In this document: positions 1 through 39,092 of the stretch, piece after piece
Layout: every line of letters begins with the position of its first letter
How positions within the stretch are numbered: the first letter of the stretch is position 1
DNA from: a virus
Virus record (IMG/VR): IMGVR_UViG_3300035070_000750
Location: 1 to 39,092 of that record
Reading direction: 5' to 3' (one strand)
DNA length: 39,092 bases
The notes under the pieces: model-generated
The model's input: the letters and a program-made list of their open reading frames with translations, nothing else
Told to the model about the DNA's origin: nothing
The model's database searches: none
Position numbers and translations under genes: made by a program

Positions 1-513
1 GGAGTTCCTGCTGCGGCCCCGGTTCCCAGCTACCCAGCAGCCCGAACCCGAACAATTGTTCCCAGTAAGTACCCCGGCAGCGCTTTTTACCAGCGATTCA
101 CCCGGTAACACCAGCAGCCCCGGTAACTCCCAGCCTTCACTCGGCCCCGAACCCGAACAATTCATCGGGTTATTACCCAGATTCGCTGCTGGCCCCGGTA
201 GCTGCCGGTCCTGCTGGTATTTTAACCCGAACAATTTATCGGCTTATTCCCCAGATTAGATGCTGGGCCTGAATCTATCTGGGGGGAACATGGACGCCCG
301 AACAATTTATCGGGTTATGTCCCCAGCAAGTTGAATCCCGACCCGATTCCGTGCAAAAATGGTGATAATCCCGTACAGGCGCTGGGAGGGCTACAGGAGA
401 ACCCGAACAAGTTTTCGGCTTCCCGACCCCCCCGATTACTGACACAACCCCACCTGATGGCCCCGATCTGGGGCGCTGCGGCCCCGCCAGCCACCCCGCA
501 CGGTGTTATCCAG
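1..513. repeat. Non-coding palindrome cluster beside terS (possible pac or origin region)
   Basis: No convincing gene lies here. The stretch holds five CCCGAACAA copies (47, 152, 226, 297, 402). Four form inverted repeats: arms 150-156/165-171, 223-230/239-246, 297-301/310-314 and 400-406/415-421, each with an 8-base loop beginning ACAA. The first copy contains a perfect 12-base palindrome GAACAATTGTTC at 50-61. Copies are followed by CCCAG at 61-65, 176-180, 250-254 and 321-325, giving degenerate units of about 115, 74 and 71 bp. Between them are C-rich runs with recurring CCCCGG and GCTGCTGG words. It lies directly downstream of terS on the transcribed strand, where the large terminase subunit would be expected, so a packaging or replication role is possible; that is inference. 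Confidence 0.7.
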
Positions 514-1038
514 CTACTCCGCTGGTTCTTCGCTACAGTCAGTTATAGGAATTTGTTCGGGTTTTACGGGATTTTCTGCTGGAGTTACGTCAATCATGCG
601 ATTTTTAGCACGATCCATGAATTCTTGCAGTTGTTCGACGATCTGCTCTCTGCTGAGATTATCAACGTGTTCATGTGTTACATGGCTACGGGCGACCATA
701 AGCCCCGTTACTTTCAAGCGAAGTTCCTCGGCTTTGATGGCTGCTCCGAAGTTTCCTGCCTGCCAAGCCTCGTCCCGCAGTCGCTGCATATCCCGAACAG
801 ATTTGGTTACGGACACTCCGTATTTGCTTTCGAGTTCTTGCCGCATTTCTTCCATGCGTTCTTTGACTCGTGGATGATTGAGAAGCTGCACTGCTGAAAC
901 GTTCGGGTTTTTATATCCTGCTGCTCGTGCTGCTGCTGTTTGTGTCATGTCTTTGTGGATATAGTTATCCAGAAATTTCTGCTGGGGGGGAGTTAGGCGC
1001 TTTTCCCCTTTGGTTCTTTGTTCCCCGACTTTTGGCAT
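514..1038 (-). CDS. terS: Terminase small subunit
   Basis: Recognises phage DNA and presents it to the large terminase subunit for packaging. The 174-residue product has the small-subunit pattern: an N-terminal LTPPQQKFLDNYI segment, then a helix-turn-helix around residues 30-55 (TQTAAARAAGYKNPNVSA), then VQLLNHPRVKERMEEM and a charged helical region with an acidic tail. This matches the Terminase_2-type family as I know it. I prefer the ATG at 1038 (MPKVGEQ); a TTG at 1050 would add four residues, and neither has a clear Shine-Dalgarno sequence. It is the only minus-strand gene left of the early region and is transcribed toward the left edge, so the missing large subunit probably lies beyond it. 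The 3' end and an internal site carry CCCGAACA motif copies (553-563, 792-799). Confidence 0.8.
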   Translation of the reverse strand: MPKVGEQRTKGEKRLTPPQQKFLDNYIHKDMTQTAAARAAGYKNPNVSAVQLLNHPRVKERMEEMRQELESKYGVSVTKSVRDMQRLRDEAWQAGNFGAAIKAEELRLKVTGLMVARSHVTHEHVDNLSREQIVEQLQEFMDRAKNRMIDVTPAENPVKPEQIPITDCSEEPAE

Positions 1039-1112
1039 CTGCTGGCTCAACCCGAATAATTTATCGTGATGTTAGAATAGCGCGGCTGCTCCTCCGTTGC
1101 AAGTCCAGAGAT

Positions 1113-1127
1113 TCCCAATTTGTCCCA
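1113..1127 (-). promoter_or_regulatory. Paired TGGGA operator-like site upstream of terS
   Basis: On the minus strand two TGGGA boxes occur with starts exactly 10 bp apart (TGGGACAAATTGGGA), about 75 bp upstream of the terS start. A TTGACG -35-like hexamer lies just upstream at 1137-1142, but I cannot find a good -10 at standard spacing. The arrangement is the same as at the promoters at 2176, 3053 and 3187, so it may be an operator for the leftward transcript. Confidence 0.45.
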
Positions 1128-1165
1128 ATACCAAAGCGTCAACGCGGCTTTGACAATAACGACAA

Positions 1166-1203
1166 GTGGGGGGTCTTTATATACCCCCCCTTATAGGGGG
1201 GTG
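1166..1203. promoter_or_regulatory. G6/C7/G6 tract with two mutually exclusive hairpins
   Basis: A G6 run (1168-1173), a C7 run (1184-1190) and a second G6 run (1196-1201) are arranged so the C-run can pair with either G-run, with loops of 10 or 5 bases. It lies between terS and the TTGACGTAA array. There is no T-tract right after it on the plus strand, so it is not a standard terminator in that direction. Confidence 0.5.
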
Positions 1204-1426
1204 ACGTAGTTGACGTAAAATAACCCATTGATTTTATTGACTTATTTACGTCAAAATGGGTTTTTGACGCTGTTGACGTAAACCACCTAAGTCATTGATT
1301 TCATTGAATAAGTTACGTCAACGTCAACTACGTCAAGTTTTGACGTTGATTTTTTTGACGTAAAAAACCCTTTAAAATCAATGGGGGTGTTTTTTGTAAA
1401 TTTTTTTATACTTTATGCTTGACGTA
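1202..1426. repeat. TTGACGTAA iteron-like array (candidate origin or operator cluster)
   Basis: About ten copies of TTGACGTAA or close variants occur in both orientations. Forward copies lie at 1202, 1210, 1264 (TTGACGC), 1273, 1340, 1355 and 1419; reverse copies TTACGTCAA or similar lie at 1246, 1313, 1320 and 1329. The array is AT-rich and also contains a 13-bp inverted repeat (CCCATTGATTTTA at 1224-1236 and its complement at 1373-1385) and an 8-bp one (1222-1229/1255-1262). Clustered iterons in AT-rich DNA beside a divergent promoter region fit a replication origin or a multi-site operator; which one is not decidable here. The last copy doubles as the -35 box of the 1481 gene promoter. Confidence 0.7.
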
Positions 1427-1447
1427 TGGGAATTGATGCATTAAATA
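1419..1447 (+). promoter_or_regulatory. Sigma70-like promoter for the early genes
   Basis: TTGACG at 1419-1424, a 17-bp spacer and TAAATA at 1442-1447, 34 bp before the ATG of the 1481 gene. TGGGA boxes begin at 1427 and 1448, 21 bp apart (two helical turns), flanking the -10. The -35 lies inside the TTGACGTAA array, so whatever binds that array could control this promoter. Confidence 0.65.
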
Positions 1448-1480
1448 TGGGAACGTCTAGTATTGAAAGGAGGCCATAAC

Positions 1481-1900
1481 ATGGCACAAGCAGACAAGAG
1501 AAACAACATTCTCCGCGATCTTCGGGGTGATTTGTTTGATGATAACCACGCAACGCGGCGCTTTTTTCGCTGTTGGTTGGATGGTTCTTATTTTGGTGAA
1601 AACGACTACCGCCGCAATGTCCAGTATTTGCGCGATGCTTTGAAGGCTCACGGCGTGGGCATTAATCTTGAGCGCAAGATTACACCTTGGGTAATTAGTC
1701 AATTTGTTCGGTATACTGCGCATGAGGCTGATTGTTCGTCTGGTTATGCTCAGAAGGTTATTGTTGAGCATTTTAATTCACTACCTAATCCGATGGAAGC
1801 TGACTTGCTTGCATCATTTACAAATGAGTTGATCAGCGATGCGCTTGATTTAATCGCTGATGATATCCGCGAACATTTAGCAGAGAAGGATGCCGCATAA
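1481..1900 (+). CDS. Early hypothetical protein, 139 aa
   Basis: First gene of the rightward early region. I do not recognise the family. The start is set by a strong ribosome-binding site AAAGGAGG at 1466-1473 before ATG 1481; an upstream in-frame TTG lies before that site and is unlikely. The product is soluble-looking, Asp/Arg-rich, mostly helical, with no cysteine motif or membrane segment; its C-terminus is acidic (LIADDIREHLAEKDAA). Its stop overlaps the next start (TAATG), implying translational coupling. Its position right after the iteron-like array suggests immediate-early expression, but no function can be assigned. Confidence 0.75.
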   Translation: MAQADKRNNILRDLRGDLFDDNHATRRFFRCWLDGSYFGENDYRRNVQYLRDALKAHGVGINLERKITPWVISQFVRYTAHEADCSSGYAQKVIVEHFNSLPNPMEADLLASFTNELISDALDLIADDIREHLAEKDAA

Positions 1901-2121
1901 TGTTTAATATTGAAAAGGGTATTCCGCTCCCGACTGATGAGCGTAGAGGCCGCAAAAAAGGCCAATTGCGTTTGGCTCTGGAGAGTATGGAGGTTGGTGA
2001 TAGTTTTATTATTCAACAAAAGCACAGATGCCAAATTCCTCAAATCGCGCGTAAAATTTCTATTAAGTACAGAACCCAAATGGTAGGTGATGATGAGATT
2101 AGAGTTTGGCGCACGGAATAA
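1900..2121 (+). CDS. Small hypothetical protein, 73 aa
   Basis: Coupled to the preceding gene by a TAATG overlap and followed by an intrinsic terminator, so the two form one transcription unit. The sequence has a basic patch (DERRGRKKGQ, residues 13-22), then a compact part with EVGDSFII and a C-terminal DDEIRVWRT. The layout GDSF...IARKI...R.W is shared by small proteins I have seen in marine phages, possibly nucleic-acid binding, but I cannot name a family. Confidence 0.7.
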   Translation: MFNIEKGIPLPTDERRGRKKGQLRLALESMEVGDSFIIQQKHRCQIPQIARKISIKYRTQMVGDDEIRVWRTE

Positions 2122-2144
2122 AAGAAAAGTTGCACACTAAGGGA

Positions 2145-2170
2145 GGGGAGATTTTATCTCCCCTTTTTTT
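2145..2170 (+). terminator. Intrinsic terminator after the first early unit
   Basis: A 7-bp perfect stem GGGGAGA (2145-2151) / TCTCCCC (2157-2163) with a TTTTA loop is followed by seven T. It closes the 1481-2121 unit. Confidence 0.9.
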
Positions 2171-2175
2171 ACTGC

Positions 2176-2204
2176 TTGACATCTGGGAAATTATGGGATA
2201 AGTT
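2176..2204 (+). promoter_or_regulatory. Sigma70-like promoter with paired TGGGA boxes
   Basis: TTGACA at 2176-2181, 17-bp spacer, TAAGTT at 2199-2204. TGGGA boxes start at 2184 and 2194, exactly 10 bp apart, filling the spacer and abutting the -10. It lies 3' of a terminator and 27 bp before the 2231 gene. Confidence 0.75.
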
Positions 2205-2230
2205 TATTTATCTAATGAGAAGGAGAAGTT

Positions 2231-2632
2231 ATGTATTATCTAGCATATGGAATGAACATGAACCGCGCTGCTATGCGGCAGAGATGCCCGAAGGCAAAGC
2301 CTATGGGCGGTTTTTACTTACCGAACTATCGGTTAATTTTTCGCGGGGTTGCTGACTTTCGCGCTGACAATGATTGCATGTTGCCAGTTGTTGCGTGGAA
2401 GATTACGCACGATTGTTTACGCGCATTGGATCGTCTTGAGGGCTATCCGACTTTATATGATCGTCGGTTTATCAACGGCGAGTGGTTGATCTATGACATG
2501 AACGGCAACAAGAGCGGCATTGGCAGACCTAGTGCGCATTATTACCAGATGATCAAGGACGGTTATGATACCTTTGGCCTTGATGATTACTTTTTGCGTT
2601 CTGCGTTGCGTGATGCGGAGGAAGCGGCATGA
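2231..2632 (+). CDS. Gamma-glutamylcyclotransferase-like protein
   Basis: Likely a GGCT-fold enzyme, a family that cyclises gamma-glutamyl groups to 5-oxoproline. It begins with YLAYGMNMN (residues 3-11), the position of the family's YGSNL-type substrate loop, here with Met in place of Ser. A candidate catalytic Glu is E70 in ALDRLEGYP, followed by the usual aromatic/charged YDRRF stretch. At 133 residues the length fits the family. The start has an AAGGAG site at 2221-2226 and its own promoter at 2176. The stop overlaps the next ATG (ATGA). The biological substrate in a phage is unknown; modifying host glutathione or a phage amino-donor product are possibilities. Confidence 0.75.
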   Translation: MYYLAYGMNMNRAAMRQRCPKAKPMGGFYLPNYRLIFRGVADFRADNDCMLPVVAWKITHDCLRALDRLEGYPTLYDRRFINGEWLIYDMNGNKSGIGRPSAHYYQMIKDGYDTFGLDDYFLRSALRDAEEAA

Positions 2633-2823
2633 GTGTTGAAAAATTCAAGAAGCGGTTGGAAGGTTTCAACGACAACAAGGTTGAAATTATTGACAATCTT
2701 TTTCGGTGTCAGGAAGAGCAGTTTGCAAGCCCTTATTGGTTAGGCGAGGCGGTTAAAAGTCTTGCGGGTTTACATGATCTTGTTGAAGACTTGATCAATC
2801 ACATGGAAAAGGAGAAATTGTGA
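2629..2823 (+). CDS. Small helical protein, 64 aa
   Basis: Unrecognised. Coupled by ATGA to the GGCT-like gene and by TGATG to the next micro-gene. Charged and helical, rich in Lys/Glu, with no cysteine motif or signal peptide. Its three-gene unit (2231-2918) ends at an intrinsic terminator. Confidence 0.65.
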   Translation: MSVEKFKKRLEGFNDNKVEIIDNLFRCQEEQFASPYWLGEAVKSLAGLHDLVEDLINHMEKEKL

Positions 2824-2918
2824 TGGACTGGGGAGATTTGGAGGACTGGATTATTGCGGCTATCACGGTTGTTTTGGTAATTGTTTGGGTAGTTGGTCCA
2901 TACCGCATATGGTGGTAG
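2823..2918 (+). CDS. Single-pass membrane microprotein, 31 aa
   Basis: An ATG overlapping the previous stop (TGATG) opens a 31-codon frame ending in TAG at 2916-2918. The product starts with an acidic head MDWGDLEDW, then about 18 hydrophobic residues (IIAAITVVLVIVWVVG) and a short aromatic/basic tail PYRIWW. This is a convincing one-helix membrane peptide. Translational coupling supports it being expressed. Early membrane peptides in phages often modify host envelope functions, but no target can be inferred. Confidence 0.65.
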   Translation: MDWGDLEDWIIAAITVVLVIVWVVGPYRIWW

Positions 2919-2926
2919 ATTCTGAC

Positions 2927-2945
2927 ATAACCCGAATATGTTAAT
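2927..2945. repeat. Partial CCCGAA-type motif copy
   Basis: ATAACCCGAATATGTTAAT sits just after the microprotein gene and just before a terminator. It keeps the left arm AACCCGA of the dispersed palindrome but lacks the right arm. Confidence 0.5.
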
Positions 2946-2946
2946 G

Positions 2947-2975
2947 ACCCCTGCGATTTTCGCGGGGTTTTTTTT
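2947..2975 (+). terminator. Intrinsic terminator after the GGCT-like unit
   Basis: Stem ACCCC-GCG pairing with CGC-GGGGT (one bulged T), loop ATTTT, then eight T (2968-2975). Confidence 0.85.
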
Positions 2976-2988
2976 ATACCCCGTGGAT

Positions 2989-3010
2989 AAGCCGAACAAT
3001 TTGTCGGCTT
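2989..3010. repeat. Complete copy of the dispersed palindrome with changed arms
   Basis: Arms AAGCCGA (2989-2995) and TCGGCTT (3004-3010) are perfectly complementary around the loop ACAATTTG. Compared with the usual AACCCGA/TCGGGTT arms, both sides have changed together, as expected if pairing is conserved. Confidence 0.75.
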
Positions 3011-3052
3011 GTTAAGTTGGCGCGTAACTTTAGTATTTTTTGATTTTTTCTA

Positions 3053-3081
3053 TTGCATCCCATGTTGTCCCATGCTATAAA
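3053..3081 (+). promoter_or_regulatory. Sigma70-like promoter with paired TCCCA boxes
   Basis: TTGCAT at 3053-3058, 17-bp spacer, TATAAA at 3076-3081. The spacer consists of CCCATGTTGTCCCATGC, which on the other strand contains two TGGGA boxes exactly 10 bp apart. The same 16-base word CCCATGTTGTCCCATG recurs at 6761-6776. Confidence 0.7.
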
Positions 3082-3087
3082 TAATTT

Positions 3088-3166
3088 ACGGAGAAGGACA
3101 TAACTGTTCCCTATCTGCCTCAAAACTAGACTTGCCCCCGATTACTCCATGATCGGGGGTTTTTTT
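3088..3166 (+). ncRNA. Candidate small RNA between a promoter and a terminator
   Basis: From the predicted start point of the 3053 promoter to the terminator at 3135-3166 is about 80 nt with no ATG-, GTG- or TTG-initiated frame of useful length. A GGAGAAGGA sequence at 3090-3098 is followed only by CTG or ATA codons; the ATA frame would make a nine-residue peptide. A compact independent transcript is therefore more likely a small RNA, or an attenuated leader for the 3250 gene. No homology to a known RNA family is recognised. Confidence 0.45.
3135..3166 (+). terminator. Intrinsic terminator of the short 3088 transcript
   Basis: Perfect 8-bp stem CCCCCGAT (3135-3142) / ATCGGGGG (3152-3159), nine-base loop, seven T. 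Confidence 0.9.
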
Positions 3167-3186
3167 GTTTTGTATAAATTTTTTTA

Positions 3187-3215
3187 TTGACATTGATAAA
3201 AACTTGGGATATTAT
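3187..3215 (+). promoter_or_regulatory. Strong sigma70-like promoter with paired TGGGA boxes
   Basis: TTGACA at 3187-3192, exactly 17 bp, TATTAT at 3210-3215. TGGGA boxes begin at 3205 and 3215, 10 bp apart, bracketing the -10. It drives the long early unit from 3250 to at least 6683. Confidence 0.8.
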
Positions 3216-3249
3216 GGGATATGTCTAGCAAACAGAGGAGATTTTTATC

Positions 3250-3687
3250 ATGGGCTTAGATATGTATTTACGCGGCGATAAGTTTATCAGCCAATATGAC
3301 CATTCACAGCGCGATGAAAACGGCATTGCGTTGGAGATTAAGCGTCCTGTCATTGATGGGTTCGAGGTTACGTCTTACAACCTTGATCTTGGTTACTGGC
3401 GCAAGTTCGCGCCTTTGCATCAGTACATTGTAAAGGTGTTTGCCGATGGTGTTGATGAGTGTCAGCCAATTGAATTGAGTGCCGATGATTGTCGTCGGAC
3501 TGCTGATGCTTTGCGCAAAAGCGGCTTGCCCGACAATGAGGATTGCCACGGCTTTTTCTTTGGCTCCCCTGAGTTCTGGGATGATTACATGGTTGAGGCC
3601 GAGGATCATGCGCGAGTTTTTGACAAGGCTGCGGCTTGGATTGAAAGCAATTCATGGAACAGCGTAACTTATCAGGCGAGTTGGTGA
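3250..3687 (+). CDS. Conserved phage protein of the MGLDMYL...GFFFGS type, 145 aa
   Basis: The pattern MGLDMYL at the start, YWRKFAPLHQYIV near residue 50 and GFFFGSPEFWDDY near residue 100 is typical of a widespread phage/bacterial family with no reliable function; some members carry the misleading label phosphoglycerate kinase. The rest is acidic and soluble, with a short helix before the C-terminus. It is the first gene after the 3187 promoter, with an AGAGGAG site at 3235-3241, and is followed one base later by the next start. Confidence 0.75.
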   Translation: MGLDMYLRGDKFISQYDHSQRDENGIALEIKRPVIDGFEVTSYNLDLGYWRKFAPLHQYIVKVFADGVDECQPIELSADDCRRTADALRKSGLPDNEDCHGFFFGSPEFWDDYMVEAEDHARVFDKAAAWIESNSWNSVTYQASW

Positions 3688-3688
3688 G

Positions 3689-3895
3689 ATGGACAATATC
3701 AAGTTTTACATGGAGATGTTTGGTCAGTTAAAGGGCGCAAAAATCATCGACTTCAAGATGGTTCCTTGTGACTACGACAAGTACGATTCGTGGCCTACAT
3801 TCACGATGCGTAAGGGCAATCAAACTTTTAATTTTGTGTTGTCCAGAGATGAGGAGGGCAATGGCAGTGGCTTTGCGTTTATCGAAAATGTGTAA
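3689..3895 (+). CDS. Small hypothetical protein, 68 aa
   Basis: Unrecognised. Starts one base after the preceding stop; overlaps the next gene by 35 bases. Mixed sheet/helix sequence with a central YDKYDSWPTFTM stretch and no obvious motif. Position in a tightly packed early operon supports it being real. Confidence 0.6.
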   Translation: MDNIKFYMEMFGQLKGAKIIDFKMVPCDYDKYDSWPTFTMRKGNQTFNFVLSRDEEGNGSGFAFIENV

Positions 3896-4043
3896 ATGTC
3901 CCGATTGTGATGGTGAAGGGCAGGTCGAGTATGACTTGCCCCGACCACACGGCTTTGGTCGTGATGTTGGTTACATTGATACAGTGATGGACGACTGTGA
4001 GAATTGTTCGGGTTCTGGTGAAGTGGAGCAGGAGGATGGATAA
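3861..4043 (+). CDS. Small DnaJ-type zinc-finger protein, 60 aa
   Basis: Two CxxCxGxG modules, CPDCDGEG and CENCSGSG, are separated by about 25 residues, the pattern of the DnaJ cysteine-rich domain reduced to one zinc site. No J domain is present. ATG 3861 is chosen because GAGGAGG lies just upstream; an alternative ATG at 3888 lacks such a site. The upstream part overlaps the previous gene and the last codons overlap the XRE gene. It could act as a zinc-bound adaptor for protein or RNA binding. The DNA encoding CSG carries a TTGTTCGGGTT motif copy (4005-4014). Confidence 0.65.
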   Translation: MAVALRLSKMCKCPDCDGEGQVEYDLPRPHGFGRDVGYIDTVMDDCENCSGSGEVEQEDG

Positions 4044-4449
4044 ATTTAACGGAAGAAAATTGCGTTACATTCGTGAACAGCGAGGCGTTAGTCAATTGGA
4101 GTTGTCTAAGGCTTGCGAAGTTCCACAGTCTTTGTTGTCAAAGTATGAAAGGGGGGAGGTCAAAAGCCCCCCTGCAAGTGCGGTTCAGGCTTTTGCGGAT
4201 TACTTTAATGTTGCTTACGGTTATTTTTTTGGTGATGTGAACAGCATTTCTTTAGAGTTAAGTTATCTCGAAATGGGGCTTATTTTGTCTGGTTTAAAGG
4301 CTCTTAAAAAGAAAACCAAAAAAGATTATGACCCGAATTTTGTTCCCGAAGACGGCAGCTTTGATGAGAATCTAAGTAAGTTAATTCGTTGTGACCGTCT
4401 GTTGAATAGTTTGCAGAAAATTTACCGAAAGGGGAGAGAAAATGGTTGA
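4036..4449 (+). CDS. XRE-family transcriptional regulator
   Basis: The N-terminal 62 residues form a Cro/CI-type helix-turn-helix: GRKLRYIREQRGVSQLELS, then KACEVPQSLLSKYERGE. The C-terminal 75 residues are helical and Lys-rich with no peptidase motif, so this is not a LexA/CI self-cleaving repressor. ATG 4036 is preceded by GGAGCAGGAGG; upstream in-frame codons are unlikely. The stop overlaps the next start by eight bases. It is the best candidate in the window for binding the paired TGGGA boxes at nearby promoters, which is inference from position only. Confidence 0.85.
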   Translation: MDKFNGRKLRYIREQRGVSQLELSKACEVPQSLLSKYERGEVKSPPASAVQAFADYFNVAYGYFFGDVNSISLELSYLEMGLILSGLKALKKKTKKDYDPNFVPEDGSFDENLSKLIRCDRLLNSLQKIYRKGRENG

Positions 4450-5089
4450 TTGGAAGAAGGCGCTTTCAAAGAGAGCGGTTAATGCGATATGTAATGAGTT
4501 CGAGGTAGGCGGTGTCAACTCACTTTGTCATTGGCGTGATCGTGTAGAAGAATTTGATTTCAACATCAGGGATCATAGGGATCTTTATGTGGATCACCCG
4601 ACTTGGATGATTATAAATTTTGGCATAAAATCACAAAAGGAAGTTGATAGTTTTCTTGTGGCGCATTGGCCTGAAACGAATGTTAGATTTCATCCAGATG
4701 AAAAAAGTATGGACAGAAGAGATGGTTATTTAAGAGAACAAACTAGAGTTCTTAATCCTGCGGAAAAATTAATCAAGCAAATTGATTTGTTTTCAGAAGC
4801 TGTAAATGCAGACTGGTTTTCCCACAATCACATTTATGCTTTTGCTTACATTTGCAAGCTTCAACCTATTCCTTTGCGTGATTTGCAGCAAAGAATGGGT
4901 GTAGAAAAATCGTTATTAAATAGGCTTGTTCATTCTTTGGGCGATAACCCAAGGGGTAAGTTCAAAGGTGCTAATCTTGTGACAGTTAGAGTGATGCCTC
5001 ATGACAGGAGGCAAAGGGAAGTGCGTTTGACCCATAAGGGTGAGGCGTTGATGGATGTGATGTTTCCAGAGGAGGGAAAAAATGAGTGA
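4442..5089 (+). CDS. Winged-helix (MarR-like) DNA-binding protein
   Basis: Residues about 130-207 have a winged-helix layout: IYAFAYICKLQPIPLRDLQ, then QRMGVEKSLLNRLVHSLG as recognition helix, then a basic hairpin (VRVMPHDRRQREVRLTHKG) as the wing, as in MarR-type regulators. The first 125 residues are unrecognised and rich in aromatic and acidic residues. A GGGGAGAG site precedes ATG 4442. Coupled to the XRE gene upstream (eight-base overlap) and a 22-codon micro-gene downstream. Confidence 0.7.
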   Translation: MVDWKKALSKRAVNAICNEFEVGGVNSLCHWRDRVEEFDFNIRDHRDLYVDHPTWMIINFGIKSQKEVDSFLVAHWPETNVRFHPDEKSMDRRDGYLREQTRVLNPAEKLIKQIDLFSEAVNADWFSHNHIYAFAYICKLQPIPLRDLQQRMGVEKSLLNRLVHSLGDNPRGKFKGANLVTVRVMPHDRRQREVRLTHKGEALMDVMFPEEGKNE

Positions 5090-5150
5090 CAGGGAGATGG
5101 AAGAGCTTCTTGATGAAGTGTTTCGCAAAGTTTTTGGAAAAGATTGGTAG
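5082..5150 (+). CDS. Candidate 22-residue microprotein
   Basis: ATG 5082, preceded by a GGAGGG site at 5071-5076, opens a 22-codon acidic amphipathic peptide (MSDREMEELLDEVFRKVF plus four residues) ending in TAG. It overlaps the previous gene by eight bases and ends ten bases before the next start. The strong ribosome-binding site and tiling with neighbours support translation; it could also serve only to couple translation. Confidence 0.45.
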   Translation: MSDREMEELLDEVFRKVFGKDW

Positions 5151-5160
5151 GGAGATAGTG

Positions 5161-5487
5161 ATGCTTGAACAAGGGAGCGAAGAGAAATTAACGCCATTGG
5201 ATAGATGGAAGGCAATGGCGAAGATTGAGAATGAAAAGATGCTGTCTAATAATGGCAGCAGACATTCTATTGCGGGATTAAAGGGCAGGGATGGTGGCTA
5301 CAGCGGTGGTAGGCCAAGCAAGAGCGTTGATGGTGTTCCCAAGCTGTCTGAGAAGGCTGAGAGGATATTGGTCTGCCTGAAGGAGGGTATGAAGGTCAAA
5401 GCCATTGCGCAAGTTGTTGGCAATTCTCATCAGGCGGTTAGTCAGATTATTGCGCGATATAATTTAAAGGAGTTAGCAGATGAGTAG
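5161..5487 (+). CDS. Helix-turn-helix protein, 108 aa
   Basis: The C-terminal third (residues 67-104) contains a helix-turn-helix: ERILVCLKEGMKVKAIAQVV then GNSHQAVSQIIARYNL, like resolvase/LuxR-type HTH segments. The N-terminal part has a Gly/Ser-rich linker GLKGRDGGYSGGRPSKS. Start at ATG 5161 after GGGAGATAGTG. Its stop overlaps the next gene by eight bases. A phage regulator or a replication-initiation accessory are both possible. Confidence 0.65.
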   Translation: MLEQGSEEKLTPLDRWKAMAKIENEKMLSNNGSRHSIAGLKGRDGGYSGGRPSKSVDGVPKLSEKAERILVCLKEGMKVKAIAQVVGNSHQAVSQIIARYNLKELADE

Positions 5488-5815
5488 CGTTGATGATACA
5501 ATGTGCATGCACTATGTTGTTGATCGTTTGAACGGCATTGTTACTGAGACTGATTTGTTGAGCTTTATTGATGAGGTTCGGCATAACATAGAAGTAAACG
5601 AAGATTGGCGGCGGTCAAATCCGCCATCATTACCCGAACAAGTGTCCGTTAATCCTGAAGACTTTGATGTTTTTACTGCTGTTGATAACATTAAGAGGGA
5701 TTATGTTGAGAGGGCATTATCAAGATCAAAGAACGTAAGCAGTGCTGCAAAGTTGTTAGGCTTGAAAAATTACCAGACTCTGCAAAACTGGATTAATAGA
5801 TTGGAGATTAAGTGA
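5480..5815 (+). CDS. Fis-type helix-turn-helix protein, 111 aa
   Basis: Residues 73-108 match the HTH_8/Fis pattern: DYVERALSRSKNVSSAAKLL then GLKNYQTLQNWINRL, as at the C-terminus of NtrC-type activators, but without an AAA+ domain. The first 70 residues are acidic. AAAGGAG precedes ATG 5480. Coupled by TGATG to the next gene. The Pro-Glu-Gln stretch is encoded by a CCCGAACAA motif copy at 5633-5641. Confidence 0.75.
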   Translation: MSSVDDTMCMHYVVDRLNGIVTETDLLSFIDEVRHNIEVNEDWRRSNPPSLPEQVSVNPEDFDVFTAVDNIKRDYVERALSRSKNVSSAAKLLGLKNYQTLQNWINRLEIK

Positions 5816-6093
5816 TGGGTTTTTATCAACCAAGTGAAAAGAAGAAAAAGGCGTTTAATAAAGCCATTGAGCGGATGCCTGAGAACATGACAAACAATGA
5901 TCTTTCTGCGTTTATTGTTGGACTTTTCAAGGTTTATGACATTAAGGGCGATCAACGCAGAATGCTCATTCTTGGACTAGCCATGCAAGAACATGATGAT
6001 GATGACGATGATGATGAAGATGACGTAGGTGTTGGTGTCGAGATTGACTTCAATGACCCGAAGTTGTCAGCTATTTTTAAAGGAGGCAAGTAA
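5815..6093 (+). CDS. Acidic protein with a poly-Asp run, 92 aa
   Basis: Basic/helical N-terminus (PSEKKKKAFNKAIERMP), a hydrophobic middle, then a run of Asp/Glu (EHDDDDDDDEDD) and a short tail. The Asp run is encoded by a GAT/GAC triplet repeat at about 5994-6024. Charge segregation of this kind occurs in DNA mimics and inhibitors, but nothing here identifies a target. ATG 5815 overlaps the preceding TGA; the stop overlaps the next ATG (TAATG). Confidence 0.65.
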   Translation: MGFYQPSEKKKKAFNKAIERMPENMTNNDLSAFIVGLFKVYDIKGDQRRMLILGLAMQEHDDDDDDDEDDVGVGVEIDFNDPKLSAIFKGGK

Positions 6094-6329
6094 TGGAGTT
6101 TTTTACGGCGTTGGTTTTTTACTACACGTTACGAGGTGAGCCTATGGTTTCCACAATTTGGTTTGAGACTAGGGCGCAGTGTGAGAGGGCTTTGCGCGTT
6201 GATGAGTTTATTTACGCTGTTTACCAAGACCCGAAGCATGCTCATGTTTCGTGTGACGTTAGCAAGGTTGCATCTATGTCGATCAGGCCGAAGGCTAGGC
6301 CAGATATTTTTGCACAGGAGGGTTCTTAA
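6093..6329 (+). CDS. Small hypothetical protein, 78 aa
   Basis: Starts with a hydrophobic/aromatic stretch MEFFTALVFYYTLRG and ends with SIRPKARPDIFAQEGS. Small proteins ending in a PKARP-like tail are common in marine phages and have no known role. AAAGGAGG lies upstream of ATG 6093, and the stop overlaps the next ATG. Confidence 0.6.
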   Translation: MEFFTALVFYYTLRGEPMVSTIWFETRAQCERALRVDEFIYAVYQDPKHAHVSCDVSKVASMSIRPKARPDIFAQEGS

Positions 6330-6493
6330 TGGACGACAGGGTGTATGTTGTTCGTGATGAGGTTTGCAGGCTTCAGCGTGAGGTAGATGATGCTGAGTGG
6401 GAGGGCGATCCGCGTCTTTCTCATTTGGCTTGGGAGTTAGCTCAGTTTAAAAAGTTGGAGGAAGAGGGCGTAATTTATGAGCCTAAGTTCTGA
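6329..6493 (+). CDS. Small coiled-coil-like protein, 54 aa
   Basis: A 54-codon frame starting at an ATG that overlaps the previous stop, with a GGAGG site at 6317-6321. The product (MDDRVYVVRDEVCRLQREVD at the start, QFKKLEEEG near the end) is highly charged and helical. It overlaps the next gene by 17 bases. Unrecognised, but tiling and the ribosome-binding site support it. Confidence 0.6.
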   Translation: MDDRVYVVRDEVCRLQREVDDAEWEGDPRLSHLAWELAQFKKLEEEGVIYEPKF

Positions 6494-6683
6494 AAAAGTG
6501 GAGGAGGTCGTTAGTGATCTCCTCCAAAACTTACCCGAACATGTTTCTATTTCTGACATGCGAAATTTGGTTTGCGAACTTTTGTTCGGCTTAGGTTTGC
6601 ACCCAGACGACCTGCCGATTTTTTTGTTGATGGTTGTGGATGCTTATATGGGTGAGCGCAGAGTTGATATGTTACGGGAATAA
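6477..6683 (+). CDS. Small hypothetical protein, 68 aa
   Basis: Helical acidic protein, last member of the 3250-6683 tiling operon. It contains two motif-type words, TTACCCGAACATG (6532-6544) and TTTGTTCGGCTTA (6581-6593), in coding DNA. No family recognised. Confidence 0.55.
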   Translation: MSLSSEKVEEVVSDLLQNLPEHVSISDMRNLVCELLFGLGLHPDDLPIFLLMVVDAYMGERRVDMLRE

Positions 6684-6686
6684 TGA

Positions 6687-6708
6687 TATAACCCGAATAA
6701 GTTTGGAG
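6687..6708. repeat. Partial motif copy upstream of the low-complexity gene
   Basis: ATAACCCGAATAAGTTTGG lies between the 6683 stop and the 6719 start. Only the left arm is kept. Confidence 0.45.
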
Positions 6709-6718
6709 ATGTGTTCTT

Positions 6719-7537
6719 ATGTCAACGTTAAGTCCTTTTGCAAATTCGATTCGTCAGCAACCCATGTTGTCCCATGTTCAGCCATTTGATAAATCTCAGT
6801 TTGGTATAGGTGCGTTGTTTAAAAGACTAGCAGCATCGCAGCCAACCAACAATGCTCCATTACGACAGCTTGGTGTAGCGCAGCGCAACGATGAGCCTGA
6901 TGAAGACTACAATGTGCGTAGTGGATTAACTAGAGCGCCACAACAGCCTGCTCAACCCACAAATCCTTTTGAGGGCAACGAGCAGTATCAGGCGTTGATG
7001 GAATATCAGCAGAGCCTAGCACCAAACCAAGAGCAGCAAGCGCGTTTGCAAGAGTTACGTTCGGCTTTTGAGGGTACGGGTGGATATAAGGATTACCGTA
7101 TTAATCAGTTGCAGAACCAGTTTCAGCAGCGACAGCGCAATCCGATGATGGGTATGGGATTGGGTGGTATGCGTCCGATGGGTATGCAGCCTTATCAAAA
7201 CTTTGGGCGACCCCCGATGCAGCAGCGTCCGATGCAGAATCCGATGCCAGTTCCGCGTGGTGGTTATTTGGGATATAATCAGATGATGAACCCACAGCGT
7301 CAGTTCGGCGCGATGGGATATAATCAGCCGCAGCCCTATCAGCAGCAATCTGGCATAATGGGTGGTTATGGAATGAGTCCATATCAGCAGATGCGTCCAC
7401 AGCCACAGCAGTTTGGTGGTTATGGAATGGGACAAAGCATGGGTGGATATGGCGGTTACGGCGGTATGTCGAATCCTTACCAGCCCCAGCAGATGGGTTC
7501 ATACAACCCGAACAATTTTATGGGCTATCTTCAATAA
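6719..7537 (+). CDS. Low-complexity Q/G/M/P/Y-rich protein, 272 aa
   Basis: The first 60 residues look foldable; from about residue 75 the sequence is dominated by Gln, Gly, Met, Pro, Asn and Tyr in short imperfect repeats such as GYNQMMNPQRQFGAMGYNQ and GGYGMSPYQQMRPQPQQFGG. No domain is recognised. Composition resembles intrinsically disordered, prion-like or condensate-forming proteins, and also some virion glue proteins. It lies last in the rightward direction, after a motif copy, and its 3' end overlaps the convergent 7518 gene by 20 bases. A CCCGAACAA copy encodes the NPNN near its end (7504-7515). The sequence CCCATGTTGTCCCATG at 6761-6776 near its start repeats the promoter spacer at 3059. 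Confidence 0.65.
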   Translation: MSTLSPFANSIRQQPMLSHVQPFDKSQFGIGALFKRLAASQPTNNAPLRQLGVAQRNDEPDEDYNVRSGLTRAPQQPAQPTNPFEGNEQYQALMEYQQSLAPNQEQQARLQELRSAFEGTGGYKDYRINQLQNQFQQRQRNPMMGMGLGGMRPMGMQPYQNFGRPPMQQRPMQNPMPVPRGGYLGYNQMMNPQRQFGAMGYNQPQPYQQQSGIMGGYGMSPYQQMRPQPQQFGGYGMGQSMGGYGGYGGMSNPYQPQQMGSYNPNNFMGYLQ

Positions 7538-7775
7538 CTAACTTGCAAGCGTCACATTTTCTTTGTGATTCGTTTAATCTCTTTAATGGTATGTTACATT
7601 TAGGGCATTGATTTGCCTCTAATTTTTTTTGGAAATCGCCTTCTTCTTGCAGATTAATAAGATTCACTTTTCTCTCCCAAGGTGGAGTTTTTAACGTCAC
7701 CTTCATGTTTCCGTTTGCTATCTTTCTTTTATAGCCCTGCATTTCCTTCTCTGCTGCTGTCCATCTTTTCACCAT
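7518..7775 (-). CDS. Small zinc-ribbon protein, 85 aa
   Basis: C-terminal CPKC and CDAC pairs separated by about 15 residues form a plausible zinc ribbon. The N-terminal half is basic. ATG 7775 is preceded by GGGAGAA. It overlaps the 3' end of the plus-strand low-complexity gene, so the two are antisense over 20 bases. Last gene of the leftward replication unit. Confidence 0.65.
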   Translation of the reverse strand: MVKRWTAAEKEMQGYKRKIANGNMKVTLKTPPWERKVNLINLQEEGDFQKKLEANQCPKCNIPLKRLNESQRKCDACKLVIEDSP

Positions 7776-7935
7776 TTTCTCCCGACTCCATTTTTCTTAC
7801 GAACATTTCAAATAGTGCTTGAAGTTCTTCTATCTGTTGTTTGATGATTTGATCTGAACGAGCAGCGGCATCTTGTTTCATCCAAGACATTCGCCGCTCC
7901 ATTCTTTGTTGTATTTTTGCGGCTTCTATGTCCAC
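7729..7935 (-). CDS. Small coiled-coil protein, 68 aa
   Basis: Start assigned to GTG 7935 because AAAGGA lies nine bases upstream; an upstream GTG at 7986 would add 17 residues inside the previous gene. The product is nearly all helical, Gln/Glu/Arg/Met-rich (QIIKQQIEELQALFEMFVRK), suggesting a coiled coil. It overlaps both neighbours. Function unknown. Confidence 0.55.
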   Translation of the reverse strand: MDIEAAKIQQRMERRMSWMKQDAAARSDQIIKQQIEELQALFEMFVRKMESGENGEKMDSSREGNAGL

Positions 7936-8153
7936 CGTGCATTTCCTTTCAAAACGATTGCGGGGCCGACGATTCCTGTCCCGCACATTTTTGTAGCTTC
8001 TTCATTGAAAGGAAGTTCTTTTAACAATCCTTCCTCATTTACAAGGATTTGAATATCTGGGTCAGTAGGTGAATGAACCATCTCCACATATCCCCCGACA
8101 ATTTCTTGAGCCTGCTCAAGTGTTGGCCCTGTATCTTCAAATGTATGAATCAT
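7926..8153 (-). CDS. DUF3846-like protein, 75 aa
   Basis: The C-terminal pattern ILVNEEGLLKELPFNEEAT followed by GIVGPAIVLKG resembles DUF3846, a family common in phages and conjugative elements with no firm function. Start at ATG 8153 is set by AAAAGGAG six bases upstream. It follows a terminator-like hairpin at 8214-8247, so it may have a separate transcript. Confidence 0.6.
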   Translation of the reverse strand: MIHTFEDTGPTLEQAQEIVGGYVEMVHSPTDPDIQILVNEEGLLKELPFNEEATKMCGTGIVGPAIVLKGNARWT

Positions 8154-8213
8154 ATTTGTCTCCTTTTCTACATAGACTGGGACTTGTACCATATAATCCC
8201 GTACCTTGCAAGC

Positions 8214-8247
8214 AAAAAGGTTAACCGGGGAGGCCCGGTAATTAACC
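8214..8247 (-). terminator. Intrinsic terminator-like hairpin after the primase-helicase gene
   Basis: On the minus strand, GGTTAA...CCGGG pairs with CCCGG...TTAACC around a short CCTC loop, followed by TTTTT. Confidence 0.65.
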
Positions 8248-8250
8248 TTA

Positions 8251-8274
8251 TAACCCGAACAAATTATCGGCTTA
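8251..8274. repeat. Dispersed palindrome copy at the primase-helicase stop
   Basis: Arms TAACCCGA (8251-8258) and TCGGCTTA (8267-8274), one mismatch, loop ACAAATTA. The right arm contains the stop codon of the primase-helicase gene. Confidence 0.75.
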
Positions 8275-10497
8275 CATGCTATCGCGCCCGGTAACAGGTT
8301 CATATGTCCCGTTGGATAGCGGCCCATTTGGAACTCCGAGGTATTTAAGCGGTCCGCTGGGGGTCAATCTGTACTTATTAACCAGACCTTGCTGCATGGC
8401 TTTGGTCACTGTGTTTTTAACTGTTGTTGGTTTGACTTGTTGAATTGCTATGATGCAAGGCTCGTTTGGCTCTAATCCGTTGGCTGTATTCCAAACGCCA
8501 TCATGCACACCTTCTATTGTGACTGCTAATCCTTGCGCTTCACGCATACGGATATAATCAACAACGTGCGCCAAGCGCTCTCTGACGGTAGAAGACATTG
8601 CAATAGCTTGAATATCTACGCTTCGATCTTCAAGTAGACCAGTGTTTGGGTTACGAATGAAATGTCTGATTTCACGATTGGCAGGTCCATTTGATTTCAC
8701 AACAGCGCCATCGAACGCGGTATTTCGTGCGTATGGTATGTTTAAATCCTTACACCTTTGCCTACCTGTGCTTTCATCTATTTGCCACACTGAGAAGGCA
8801 GAGCGAACGCCGTCAACGATAGCGGATGTGCCTCTGATTTTATTACGAGCCTCCTCTGGTGTGGAGATTGGCTCTTTGGCATCCACTTTTGACATGTGGT
8901 GGTTAACCATAACAGTTGCACCTGTTTCGGTTGCCATCTGCGCGAGAAGCCCCATGAATGCAGCACCTGCCGCTGGATCAGCGTTTACATCAGCGTGAAC
9001 AAACGATGCCATTGGGTCTATCACCACTAGCCGTAAGTTATCTAATTCAAGCATTTGATCATATATACGAGAGAACTCATCGCCCATGACATATGAATTG
9101 TCGAACTTTTGCATGATTGGGAACACGCCGCCCAAGTTAGGCAATGGTAAAATCCGCAGTTTGTGATCATAGTGTTCACGATAATTCAGGGGATCAAGTC
9201 GAGCGATCCTGCGGTGCATTTCATCTTTATCATCTTCCGCAGTCAGAATAATTGCATCCCCATGCTCTGCCACAAGACCACCAAAAGCGTTTTGCATAGA
9301 TGCTCCAGACGCTACTTTCATGGCAAGGTCGAGTGTCATCATGCCTTTGCCGCTATCCCCTGCCGCTGCAAATACAACTGGGACACCTAGCGGCATTGTA
9401 TCTCCAATGAGAAACTTTTGCTCTGGTGCGCTACCGACAAAATATTTGTCGATAAGCAGACTATCATCTAAAAGAGATATTGGTTTTTTTACTTTGTTTT
9501 CATGGCCTTTGATGAACTTCTTTATGTTGAATTCTTCTTCTACAGCATCTGCTGCGTCCCACTTTTCAGGCTTTGTTGATGGGATTTGAAGCATGAGCGT
9601 TGACTTTGCACCCACGGCTTTTGCTTGCGCCTCAACAATCCTTGCAAGTTTTTTACCTGCATCATCGTGATCAGGCCATAAGATTACTTCTTTGTTGCGC
9701 AGAGGTGTGAAGTCGAACTTTGATGCTGTATTTTCTGACAACATTCCTGCGCCACCAATTGTGCATGTTGCAGCGTATCCTAGCTGATTAAGAGCATCTG
9801 CGCATTTTTCACCTTCAACCCAAATAACCTTGTCTGATCCAAGTATATTGGGTATGTTATAGAGGGGTCTGGGTTCGGGTAAACCTTGGCTTCCATTCAT
9901 AAACTGGCGGAACTGTTTTTTTGGTTTTCCTGTTCCATCCCGAACAATTTCGCCAGTTGCATCTCTTTCAAAGTATTTTCTAACAGTAACGAGAACTTGA
10001 CCGTCCTCATCTGTATAGTCGTACTCTTCTTCAAACGGAGTGCTTGGCCCAATGTTTGCCTTCACAGGCTTTTGTTCGGGTTTGATAAAGCCATTTGTAG
10101 CGGTTGTGTTTGTGACCTTAAAGTTTTCTGGCTTATTTAGCTTGACGATGTTCTCTGGTTGCGGCGCTAGATTTTTGGGCAGGTATTCAGAGAAGTATTC
10201 TGCTGTTTCTGCGAGTGTCCAACCACGGCCCTCTTTCATGATCTTACTAATGCCACCTACGCCATCACCTGACTCAAAGTCTTTGCCGCTTAGAAACCAA
10301 GGGCTATTGATGTCAATGTTTATGCGAAGCGACTGACCTTTTTCCCCACGCAATGAACCTAACATGAAATCATTGCCGCGCCGAATCCCATTCGGGAAGG
10401 TTTCTAGTAGAGCGCGTAGCTGAACTTCTCTTGGAACTTCGCTTGAAATTCTCTCAGCTACCTCTCTTGATGTCTTGCCAAAATGTAAAATATTCAT
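8272..10497 (-). CDS. Primase-helicase (TOPRIM plus RepA/DnaB-like ATPase), 741 aa
   Basis: Replication protein expected to prime and unwind at the fork. A TOPRIM domain is marked by VIWVEGEK (Glu near residue 228) and WPDHDDAGK (acidic cluster near 276-279). A RecA-fold ATPase follows: Walker A AAAGDSGKG near 380-385 (Gly where Ser/Thr is usual, as in RepA/AAA_25 relatives), Walker B LVVIDP near 491-495, and a VNHHMSK motif after that. The C-terminal 100 residues resemble a winged-helix region. No cysteine zinc-binding domain is seen at the N-terminus. ATG 10497 is preceded by AAGGA; a TTG at 10515 is less likely. Two CCCGAACA copies lie within coding DNA (9939, 10074). Confidence 0.85.
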   Translation of the reverse strand: MNILHFGKTSREVAERISSEVPREVQLRALLETFPNGIRRGNDFMLGSLRGEKGQSLRINIDINSPWFLSGKDFESGDGVGGISKIMKEGRGWTLAETAEYFSEYLPKNLAPQPENIVKLNKPENFKVTNTTATNGFIKPEQKPVKANIGPSTPFEEEYDYTDEDGQVLVTVRKYFERDATGEIVRDGTGKPKKQFRQFMNGSQGLPEPRPLYNIPNILGSDKVIWVEGEKCADALNQLGYAATCTIGGAGMLSENTASKFDFTPLRNKEVILWPDHDDAGKKLARIVEAQAKAVGAKSTLMLQIPSTKPEKWDAADAVEEEFNIKKFIKGHENKVKKPISLLDDSLLIDKYFVGSAPEQKFLIGDTMPLGVPVVFAAAGDSGKGMMTLDLAMKVASGASMQNAFGGLVAEHGDAIILTAEDDKDEMHRRIARLDPLNYREHYDHKLRILPLPNLGGVFPIMQKFDNSYVMGDEFSRIYDQMLELDNLRLVVIDPMASFVHADVNADPAAGAAFMGLLAQMATETGATVMVNHHMSKVDAKEPISTPEEARNKIRGTSAIVDGVRSAFSVWQIDESTGRQRCKDLNIPYARNTAFDGAVVKSNGPANREIRHFIRNPNTGLLEDRSVDIQAIAMSSTVRERLAHVVDYIRMREAQGLAVTIEGVHDGVWNTANGLEPNEPCIIAIQQVKPTTVKNTVTKAMQQGLVNKYRLTPSGPLKYLGVPNGPLSNGTYEPVTGRDSM

Positions 10498-10533
10498 TAT
10501 CTTGTCCTTAATCAAACATTACACACTAAATGT

Positions 10534-10562
10534 GGGGTGCTCTTTTGGTAGGGGGGCACCCC
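10534..10562. promoter_or_regulatory. Intercistronic hairpin
   Basis: A perfect 7-bp stem, GGGGTGC (10534-10540) and GCACCCC (10556-10562), lies between the nuclease and primase-helicase genes. The loop contains a further G-run (C-run on the minus strand). There is no T-tract on the minus strand, so it is more likely a processing or translational element than a terminator. Confidence 0.5.
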
Positions 10563-10567
10563 ATATT

Positions 10568-11284
10568 TTACTCATCCCAACAGCTTTGTTGATATTCGCA
10601 AAATTTACATAGGAAGAAATCTTTGCTTTGAGCGATACGAGGCAGAATGTCACCTGCTTTTGAAGCGGTCAAGATATTTACCGCCCTATCACTTGCCTCT
10701 TGAGCTAACGTAGGATTGTAAGGAACTAGCTCATAGTAAATCTCAGAGGTATTTTTATTGACCACAGTAAACAAAGCAGGGTTTTCTGTTAAATCCATAT
10801 AGGTTTGGTACAGAGCGATTTGAGTTGCGTAAGTTGGATTTGCTTTAGCAACGCCCATGCGCACAAACGCTTGGAATTTTTTCTCATTAGATGATTTGTT
10901 TTCCCACAGTGAGGGATATGCCATAGAAACAGGGCCATCACATATAACGCCATCTATATGACCACGAATCTCTCCATCAGCGATAGAAAAGCCAAACTGC
11001 TCACCGCCCTTGTCTTCTGTACGAAGATCAAAACCTGCATCTTTAATCCACTTGGCTGCATAATCTTCGATGTTATGACCGAACTGGAAGATGCGCAGTG
11101 TACGCGCTGTAAACTCTTTGTCAGGGTCAACAGGGTAGTTAAGGTAGCGATATTGTATCTTTCTCTGGCATTCATCGCCAATACTAGACGCACCGATATA
11201 TTTTCTCCGCGTCCTTTTCTTCTCTCCTGCAACGATTGCAATGTCTACTGCATCTTCAATCTCTTTTACGATTGCCTCTGTCAT
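10568..11284 (-). CDS. Cas4-like PD-(D/E)XK nuclease with Fe-S cysteines
   Basis: Looks like a single-domain RecB/Cas4-type exonuclease. The catalytic set is visible: GHIDGVI with D111, then WENKSS with E128 and K130, followed by a QIALYQTYM helix corresponding to the family's QxxxY motif. Cysteines C39, C226, C229 and C235 are placed like the Fe-S cluster of Cas4/AddB. An upstream GASSIGDECQRK carries C39. At 238 residues the length fits. It sits between a PP-loop enzyme and the primase-helicase in the replication/recombination module, so DNA end processing for recombination is the likely job; there is no CRISPR locus here. Confidence 0.8.
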   Translation of the reverse strand: MTEAIVKEIEDAVDIAIVAGEKKRTRRKYIGASSIGDECQRKIQYRYLNYPVDPDKEFTARTLRIFQFGHNIEDYAAKWIKDAGFDLRTEDKGGEQFGFSIADGEIRGHIDGVICDGPVSMAYPSLWENKSSNEKKFQAFVRMGVAKANPTYATQIALYQTYMDLTENPALFTVVNKNTSEIYYELVPYNPTLAQEASDRAVNILTASKAGDILPRIAQSKDFFLCKFCEYQQSCWDE

Positions 11285-11287
11285 ATC

Positions 11288-12067
11288 TTATAAACCTCTT
11301 ATTAGTTGTGGAGCATCAAAAATCATTTCTAACTGTGGGTGATTTAATTCTTCAAACTCTATGTCACAAAAGTTTCCACAATCAGGCATAATTATCTTTT
11401 GCTTATGCCCCTTTTTAGGGTCTAGTTCGTCCAGAAAATCGCCACGAATACATGAGTTGCCCACCTCACGCTCTAGTTCAGCCATTTGCTTAAAGTGATC
11501 TGGAAAATCTATTCTGATTTTGTTCCAATAGCCTGCACCACCCTTTACGCAACCAATGCAATTATTGTTTTTATATCCAAGCCCATACATAGCTGGACTT
11601 TCTATGTTGGCTTTTTGCAGGAAGTGCAGACACTCAGGCTTGGTCATGCGCTTTTCGATCAAAGGAAATATAGGCTTAGATACAGGATATTGTTCCTTAA
11701 ATCTTATCGCTCTGTTTATTTCCTTTTTGCTAAACTCAAATCCAAACACCTGACCATCATAGGCGAGTTCCTTCTCTACTCTTTGCCTAACGCTTTTCTT
11801 GAGTTCAGAGGTGCATCTCGCTCCTGCTGGACCGTTCACATATCTAGTCTTTTTAATAACATCAAATTGGTCTTTGTACTTTTCAGACCGCCAAACTTCT
11901 ATTTCACAGCCATACCAATCTTCACACTCTTTTTTAAATCTAGCGTTGTCATCATGCGCAGAGTCTATAGCAAAGTATATGGGCTTTATCGAACTCCCAA
12001 ATTCTTCAATAGCTATCTTAGTTGCAACGGCGCTAGTAACCCCTGCACTCCACCATGATATAATCAT
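11288..12067 (-). CDS. PP-loop ATPase, PAPS-reductase-like
   Basis: The N-terminal SWWSAGVTSAVATKIA (residues 4-19) is a PP-loop in the adenine-nucleotide alpha-hydrolase fold, as in PAPS reductases and related thiolation enzymes. Cys85 (GARCTSELKK) and the pair C170/C173 (NNNCIGC) could bind metal or carry sulfur. In phages this family is usually labelled PAPS reductase, yet sulfate assimilation is unlikely here; nucleic-acid or nucleotide modification is a more attractive role (inference). 259 residues, ATG start, ends three bases before the nuclease gene. Confidence 0.75.
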   Translation of the reverse strand: MIISWWSAGVTSAVATKIAIEEFGSSIKPIYFAIDSAHDDNARFKKECEDWYGCEIEVWRSEKYKDQFDVIKKTRYVNGPAGARCTSELKKSVRQRVEKELAYDGQVFGFEFSKKEINRAIRFKEQYPVSKPIFPLIEKRMTKPECLHFLQKANIESPAMYGLGYKNNNCIGCVKGGAGYWNKIRIDFPDHFKQMAELEREVGNSCIRGDFLDELDPKKGHKQKIIMPDCGNFCDIEFEELNHPQLEMIFDAPQLIRGL

Positions 12068-12088
12068 CTCAACACCTCAGACCTTTGA

Positions 12089-12313
12089 TTAAAATGGGAT
12101 TGATGTAGAAGGCCAAGTGCCTGTTGACTTATAGTAAGTTTCTTCAAGTTTTCCAATTTCAATCTCCGCTGCTAGACGTTTTGCTTCTTGTATTCCAAAT
12201 ATCAGAGTGTGCACTTGTTCTTCTGAAAGGTCAGAAAAACGCGTACCCCATCCAAATTTGCTCAATATATGCGCCAACTCTTCGATTGGCTTTGGTGGAT
12301 CAAGGGTGCTCAA
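12089..12313 (-). CDS. Small hypothetical protein, 74 aa
   Basis: Start appears to be TTG 12313, with AAAGGAG eight bases upstream and no better ATG. Helical, charged product; no family recognised. Starts within the end of the previous gene. Confidence 0.55.
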   Translation of the reverse strand: MSTLDPPKPIEELAHILSKFGWGTRFSDLSEEQVHTLIFGIQEAKRLAAEIEIGKLEETYYKSTGTWPSTSIPF

Positions 12314-12615
12314 TGTATTGTCTCCTTTCTTGACCCGAACAATTCTACGACTTCATTTATTTCTTCTGGGTCCACATCTTTGTTTCTAAATCCAATGTTC
12401 AAAACCTCATGCCCTTTGATTAAGATAGTTGCTGTTCCAAACAAAATCTCTTTTTCTGCTTCTTCAAGATGGTCATGAATGACCTCGTTTGCTCTATCCT
12501 GAACTTCAGCAAGGTTTGTTGAATCATTGACCCAACACACCATTTCTATTTCAGATGTTTCTACCGAATCATCATCTCTTTCTGTAAACATTAGGTGCAT
12601 TTCAAATCTAGGCAT
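12310..12615 (-). CDS. Hypothetical protein, 101 aa
   Basis: ATG 12615 preceded by GGAGAAG. Acidic mixed alpha/beta product (MPRFEMHLMFTERDDDSVE at the start, TATILIKGHEVLNIGF in the middle). Its last codons contain a CCCGAACAA motif copy (12333-12341) encoding the ELFGS end. Unrecognised. Confidence 0.6.
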   Translation of the reverse strand: MPRFEMHLMFTERDDDSVETSEIEMVCWVNDSTNLAEVQDRANEVIHDHLEEAEKEILFGTATILIKGHEVLNIGFRNKDVDPEEINEVVELFGSRKETIH

Positions 12616-12790
12616 CTGTCTTCTCCACAAGGCTTTTAGCTAAATCTCCAATGAGATTAGCTGTTGCCCTTGTGTTTAACTCTACATGACCAACCTCTTT
12701 GCCGTCTACCCACATGTAAACGACTGGTCCTGCATCGCTCTTTCGAACTGTGATTAACTTAATTCCCAAAGGTCTTATCCTGCGCTGCAT
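12608..12790 (-). CDS. Small hypothetical protein, about 60 aa
   Basis: Overlaps the helicase gene end. ATG 12790 is the nearest ATG, but a TTG at 12769 with AGGATAAG upstream is also plausible, so the start is uncertain. A likely small beta-sheet protein (KLITVRKSDAGPVVYMWVDG). The stop overlaps the next gene. Confidence 0.5.
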   Translation of the reverse strand: MQRRIRPLGIKLITVRKSDAGPVVYMWVDGKEVGHVELNTRATANLIGDLAKSLVEKTDA

Positions 12791-14441
12791 GAAATGCTTT
12801 ACCCATAGCACCTTTGTTCCAACAAAAATTCAAAGCGCATCCTGCTTTATATTTTGTCCATGAGAAGTCCATTGCATTGACTTGAATGCCTTGGTCCAAC
12901 AGAAGGCTTCTTTGCTTATCAGAGGCCCTGTTATTGAGCCAGCGCTTGGTTTTATTGGCGGCGTTACTGTCTTCTATTTCACGCAAGAAATCATCGGCTG
13001 CTGACATAGCATGAACCTTCTCACCAATCGCTACTGTGCGGACACGACCTTTGTTCTGTTTGACCATTGCAACCCACATGTTGTCTTTCATGTGGCCTAC
13101 AAATGCAAATCCCTGAAAGCCCATAGCCATCAGTGCGCTTCCCTCTTGAAATGGATTGATCCACATGAAGGGAGATAGCTGCATTAGATCGTATTCAGTC
13201 ATGATGAATTTTTCTAGCGAAGCTTTTTCTTCTGCTACAAACTCATGACCACATATTGGACACTCTGATACACGAGCATGAACCTCTGACTCACACTCTG
13301 GACAAATTTTTGTGGGTGCTTCGCCCTCAACCGTTTTGTCCCTTCCATCAAGATTGGCAACATCATCAATGCTGCCGTGCGTAATCACAGACGTACCAAA
13401 GTCCATGACGATGCAATCAGTCTTGACTGTGTTTGGGTATAACTCAGGATCAACAATGCGTAGCCCACGCCCAATCATCTGAACCATTGTGCCTTTCTGA
13501 GAGCATGGTCGCGTTAGAATGACACAAGACACAGGTGGAGCATCAAACCCCTCTGTAAGCACGGCTACGTTGACCACAACCTGCAAATCACCATGCTCAA
13601 GGTCATGGAGCATTTGCGATCTTTCTTCTTTTGGCGTTTCTCCTGTTACAAAGTTTGCGGCAACACCAGATGCAAGAAACGCATCGCAAAGATGTTCGGC
13701 ATGTTTGACTGTGGAGCAGAACACAACTGTTTTTCTATTGCCTGCTTTTTCACGCCATTCTTGAACAATTCTATCGTTAATGACTTGGTGGTCCATAATC
13801 GCGGCGACTTCTTCCATGTCATATTCTTTGCCGCGTTTTGTGACATTATCCAGTTGATCATTGATACCTAAATCAACGACAAATGTTTTGGGACGAACCA
13901 GAAACCCTTCTTGTATTAAAGAGCCGATTTCGATTTGGTGTGCGCAGTTGTTAAATACATCGCGCAATCCCTTTCCATCGCCCCGATTGGGTGTGGCTGT
14001 AAAGCCCACAATCTCTGCGCTGTCGTTATCTTCAAGCACGGCATCTACCACACGGCGATACGTCTTCGCCGCAGCGTGATGGCCTTCATCAATTACCACC
14101 ATGTCGAACTTTGGGCGATCTCTCAGGTTACGCTCACGCGATATGGTCTGGACCATTGAGAAGACTGCATCTCCATCCCAATGCTTGACCGTGCCATTGA
14201 CTATGCTTGTGGTGATGTACGGATTTACCTTTTTGAACTTGGACTCATTTTGCTCAACAAGTTCGTCGCGGTGCTGCACGACTAAAATCTTTTTGCCTTC
14301 TTTATGTCGCTTGCCGATAAGGGCAGAAAGCATGATGGTTTTGCCTGCACCTGTTGGTGCTACAACTAATGTGTTGCCGTGCTTGTCGAGTGCTTTGATA
14401 GCATCGCTTACGGCTACCTCTTGGTAGGGACGTAGTAACAT
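12759..14441 (-). CDS. SF2 DExH helicase with zinc ribbon, 560 aa
   Basis: A superfamily 2 helicase. Q-like LRPYQ at the start, Walker A APTGAGKT (28-35), DEGH (117-120), TAT (147-149), and QMIGRGLR (320-327) as motif VI; both RecA lobes are present. A CPEC/CPIC zinc ribbon follows at 379-396, then a C-terminal extension of 160 residues without recognised motif that probably targets substrate. Similar helicases in phage recombination modules act in replication restart or branch migration. The upstream 97 bases are highly structured. Confidence 0.85.
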   Translation of the reverse strand: MLLRPYQEVAVSDAIKALDKHGNTLVVAPTGAGKTIMLSALIGKRHKEGKKILVVQHRDELVEQNESKFKKVNPYITTSIVNGTVKHWDGDAVFSMVQTISRERNLRDRPKFDMVVIDEGHHAAAKTYRRVVDAVLEDNDSAEIVGFTATPNRGDGKGLRDVFNNCAHQIEIGSLIQEGFLVRPKTFVVDLGINDQLDNVTKRGKEYDMEEVAAIMDHQVINDRIVQEWREKAGNRKTVVFCSTVKHAEHLCDAFLASGVAANFVTGETPKEERSQMLHDLEHGDLQVVVNVAVLTEGFDAPPVSCVILTRPCSQKGTMVQMIGRGLRIVDPELYPNTVKTDCIVMDFGTSVITHGSIDDVANLDGRDKTVEGEAPTKICPECESEVHARVSECPICGHEFVAEEKASLEKFIMTEYDLMQLSPFMWINPFQEGSALMAMGFQGFAFVGHMKDNMWVAMVKQNKGRVRTVAIGEKVHAMSAADDFLREIEDSNAANKTKRWLNNRASDKQRSLLLDQGIQVNAMDFSWTKYKAGCALNFCWNKGAMGKAFHAAQDKTFGN

Positions 14442-14538
14442 AAATATACCTATTTGCTAGAATAGTAAGTTGGGGGGTTCGCGGCCCACGGCCCCCCTAT
14501 CCGTGGTCTAGCAGGCGCGGAATGGCCCTGCCGCTAGA
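14442..14538 (-). promoter_or_regulatory. Structured intercistronic region with alternative hairpins
   Basis: Between the SSB-like stop and the helicase start. In minus-strand order: a hairpin with TCTAG/CTAGA plus CAGG/CCTG arms (14507-14538), then two incompatible stems: CCACGG (14501-14506) with CCGTGG (14486-14491), or GGGGGG (14492-14497) with CCCCCC (14472-14477). The first would trap the G-run in its loop and exclude the second. No T-run follows, so this suggests translational or processing control of the helicase. Confidence 0.5.
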
Positions 14539-15162
14539 TTATTGTTGCGCCCATGATGGAACTCCACCAGATGCTTGTGGCTGCGCAGGAGCGGCCTGTT
14601 GCATTGGTTGCGCAGCAGCAGGAGTCTGCATGACTGGCGCTTGTCCACTTGACACAAAACCTTGTGCACTAGGCGCTAAAGCTGCAATCAAACGATTGTT
14701 GTCACTGTAGCCATTAGTGCCTTTCTTAATTCCAACTTTAGCACAAATTTCCATAGCGTTTAAATCAAAAACACCTGTGATGTTACGATTTTGTTGTGCC
14801 TGTGGCGACATGTCCGCAGGATCAATGTTACGCGCACTTTCGACAATTGCCTTCAATGTACGCAAACCAATCTCTTTGGCTTGTGGGATGCCGCTTTGAC
14901 CCATCTTGTCACCATCGACGAAGACACGATCCCAGAACTTACGGCGATCAAACTCGCCACCAATGATGGTGAACTCAAGCTCCATCCACTTAGCAGCAGA
15001 GGACATTGATTTCTTAAACCAAGGCCCAGAGCCGAACTCAGGGATTTCAATATCGCCTTGCTTTACAAGAACAACTGCACGGCAAATTGTGCCATTTGGA
15101 ATTAGGGAAAACTCACGATCTTGTGGGTTATTATCGGCGGGTACGTTATTTAAATTAAGCAC
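14539..15162 (-). CDS. SSB-like protein (DUF669-like), 207 aa
   Basis: Probable single-stranded DNA-binding protein. The first 150 residues form an OB-like beta-rich region (LIPNGTICRAVVLVKQGDIE, then KWMELEFTIIGGEFDRRKFW, then FDLNAMEICAKVGIKKG), as in DUF669 phage proteins that sit beside annealing ATPases; residues 165-207 are a disordered Gln/Ala/Pro tail ending VPSWAQQ, without the acidic tip of bacterial SSB. GTG 15162 is chosen because GAGGAGG lies six bases upstream. It overlaps the Sak4-like gene, fitting a recombination pair. Confidence 0.65.
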   Translation of the reverse strand: MLNLNNVPADNNPQDREFSLIPNGTICRAVVLVKQGDIEIPEFGSGPWFKKSMSSAAKWMELEFTIIGGEFDRRKFWDRVFVDGDKMGQSGIPQAKEIGLRTLKAIVESARNIDPADMSPQAQQNRNITGVFDLNAMEICAKVGIKKGTNGYSDNNRLIAALAPSAQGFVSSGQAPVMQTPAAAQPMQQAAPAQPQASGGVPSWAQQ

Positions 15163-16024
15163 TTTGTGCCTCCTCTTCGCTAGAGTTTTGAGTTGCAGGA
15201 TCAACAAATGTTAAATCCCTTGAGTCTGGAGAGACACTAGACATCTTTTCCATCAGTTTGCCTAGATGTGGCTCTTCCAAAGTTTCGAGGCGACCAGAGC
15301 GATCTTTTGCAGGGTAGCCCCATTCATTCAATGGCTGACAAATGAATGCACGATACTGACCGTGATCCCCTGACAGGATTGCCATTGTAATTACTTCGTC
15401 AACAATTCCGGGCAATTCACGCCCTGTCTTGCTGCCTTCGATCTGAAGCGCGTATTGCTTGCGCCCATAATCATCTGTCATTTCATCAAGAATTCCAACA
15501 AAAATCACATTTTTTGTGCGGATGTGCTGAAGGTGTGTAAGCCACGACATCATTTCGCGTCCGTGCATTCCATATGCTGCGCGTGTGTCTAGCTTTCCAG
15601 AGCGATCAGATCGTGACTCTGGTTGCTGCAAGCACCACTGAAAGCACAAACGTCCTGCTACAGTAATAGAGTCAACAAAAAGAGTGTCGAACTTTCTCCA
15701 AATCTCCTCACTGTCGCCAAACATTTGAGCGACATAATCATAATGCGCTTGGCTGTATGGCTGATCTTCTGAGAGAGATGGATTTGGCCCACCTAAAAAG
15801 CAAGCCAAGTCGCGGCACTCTGTCCATGTACGCGGACGGATAACATCAATCGGGTATCCTTCGATGGCGGCATCCCCTGCTTCCAAGTCCATAAACAGTG
15901 TGGTTTCTGGATTAAGCGTTCTAGCAAGTGTGGTTTTACCCACACCGCTTGCGCCACACACCACAATCTTGTGGCCTTTTTTCTCAGCCAAACGCTGATC
16001 GGCTGTGATAATTTGCAAAGCCAT
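15155..16024 (-). CDS. Sak4-like RecA-fold single-strand annealing ATPase
   Basis: A short RecA-like ATPase. Walker A GASGVGKT at 24-31, Walker B TLFVDS with D118, and a DLEAGD acidic stretch after the first strand, as in Sak4/AAA_24 phage recombinases. Its 289 residues fit that group; there is no RecA C-terminal domain. Next to an SSB-like gene and near a Cas4-like nuclease, it likely promotes annealing-based phage recombination. Start ATG 16024 overlaps the previous stop (TAATG). Confidence 0.75.
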   Translation of the reverse strand: MALQIITADQRLAEKKGHKIVVCGASGVGKTTLARTLNPETTLFMDLEAGDAAIEGYPIDVIRPRTWTECRDLACFLGGPNPSLSEDQPYSQAHYDYVAQMFGDSEEIWRKFDTLFVDSITVAGRLCFQWCLQQPESRSDRSGKLDTRAAYGMHGREMMSWLTHLQHIRTKNVIFVGILDEMTDDYGRKQYALQIEGSKTGRELPGIVDEVITMAILSGDHGQYRAFICQPLNEWGYPAKDRSGRLETLEEPHLGKLMEKMSSVSPDSRDLTFVDPATQNSSEEEAQSA

Positions 16025-16422
16025 TATTCATCCTCCTCAATTGTAAACCCACCGACTTCAACGGTGCGGCAACGTTCCAAAACTTCCCTAACCGCAGGTG
16101 GCGCGGCTGTGTATTTGCGCTCATCAACGGCAAGCGTCAGCTTTCCATAGTGACGCGCATCCTCTGGAGCCATAGCTTCCAGAACAAGACCAAGTTCATT
16201 TTGATCCCAGACCACCTTCTTGCGCACTGTAGCCTTTAGCTTACGGTTTCCTGCAACGATGTTGGTGGTTCCAAAGTCTTTACCATCTGCGCGTAATGCG
16301 TCACACGCTTGGCTAAAGAATATATCATGTAGTTGCTCATCTACGCTTTTTAACTCATCACGCAGTTCACTGATAATGTGCTTGAGTTCGCTTCGACGAT
16401 CAAACAGTTCACGACTATTCAT
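16024..16422 (-). CDS. Recombination-module hypothetical protein, 132 aa
   Basis: N-terminal coiled coil (residues 1-37), then a small domain ending KLTLAVDERKYTAAPPAVRE and RTVEVGGFTIEEDE. Similar small proteins sit directly upstream of Sak4-type genes in other phages; none has a proven role. ATG 16422 has AAAGGAA upstream and its own promoter at 16459-16487. First gene of the leftward replication unit. Confidence 0.65.
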   Translation of the reverse strand: MNSRELFDRRSELKHIISELRDELKSVDEQLHDIFFSQACDALRADGKDFGTTNIVAGNRKLKATVRKKVVWDQNELGLVLEAMAPEDARHYGKLTLAVDERKYTAAPPAVREVLERCRTVEVGGFTIEEDE

Positions 16423-16458
16423 GTCGGTTCCTTTCCGCTTTAAATTTCTAGAACCTTA

Positions 16459-16487
16459 CCTATCCCACATGGTGAAGGATATGTCAA
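16459..16487 (-). promoter_or_regulatory. Promoter of the leftward replication unit
   Basis: On the minus strand TTGACA (16482-16487), 17 bp, then GATAGG (16459-16464), a weak -10. A single TGGGA box (16463-16467) lies next to the -10, as at the early promoters. Confidence 0.5.
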
Positions 16488-16512
16488 CGACTTTTTTAGA
16501 TAAATTTTTTTA

Positions 16513-16541
16513 TTGACATCCTAGTTCATATGCTATATAGT
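16513..16541 (+). promoter_or_regulatory. Strong sigma70-like promoter for the 16623 gene
   Basis: TTGACA at 16513-16518, 17 bp, TATAGT at 16536-16541, immediately followed by a TGGGA box (16541-16545). It is divergent from the promoter at 16459-16487. Confidence 0.75.
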
Positions 16542-16548
16542 GGGATTA

Positions 16549-16622
16549 TAGGAGGTGAGAGTTTCTAGCTCTCTTATTTTCAATCGGGGCTTTGCCCCCT
16601 TATACTCTGAAAGGAGTATGCC
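16549..16622 (+). promoter_or_regulatory. Hairpin-rich leader with sequestered ribosome-binding site
   Basis: Three successive hairpins: GAGAG/CTCTC (16557-16573), GGGGC/GCCCC around TTT (16586-16598), and ATACTC/GAGTAT (16602-16619). The last one places AAAGGAG in its loop and 3' arm, three bases before ATG 16623, so it would hide the ribosome-binding site. A second Shine-Dalgarno-like AGGAGG (16550-16555) is not followed by a usable start. Translational control is likely. Confidence 0.6.
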
Positions 16623-16964
16623 ATGCCTACCACTACCATCCCATTCGGCCTGACCTTCCGAGGTCAGAAAAATTACACTTCCAGTGAAGTCTCGAACTTC
16701 ATTGAATGTGCTGATGGCATTGAGCCATTAGAATATCGCAATCAATACATTGCGTTTCTTGAGGACTTTCTTTCGGGAAAGATCAAGCCGTCAACACAAG
16801 TTGATGTTAACATCGCGCGTGAGTTCCAAGCTGACTTGGACAACCGCGCTGACATCGACTACCGTGAAGGTCACTGGGATGATTACCCAGAGATTGTATC
16901 TGGCGGCAAATACTTTGCCAAACAAGCCGCAAAGTTAAAACGGCACATTGCTAAACACACATAA
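16623..16964 (+). CDS. Hypothetical protein, 113 aa, expressed against its neighbours
   Basis: Plus-strand gene between two leftward modules with its own promoter, structured leader and terminator, so independently controlled and probably strongly transcribed. The product is soluble, mixed-charge, with an aromatic/acidic middle (DIDYREGHWDDYPEIVSGG) and basic C-terminus (AKQAAKLKRHIAKHT). No family recognised. Confidence 0.75.
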   Translation: MPTTTIPFGLTFRGQKNYTSSEVSNFIECADGIEPLEYRNQYIAFLEDFLSGKIKPSTQVDVNIAREFQADLDNRADIDYREGHWDDYPEIVSGGKYFAKQAAKLKRHIAKHT

Positions 16965-16969
16965 TATTG

Positions 16970-16994
16970 TGGGGGCTAACGCCCCCCTTTTTTT
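16970..16994 (+). terminator. Intrinsic terminator of the 16623 gene
   Basis: GGGGGC (16971-16976) and GCCCCC (16981-16986) around TAAC, then a seven-T run. It overlaps the 3' end of the convergent DUF1064-like gene. Confidence 0.9.
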
Positions 16995-17353
16995 GACAAG
17001 AATATCTCAATGCCAAGACAAGCTTTCATTAACTTCTTCTTTAGCTTAAACTCTGGAGTCTCAACTCCCTTGGCATCTTCAATAATTGTTTCCCAATCGC
17101 CGTTGGCATTTTCTTTCTCGTAGCGGAAGTCGGCTATGTAGGTGCAAATCTTCTGACCGTTGACCTCTAATGCGAAACGAACCTGTAGCTCAAGGTTGCG
17201 CACCCTACCTGCACGTTCAAGGCTCTTTATATATAGATACCGCTCTGACTCCCATTTGGAGTCAAACTTAATGCCCTGCACCGTTACTTTTTTGTTTCCG
17301 TACTTGGCTCTTGACCCATGCCGTTTGGGATTATATACAGAAGAAAACGTCAT
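16976..17353 (-). CDS. DUF1064-like nuclease (possible Holliday-junction resolvase)
   Basis: At 125 residues it fits DUF1064, a PD-(D/E)XK-like family in phages often proposed as a resolvase. The features are KYGNKKVTVQGIKFDSKWES near the N-terminus (acid residues), YIADFRYE with a candidate catalytic Asp near residue 77, and a following EDAKGV (D-x-K-like). It ends in a basic tail. It would complement the Cas4-like nuclease, SF2 helicase and annealing ATPase. Start ATG 17353 lies 17 bases from the divergent ATG 17370, so promoters and coding regions interleave. Confidence 0.75.
   Translation of the reverse strand: MTFSSVYNPKRHGSRAKYGNKKVTVQGIKFDSKWESERYLYIKSLERAGRVRNLELQVRFALEVNGQKICTYIADFRYEKENANGDWETIIEDAKGVETPEFKLKKKLMKACLGIEIFLSKKGGR
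17311..17339 (+). promoter_or_regulatory. Promoter of the RHH gene, inside the DUF1064-like gene
   Basis: TTGACC at 17311-17316, 17 bp, TATACA at 17334-17339. A TGGGA box in the spacer (17326-17330) and another at 17357-17361 are 31 bp apart, three helical turns. The promoter lies within the opposite-strand coding sequence. Confidence 0.65.
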
Positions 17354-17369
17354 TTATGGGAAAACCTCC

Positions 17370-17579
17370 ATGCCAAATCCAGTAAAGTACAAATCAGTAA
17401 GCGTTTCAATAGCAGCTTACGATAAATTAGTAAAAATAGCGGATCATGAAGACCGTGCTATAGGTCGCCAGTTATCTCGCATGATTGATGAGTCTTATGA
17501 CGATGTGCAATCGAAGGTGGCATCTCGCTATGAAAGACGTAACAGCGTTGGCGGCATTGCTTCAGTTCTAGAAGACTAA
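17370..17579 (+). CDS. Ribbon-helix-helix-type small regulator, 69 aa
   Basis: The layout KYKSVSVSIAAYDKLVKIAD (beta strand and first helix), then EDRAIGRQLSRMIDESY (second helix), fits a ribbon-helix-helix fold as in Arc/MetJ/CopG-type proteins. Translation starts at ATG 17370 with only a weak upstream GGGA. Its promoter carries two TGGGA boxes, so it may regulate itself. Its stop overlaps the end of the convergent 1021-residue virion gene by four bases. A DNA-binding role is inferred from fold only. Confidence 0.65.
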   Translation: MPNPVKYKSVSVSIAAYDKLVKIADHEDRAIGRQLSRMIDESYDDVQSKVASRYERRNSVGGIASVLED

Positions 17580-20500
17580 AGCAGTCCTGCGTTTCCAAGA
17601 CCGCCCAGTAGTGTTGCTGCCACTGCTGGGTTTTTTCGTGCGCGATCTCTAAGTTCTTTATTAACATTAGAGCGAAGAATATCAATTACACCAACAGGAG
17701 CAGCAGGACCTCCTTTTGAGATAGTTTTAGGTATTGATATTTGAGGCATTTCAGGTTGTTGAACATTTGGAACACTTGTTCGGTTTCCTTGTTCCTGTCT
17801 AAACATAGCACGAGGAAGTACGTTTTTTGCTACACGACTACTTTGCCCATAGGTAGAACCTATTCCACGAGCAATTCCACCAGCCCTACCAGCCATCTGT
17901 CCTACGTTTATACCTTCTTCCATTGCAGCTTGGTTCATTATATCCATTACGCCTTGAGCGCGACCTTCTGGGTTATTTATAGTAGCTCGCCTCATTGCTA
18001 TATAAGCCTTTACAGATTCTGGCTTGTTAAAAATACTTACGATTGCTCTAAATTTAGCTAGTCTTCCTAGCACATTAAGCGGATGTGAAAATATTCGAGA
18101 AAACAATCCTGAAGCAGCAATAGAACCTTCTTTAGCTGCATCTCCACCAATAACAGCTAAATCGTCTGCAAAATCTTTTAATGCTTTAAAAGTTTGTTGA
18201 CCTTCTTCGTCTAAAATTTGTTTTAAAGAACCCGGTTTATATTTGCTCAAGGTTTCTTGTAAAGACCTTGCTTTTGCAGCAGATGTAAATACATCTTCGT
18301 CAACTACACTTAGCATGTCTTGAAGAACAACATTCTTCATGTTTTGTTTCATTTGAGGGTTGTAGTCAAAAAACTTCATAATTTGACGCGTTTCGCTTTC
18401 AGTCAAATTAGGGTTTGTTAAAGCCTTAACAACGTCATCATAACTCGAAGATTTGTTCGGATTGTTTAAGTCTTTAATAACACTTGTTTTGAGAGCCTCT
18501 GTTTGCTCTTTGTTTGCTTTAACAACATTTTTTAAAGAAATTATAAGATTGGAAGAACCTCCTGCATCAAAAACTCTTTGCACATCGTTTGCATTTAAAG
18601 TATTTTTTATACTTGTTTGTTCCATAACCTTTGCAAGTTTTTTAACTTCGCCCCACTCTTTGCCAAATAATTTAGGTCCAGTAGTTCCAAGTTTCATAAT
18701 ACTTTTTGCAAATGCTTTACCGTTAAACGCTTCAGGATTTATTGGATCAAGTTTAGATTCTTTTATAGCCATACTAAAGAAACGGCCTCCAAGTTCGTCC
18801 AATAATTCGTTTGGGTTATCAACTGCACTTATTACAGCCTGAAGGCGTTCAGGAGAATCTGGTTTAATAACTTTAGAAAAAAAGCCATCTGATATTGCTC
18901 GTGGACCTGCATCACCAAAGGCTTTTAAGTCTTGTATAGACCGTATAACACCAATGTTTGATAAATCTTCAAACCTACTAATGCCTTTTCTGTAATTATC
19001 ATTAGCAGTTTTGCGCAACTTTGCTGCCGCAGCTAATATTTCTCTTGTGTCTTTAGGAAGTTCTAATCCTGTAGGAAGAACTAAGCGATTAATAATATCA
19101 TCGCTGTCTAACATATTATCAAGCAAACCTTTAAGACTATTTAGTTGTTTTGTTCCTTGAGTTCCAGCACCGAACATTAAACTGTCATTAACGTGCTTTC
19201 TAAGAGAAACAAGGTTTCTAAAACTAGCTCTTCCACCCGCATCTGTTAGTTCTTTTAACGAGTTATATGCAAGACCAACGGAACCTTCTAAGAGAGATGT
19301 CCCATGATCTTCAATCATGTCATCAAATTTACTCATAAGACCACTAGTGTTAAATAATTTTAACTTACCGCCTTCTTTGAGAACCTGAACACCGTCTATA
19401 GTTACTGGAACTTGTATTTGCGCCAAAGCATCGTCTATAGCACCATAAGCACTCCGCGATACGTCATCAAAAGCATTAAATGCTTGAACTATACTGCCAA
19501 GAGTTTTTGCGTTTAAATCTAAATTCTCATCTACAGAAGCATATAGCATTTTCATGCCAGTATCTATGGCGTCAAAAGTTTCCGAGTGAGATTTTTTTAT
19601 GTTTGAATTTAATTTTGAAAATTTAGAAGGAGCGTACCACATTACGTCTTTAGCTAAACCCTCTACAGGATCACCTTTTATAGCATTAGTAAAGGTTTTC
19701 TTTTCTTCCAAAGCTACTGCTAGGTTGTTGTCCATTCTTGTTGTATTTTTTGTAGCATTTTCTCCAAAAAGTTGAGTGTAAGCTAAAGGTTCTGGAGCAC
19801 CAAGAGAACGTAAAGATTGAATATAACCTTTACTAAGTAATCTTTCGCCTTGGTCTAATTGTTTTAAAGTCACTTCATCCATTGCGCTAAGAGAGCCGCC
19901 TGCACGACCAGCAAGTGATTTGCCAGCGCGTCCTAATCCACGCACCCCTGATGCTACTATAGCGCCAGCAACTTCACCACCAGCACCAATAACAGCTTCT
20001 ATAGCTACATCTTTAGTCACATCACCAAGACTTTGAGTTTGTACTCCAAGCAATGTCTCAATGGCCTCCTCTAGTGCTTGACCACCAGCCGCACCAGCGG
20101 CTGCGCCACCAATCGAACCAATTCCAAAAGTTAAACCACCACCAAGAATAGCCCCACCAATAGAACCTATGGTTTCAGGTAAGATACCAGCGAAGTCAGA
20201 AAAATCACGCATACTAAAACCTTCATCTTCGATAATGAGGTTTTTTCCAATTGGCTCCATGCCACGGGCTTTTTGTCCTGCTTCAGTTAAGGCAAGTCGT
20301 CCAGATGGATCACGCACATAGCCATCTTCTCCAACAGTCTTTTTTAAGATTGCTTCACGATCACCTTCAGTTTCACCAAAGGACATTAAAGCGCGAAGTT
20401 TACCGTCTGCACCTGATTCATAGTCAAACATATCACGGTCTTTGTTAGTTCTTTTATCAGCAACTTGTGTTAAACTTTCACCTGAATTTAAACCAGAAAA

Positions 20501-20641
20501 AGCTAAAGACGCCATTAGGTCTGACACTTCATTAGTTTCTTTATTTTGTTTAATTGCTTGTAGAGCCTCAAAGCTCTGTCTTTCATTTAACAAACCTGAT
20601 TTTAAACCTTGAAGAAGATTATATTTTGTTCTGTCATCCAT
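17576..20641 (-). CDS. Large ejection/internal virion-type protein, 1021 aa
   Basis: Last and largest of four virion proteins. Roughly residues 150-245 form a Gly/Ala-rich hydrophobic region (SIGGAILGGGLTFGIGSIGG, then AAAGAAGGQALEEAIETLLG, then AIEAVIGAGGEVAGAIVASG) suited to membrane insertion; the rest is long helical, Lys/Leu-rich, ending in a Pro/Gly-poor basic tail. Size, hydrophobic segment and order match podovirus ejection proteins (P22 gp16/gp20 role), which form a channel for DNA. Sequence identity to these is not assumed. Start ATG 20641 overlaps the previous stop (TAATG). Confidence 0.6.
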   Translation of the reverse strand: MDDRTKYNLLQGLKSGLLNERQSFEALQAIKQNKETNEVSDLMASLAFSGLNSGESLTQVADKRTNKDRDMFDYESGADGKLRALMSFGETEGDREAILKKTVGEDGYVRDPSGRLALTEAGQKARGMEPIGKNLIIEDEGFSMRDFSDFAGILPETIGSIGGAILGGGLTFGIGSIGGAAAGAAGGQALEEAIETLLGVQTQSLGDVTKDVAIEAVIGAGGEVAGAIVASGVRGLGRAGKSLAGRAGGSLSAMDEVTLKQLDQGERLLSKGYIQSLRSLGAPEPLAYTQLFGENATKNTTRMDNNLAVALEEKKTFTNAIKGDPVEGLAKDVMWYAPSKFSKLNSNIKKSHSETFDAIDTGMKMLYASVDENLDLNAKTLGSIVQAFNAFDDVSRSAYGAIDDALAQIQVPVTIDGVQVLKEGGKLKLFNTSGLMSKFDDMIEDHGTSLLEGSVGLAYNSLKELTDAGGRASFRNLVSLRKHVNDSLMFGAGTQGTKQLNSLKGLLDNMLDSDDIINRLVLPTGLELPKDTREILAAAAKLRKTANDNYRKGISRFEDLSNIGVIRSIQDLKAFGDAGPRAISDGFFSKVIKPDSPERLQAVISAVDNPNELLDELGGRFFSMAIKESKLDPINPEAFNGKAFAKSIMKLGTTGPKLFGKEWGEVKKLAKVMEQTSIKNTLNANDVQRVFDAGGSSNLIISLKNVVKANKEQTEALKTSVIKDLNNPNKSSSYDDVVKALTNPNLTESETRQIMKFFDYNPQMKQNMKNVVLQDMLSVVDEDVFTSAAKARSLQETLSKYKPGSLKQILDEEGQQTFKALKDFADDLAVIGGDAAKEGSIAASGLFSRIFSHPLNVLGRLAKFRAIVSIFNKPESVKAYIAMRRATINNPEGRAQGVMDIMNQAAMEEGINVGQMAGRAGGIARGIGSTYGQSSRVAKNVLPRAMFRQEQGNRTSVPNVQQPEMPQISIPKTISKGGPAAPVGVIDILRSNVNKELRDRARKNPAVAATLLGGLGNAGLL

Positions 20642-22431
20642 TATTTAACGACTCCAAGTGTTTTTAAGTCAGCGTTCATAGACTTTCTTTCAGCTTCTGT
20701 AAGCTCACCATCTCCAAAATAACTAGAAATTTTTTCTCCTGAAACTTGATCAAGATTTGTTAATCCTTCAAGGATTTTATTTTCTTCTCCCGTAACAACA
20801 TCATTGTATAGTTTTGCAAGTTTGAATTCTAGTAAATCTGGATTTGAAAATAATGTTTTATCCCCAACAATTGATTTTACAAGTGAACGTTCAAAGTCAG
20901 ATGTATTTTTGCCGCCTTCACCTAATATATTATTTGCTTGTTTTGCTTGTAATTCTGTCAAAATAGCTTTCATTTTTTCGTTTGGATTAGCACCTTCTGA
21001 AACATTAACTCCAAATGCACTTGCCGCACTGTCTACAGTGTCTAGTAAGGTGCTAAATACATTTACAGCACCCTCATCTGACATTGTTTGAAGGTTTATA
21101 AATTTTTCTTTATTTGTTTGATTTGATTTAAATCTTTTTTGAAGCGCCCTGTACGCAGCATCAACTTTCGCATCACTAGCCGAAACAACTTGGCCTCTTT
21201 TAGCTTGATTTGGGAGGCCGTAAAAAACGTCAATCATGTACATAGGGTCATCATCCCCAGTTATGAGAGACATTTTTCTTGGGGTTGTGTCAAAATATTC
21301 TTTAGCCTCTGGTGTTTTCATAGCCTCTGATACAACAGAACTCCAAACTGATCCGGGCAGTACCTCAAACTGAGAAGCAAATTCAGGATTCTTAATAAGT
21401 TTGTCTAACTCATATTTACTCAATGATTTACGCTTACCTTCTCCCTGCGCTAAACTAGCCAACAAACCTTTTACATTTTCAAATTTTGGAACAACAAAGT
21501 AATCGGTACGTTCCATTGCCTTTTCTCTAGCTGCAAGAGCTTTAGCTTCATCAGCAGACCTCATCTCTAAGGCAAACTTGCCAGCCGCTATACCATCTTG
21601 ACGCGATCTTTCTCTAGCTTTTTCTAAGGCAGGCAACGCCGCTTGACCAGCCTCACCGACTGCGCCTAGCATTTTCCCTATGTTAAAACCTTTACCCGCT
21701 TTGTTTTGCATTAGCGCAAGACCAAAAGACATAAGAGCATGACTCTTATCCACCTTGCCGCTAATGTCTATGCCAGTGGCTTCAGCAAACTTTTTCTTGT
21801 ATTCATCTAAATCTTTAACTTTTGTGTCTGGGCCTGCGCCACGCACAGCCTCCAAATAGTCATTTAAACCAGCCATAGCCGCTTGTTCAATTTCATCTTG
21901 TGAAACAGTCGGGTCAAGGTCAGCTTCTTTGCGCCGCAATGTTTCCTCTATTGAAGACTTGACCTCCTTTTTCGGCTGTAATTGCGCTAATGTTTCATCA
22001 ATGTCCGTTGCAAGTTGATCTAATGGAGATTCTGCAAAAATAGGATCATTTTCTGGCAAACTTTCAAGACGCTTTGCGACATCCGCTACAAATTTACGAT
22101 CTTCTAATTGGATAACAGGAGGCATTCCCTGAAGGATGTTATATTCACTCAACAACTCTTCTTCATTAAATTCTGTGGGCAATCCAAATTGGACAACTCG
22201 ACCATCTTCTGGACGCTGATAAGCACCGAACACTTGTTCGGGTTGTGCAAAAAGCTCAGATATTCTCTCACCCAAGTTGTCTTCTTCTTGAAAATAATCT
22301 AAAAATGAGCGTTGATCATCAATTTTTCGGATAAGTGAGTTGTCTATTTGTGGCAAAACTCTGGGCGCACTTGTACGCCCCGGACCTTCTTCTTGAAACA
22401 AAGAACCCAAACCAAAATTAGTATCAGCCAT
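20641..22431 (-). CDS. Ejection/internal virion-type protein, 596 aa
   Basis: Soluble, helical, highly charged, with a middle Ala/Lys-rich segment (MLGAVGEAGQAALPALEKAR, then ERSRQDGIAAGKFALEMRS). I recognise no catalytic domain. Its place between two other ejection-type genes suggests a pilot or ejection role. It contains a CTTGTTCGGGTTG motif copy in codons near the N-terminus (22230-22242). Nine bases separate it from the upstream gene. Confidence 0.55.
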   Translation of the reverse strand: MADTNFGLGSLFQEEGPGRTSAPRVLPQIDNSLIRKIDDQRSFLDYFQEEDNLGERISELFAQPEQVFGAYQRPEDGRVVQFGLPTEFNEEELLSEYNILQGMPPVIQLEDRKFVADVAKRLESLPENDPIFAESPLDQLATDIDETLAQLQPKKEVKSSIEETLRRKEADLDPTVSQDEIEQAAMAGLNDYLEAVRGAGPDTKVKDLDEYKKKFAEATGIDISGKVDKSHALMSFGLALMQNKAGKGFNIGKMLGAVGEAGQAALPALEKARERSRQDGIAAGKFALEMRSADEAKALAAREKAMERTDYFVVPKFENVKGLLASLAQGEGKRKSLSKYELDKLIKNPEFASQFEVLPGSVWSSVVSEAMKTPEAKEYFDTTPRKMSLITGDDDPMYMIDVFYGLPNQAKRGQVVSASDAKVDAAYRALQKRFKSNQTNKEKFINLQTMSDEGAVNVFSTLLDTVDSAASAFGVNVSEGANPNEKMKAILTELQAKQANNILGEGGKNTSDFERSLVKSIVGDKTLFSNPDLLEFKLAKLYNDVVTGEENKILEGLTNLDQVSGEKISSYFGDGELTEAERKSMNADLKTLGVVK

Positions 22432-22440
22432 TTATTTCCC

Positions 22441-23934
22441 CTATGCCGTGTTCAAGCCTTGAAGACCTGCATATGCGCCAACTCCTGATAAGAATGGGTT
22501 TGGTGCAGACGAAGGCTGCGTTGTAAACTGTCCATACATTGAAGCTGACGGTGATCCTGTCAAGTATGTTTGTCCATAGCTATATGGAGCAAGTGCTTGC
22601 TGCGTTGTGTTTAGCGTATTTTGACGCGCAAAGTCCCTCGCTTGTTGATTGTACTGACGATCTTTGCCACCAAGCTCGTACATAAACCCAAGGTCCGCAG
22701 GCTGCATTCCAGCATACACACGACCAATATCAGCAGACGTTCCAGACAATGCGCCATATGCCTTGCCAATGTCAGCTTGTGCGCCACCAAGTGCGCCCAT
22801 TGTTTGGCCCAAGCCGCCTGTCAAGCGACCAGCTTCTAGGCTGCGCTTCATTTCATCTTGCTGCGCTTTTACTTGCGCATCAGCCGCTGAAAGCCCCATG
22901 CTGCGATACATGTCCGCTGCTTTCATTATACGATTTTTATCAGCCTCAAAAGCTCTTTGATTTAACTGACCTTCAGTGCTTGTAGCAGCAAGACCACGCG
23001 TAGCCGCATCCTGAAACGCTTTTGACTCAAGGCTTGCTCCAGATGTGCCAAGCTGACCTGTTAGCCCAGATGCTTGTAGCGCACGTTTACGAGCCGCCTC
23101 ATCTGTTGCCATTGCGCCTGAGAGCGCTCTGTCATATCCTTGGGACATAAGATTAGCAATTGTACTTTGCTTCGCTTCATCAATGGCTCTTTCAGTTTCA
23201 GCCGCTTGAACCCCTCTACGAGAACCGCCAAATGCCCCTGCGCTAAGAGCTTTAGCCGCATCAGACTGGCGGCGTTTAGCCCCTTCACGATCAATGCGCG
23301 ACATAGCCGCATCAATGACCTGCTCTTTGTAAGGGTCCATAAACTCTTGTGTTCTTACACCCGGATCAAAGCGCCCTAGCCCCTGTTCGGCAAGCTCAAA
23401 GGCACGACCTGTGCCACGTTCAAACGCCTCACGAGCGCCAAACTGACCACCTTCATCAACGTCTACTGTAGGTGCTTGACCAATACCAAGCTCTAGCGCA
23501 TCTCGTGCGTCTGTCAATTCTGTGTTATATATCCCTTTAGCGTCTACTGAGCCACGGCCTTCGTCTAGATACGTTTTTGCATCAGGGAAGTAATCAGTAA
23601 GAGCATCAGAAATAGTTTCCTGACCAGTTTCCAATCCAGCCGATGCTTCTGGAAGATAACGAGCCATACCTGTTTCATCTTGAAAGTAGGGCAGGTAACG
23701 ATCCATAAACGCTTGGCGTTCTTCAGCCGTATCAAATGTTCCTGTAACAGCGCCCTGAAGTGGGCTACCTGCTTGCACATAATCAGGTATTCTAAACAGT
23801 TCAGGGTCATCAATTAAACCCCCACCTAAAATACCTTCTTCATCTGGGGTTCCAAAAATTCTAGCGAGTAGTGCTTCATCGTACTCTTGAATGTATTTTG
23901 GCCTAGCCTGAATTTGTGTGACTGTATCCGACAT
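22441..23934 (-). CDS. Virion protein with helical repeats, 497 aa
   Basis: N-terminal acidic part; residues about 200-300 carry a pattern seen in marine phage structural proteins (FMDPYKEQVIDAAMSRIDRE followed by GAFGGSRRGVQAAETERAID). The rest is Ala/Gly/Gln-rich helical repeats, ending in a Pro/Ser/Tyr tail. Likely an ejection or tail-internal protein; no enzyme motif. Overlaps the previous gene stop by one base. Confidence 0.6.
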   Translation of the reverse strand: MSDTVTQIQARPKYIQEYDEALLARIFGTPDEEGILGGGLIDDPELFRIPDYVQAGSPLQGAVTGTFDTAEERQAFMDRYLPYFQDETGMARYLPEASAGLETGQETISDALTDYFPDAKTYLDEGRGSVDAKGIYNTELTDARDALELGIGQAPTVDVDEGGQFGAREAFERGTGRAFELAEQGLGRFDPGVRTQEFMDPYKEQVIDAAMSRIDREGAKRRQSDAAKALSAGAFGGSRRGVQAAETERAIDEAKQSTIANLMSQGYDRALSGAMATDEAARKRALQASGLTGQLGTSGASLESKAFQDAATRGLAATSTEGQLNQRAFEADKNRIMKAADMYRSMGLSAADAQVKAQQDEMKRSLEAGRLTGGLGQTMGALGGAQADIGKAYGALSGTSADIGRVYAGMQPADLGFMYELGGKDRQYNQQARDFARQNTLNTTQQALAPYSYGQTYLTGSPSASMYGQFTTQPSSAPNPFLSGVGAYAGLQGLNTA

Positions 23935-24929
23935 CAGGCGTTACCCTCCAAGTTATCCATCATGCTATACATTGTTTGGATTCCTCTGTTCAAGTTTCCA
24001 TTACCAGCGCCCTTAACTGCATCACGAGTCATTACAAACTCACCTGCGGTCAACATAGCGGGAACGTCATCTTTTGTTCCAGAACCCTCGCTTGGCATAA
24101 TACCACCATCTCGACGCGGGAAATATGCAGGTCCACCTTTATTAGCATACAACAAATCACTCGCTGAACCCTGCCTGCGGTTAACTGGCCTAAACCTTAT
24201 AGGCCCTTCTCCTGCACCACGATTGAATCTTTCCATCATTCCGTATGGATCAGGGTCTTCGTCTTCACTAAACAGGGTATCAAGCAATTGCGAACCAAGG
24301 CCCATTATTAAAGCCTCGCCTGCTTTAGTATTTAATATGCGACCAAGCCCAGTTTCTGTTTGTTTCGTTCCAAACAATTCACCTATTCCCAAAAGCCCCT
24401 CTGCTCTGGATACTGCTCTGGGTACTTTAGTAGTCATTAAATTGTCTTTATTCATTTTGTTCGTAATAGCATCTAAACCGCTTGTGGCTCCAGAATCTCC
24501 TGTCAACCCTAAAAAAGCGTCAAGAGAGTCCATACCAGTGCCTGTGCCGCTAATCGCGCCAAGTCCACCACCGATTGCTCCACCAATCAAAGCGTCACGC
24601 AAAGATGGCTTTTTGCCCTGTAAAGCTTGAACCGCAAGATTACTAACAGCGCCTTGAATCATAGGATTAGCAGCAGCTTTCGTCAGAAAAGGCATTATTG
24701 ACTCTAAGAAAAACTCTCGTTTTCCAGTCATTGGATTTATGCTGTTTTGACCTGACCCAACCACATATCGTTTGGGATCAGCGCCTACATCTCTAAAAGC
24801 TTTCCCAAGACCACGAGCAACTTGAGGGCTGCGCTGTAGCACCTCTCTAGGCACAATCATTTCGTTTGGATTAACGTGCGCCATCATTGTGTCGCCGTTT
24901 CTTCCGTGCCTTGCCATACCTTGCATCAT
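23934..24929 (-). CDS. Virion-associated protein with Gly-rich hydrophobic segment, 331 aa
   Basis: N-terminal half contains VNPNEMIVPREVLQRSPQVA, a hydrophobic Gly-rich segment around residues 125-150 (LIGGAIGGGLGAISGTGTG), then an acidic region and a conserved-looking C-terminus (GGIMPSEGSGTKDDVPAMLT). The C-terminal AGEFVMTRDAVKGAG part resembles a short motif in tape-measure and ejection proteins of marine phages. ATG 24929 after GAGG. Exact role unknown. Confidence 0.6.
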   Translation of the reverse strand: MMQGMARHGRNGDTMMAHVNPNEMIVPREVLQRSPQVARGLGKAFRDVGADPKRYVVGSGQNSINPMTGKREFFLESIMPFLTKAAANPMIQGAVSNLAVQALQGKKPSLRDALIGGAIGGGLGAISGTGTGMDSLDAFLGLTGDSGATSGLDAITNKMNKDNLMTTKVPRAVSRAEGLLGIGELFGTKQTETGLGRILNTKAGEALIMGLGSQLLDTLFSEDEDPDPYGMMERFNRGAGEGPIRFRPVNRRQGSASDLLYANKGGPAYFPRRDGGIMPSEGSGTKDDVPAMLTAGEFVMTRDAVKGAGNGNLNRGIQTMYSMMDNLEGNA

Positions 24930-24979
24930 ATTAACCTCACAACCGCTAAGATCAAGTTACCAAATGTTTGCATAAAATA

Positions 24980-25210
24980 CTAGAGTGTACTGCCAGAAAT
25001 AGCTTCTGGGGCTGTAACCCGAATATTTGTACTTCTTTTTTCTGATCCTGTCCAACTTTCTCCACAGTCAGGACAGTTCCCATCAGGGTAAGACGCGATT
25101 TCTTCAGGGGTATCCACAGCGTTTGTGCAATTTGCGCAATGCACCATATCAGTGCTTGTGGAAGGCTTCCATTTAGAGCCATCTGGCATCGTAATAATTG
25201 TGTCACTCAT
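24980..25210 (-). CDS. Small zinc-ribbon protein in the virion operon, 75 aa
   Basis: Two CxxC pairs, CANC and CPDC, about 20 residues apart (VHCANCTNAVDTPEEIASYP, then DGNCPDCGESWTG) indicate a zinc ribbon. ATG 25210 overlaps the preceding stop (ATGA). A longer frame on the same strand in another phase lacks these motifs. The end carries a partial CCCGAATA motif (25017-25026). Confidence 0.6.
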   Translation of the reverse strand: MSDTIITMPDGSKWKPSTSTDMVHCANCTNAVDTPEEIASYPDGNCPDCGESWTGSEKRSTNIRVTAPEAISGSTL

Positions 25211-25503
25211 GATATTGTCACCGTTACTGCACCCACGCCACAAGTCCCTTCAGACCCACGAACATGTGGTGTGTTGATTTCTGATACTTTTAAATAGCCA
25301 CCATGATTAAACACAGCGCCGACTTCTAGACCACTATCATCTGTTTGTAACGCCGTAAAAACAGTGAACGTGTTACGCCCTTCACTGGGGTTTTGCATGT
25401 TTTGAAGATATGTTGAGTAAGACCTCAAAACTTCTTCAAAATATTGATTGCTATACTCCTGCGGGGGTATTGGGAAAAATGGAAGGTTTAAGTTTCTAGA
25501 CAT
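25207..25503 (-). CDS. Conserved marine-phage small protein, 98 aa
   Basis: A TAATG overlap couples it to the gp10-like gene. Starts with a Pro-rich stretch (NLPFFPIPPQEYSNQYFEEV) and ends GTCGVGAVTVTIS, a C-terminal tail similar to that of the 36713 gene and to the 22-residue repeats of the 33305 gene. Probably a virion component. Confidence 0.6.
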   Translation of the reverse strand: MSRNLNLPFFPIPPQEYSNQYFEEVLRSYSTYLQNMQNPSEGRNTFTVFTALQTDDSGLEVGAVFNHGGYLKVSEINTPHVRGSEGTCGVGAVTVTIS

Positions 25504-27617
25504 TAACGCCTCCCATCAGGTCGAACATCTACCCGTGGTGAACCTAAACGCCACCCCGTTCCAATGTCATCGCTTTCAATTCTAAACGCGAATGACCTTC
25601 CTCTAAGCCGAACAAATACTTGATCTGTAAACTGCTCAATGGGAACAGATGCGGTTTTAGATACTGTGCTGGCATCAGATGATAAGTAGTTTCCGCCCGG
25701 AAAATTTCTTACCTTCAGTGTCATAGTAGCACTAGGCTCTGGATTAGTAGAGTTTCTAAAGGTCATGTCTGGTATCATTCGTCGCATAAATACAAACTGC
25801 TCACCTTCTCCAAGGTCCATTTGGCTTGATTCAATATAAGCGCTGATTCCACTTGCAGGACTTGTACTACCATCGTCAAAGCCAACTTCATGAAAGTACA
25901 AGTAATGATCTGTTGCTGCTGCAATTGGATCACTATTTACGCCACGATCAAGCCAGCATGTACGAGACAAGTTGCCATAATACCATATTTTTTGATCATA
26001 ATTATATGTTACATAGCGATCATTTTCGTTACTTGATGAGGAAGGATAAAACCAAGTCACTTCAGAAAACGCAGTGTTTGTTGCAGCAGTTACTTTTTCT
26101 AATTGATCAACATTTATGTCCGTAAAGACGTAATCTCTTACGGAGCATGGCAAGCGCTGCACAGCACCACCATAAACATAAAACTCTTCCGCACCCATCC
26201 AGAACACATTATCTTCCACAGCGATTGCAGATAAAGGTCCAGCGATTGTAATGTTTGTAGATATTTCGTTTATACCGAATGTAAAAGGAGGCCCTAAAAA
26301 TTGCATGGCGTGTAGTGAAACATCAGTAAAAACAAGAACTTGTTGCCTTGTTTCTATAGCCGTAACAATCTTTGAACCAGCGCCAATCCGTAAGTCTCCT
26401 GCTGTATTTGTCACAAGAGACTGCCATTCAGTTATATTCTCTTGATCAGAAAATCTTATAAGCAATGGGTCTTGAACTCCGGGTACTAGCTCTGAATCAC
26501 ATGCGAAAGCGATAACATGACGGTCACGATCAGAAACAAGAACTTGCTTTGCTATTGTAGGAACTTTGTTAGCACCCGCTACATCAGACAACTCAACGGC
26601 TCTAGTAGCTAATCCATTTGTGTTGTCCCAATAATATATACCGCCATCACGCACGTTAATTAACAGGTCTTCACCAAAATTATCGTGCGACCATATACGA
26701 AGCGTTTGACCAGCAACAGACAAAGATGTCGAGCTTCCCCATGTTCCCCGACCCCATGTTCCTGCACCCCAACCATTTCCAATAATAGTAGTATCTAAGC
26801 CTGTGGTAATCTGATAACTGCCAACAACGCTAGAACCACCATTTCCACTATCTGATGTTGTTGCAAAAACATAAGTCTCATTGAGGCCAGAGGTTGTTGT
26901 TATGCTGCCTATTGTAGAAACAGTACGAGCCTCTACCTGATAACTATTAGCGTTAATAATAGATGTAATTTGATATTCTTGATTAAGAATATTTGCAGCT
27001 ATTACATCTCCTAATGATGCCGCTCCAGAAAATGTTACAAAATCATTTTCTAAAGCACCATGACTTGTATCTGAAACAATTAATGTTGCACATGTTACAG
27101 CCGCGCTAGAAGAATGAGATGCAGCAACTGTACCATTAAGACCACGGATACATCCCTGTAAAGTATTGCTAGAAACATTAGCATAGGTAAGGATTTCACT
27201 ACCTATTTTTACACGACCAGAATTGGGGAACCCTGAAGCACTTGTAAGTGATATGCTTACATCACTTGCAGTTATATTCGCAGACAAAGTATTAGCGCTT
27301 GCGGAAAAAGTTACATCTCCTGCTGATGTCGTTGCGCGAATTGGTGTGATGTCGTCATACCCGCCACCTTGACTGATGTAATACTTTAAGTTTGTTCCAA
27401 CACCTAAATAATTAGACCCATCTAGTGCAACCCAAGGGTGCAATGCGCGGCAAGTTCCTAAAAAAGAACTCACTGAATTCTTTACCCATCCTCCAATTTT
27501 CTCAGGAAAGCCAAAACGAAATCTGACTTTATCCATGTCAAACCAACCGCCCTCATTTGAATATGACGTAGTTTCGCGGTTAACGCCGGGGCGAAATTGA
27601 AGTTTGGTAAATGGCAT
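25503..27617 (-). CDS. P22 gp10-like tail accessory (packaged DNA stabilisation) protein
   Basis: The N-terminus KLQFRPGVNRETTSYSNEGG leads into WFDMDKVRFRFGFPEKIGGW, the hallmark of the gp10-like tail accessory family, which sits between the portal-adaptor complex and the tail needle. The 704-residue chain is almost entirely beta-rich with Thr/Ser/Asn. ATG 27617 is chosen because AGGAGG lies six bases upstream. WGAGTWGRGTWG appears in the middle, echoing the WGRGTWSTGTWG start of the 33305 repeat protein. It supports a podovirus-type tail. Confidence 0.75.
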   Translation of the reverse strand: MPFTKLQFRPGVNRETTSYSNEGGWFDMDKVRFRFGFPEKIGGWVKNSVSSFLGTCRALHPWVALDGSNYLGVGTNLKYYISQGGGYDDITPIRATTSAGDVTFSASANTLSANITASDVSISLTSASGFPNSGRVKIGSEILTYANVSSNTLQGCIRGLNGTVAASHSSSAAVTCATLIVSDTSHGALENDFVTFSGAASLGDVIAANILNQEYQITSIINANSYQVEARTVSTIGSITTTSGLNETYVFATTSDSGNGGSSVVGSYQITTGLDTTIIGNGWGAGTWGRGTWGSSTSLSVAGQTLRIWSHDNFGEDLLINVRDGGIYYWDNTNGLATRAVELSDVAGANKVPTIAKQVLVSDRDRHVIAFACDSELVPGVQDPLLIRFSDQENITEWQSLVTNTAGDLRIGAGSKIVTAIETRQQVLVFTDVSLHAMQFLGPPFTFGINEISTNITIAGPLSAIAVEDNVFWMGAEEFYVYGGAVQRLPCSVRDYVFTDINVDQLEKVTAATNTAFSEVTWFYPSSSSNENDRYVTYNYDQKIWYYGNLSRTCWLDRGVNSDPIAAATDHYLYFHEVGFDDGSTSPASGISAYIESSQMDLGEGEQFVFMRRMIPDMTFRNSTNPEPSATMTLKVRNFPGGNYLSSDASTVSKTASVPIEQFTDQVFVRLRGRSFAFRIESDDIGTGWRLGSPRVDVRPDGRR

Positions 27618-27638
27618 CAGCAACCTCCTACTAAGGCA

Positions 27639-27707
27639 ATTATACACAATTCGAACAATTGTACGAGTTATTCTTTTTTAAAAAATAACCCGAACAATTT
27701 AATCTAT
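27639..27707 (-). promoter_or_regulatory. Long hairpin made of two facing motif copies, with a -10-like box
   Basis: Between the endolysin stop and the gp10-like start. Two CGAACAATT-type motif copies point at each other and, as minus-strand RNA, form a stem of about 20 bp (27680-27699 with 27657-27676) with one mismatch and two G-U pairs. It has no T-run, so is not a classic terminator. A TATAAT box lies downstream on the minus strand (27639-27644) without a good -35. Confidence 0.6.
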
Positions 27708-28172
27708 AAGCTCAAAATGCGGCCCATCTATAAACGGACGGCGATCTTGTTTTCTGCGCAAGTCGATATAAGCATTCATGGCTTCTTCCATAGTGCCGTC
27801 CCACTTGCGAATGTCCATAGGATACGGCATTTCAGGTGTTCCCCAAGCAGCCCCCCAACAGATAGGAACACCCACGACAATAGCAGCTTCCTTGATTGCA
27901 TCAGCTAAATCATCGTACAGATTTAGTTCCCAAGATGCTCTCCCATTTATATAGGCCATAATGTCAAAAGCCTTTCCCTCAAGGTGCTTGGACTTCATCG
28001 TCTGGGAAGCTCCCTTGGCTACCAACTCTTTCTGTTGCTCAAGAGTTCTCATGCCTTGCACAACACCGAAATCAGTTTTCGTAAGTGTTATGGCGTGTTT
28101 AACAACAGCTTGTAGCCGCTCATCAATCCCTTCCAGCTTATCAAGGCTGCGTCTGCTTAGTTTGAATCCCAT
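27699..28172 (-). CDS. Endolysin, M15-type (L-Ala-D-Glu / D-Ala-D-Ala) peptidase
   Basis: Cuts peptidoglycan peptides to lyse the host. The Peptidase_M15 zinc ligands are in order: SKHLEGKAFD (H63, D70) and DGPHFEL (H152). The preceding GVVQGMRTLEQQKELVAKGA segment is also typical. At 157 residues it is a single-domain lysin without a signal peptide, so it needs the holin. It sits after the 28260 holin and a 39-residue membrane peptide. Confidence 0.85.
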   Translation of the reverse strand: MGFKLSRRSLDKLEGIDERLQAVVKHAITLTKTDFGVVQGMRTLEQQKELVAKGASQTMKSKHLEGKAFDIMAYINGRASWELNLYDDLADAIKEAAIVVGVPICWGAAWGTPEMPYPMDIRKWDGTMEEAMNAYIDLRRKQDRRPFIDGPHFELID

Positions 28173-28260
28173 TTTTTTTCTCCAGATATAACCGCCAACA
28201 GTTGACGACTGTGTTAATTGATACTGCGCTAAACAGCATAACCCATTGCCAAATCTCCAT
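28141..28260 (-). CDS. Single-pass membrane microprotein in the lysis cassette, 39 aa
   Basis: ATG 28260 overlaps the holin stop (TAATG). The frame runs 39 codons into the endolysin gene. It has one hydrophobic segment (IWQWVMLFSAVSINTVVNCW) and a basic tail (RLYLEKKNGIQTKQ). Translational coupling and placement between holin and endolysin fit a small holin regulator or second holin (inference). Confidence 0.6.
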   Translation of the reverse strand: MEIWQWVMLFSAVSINTVVNCWRLYLEKKNGIQTKQTQP

Positions 28261-28649
28261 TACTTCCTCTTAAAGAATGATTGTGCGCCACGAATTCCAA
28301 AAGATGCTGAAATTGCAATTCCAAGGCTGTAAAAATACCAGTCTGGTGCCTTGTTAAGTTGCTCAAATCCACGATCAACCCAACCTTCAGCGCCCGGAAT
28401 CCAGCATAAAATCAATGGAATAGACAGAATAATTACAAAATATTCGTCCTTCCAACTTGTTTTTGCGCCTTCAGCCATGACTCGTTCCCAGTCGGCAACG
28501 CTTGTCTCTTTTGACAATAATATTTTTGCTTTCGCTTCGGCCTCAGTAAGTTTGAGCCGTGCTTCTGCGGCGTTTTTATCTGCCTTTCCTTGCAGCCATG
28601 ATCCTGCAAGATTAGCTATTGGCCCTAATGCAGCGGTAAAAATACTCAT
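28260..28649 (-). CDS. Holin (GTA/3TM-holin-like)
   Basis: Membrane protein expected to form lysis holes. A coiled, Ala/Lys-rich N-terminus is followed by WKDEYFVIILSIPLILCWIP (about 66-86) and DWYFYSLGIAISASFGIRG (about 102-120), the pattern of the three-TM holin family of gene-transfer agents and marine phages. The basic KRK end is typical. ATG 28649 overlaps the previous stop region. Upstream neighbour is a second small membrane protein. Confidence 0.75.
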   Translation of the reverse strand: MSIFTAALGPIANLAGSWLQGKADKNAAEARLKLTEAEAKAKILLSKETSVADWERVMAEGAKTSWKDEYFVIILSIPLILCWIPGAEGWVDRGFEQLNKAPDWYFYSLGIAISASFGIRGAQSFFKRK

Positions 28650-28846
28650 TTCTCAGACCCCAGCCACACGGCGAACGCGCCTGTCATGGCCCCAGAACAT
28701 ACTGAAATCATTGCACTTTGTTGCGTTGACAAGTCGTCTAGAGTCATGCCCCACTCCAAAACTCGAATATACATAACAGTCATTACCAGCATCATCAAAC
28801 GCGGCATAATTTTCCACGCTAAAATCTTTTCCATTGCTACAGCCAT
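28646..28846 (-). CDS. Small two-helix membrane protein, 66 aa
   Basis: Two hydrophobic segments (IMPRLMMLVMTVMYIRVLEW and SVCSGAMTGAFAVWLG). Similar small membrane proteins sit next to the holin in marine phages and may be an accessory holin. Overlaps the holin start by four bases. Confidence 0.65.
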   Translation of the reverse strand: MAVAMEKILAWKIMPRLMMLVMTVMYIRVLEWGMTLDDLSTQQSAMISVCSGAMTGAFAVWLGSEK

Positions 28847-28848
28847 CG

Positions 28849-29106
28849 CTAAACCTCTATGTTAACTTTTGTCCCAGTTGGCCTCTCAGCCTGCGTTGCA
28901 TGACCAAACTTATCATAACTTTGATGTAAGTCCAATCCTTGCTTCCGAAGCGCCTCTAAGCGTGCGTGATTAGCCCTATGCTCCTTTTCTACCCTCTGCT
29001 CTATCAGGTGATTACTTATGCGCTCACGCACCCTTGTTCGAGCGTGTATGTCTGATGCCACGTTAAAAGGCATATTGCTGCTTATACCTTGAGTTCCATC
29101 ACTCAT
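28849..29106 (-). CDS. Hypothetical charged helical protein, 85 aa
   Basis: ATG 29106 overlaps the preceding stop (ATGA). Arg/His/Glu-rich, helical (RTRVRERISNHLIEQRVEKE), with no membrane segment. Function unknown. Confidence 0.6.
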   Translation of the reverse strand: MSDGTQGISSNMPFNVASDIHARTRVRERISNHLIEQRVEKEHRANHARLEALRKQGLDLHQSYDKFGHATQAERPTGTKVNIEV

Positions 29107-29564
29107 ATTGTAGCCAGCCAAACAAAGCCAAACAAACATCCAGTGCAAATAACAAACAAGGCTATACCTGCCGCCCATTCAGATATTTTTTGTTTTAATT
29201 CAATTCTTCTGTATTCATGCTCTCTTTTTTCTTTTCTTAGCTTGGCTTCTATTTCTAAAATTTCTTGCCATTTTGAGGGGCCATAATACGCAGAAATAAA
29301 ATCTTTTAGCTCCTTGCGCATGGATTCTGCTTTTTGCTTTGCTGCAAATATCTCCATCGCTTGAGCCTGAACGCCTCCTCCTAGTGCCTTATACCAAGGG
29401 GGTTTTTGAACTTGACGATCTGCAAAGTCTAAATCTGCTATAGCACCTGCCCATTGGGAAAGTTGACCACCCATATCTTGTAGGTCCCTGCCTATAGATA
29501 TGCCTTTTTTAAGTGCTCTAAATGCTGTTGTTGCTCCAGCTATAGCGGTTATTGGGTCGATCAT
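29103..29564 (-). CDS. Membrane-anchored coiled-coil protein in the lysis region, 153 aa
   Basis: An N-terminal Ala/Gly hydrophobic stretch (PITAIAGATTAFRALKKG), a long helical domain with a coiled coil (LEIEAKLRKEKREHEYRRIE) and a C-terminal transmembrane helix (WAAGIALFVICTGCLFGFVW). Its place among membrane genes suggests a spanin-like or holin-accessory role, but no spanin motif such as a lipobox is visible. Confidence 0.6.
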   Translation of the reverse strand: MIDPITAIAGATTAFRALKKGISIGRDLQDMGGQLSQWAGAIADLDFADRQVQKPPWYKALGGGVQAQAMEIFAAKQKAESMRKELKDFISAYYGPSKWQEILEIEAKLRKEKREHEYRRIELKQKISEWAAGIALFVICTGCLFGFVWLATI

Positions 29565-29725
29565 AATTCACGAAAGCTCCTTGGACAAACATAGTCAGGA
29601 TCAACGCGATAAACGCGCTTGTTGTACATACCATCACATTGATAGTGACAGGCTTTATAAAACCAGCTTCCGTAGCCGTTTATGAATACATGCCCATATC
29701 CTATAAATACAAGCGTGCAAATCAT
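29561..29725 (-). CDS. Small cysteine-bearing exported-type protein, 54 aa
   Basis: ATG 29725 to TGA 29561; the stop overlaps the next ATG (ATGA). Hydrophobic/aromatic N-terminus (MICTLVFIGYGHVFINGYGS), then KACHYQCDG and YVCPRSFREL, three Cys in the C-terminal part. Small marine-phage proteins of this form are known with no assigned role. Confidence 0.6.
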   Translation of the reverse strand: MICTLVFIGYGHVFINGYGSWFYKACHYQCDGMYNKRVYRVDPDYVCPRSFREL

Positions 29726-29726
29726 A

Positions 29727-29960
29727 TTATCGCTCCATTAAGCGATCTATTTTCTCTTCTATTCTATCAAATCTAGCTACAATTTGATTCATTACCGTAG
29801 AGCTATCATTTTTATTGACGTAATCTTTTGCCATTTCTTCTCTTGTTTTGTTCAACAAAATTTGAATACGACCAAGTTCGCTATGTTGAGATTTTAACCA
29901 CCAACCTATACCGCCAATCGCAGCAGTCAGTCCTACGTTTATAAGTGCATTCATTTCCAT
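29727..29960 (-). CDS. XhlA/holin-like membrane protein with coiled coil, 77 aa
   Basis: N-terminal transmembrane helix (INVGLTAAIGGIGWWL) followed by a coiled coil (MNQIVARFDRIEEKIDRLME). The layout is like XhlA-type haemolysin or membrane-anchored accessory proteins. Adjacent to lysis genes. Confidence 0.65.
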   Translation of the reverse strand: MEMNALINVGLTAAIGGIGWWLKSQHSELGRIQILLNKTREEMAKDYVNKNDSSTVMNQIVARFDRIEEKIDRLMER

Positions 29961-29961
29961 T

Positions 29962-30396
29962 TTATGGCTTTACAGGCCAAGTAATACTGCTTGGGAAACC
30001 AGATTGCTGCGGTACATTCCTTAAAGCAGTTCTATAAGCAGTCATTGCATCACTCATTGTGACATCTGACAAAGCGTAAAAATCAGTAGCCGCTAATCGG
30101 CTATCTCTTTCAGACCTAACATCACTTTCCAATATTGCAGCATCTGTTAATATGGGAAAGGCTCTGTACGATCTCAAAGGACTAGAAGATAGTGCTTCTA
30201 TCTCAGATACTCTTTCAGACCCTAGTGTGGATTTTACAACATCTAAAAGTTGACTTTCAGTTAGATTGGTAGCTTGAGGGTCAACCGTTACACACTCAAG
30301 ATGCTTTTGATTTGTGAAATCTACGCAAAAGTAGACCTCTATTATAGCGCTGTTATCTTCCGAAAGATTTACGCCATTTACGTTCCAAACAGACAT
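29962..30396 (-). CDS. Tail assembly chaperone-like protein, 144 aa
   Basis: The C-terminus AMTAYRTALRNVPQQSGFPS followed by SITWPVKP matches the tail assembly chaperone pattern (Phage_tail_APC: YRxALRxxP...FP...WP.KP), with ERDSRLAATDFYAL before it. Located after the glycine-rich fibre gene, as such chaperones often are. Confidence 0.65.
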   Translation of the reverse strand: MSVWNVNGVNLSEDNSAIIEVYFCVDFTNQKHLECVTVDPQATNLTESQLLDVVKSTLGSERVSEIEALSSSPLRSYRAFPILTDAAILESDVRSERDSRLAATDFYALSDVTMSDAMTAYRTALRNVPQQSGFPSSITWPVKP

Positions 30397-30409
30397 TTAA
30401 TTTCTCCTT

Positions 30410-31372
30410 TTAATTCCAGTAACACACTAAGACGATACCCGCCGCACCGCTGGCACCGTTACCTGCACTATTTGGGCTGTCAGCGTTTGTACCACCCGCA
30501 CCGCCGCCACCGCCGTAACTTTGTCCAGCCTCGCCAACTGTGCTAGGCCAACTTCCTACTGCCCCTCGACCACCATTACCGATGTAAGTGGCAAGCCACC
30601 CAGTATCTAAGGGTGAAGTTCCCCTAGCGGCAGGCCCTGCATTTGTTGCTGCTTGACCGCTATCGCCGCCGCCTGCACCGCCGCCGCCGCTTACGCCAGA
30701 ACCGCCATTGTTTCCGTATCCTGTGGTGACGTTTATACCCTTCCCACCAGTATAATTAGCATCGCCGCCGCTTGCCGTACCACCGCTGCTTGAGTTGTCG
30801 CCTGAGTAGTTGCCATCGTGTTGACCTCCACCCCCACCGCCTGCGGTCAATGAAACGCTGTTGCCACTCACTGTTGTGTTGCCGCCTGAACTACCGTTAC
30901 CCGCAGACGGTGAATAACTGTGACCTGCCCCGCCGCTGCCTCTAGAAACGGTATATGAGTCACCAGACGTACCAATAAAGCCTTTAATTGAAACACCACC
31001 GCCGCCGCCGCCTGATGATCTTTCAGCCGCTGCGCTTGATTTCTGAGAGGTGTCTAGCATACCCGCACCACCGCCGCCACCGCCGATAGAGATGATAGCA
31101 ACAGCGCCGCCTTGTGAAAGAGTAAAGTTACCTGTTTTGGTTTCGATGGTGTCAGGGGTGCCAAGGTCAAATGTGTATGTGCTGCCATTCCAAACAGGAG
31201 CAGTTACATCACTAGCTCCGTACCATTCATTAAAGGCCATTTGTGCCTCAGAGGACTTGCCAATAAGCCCCCTGATATCAGAATCATTCAGAGCAACTTC
31301 GGTCCCAGAGGAGCCGCCAACTTCAACGTGCATTTCATTTAGGGTTATTTGACCACTACTTGGTAGAGGCAT
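30410..31372 (-). CDS. Glycine-rich tail fibre-type protein, 320 aa
   Basis: N-terminal PLPSSGQITLNEMHVEVGGS (a common start of marine phage fibre proteins) and then a highly Gly/Ser-rich region (GGGGGGAGM, SSGGGGGGVSIKG) interspersed with Tyr/Asn, ending in GIVLVCYWN. Probably a receptor-binding or fibre-tip protein. The poly-Gly coding yields long CCGCCG tracts. Confidence 0.7.
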   Translation of the reverse strand: MPLPSSGQITLNEMHVEVGGSSGTEVALNDSDIRGLIGKSSEAQMAFNEWYGASDVTAPVWNGSTYTFDLGTPDTIETKTGNFTLSQGGAVAIISIGGGGGGAGMLDTSQKSSAAAERSSGGGGGGVSIKGFIGTSGDSYTVSRGSGGAGHSYSPSAGNGSSGGNTTVSGNSVSLTAGGGGGGQHDGNYSGDNSSSGGTASGGDANYTGGKGINVTTGYGNNGGSGVSGGGGAGGGDSGQAATNAGPAARGTSPLDTGWLATYIGNGGRGAVGSWPSTVGEAGQSYGGGGGAGGTNADSPNSAGNGASGAAGIVLVCYWN

Positions 31373-33296
31373 TTTTTAACTCCTCAATTTCAGCCTTTAA
31401 TTCTTTGATAGCTTCAATAAGCAAGCCGTGCAATTGGTCATATTGAACAGTTTTATACTCAACACCATCGTCTGTCTTTAAGGGCAGTGTGCTTTCTTGG
31501 ATTGCACTTGGTAGAACCTTTTCGACTTCCTGTGCAATAACCCCTGCGCTTTCTTTGCCATCTGCTTTGTACGTAAAGGTGTAGCCGTTTAGCTGACTCA
31601 CTTTATCCAAAGCGCCTGTGATTGGCTTAATGTCTTCCTTGAGTCGCTCATCAGAAATCGTGGTTGAATAAGCAATGACGTTGCCATCTGCGTGAAAATC
31701 ACCATCAGCTTCAAATCGAAACTCATTACTGTTGTTAATGTACACATCCATTTGTGTGTTGTCTGTGAAAGTAATGTAATCAGTAGCATCTAAGCCAATT
31801 TTCCCTGACACGAGTGCGTCACCAGTTACAGTAACTCCATCTAAATTTGTTGTGCCGTCTACATCTATGTCACCAGAGATGTCTAACGAAGCAAATACGG
31901 ATGTTCCTGTTCCAGTGATTGTACCACCAACACCTAAATTACCAGCAATCGTCACATTTGTTGTACCTGTTGGTATTTCTAAAACATCTGCATCAGCGTC
32001 ATTTTTAATAGTAACATCATTAGTGCTACCCTGCCCTGTCAGGATAAGACCTTCAGCAGCCGTATAACCAATAGCTGCATTATCTCCTGCGGCGGTATCA
32101 CCGTCTGGTTCAAATGTAGTAGCTGTGGCAACACCACTAAAGTTTACAGCAGTGCCTGTTAGTGTTTGCGTTAAAGTCACCTGCCCATCAGAGGCAATAG
32201 CAATGGCATCAGTATCACTAGCCGAACCTATATTACCTGCATTGGGTATAACTATATTACCGCCAGTAGTCATCAAACCACCGCCAGTGTATGTACCCGA
32301 CACATCTATATTTCCGTTTACATCGAATAGAGAAGAAGAGTTTATCTGCACTGTGGGGGCAGTTACATCTAACGTAGTACCTGAATTTATTTCCAAGTGT
32401 CCATTTGCTGATGCAACTATGTTTTCTCCACCAGCAGCATCGTTAAAGGACAACTTACTATCTACAGCTAAAACAAGTTCATCTGCTGACTGATCCCATA
32501 ACAAGAAGTGACTAGCAGATGCACCAAAAAACTTTACATCGTAACCTGTATCATCAACACCGACTGTAACTGTATTGTCAATTTGAACAGCACCATCAAT
32601 GTCTACAGCATCTAAATTAGTTGTACCGTCTACGTCAAGATCACCATTAAAGTCTGCATTACCTGCAAGTGTTAGCGTAGTTGCCATATCAACAGCACCA
32701 TCAATGTCTACAACATCTAGGTTAGTCGTGCCGTCTACGTCAATATCTCCACTAATATCTAAAGATGCAAAAACAGAAGTGCCTGTTCCAGTAACAGTAC
32801 CGCCGACAACAACGTTACCCACAACATTTATCGCGTCGAAGTGGGCATTATTAAATATGTTTGCCGCTACAGCACCGCTACCTGCGCCGTCAAAAAACAC
32901 AACCGCAGTTTTACCTGCTGGAATTTCGTAGTCGTTACTAGAGTTATACGTTCCCTGAAACAACAATATGCTGCGTGATCCAGATAGATTGTTGCGGACA
33001 TATACAATTTTTTCCGCATTGTTTGGAGTAAGTTGCACAAAGGCCGTGCCGCCTAAATCTCCTCCATCTGCAAATATAACCAAACGATTACGCCCATTAG
33101 AAGCGGCTCCGTCCGTAACAGGCAATGTGTTTGGAGAACCAGAAGACCCTGTAGCCCCAAGAGTTACAGAAACCTGCCCATCAAGAGCGGTGTCTAATAG
33201 TTCTAAGTTTGTGTTTGTAGTTCCTCCCCATGTGCCAGACTGTTCGCCTGTAGCAATGAGTTCAATACCGTTGTTTGTTGTATATGTACTAGGCAT
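31356..33296 (-). CDS. Tail fibre/spike with S74 intramolecular chaperone, 646 aa
   Basis: A beta-structured fibre: N-terminal attachment region (GIELIATGEQSGTWGGTTNT), then beta repeats (DGTTNLDAVDIDGAVQID and copies), and a C-terminal S74 autoprocessing domain starting near residue 548 (SDERLKEDIK; S548 and K553 fit the catalytic dyad), ending in a coiled-coil tail (EAIKELKAEIEELKN). The chaperone trimerises the fibre and cuts itself off. Coding DNA contains tandem repeats. Confidence 0.85.
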   Translation of the reverse strand: MPSTYTTNNGIELIATGEQSGTWGGTTNTNLELLDTALDGQVSVTLGATGSSGSPNTLPVTDGAASNGRNRLVIFADGGDLGGTAFVQLTPNNAEKIVYVRNNLSGSRSILLFQGTYNSSNDYEIPAGKTAVVFFDGAGSGAVAANIFNNAHFDAINVVGNVVVGGTVTGTGTSVFASLDISGDIDVDGTTNLDVVDIDGAVDMATTLTLAGNADFNGDLDVDGTTNLDAVDIDGAVQIDNTVTVGVDDTGYDVKFFGASASHFLLWDQSADELVLAVDSKLSFNDAAGGENIVASANGHLEINSGTTLDVTAPTVQINSSSLFDVNGNIDVSGTYTGGGLMTTGGNIVIPNAGNIGSASDTDAIAIASDGQVTLTQTLTGTAVNFSGVATATTFEPDGDTAAGDNAAIGYTAAEGLILTGQGSTNDVTIKNDADADVLEIPTGTTNVTIAGNLGVGGTITGTGTSVFASLDISGDIDVDGTTNLDGVTVTGDALVSGKIGLDATDYITFTDNTQMDVYINNSNEFRFEADGDFHADGNVIAYSTTISDERLKEDIKPITGALDKVSQLNGYTFTYKADGKESAGVIAQEVEKVLPSAIQESTLPLKTDDGVEYKTVQYDQLHGLLIEAIKELKAEIEELKNASTK

Positions 33297-33304
33297 TTTT
33301 TATC

Positions 33305-35323
33305 CTATGCTGCTATATCATCCCAGTTTGAAGATTGGGACGGCGTTACTTCATCCCAGTTCGGAGATTGAGATGGCGTTACTTGATTATAACTTGGTTC
33401 TTGATTTGGAACAATAGGCCCCCAAACAAGAACCTGTGATGTTTCTGCTGTCCCAAAAACACCTTCTGGGAACACATTTGCTTTTGCTGAGATTGTGACA
33501 GACCCAACTTGACCCGTCCCAGAAACACCTGTGACGGAAACATTTCGGGATATAGATGTAGTTACTGAACCAACCTGTGCTGTGGCGCTTACTCCAGTAA
33601 TAGAAACATTGGCTTTTGCTGAAACTGTGGTTTCTCCAGCCTGTCCAGTACCAGAAACTCCTGTAACTGAAACAGTTCTTGAGACAGAAACAGTAGTTGT
33701 GCCGACTTGACCAGTTCCAGAAACGCCTGTAACGGAAACACTTTTTGGTATAGAGGCAGTAGTTGACCCAACTTGTCCAGTTCCAGAAACTCCTGTAACC
33801 GAAGAATTTGCATCTGCTGTTGTAGTGACAGAGCCAACTGAACCTGTGGCGCTAACTCCACTAACAAAAATACTTATTGCAGGAATTACTGTAACAGAAC
33901 CTACTGATCCAGTTGCTTCTAGCCCAGTAACTGAAGAATTAGAATTGGCGACTACAGAAACAGAACCAACTGACCCTGTTGCTGGTAAACCTGTCACTGG
34001 AGCAGTCGCACCTGCGGCTGCGGTTGCAGAGCCAACCTGCCCTGTTGATTCTAATCCTGTTACATTTATAACTTCATTTTCGTGTATTGTTACAGTACCA
34101 ACACCACCAGTAGCAGATACACCTGTAACATTTACGACTTCATTTTCATCAACAGTAACAGAACCAACTGACCCTGTTGCTGATAAGCCAGTAACAGAAG
34201 AATTTGAAGCTGCATTTATTGTAACCGAACCCACACTGCCTGTGGAAGAAATCCCAGTAACAGGTATATTACCTATACCAGATACAGAAACTGAACCAAT
34301 TTCACCTGTTGCAGAAATGCCTGTGACAGAAATATCTGCGGAAGCATTTGTAGTTACAGAGCCGATCCCCCCTGTCGATGAAAGTCCTGTAACAGAAACA
34401 CTTTTTGGAATAGAAGCTACAGCGGAACCAACATTTCCAGTTGCTGATACTCCTGTGACATTTACGTTCTGAGATTGTATAACAGAGGCGCTGCCAACTT
34501 GCCCAGTTGCACTTAACCCCGCAGGCGAAACATTGGCTTTAGCAACAACAGATACAGCACCCACACTGCCTGTAGAGGCCAACCCAGAAACAGGGACATC
34601 ACTTGCACCAGAAACGGACACTGAACCAATCTGACCTGTCGCAGAAAGTCCTGATACAGAAACATTCGAATCCGCAGTGGTTGTTACAGTACCCACACTA
34701 CCTGTGCAGGAAACGCCAGTAACAGAAATGTCTTTTGGAATAGATGCAACTACAGTACCCACACTTCCTGTGCAGGAAACACCTGTAACAGAAACACTTT
34801 TTGGAATAGATGCAACTACAGAGCCAACACTACCTGTAGAAGAAACGCCAGTAACAGAGGTATTTGAAGCTGAATCCGTAGTTGCGGAACCAACTCCACC
34901 TGTCGATGACAAGCCTGTAACTGAAATATTTGAAGATGTAATTAAAGTTACAGAGCCAACCGCTCCTGTAGCGGAAAGCCCTGTAACAGAAATGTCTGCT
35001 GAAGCATTTGCAGTTACAGAACCCACGCCGCCTGTAGCGGAAAGCCCTGTAACAGATACGCTTTCAGGTATTGAGGCGATTACAGAACCGACTTGACCTG
35101 TTGCACTTAGTCCAGTCGGTGAAGCGTTTGCTTTTGCAACAACCGTTACAGAGCCGACACTTCCTGTTGAGGAAACACCAGTAACGGGGGTGTCACTTGC
35201 CCCCGCTGTTGTAACTGAACCAACTTGGCCTGTGCCAGAAACACCAGTAACGTCTACAGGAAGTGGGTTGCCCCAAGTGCCTGTAGACCATGTACCACGC
35301 CCCCAGCCTGCAACAATTGCCAT
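33305..35323 (-). CDS. Protein of about 27 tandem 22-residue repeats, 672 aa
   Basis: After a WGRGTWSTGTWGNPLPV start, at least 27 tandem units of exactly 22 residues follow, with consensus VTGVSATGSVGSVT plus eight variable residues. A 28th degenerate unit and a C-terminal PSQSPNWDEVTPSQSSNWDD tail follow. The strict register suggests a beta-solenoid or Ig-like fibril. Units differ at DNA level, so the array looks old and diversified. Lies beside fibre genes; likely a tail or host-interaction protein. Confidence 0.8.
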   Translation of the reverse strand: MAIVAGWGRGTWSTGTWGNPLPVDVTGVSGTGQVGSVTTAGASDTPVTGVSSTGSVGSVTVVAKANASPTGLSATGQVGSVIASIPESVSVTGLSATGGVGSVTANASADISVTGLSATGAVGSVTLITSSNISVTGLSSTGGVGSATTDSASNTSVTGVSSTGSVGSVVASIPKSVSVTGVSCTGSVGTVVASIPKDISVTGVSCTGSVGTVTTTADSNVSVSGLSATGQIGSVSVSGASDVPVSGLASTGSVGAVSVVAKANVSPAGLSATGQVGSASVIQSQNVNVTGVSATGNVGSAVASIPKSVSVTGLSSTGGIGSVTTNASADISVTGISATGEIGSVSVSGIGNIPVTGISSTGSVGSVTINAASNSSVTGLSATGSVGSVTVDENEVVNVTGVSATGGVGTVTIHENEVINVTGLESTGQVGSATAAAGATAPVTGLPATGSVGSVSVVANSNSSVTGLEATGSVGSVTVIPAISIFVSGVSATGSVGSVTTTADANSSVTGVSGTGQVGSTTASIPKSVSVTGVSGTGQVGTTTVSVSRTVSVTGVSGTGQAGETTVSAKANVSITGVSATAQVGSVTTSISRNVSVTGVSGTGQVGSVTISAKANVFPEGVFGTAETSQVLVWGPIVPNQEPSYNQVTPSQSPNWDEVTPSQSSNWDDIAA

Positions 35324-35339
35324 TTCATTTACCTATAAA

Positions 35340-35774
35340 CTAGGCTATGCGAATAATGGCGCTACTTGAGTTTGCAGTGGGGAAAACAACTGTGAAGTCT
35401 CCAGCAGTCGAAGTTTTATCTCCGCCGAAGTCTAAAACAACTACAGTTGGATCACCTGAAGCACTATCATTGTAAATCAGTGCGCCACGCGCAGTAACAG
35501 TTGCGTTGCTAAAGGTAAGATCACCAAAATCAGTAAGCGCTGTTGTGCCGCTTGTAGACGGATCAACTCTTGTGAGGGCTGCACCACCTGCGGTGTAGTT
35601 TGTTCCGCTTACTTCGTTTGAAGTTGTATATGCTGTGGTAGCCGCTGTAAACGATGCGCTATTTGTATACATCGCTAGTTTAAAGGTGCTTCCACCAGAG
35701 TTTTTAAAGTTATGAACGGCCTCAAGGATTTCCTTCTTAAAGCTCGTGCACATAAAGTTGCCAGAAAAGGCCAT
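35340..35774 (-). CDS. Conserved phage structural protein, 144 aa
   Basis: The pattern MCTSFKKEILEAVHNF, FKLAMYTNSASFTAATTAY and TNYTAGGAALT is typical of a widespread small phage protein probably in the virion; function unestablished. Beta-rich, Ser/Thr-rich. Confidence 0.65.
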   Translation of the reverse strand: MAFSGNFMCTSFKKEILEAVHNFKNSGGSTFKLAMYTNSASFTAATTAYTTSNEVSGTNYTAGGAALTRVDPSTSGTTALTDFGDLTFSNATVTARGALIYNDSASGDPTVVVLDFGGDKTSTAGDFTVVFPTANSSSAIIRIA

Positions 35775-35775
35775 T

Positions 35776-36072
35776 TCATAGTCTCCTTATAAGTTCCGCA
35801 AGGCTTGGATGCCCTGCATCTGTAAGTGCGTTATATACCGTAGTTCTATCACTTTTGATAGCCTCTCGCAAATAAAACTCAATGACTTTCGTAATTTGAC
35901 GTTCAAAGACACGAGCTTGATCACGAATCGCAGGGTGCGCTGTATCAGAAACGTTGACAATTTTGCTGGCACAGCGCTCTGCAATTTCTTCGGGTGTAAA
36001 CCCTCTATTGTTGGTTGTATGGACTTGAACGCCAAAATCTTCTGGCAAGCTCATATTCAAAGCAGGTATCAT
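35776..36072 (-). CDS. Conserved marine-phage small protein, 98 aa
   Basis: Conserved pattern FTPEEIAERCASKIVNVSD, AHPAIRDQARVFERQ, and AGHPSLAELIRRL; mostly helical. Frequently next to adaptor genes in marine phages (recall, not a search). ATGA overlap with the upstream gene. Confidence 0.65.
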   Translation of the reverse strand: MIPALNMSLPEDFGVQVHTTNNRGFTPEEIAERCASKIVNVSDTAHPAIRDQARVFERQITKVIEFYLREAIKSDRTTVYNALTDAGHPSLAELIRRL

Positions 36073-36716
36073 GTTTTCTCCCTAATAATAAGACCTGTTC
36101 GGTAAGCATCCGTAACTTCTTGTGATTCACCAAAGTTTTTGACGCGAGAAAGGGCTTCTGTAAATCTTTGTGTATAATTCTGCACAAGATCACCTTCACC
36201 CTTCATAAAAGTGTACGCCTCTATTAAACTACCATATAGCATAGAAACTGAAGCATTCGTGCTTAACCATGTTGTCCCACTTCCAGAACCAGCAGTCAAA
36301 GAAGCTGGTCTGTAGAAGTAATGAAGCTCAACATTGTAATTTGAATCTGGAGTTGGTCCTAGAATAAAGTTATCAACATCAAACTGCGCATAATACCGAG
36401 GAGCACCAGTCGTAGAATTGTTCGGGTTAAAAGACTGAACAAAGTTTACGTCTTTAAATAGCACAAACTCTTTGTTGCTGCCGTTTGTAAAAGACAGACT
36501 AAATGGAGCCAAATAATCATCAGGTAAAGCAAGATATTGATTGCTTGCAGTAAGATTTCCTGTTTGATTTTTTCGGAAAACCTCAAGTTGCGCTATTTTT
36601 AAGATGCGCTCTTCAGCGTTTTTAATAAATATATCCAGACTATTCACAAAGGTTGTCTCTGTGTTTTCAGTGTAATCCTGAATAGCCGTTTTCAATTCTG
36701 CGTATGTAAAGCTCAT
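36069..36716 (-). CDS. Head-tail adaptor-type protein, 215 aa
   Basis: Recognisable family: AELKTAIQDYTENTETTFVN at the start, AEERILKIAQLEVFRKN, DFILGPTPDSNY-like FILGPTPDSNYNVELHYFYR, and SLIEAYTFMKGEGDL. Related to the SU10-type adaptor family linking portal to tail. A TTGTTCGGGTTA motif copy lies within coding DNA (36419-36430). Confidence 0.7.
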   Translation of the reverse strand: MSFTYAELKTAIQDYTENTETTFVNSLDIFIKNAEERILKIAQLEVFRKNQTGNLTASNQYLALPDDYLAPFSLSFTNGSNKEFVLFKDVNFVQSFNPNNSTTGAPRYYAQFDVDNFILGPTPDSNYNVELHYFYRPASLTAGSGSGTTWLSTNASVSMLYGSLIEAYTFMKGEGDLVQNYTQRFTEALSRVKNFGESQEVTDAYRTGLIIREKT

Positions 36717-37039
36717 GATGTTGTCACCGTTACGCTGCCAACGGACCCAGTGGCAAGCAAATTATTTGGAGTTAGGCCCCCATCGTATTTGAAACCTACA
36801 GGATTCCAGCCCCATTGTATGTTGTTTTGTTGAGCAACATTTTGCTCAGGACGCGGATTACGCAACGCCTGTGGATCAGGAGTTGCACGAAGAGGCTCTA
36901 GCTGTGGTTGTTTAGCCTCCCACTCATCCTTGCCTACAAGAAGGCCATTCCACTCTTTACGCATGTCTCTGAGCCGATAGCGAAAGCCAGATCGGTCAGA
37001 TATTCCATATGCCCACTTTCCTGTGGCATACTTAGACAT
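36713..37039 (-). CDS. Conserved structural-region protein, 108 aa
   Basis: N-terminal YATGKWAYGISDRSGFRYRL and KEWNGLLVGKDEWEAKQPQL are typical of a marine-phage family of unknown role. The C-terminus ATGSVGSVTVTTS reproduces the repeat core of the 33305 protein. Overlaps the previous stop by eight bases and the next start by four. Confidence 0.65.
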   Translation of the reverse strand: MSKYATGKWAYGISDRSGFRYRLRDMRKEWNGLLVGKDEWEAKQPQLEPLRATPDPQALRNPRPEQNVAQQNNIQWGWNPVGFKYDGGLTPNNLLATGSVGSVTVTTS

Positions 37040-37700
37040 AACGATAGTTCCTCAAATCTGGGGCAACGCGGAAAGACGCACGGTCACGATCCTCATCCAT
37101 TGCGCGGTTTATTTCCTCTTCATATATAGCTTTTAGCATCTGCAAGCGATCAGGAGCACGCTTAATGCTCATGTAATAGGCCAAACCAGCCGCTAATGCA
37201 GGGTAAAATCGAAACGGTAATTGAAGAGTATTAACGTAGTTATCAGCATCATCCATGCGAACAAGAGCGTTATAAAGAACAACATCTGTGCTATTATCAG
37301 GCAAAGGCCACATTTTTAAGACTGGATTTATTTGACGATCTACAAAAAACTGAGTGGGACGCCCCGTTGTAGATTTTGTGGGAATGTTAAGATATTCATC
37401 CCTACTTATGCGATCTAGTGCATAATCAGTACCGTCTCTACGCACGACAAGGGATAATATGTCGATTACGTCAGTTCCAAGGTCAACATCACCATCGTTT
37501 TCTGTAACTGTAAAGTTGCGCTGGGCTATAGTCCACTGATTCAAGCCGCGGTTAGCCCAATCAGCAAACATAAGGTTTAAAGAACGCTTTGCAGTCTTCA
37601 GATCATAACCTGTACGAACTTCCAAGCCGCAACGCTCAAAAGCCTCTTCGATGTAATCAGCTACATCTAGTTCAAAATCTTTAGACCCTGATACAGTCAT
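37032..37700 (-). CDS. P22 gp4-like head-tail adaptor protein, 222 aa
   Basis: N-terminal DFELDVADYIEEAFERCGLE, then RSLNLMFADWANRGLNQWTI and NFTVTENDGDVDLGTDVID, with helical ends, match the P22 gp4-like adaptor that closes the portal after packaging. Together with the 36069 protein it forms the neck of the particle. Overlaps the 92-residue basic gene by four bases (ATGA). Confidence 0.7.
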   Translation of the reverse strand: MTVSGSKDFELDVADYIEEAFERCGLEVRTGYDLKTAKRSLNLMFADWANRGLNQWTIAQRNFTVTENDGDVDLGTDVIDILSLVVRRDGTDYALDRISRDEYLNIPTKSTTGRPTQFFVDRQINPVLKMWPLPDNSTDVVLYNALVRMDDADNYVNTLQLPFRFYPALAAGLAYYMSIKRAPDRLQMLKAIYEEEINRAMDEDRDRASFRVAPDLRNYRYV

Positions 37701-37975
37701 TTCTTCTTCCTTTTAAGGGATTTAACCCTTTTTGGCTTGCCAGCAGGCTGTCCAAGACGTTTCTTTTGAGATATTCTACTACTCTTTTCAGCAGATGTCA
37801 TCTCTGAAGCTGTCTTTGGCGTTTTCGAACTTACACGCTTGCTAGGCCGACAATATGGAGTGCCGCGCTTTTCACCCTTTTTACGCCCACAGGCTTTGCC
37901 TGTACGAACGTCTTTCCAGTCTTCTTTAAACCAGCGTTTGAGTGCAGCACCCTTTTTTGTCTTTCTTACAGCCAT
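37697..37975 (-). CDS. Basic Lys/Arg-rich protein, 92 aa
   Basis: RWFKEDWKDVRTGKACGRKK, then YCRPSKRVSSKTPKT: a pattern common to small basic proteins near phage adaptor genes, possibly related to the DUF5872 group. Very high Lys/Arg suggests binding DNA or the packaged genome. TAATG overlap with the previous gene. Confidence 0.65.
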   Translation of the reverse strand: MAVRKTKKGAALKRWFKEDWKDVRTGKACGRKKGEKRGTPYCRPSKRVSSKTPKTASEMTSAEKSSRISQKKRLGQPAGKPKRVKSLKRKKK

Positions 37976-38256
37976 TAGCTTTTCTTCGTCACTTTGCGGC
38001 GACTAGACATCACCTTTCCGCAACCATTTGCGACCACTTCACCACCTTTTATCATTCGACGCACTGGGCGCTTGCGGAAGTCATTAGATGGCATAATAGC
38101 GCCACCCATTGCTTTTTTAACAGGCTTCTTTTTGCTTTTGTTGCCCCAGTTTTTAGCACCTACTTTTCGGCATTTAGCGATTGCGCCGCTTGCGTATGCG
38201 CTTGGAAAAACCTTGTACCTTGCCTTTACCTTTCGATAACACGCGTCCTTTGGCAT
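37975..38256 (-). CDS. Basic DUF5872-like protein, 93 aa
   Basis: Contains ACYRKVKARYKVFPSAYASG followed by AIAKCRKVGAKNWGN, a signature shared by phage and giant-virus proteins I recall as DUF5872-like, followed by a Lys-rich tail. Its first 83 coding bases overlap the 38174 micro-gene in another frame. Confidence 0.65.
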   Translation of the reverse strand: MPKDACYRKVKARYKVFPSAYASGAIAKCRKVGAKNWGNKSKKKPVKKAMGGAIMPSNDFRKRPVRRMIKGGEVVANGCGKVMSSRRKVTKKS

Positions 38257-38320
38257 TTTTCTTCCTCTTCATAGGAGGCTTGCTAACCTGCTGCCTCATC
38301 TGTGAGCGGCCTATAGCCAT
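38174..38320 (-). CDS. Overlapping small basic protein, 48 aa
   Basis: ATG 38320 immediately follows the stop of the upstream gene (TAAATG). The 48-codon frame encodes MAIGRSQMRQQVSKPPMKRK followed by a Lys/Arg-rich tail ending KRIRKRRNR. The N-terminal IGRSQM-like pattern is shared by small marine-phage proteins. It overlaps the start of the 37975-38256 gene by 83 bases, so one region encodes two basic proteins. Confidence 0.55.
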   Translation of the reverse strand: MAIGRSQMRQQVSKPPMKRKKNAKGRVLSKGKGKVQGFSKRIRKRRNR

Positions 38321-38608
38321 TTAACACTTCCATCTTTTTCTGGCCTGCCGCAGACGAGAATTCGGGTTTTTTGCCGCTTTTGGAAACTTTTTCATTTGCC
38401 CAGCCGAACGTGCGCAGTATGATTTACGCCGTTTAGCATCTTTACTGCCTTTTTTTACTTTTCCAGTAACCGCAGTTTTTAATTTAGAGCCGGGATTTTT
38501 ACGGCGATAAGCTTTTACGCCAGCTTTAGTCATTCCCGCCCCAGACTTTGTGGGGCGGAAATTTTTCTTGTTTCGTTTTGGCATTTCGCCTTTTTTAGAT
38601 TTAGCCAT
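38321..38608 (-). CDS. Basic DUF6321-like protein, 95 aa
   Basis: Strong match by memory to the DUF6321 signature: TKAGVKAYRRKNPGSKLKTA, then RRKSYCARSAGQMKKFPKAA and NPNSRLRQARKRWKC. Highly basic; found in many marine phages. Function unproven. Confidence 0.75.
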   Translation of the reverse strand: MAKSKKGEMPKRNKKNFRPTKSGAGMTKAGVKAYRRKNPGSKLKTAVTGKVKKGSKDAKRRKSYCARSAGQMKKFPKAAKNPNSRLRQARKRWKC

Positions 38609-39005
38609 ACTCTTTCCGCATAGACATTATAATTGTGTAAGTGTCCGCGCTTGTGTGACCAACTGTTGTGAAAAGAACATCTCCGTCCTTGCCAGTTCCA
38701 GCATTATTAATTAAGCCACCAAAGGCTGTATAGTCATGATTCCCACTTTGGTTTTCACCCAATTCTATACAAAATACATTGGTATTTGCGTTCCAAAGAA
38801 TTTGAACTTTCATACCAATACACTGCCACCAAATTTTTTCGATGACAACTCCAGTACAAGCTTGACCACGAGCATTAGCAACAAGTGCGCTAACATCTAC
38901 TTTAACAACCTCAGACTCACCTGTCCCATCAGAAACATTGGTAAATTTTTGAACGACCATTTTTTCGCCATCCAATATGGTTTGTGTAGCTACAGCATCA
39001 GCCAT
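38601..39005 (-). CDS. Structural-region protein, 134 aa
   Basis: Beta-rich, mostly hydrophilic product with GVVIEKIWWQCIGMKVQILW and CIELGENQSGNHDYTAFGG. Small proteins of this kind occur between capsid and adaptor genes in marine phages and could be head decoration proteins. ATG 39005 after TAGGAGG. Overlaps the next gene by eight bases. Confidence 0.55.
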   Translation of the reverse strand: MADAVATQTILDGEKMVVQKFTNVSDGTGESEVVKVDVSALVANARGQACTGVVIEKIWWQCIGMKVQILWNANTNVFCIELGENQSGNHDYTAFGGLINNAGTGKDGDVLFTTVGHTSADTYTIIMSMRKEYG

Positions 39006-39017
39006 ACTAGCCTCCTA

Positions 39018-39092
39018 TTACGCTAAGTTATTGTTTTGAGCGTATAGAATAGTAAAACGAACCAAACCCGCATTTGTTGCTGCTGAAGCAGT
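39018..39092 (-). CDS. Partial CDS: C-terminus of an upstream gene
   Basis: The minus strand is open from the window edge to TAA at 39018-39020. The 24 visible residues (TASAATNAGLVRFTILYAQN plus NNLA) are a beta/hydrophobic C-terminus, ending 12 bases before the next start. The start lies outside the window; the protein may be a virion component given its position. Confidence 0.6.
   Translation of the reverse strand, partial: TASAATNAGLVRFTILYAQNNNLA

Follow-up and report, generated by a model that had tools for sequence, protein, structure and literature searches.

The question raised by this locus is what a cluster of short repeats lying next to terS, the gene for the terminase small subunit, does for a phage. 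The original prediction, made for the stretch of DNA analysed here (the window, a 39,092-base virus record classed as linear), was that the cluster is a candidate for a packaging site or an origin. The contig behind the window is incomplete: at base 1 it breaks off within the array. We find that the sites are densest beside terS, with the set spread over the whole genome; this looks like a control network and not a lone packaging signal.

The five motif copies reported within 420 bp are present as exact copies of CCCGAACAA at 47, 152, 226, 297 and 402, and the perfect palindrome GAACAATTGTTC does start at 50. The CCCAG units described with them were only partly reproduced: the ends at 65, 180 and 254 and the spacings of 115 and 74 stand, but the fourth end lies at 326 and not 325, the third spacing is 72 and not 71, and one of the five copies has no CCCAG after it. 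CCCAG was dropped as a motif, and a 26-bp dyad, with start-to-start spacings of 105, 74, 71 and 105 bp, accounts for all five copies (Table 1). In the window the motif is a 24–26 bp pseudo-palindrome, aTAACCCGAACAA/TTGTTCGGGTTAt, also written TAACCCGAACAA/TTGTTCGGGTTA, and a matrix iterated over eight related records converged on the symmetric 26-bp site ATAACCCGAACAATTGTTCGGGTTAT, in which an inner AATT and an outer TAA are conserved. The cluster lies, as had been stated, 3' of terS, which is on the minus strand. It was further said to lie away from any gene, and no gene with relatives was found there (small ORFs were partly searched); it is not, however, away from regulation, since promoter-like sequences stand beside the array and the terS start.

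Table 1. Sites and associated features in the window; scores are those of the symmetric 26-bp matrix.
Feature	Position	Strand	Score or remark
GC-rich non-coding stretch with site array	1..513		cut by contig end at 1
Array site, inner palindrome GAACAATTGTTC perfect, one outer arm broken	43..68	+	21.7
Array site	148..173	+	29.3
Array site	222..247	+	28.8
Array site, holds 18-mer present in 56 viral contig stretches	293..318	+	21.9
Array site, dyad ~106 bp past terS stop; near +100 in relatives	398..423	+	26.7
terS, terminase small subunit; likely ATG start 1038	514..1050	-	PHROG 51, Pfam Terminase_2
Site directly 5' of terS start; about -543 in 7/8 genomes	1047..1072	+	20.5
terS promoter-like TTGACG...TTGGGACAAATTGGGA, upstream of 1047 site	1095..1142	-	pattern match only
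Intergenic site between terminator-like hairpin and early promoter-like sequence	2987..3012	+	27.1
Weak site at start of XRE-type HTH gene	3991..4016	-	15.9
Weak coding site	6569..6594	-	16.6
Site at 3' end of ORF 6719-7537	7503..7528	+	23.8
Site between primase-helicase 3' end and next gene	8250..8275	+	27.3
Coding site in primase-helicase	9935..9960	+	17.7
Coding site	12330..12355	+	21.2
Coding site	17763..17788	-	19.3
Coding site	18440..18465	-	27.5
Coding site	22221..22246	-	22.6
Site	25014..25039	+	17.2
Intergenic near-symmetric site, ORFs 25503-27647 / 27699-28172; half-site at 27685	27646..27671	-	27.4
Coding site	36405..36430	-	22.9

The sites are far too numerous to be accidental. The window holds 15–20 of them where about 0.1 would be expected, and eight related phage genomes hold 12–23 each, at a score above 12 with the 26-bp symmetric matrix, against 0–1.4 in the Markov sequence from which the chance level was taken. 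CCCGAACAA is the most over-represented 9-mer family of the window (16 exact copies against 0.23 in the Markov model), 11 of the copies lying outside the cluster and one of these within terS; an 18-mer allowed up to three mismatches matched eight times, against 0.00 in shuffles. About half of the sites in the window are within genes, and their density per 10 kb, by rough ORF calls, is 7.6 in intergenic and 2.5 in coding DNA. Coding sites exceeded a within-gene shuffle of synonymous codons in all eight genomes (in the window, nine against a shuffle mean of 1.7 and maximum of 4), and this excess indicates that the coding copies are selected too. The shuffle, Markov and synonymous-codon comparisons together rule out chance or codon usage as the source of the motif.

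What is selected appears to be a double-stranded protein site and not a hairpin, because the two halves do not co-vary: they deviate independently, with only 68 of 455 deviating pairs still able to pair, and the hairpins of the actual sites are weaker than those with re-paired halves. A hairpin, terminator or structured RNA was accordingly rejected: compensatory changes are lacking, and nothing in Rfam matches the window. The double-perfect site is avoided. It is represented by none of 175 thinned sites, against 12.6 expected from random pairing of halves, a figure that is inflated if the score cut misses weak-weak sites; the double-perfect CCCGAACAATTGTTCGGG occurs in one viral contig, against 56 stretches for a variant with one half broken. 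This avoidance is a clean constraint on any model of how the sites act.

In viral contigs, CCCGAACAATTTATCGGG was found in 56 stretches, every one with several copies of the core, nearly all with a match to terS and often with matches to other genes of the window. The motif is common to phages of about 33–48% GC, among them a low-GC group whose terS is 58% identical (L029, with 11 sites in 13.6 kb). The relatives are metagenomic contigs thinned by sequence similarity only, with simple ORFs as gene calls. The original prediction had named the presence of the same cluster beside terS in relatives as a test, and it is found at 38 of 39 terS loci, each followed by 400 bp or more of sequence and made non-redundant by shared 12-mers. 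Relative to the terS stop, the first array copies typically fall near +100 and +205. The single exception, L101, has a terS 91% identical and no array half-sites in the 600 bp after it. The array 3' of terS is the most conserved part of the site set. In some groups the motif changes: in the L268 group the outer half-site is shifted (tGAcTcCGAACAA), and L286, L287 and L289 have no site scoring above 15 in 17–21 kb. L287 keeps its array: five copies of CGAACAA, each oriented as usual, lie within about 200 bp on the 3' side of terS. De novo motif finding in the L286 group settled on a coding pattern, and its result was left out. Six contigs of this kind (L285, L286, L287, L289, L293 and L294) have the primase-helicase and no sites above the cut-off, and several have terS and RHH-like matches.

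The four cultured relatives are HTVC023P-type pelagiphages (HTVC023P, HTVC027P and 023Pt_psg01) and DSL-LC04; their large terminase subunits (TerL) are 56–62% identical and their structural genes are related. Their small subunits (TerS) are only 26–28% identical, and the dispersed motif is essentially missing: no motif sites were found in the first three, and DSL-LC04 has one or two by score. A primase-helicase of this type was not detected in the four. Repeats adjacent to terS do exist in them, but with different sequences and locally only. The cultured phage collection that was searched held no close relative of the motif-bearing family, which many viral contigs carry. The family is apparently marine; three of the four cultured relatives come from seawater, and otherwise the label is one that we presume from records we recognised. 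A TerS search for the host in a bacterial and archaeal genome collection returned nothing.

How far the cluster could be a packaging site can be considered from the genome ends. Annotation of most of the window's large ORFs gave neither a large terminase gene nor one for a portal or major capsid protein; with TerL about 8 kb downstream of terS in the relative L053, these genes are assumed to be past the ends of the contig. A fixed genome end at the array, whether cos or another fixed terminus, is disfavoured since most contigs read through it: of the 69 contigs with terS, 60 extend beyond it by more than 600 bp and nine end within 0–600 bp, with no clear excess of ends at the array. Nor is there a common end in the tail-fibre region, since near-complete contigs end at different, rearranged places (G001, G003, G012 and G014 break within that region; G013 breaks near terS). 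A permuted genome packaged by a headful mechanism would be compatible with the lack of a common terminus. The array would then be the pac region, with TerS binding the oriented repeats, TerL cutting nearby and the dispersed copies serving as secondary or pseudo-pac sites. The model for this is SPP1, in which TerS-bound pacL and pacR surround the cut at pacC (PMC6316719); the pac regions of SPP1 and SF6 are repeats at terS that overlap its promoter and gene start (PMC6316719, PMC4737164), and the DNA-binding domain of the window's TerS is similar by a low-confidence model. The conservation of the array beside terS agrees with this, as does its retention in L287, where a 21-kb locus yields no dispersed site over the cut-off. 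The window and the 99.97% identical L037 also share their end base within the array (window base 1, L037 position 5946), although this shared end could be either a cut or a repeat-induced assembly break. Against it, the SPP1 pac is one locus in the 5' part of terS, whereas here the array is 3' and its sites recur genome-wide; the array is the main concentration of sites and yet not a unique one. DNA binding by the SF6 TerS domain depends little on sequence (PMC4737164), in contrast to the tight 24-bp motif found here. A simple pac site is also insufficient to account for the 12–23 copies per genome, some of them selected inside coding sequence. The packaging half of the original prediction keeps the conservation beside terS in its favour and leaves the dispersed copies without an account; we regard it as the main rival to our preferred reading, possible but somewhat unlikely as an explanation of the array.

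The orientation of the sites gives a different kind of information. In the 0–300 bp directly past terS the strong half-site points back over terS, opposing its transcription, by 87 to 9; the orientation flips some 250–350 bp past terS, and between +250 and +3000 in the six largest genomes it is opposite, by 16 to 1. From -3000 to -600, half-sites lie in the early-gene direction by 48 to 9. Near the array the polarity thus matches the transcription of both arms, but in distant coding regions it does not match transcription and over most of the left arm it is weak, so that the strict polarity that the motif at first seemed to show across the genome did not hold; strong polarity is confined to the surroundings of the array. 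A flip of this kind, followed in several genomes by an AT-rich stretch after the array, could suggest an origin with iteron-like sites and two arms, read by the primase-helicase or another replication protein. Of relevance is that the primase-helicase is common to the motif-bearing groups and went undetected in the four cultured relatives, and that the SPP1 origins oriL and oriR are likewise repeats beside an AT-rich stretch; those, however, are two loci of direct repeats with an origin protein, for which genome-wide copies are not described (PMC6316719). Many of the present sites are far from the array and within genes, the left-arm polarity is weak, and the L286 group keeps the primase-helicase but not the dispersed motif. 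We consider an origin quite improbable.

Promoter-like sequences are found at terS and beyond the array. In seven of eight genomes a site lies immediately ahead of the terS start codon, and in the window and G011 it falls between the promoter-like sequence of terS and the start codon. Beyond the array, a strong promoter-like sequence is present in four of eight genomes (G003, G011, G013 and G014), where TTGACA...TGGGATAATGTGGGAT, also given as TGGGATAATGTGGGATTGTCTAG, stands 52–90 bp past the last array site. Of 13 promoter-like matches, four have a site 20–130 bp upstream (0.56 expected), all four linked to the array; most sites are away from any recognisable promoter. A second repeated element, TGGGA-N5/6-TGGGA, was noticed around the -10 of the phage promoter-like TTGACA...TGGGATAATGTGGGATTGTCTAG (window 2176-2223 and 3187-3230; G003 30809, G011 1395, G013 2156, G014 30172), and may be a further operator or a mark of the phage's promoters.

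The explanation that we prefer, at a probability of roughly 0.45, is a dispersed operator or roadblock system with its hub in the stretch from terS to the next promoter. Double-stranded sites across the genome would be bound by a symmetric protein, a dimer or oligomer, probably tightly on the full half-site and weakly on the broken one. The site between the terS promoter and the start codon could act as a roadblock or an autoregulator; the array between terS and the next promoter, with several sites occupied, would govern transcription of both departing arms; and the single sites elsewhere would damp transcription as stoperators do. The reader is most likely encoded by the phage.

The leading candidate is TerS: of the proteins checked in the neighbourhood of the array, it is the DNA-binding protein that every motif-bearing group has. 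Its structural model is of low confidence (mean pLDDT 61), the best match in the PDB being the DNA-binding domain of SF6 TerS at an E value of 0.18. The region of the recognition helix is conserved where the motif is conserved: the helix reads GYSNPSVDAVRLL in L268 and GYANPGVDAVRLL in L286 and L287, against GYKN..V.AV.LL in the others, and the L268 and L286 groups, in which the outer half-site is altered, have S or A for K43 and D for S48. This correlation may represent one evolutionary event, and other proteins diverge too. If TerS were the reader, the array could also load it for packaging. The full form of this idea, in which TerS doubles as a genome-wide regulator that binds some 15–20 imperfect dyads, represses its own gene, organises the array between early and late arms and starts packaging there, is in our view unlikely. 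The primase-helicase and a small RHH-like ORF are further possible readers. The latter (17371-17577, +), without a Pfam match, lies on the strand opposite to its neighbours and is kept in the larger relatives; it was set aside as less likely, since its first strand varies where the motif is constant and since it persists in the motif-poor L286 group. The XRE repressor (3997-4449, +) was rejected because, among the first 56 loci, tblastn matched it only in L037, and the Fis-like protein (5480-5815) because it had no match in the motif-bearing G002 or in L029. Searches for HTH_3 and for tyrosine integrases gave no repressor or integrase shared by the whole family: apart from the XRE gene of the window itself, HTH_3 was detected among seven relatives only in G011, and there was no tyrosine integrase. 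The phages may therefore be strictly lytic, which would make stoperator-like silencing less sensible.

The reader might instead belong to the host, as a regulator or nucleoid protein that the phage uses or titrates. In form the core, GAAC-N4-GTTC, resembles certain bacterial operators, although the conserved inner AATT and outer TAA are unlike the LexA box. That phages of about 33–48% GC share the motif would suit a host protein, whereas the densest sites go with terS. For the common variant, a 22-mer had no match in 84,980 bacterial and archaeal species genomes, a result for one variant in a set from which the host may be absent. Control of phage genes by host factors through sites in the phage genome is known, CtrA being an example (PMC9437464). 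We hold a host reader to be very unlikely.

A narrow search of the literature found no description of such a motif. Dispersed phage operators are already known, and what sets the present ones apart is the length and symmetry of the site, its location in coding sequence, the hub at terS and the lack of a recognisable family-wide repressor. The stoperators of the cluster A mycobacteriophages L5 and Bxb1 are 13-bp asymmetric sites for a monomeric immunity repressor; like the present sites they are short, numerous (more than 20 in those phages) and dispersed, with a preferred orientation, which here is seen near the array, and some are at promoters and most are not (PMC9283540, PMC6550527). The differences are that our site is a 24–26 bp pseudo-palindrome, albeit with one strong half, that about half of the copies are in genes, and that the densest group is 3' of terS with no family-wide repressor found. 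SPBRE of the Bacillus phage SPbeta, a 15-bp motif bound by MrpR in about ten promoter regions, was also a repeated element first found by sequence alone and occurs in many regulatory regions of phages (PMC10516654); the present sites are longer, more numerous and extend into coding sequence. With a sharply defined 24–26 bp site, the control circuitry of these phages can be tested in the absence of the host. Were TerS the reader, packaging and the control of transcription would be joined in one protein; were it not, a new regulator would remain to be found.

Three other features of the window are of interest in their own right. A phosphoadenosine phosphosulfate reductase gene, an auxiliary metabolic gene, is present at 11288-12067 (-). 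At 33305-35323 (-), beside an S74 tail protein, there is a 672-aa protein built of a repeat like VTGLSATGSVGSV, with no PHROG or Pfam match. Finally, a cluster of short repeats, TTACGTCAA and TTGACGTAA, lies at 1200-1380 between terS and the early operon, and TTACGTCAA has seven copies in the window.
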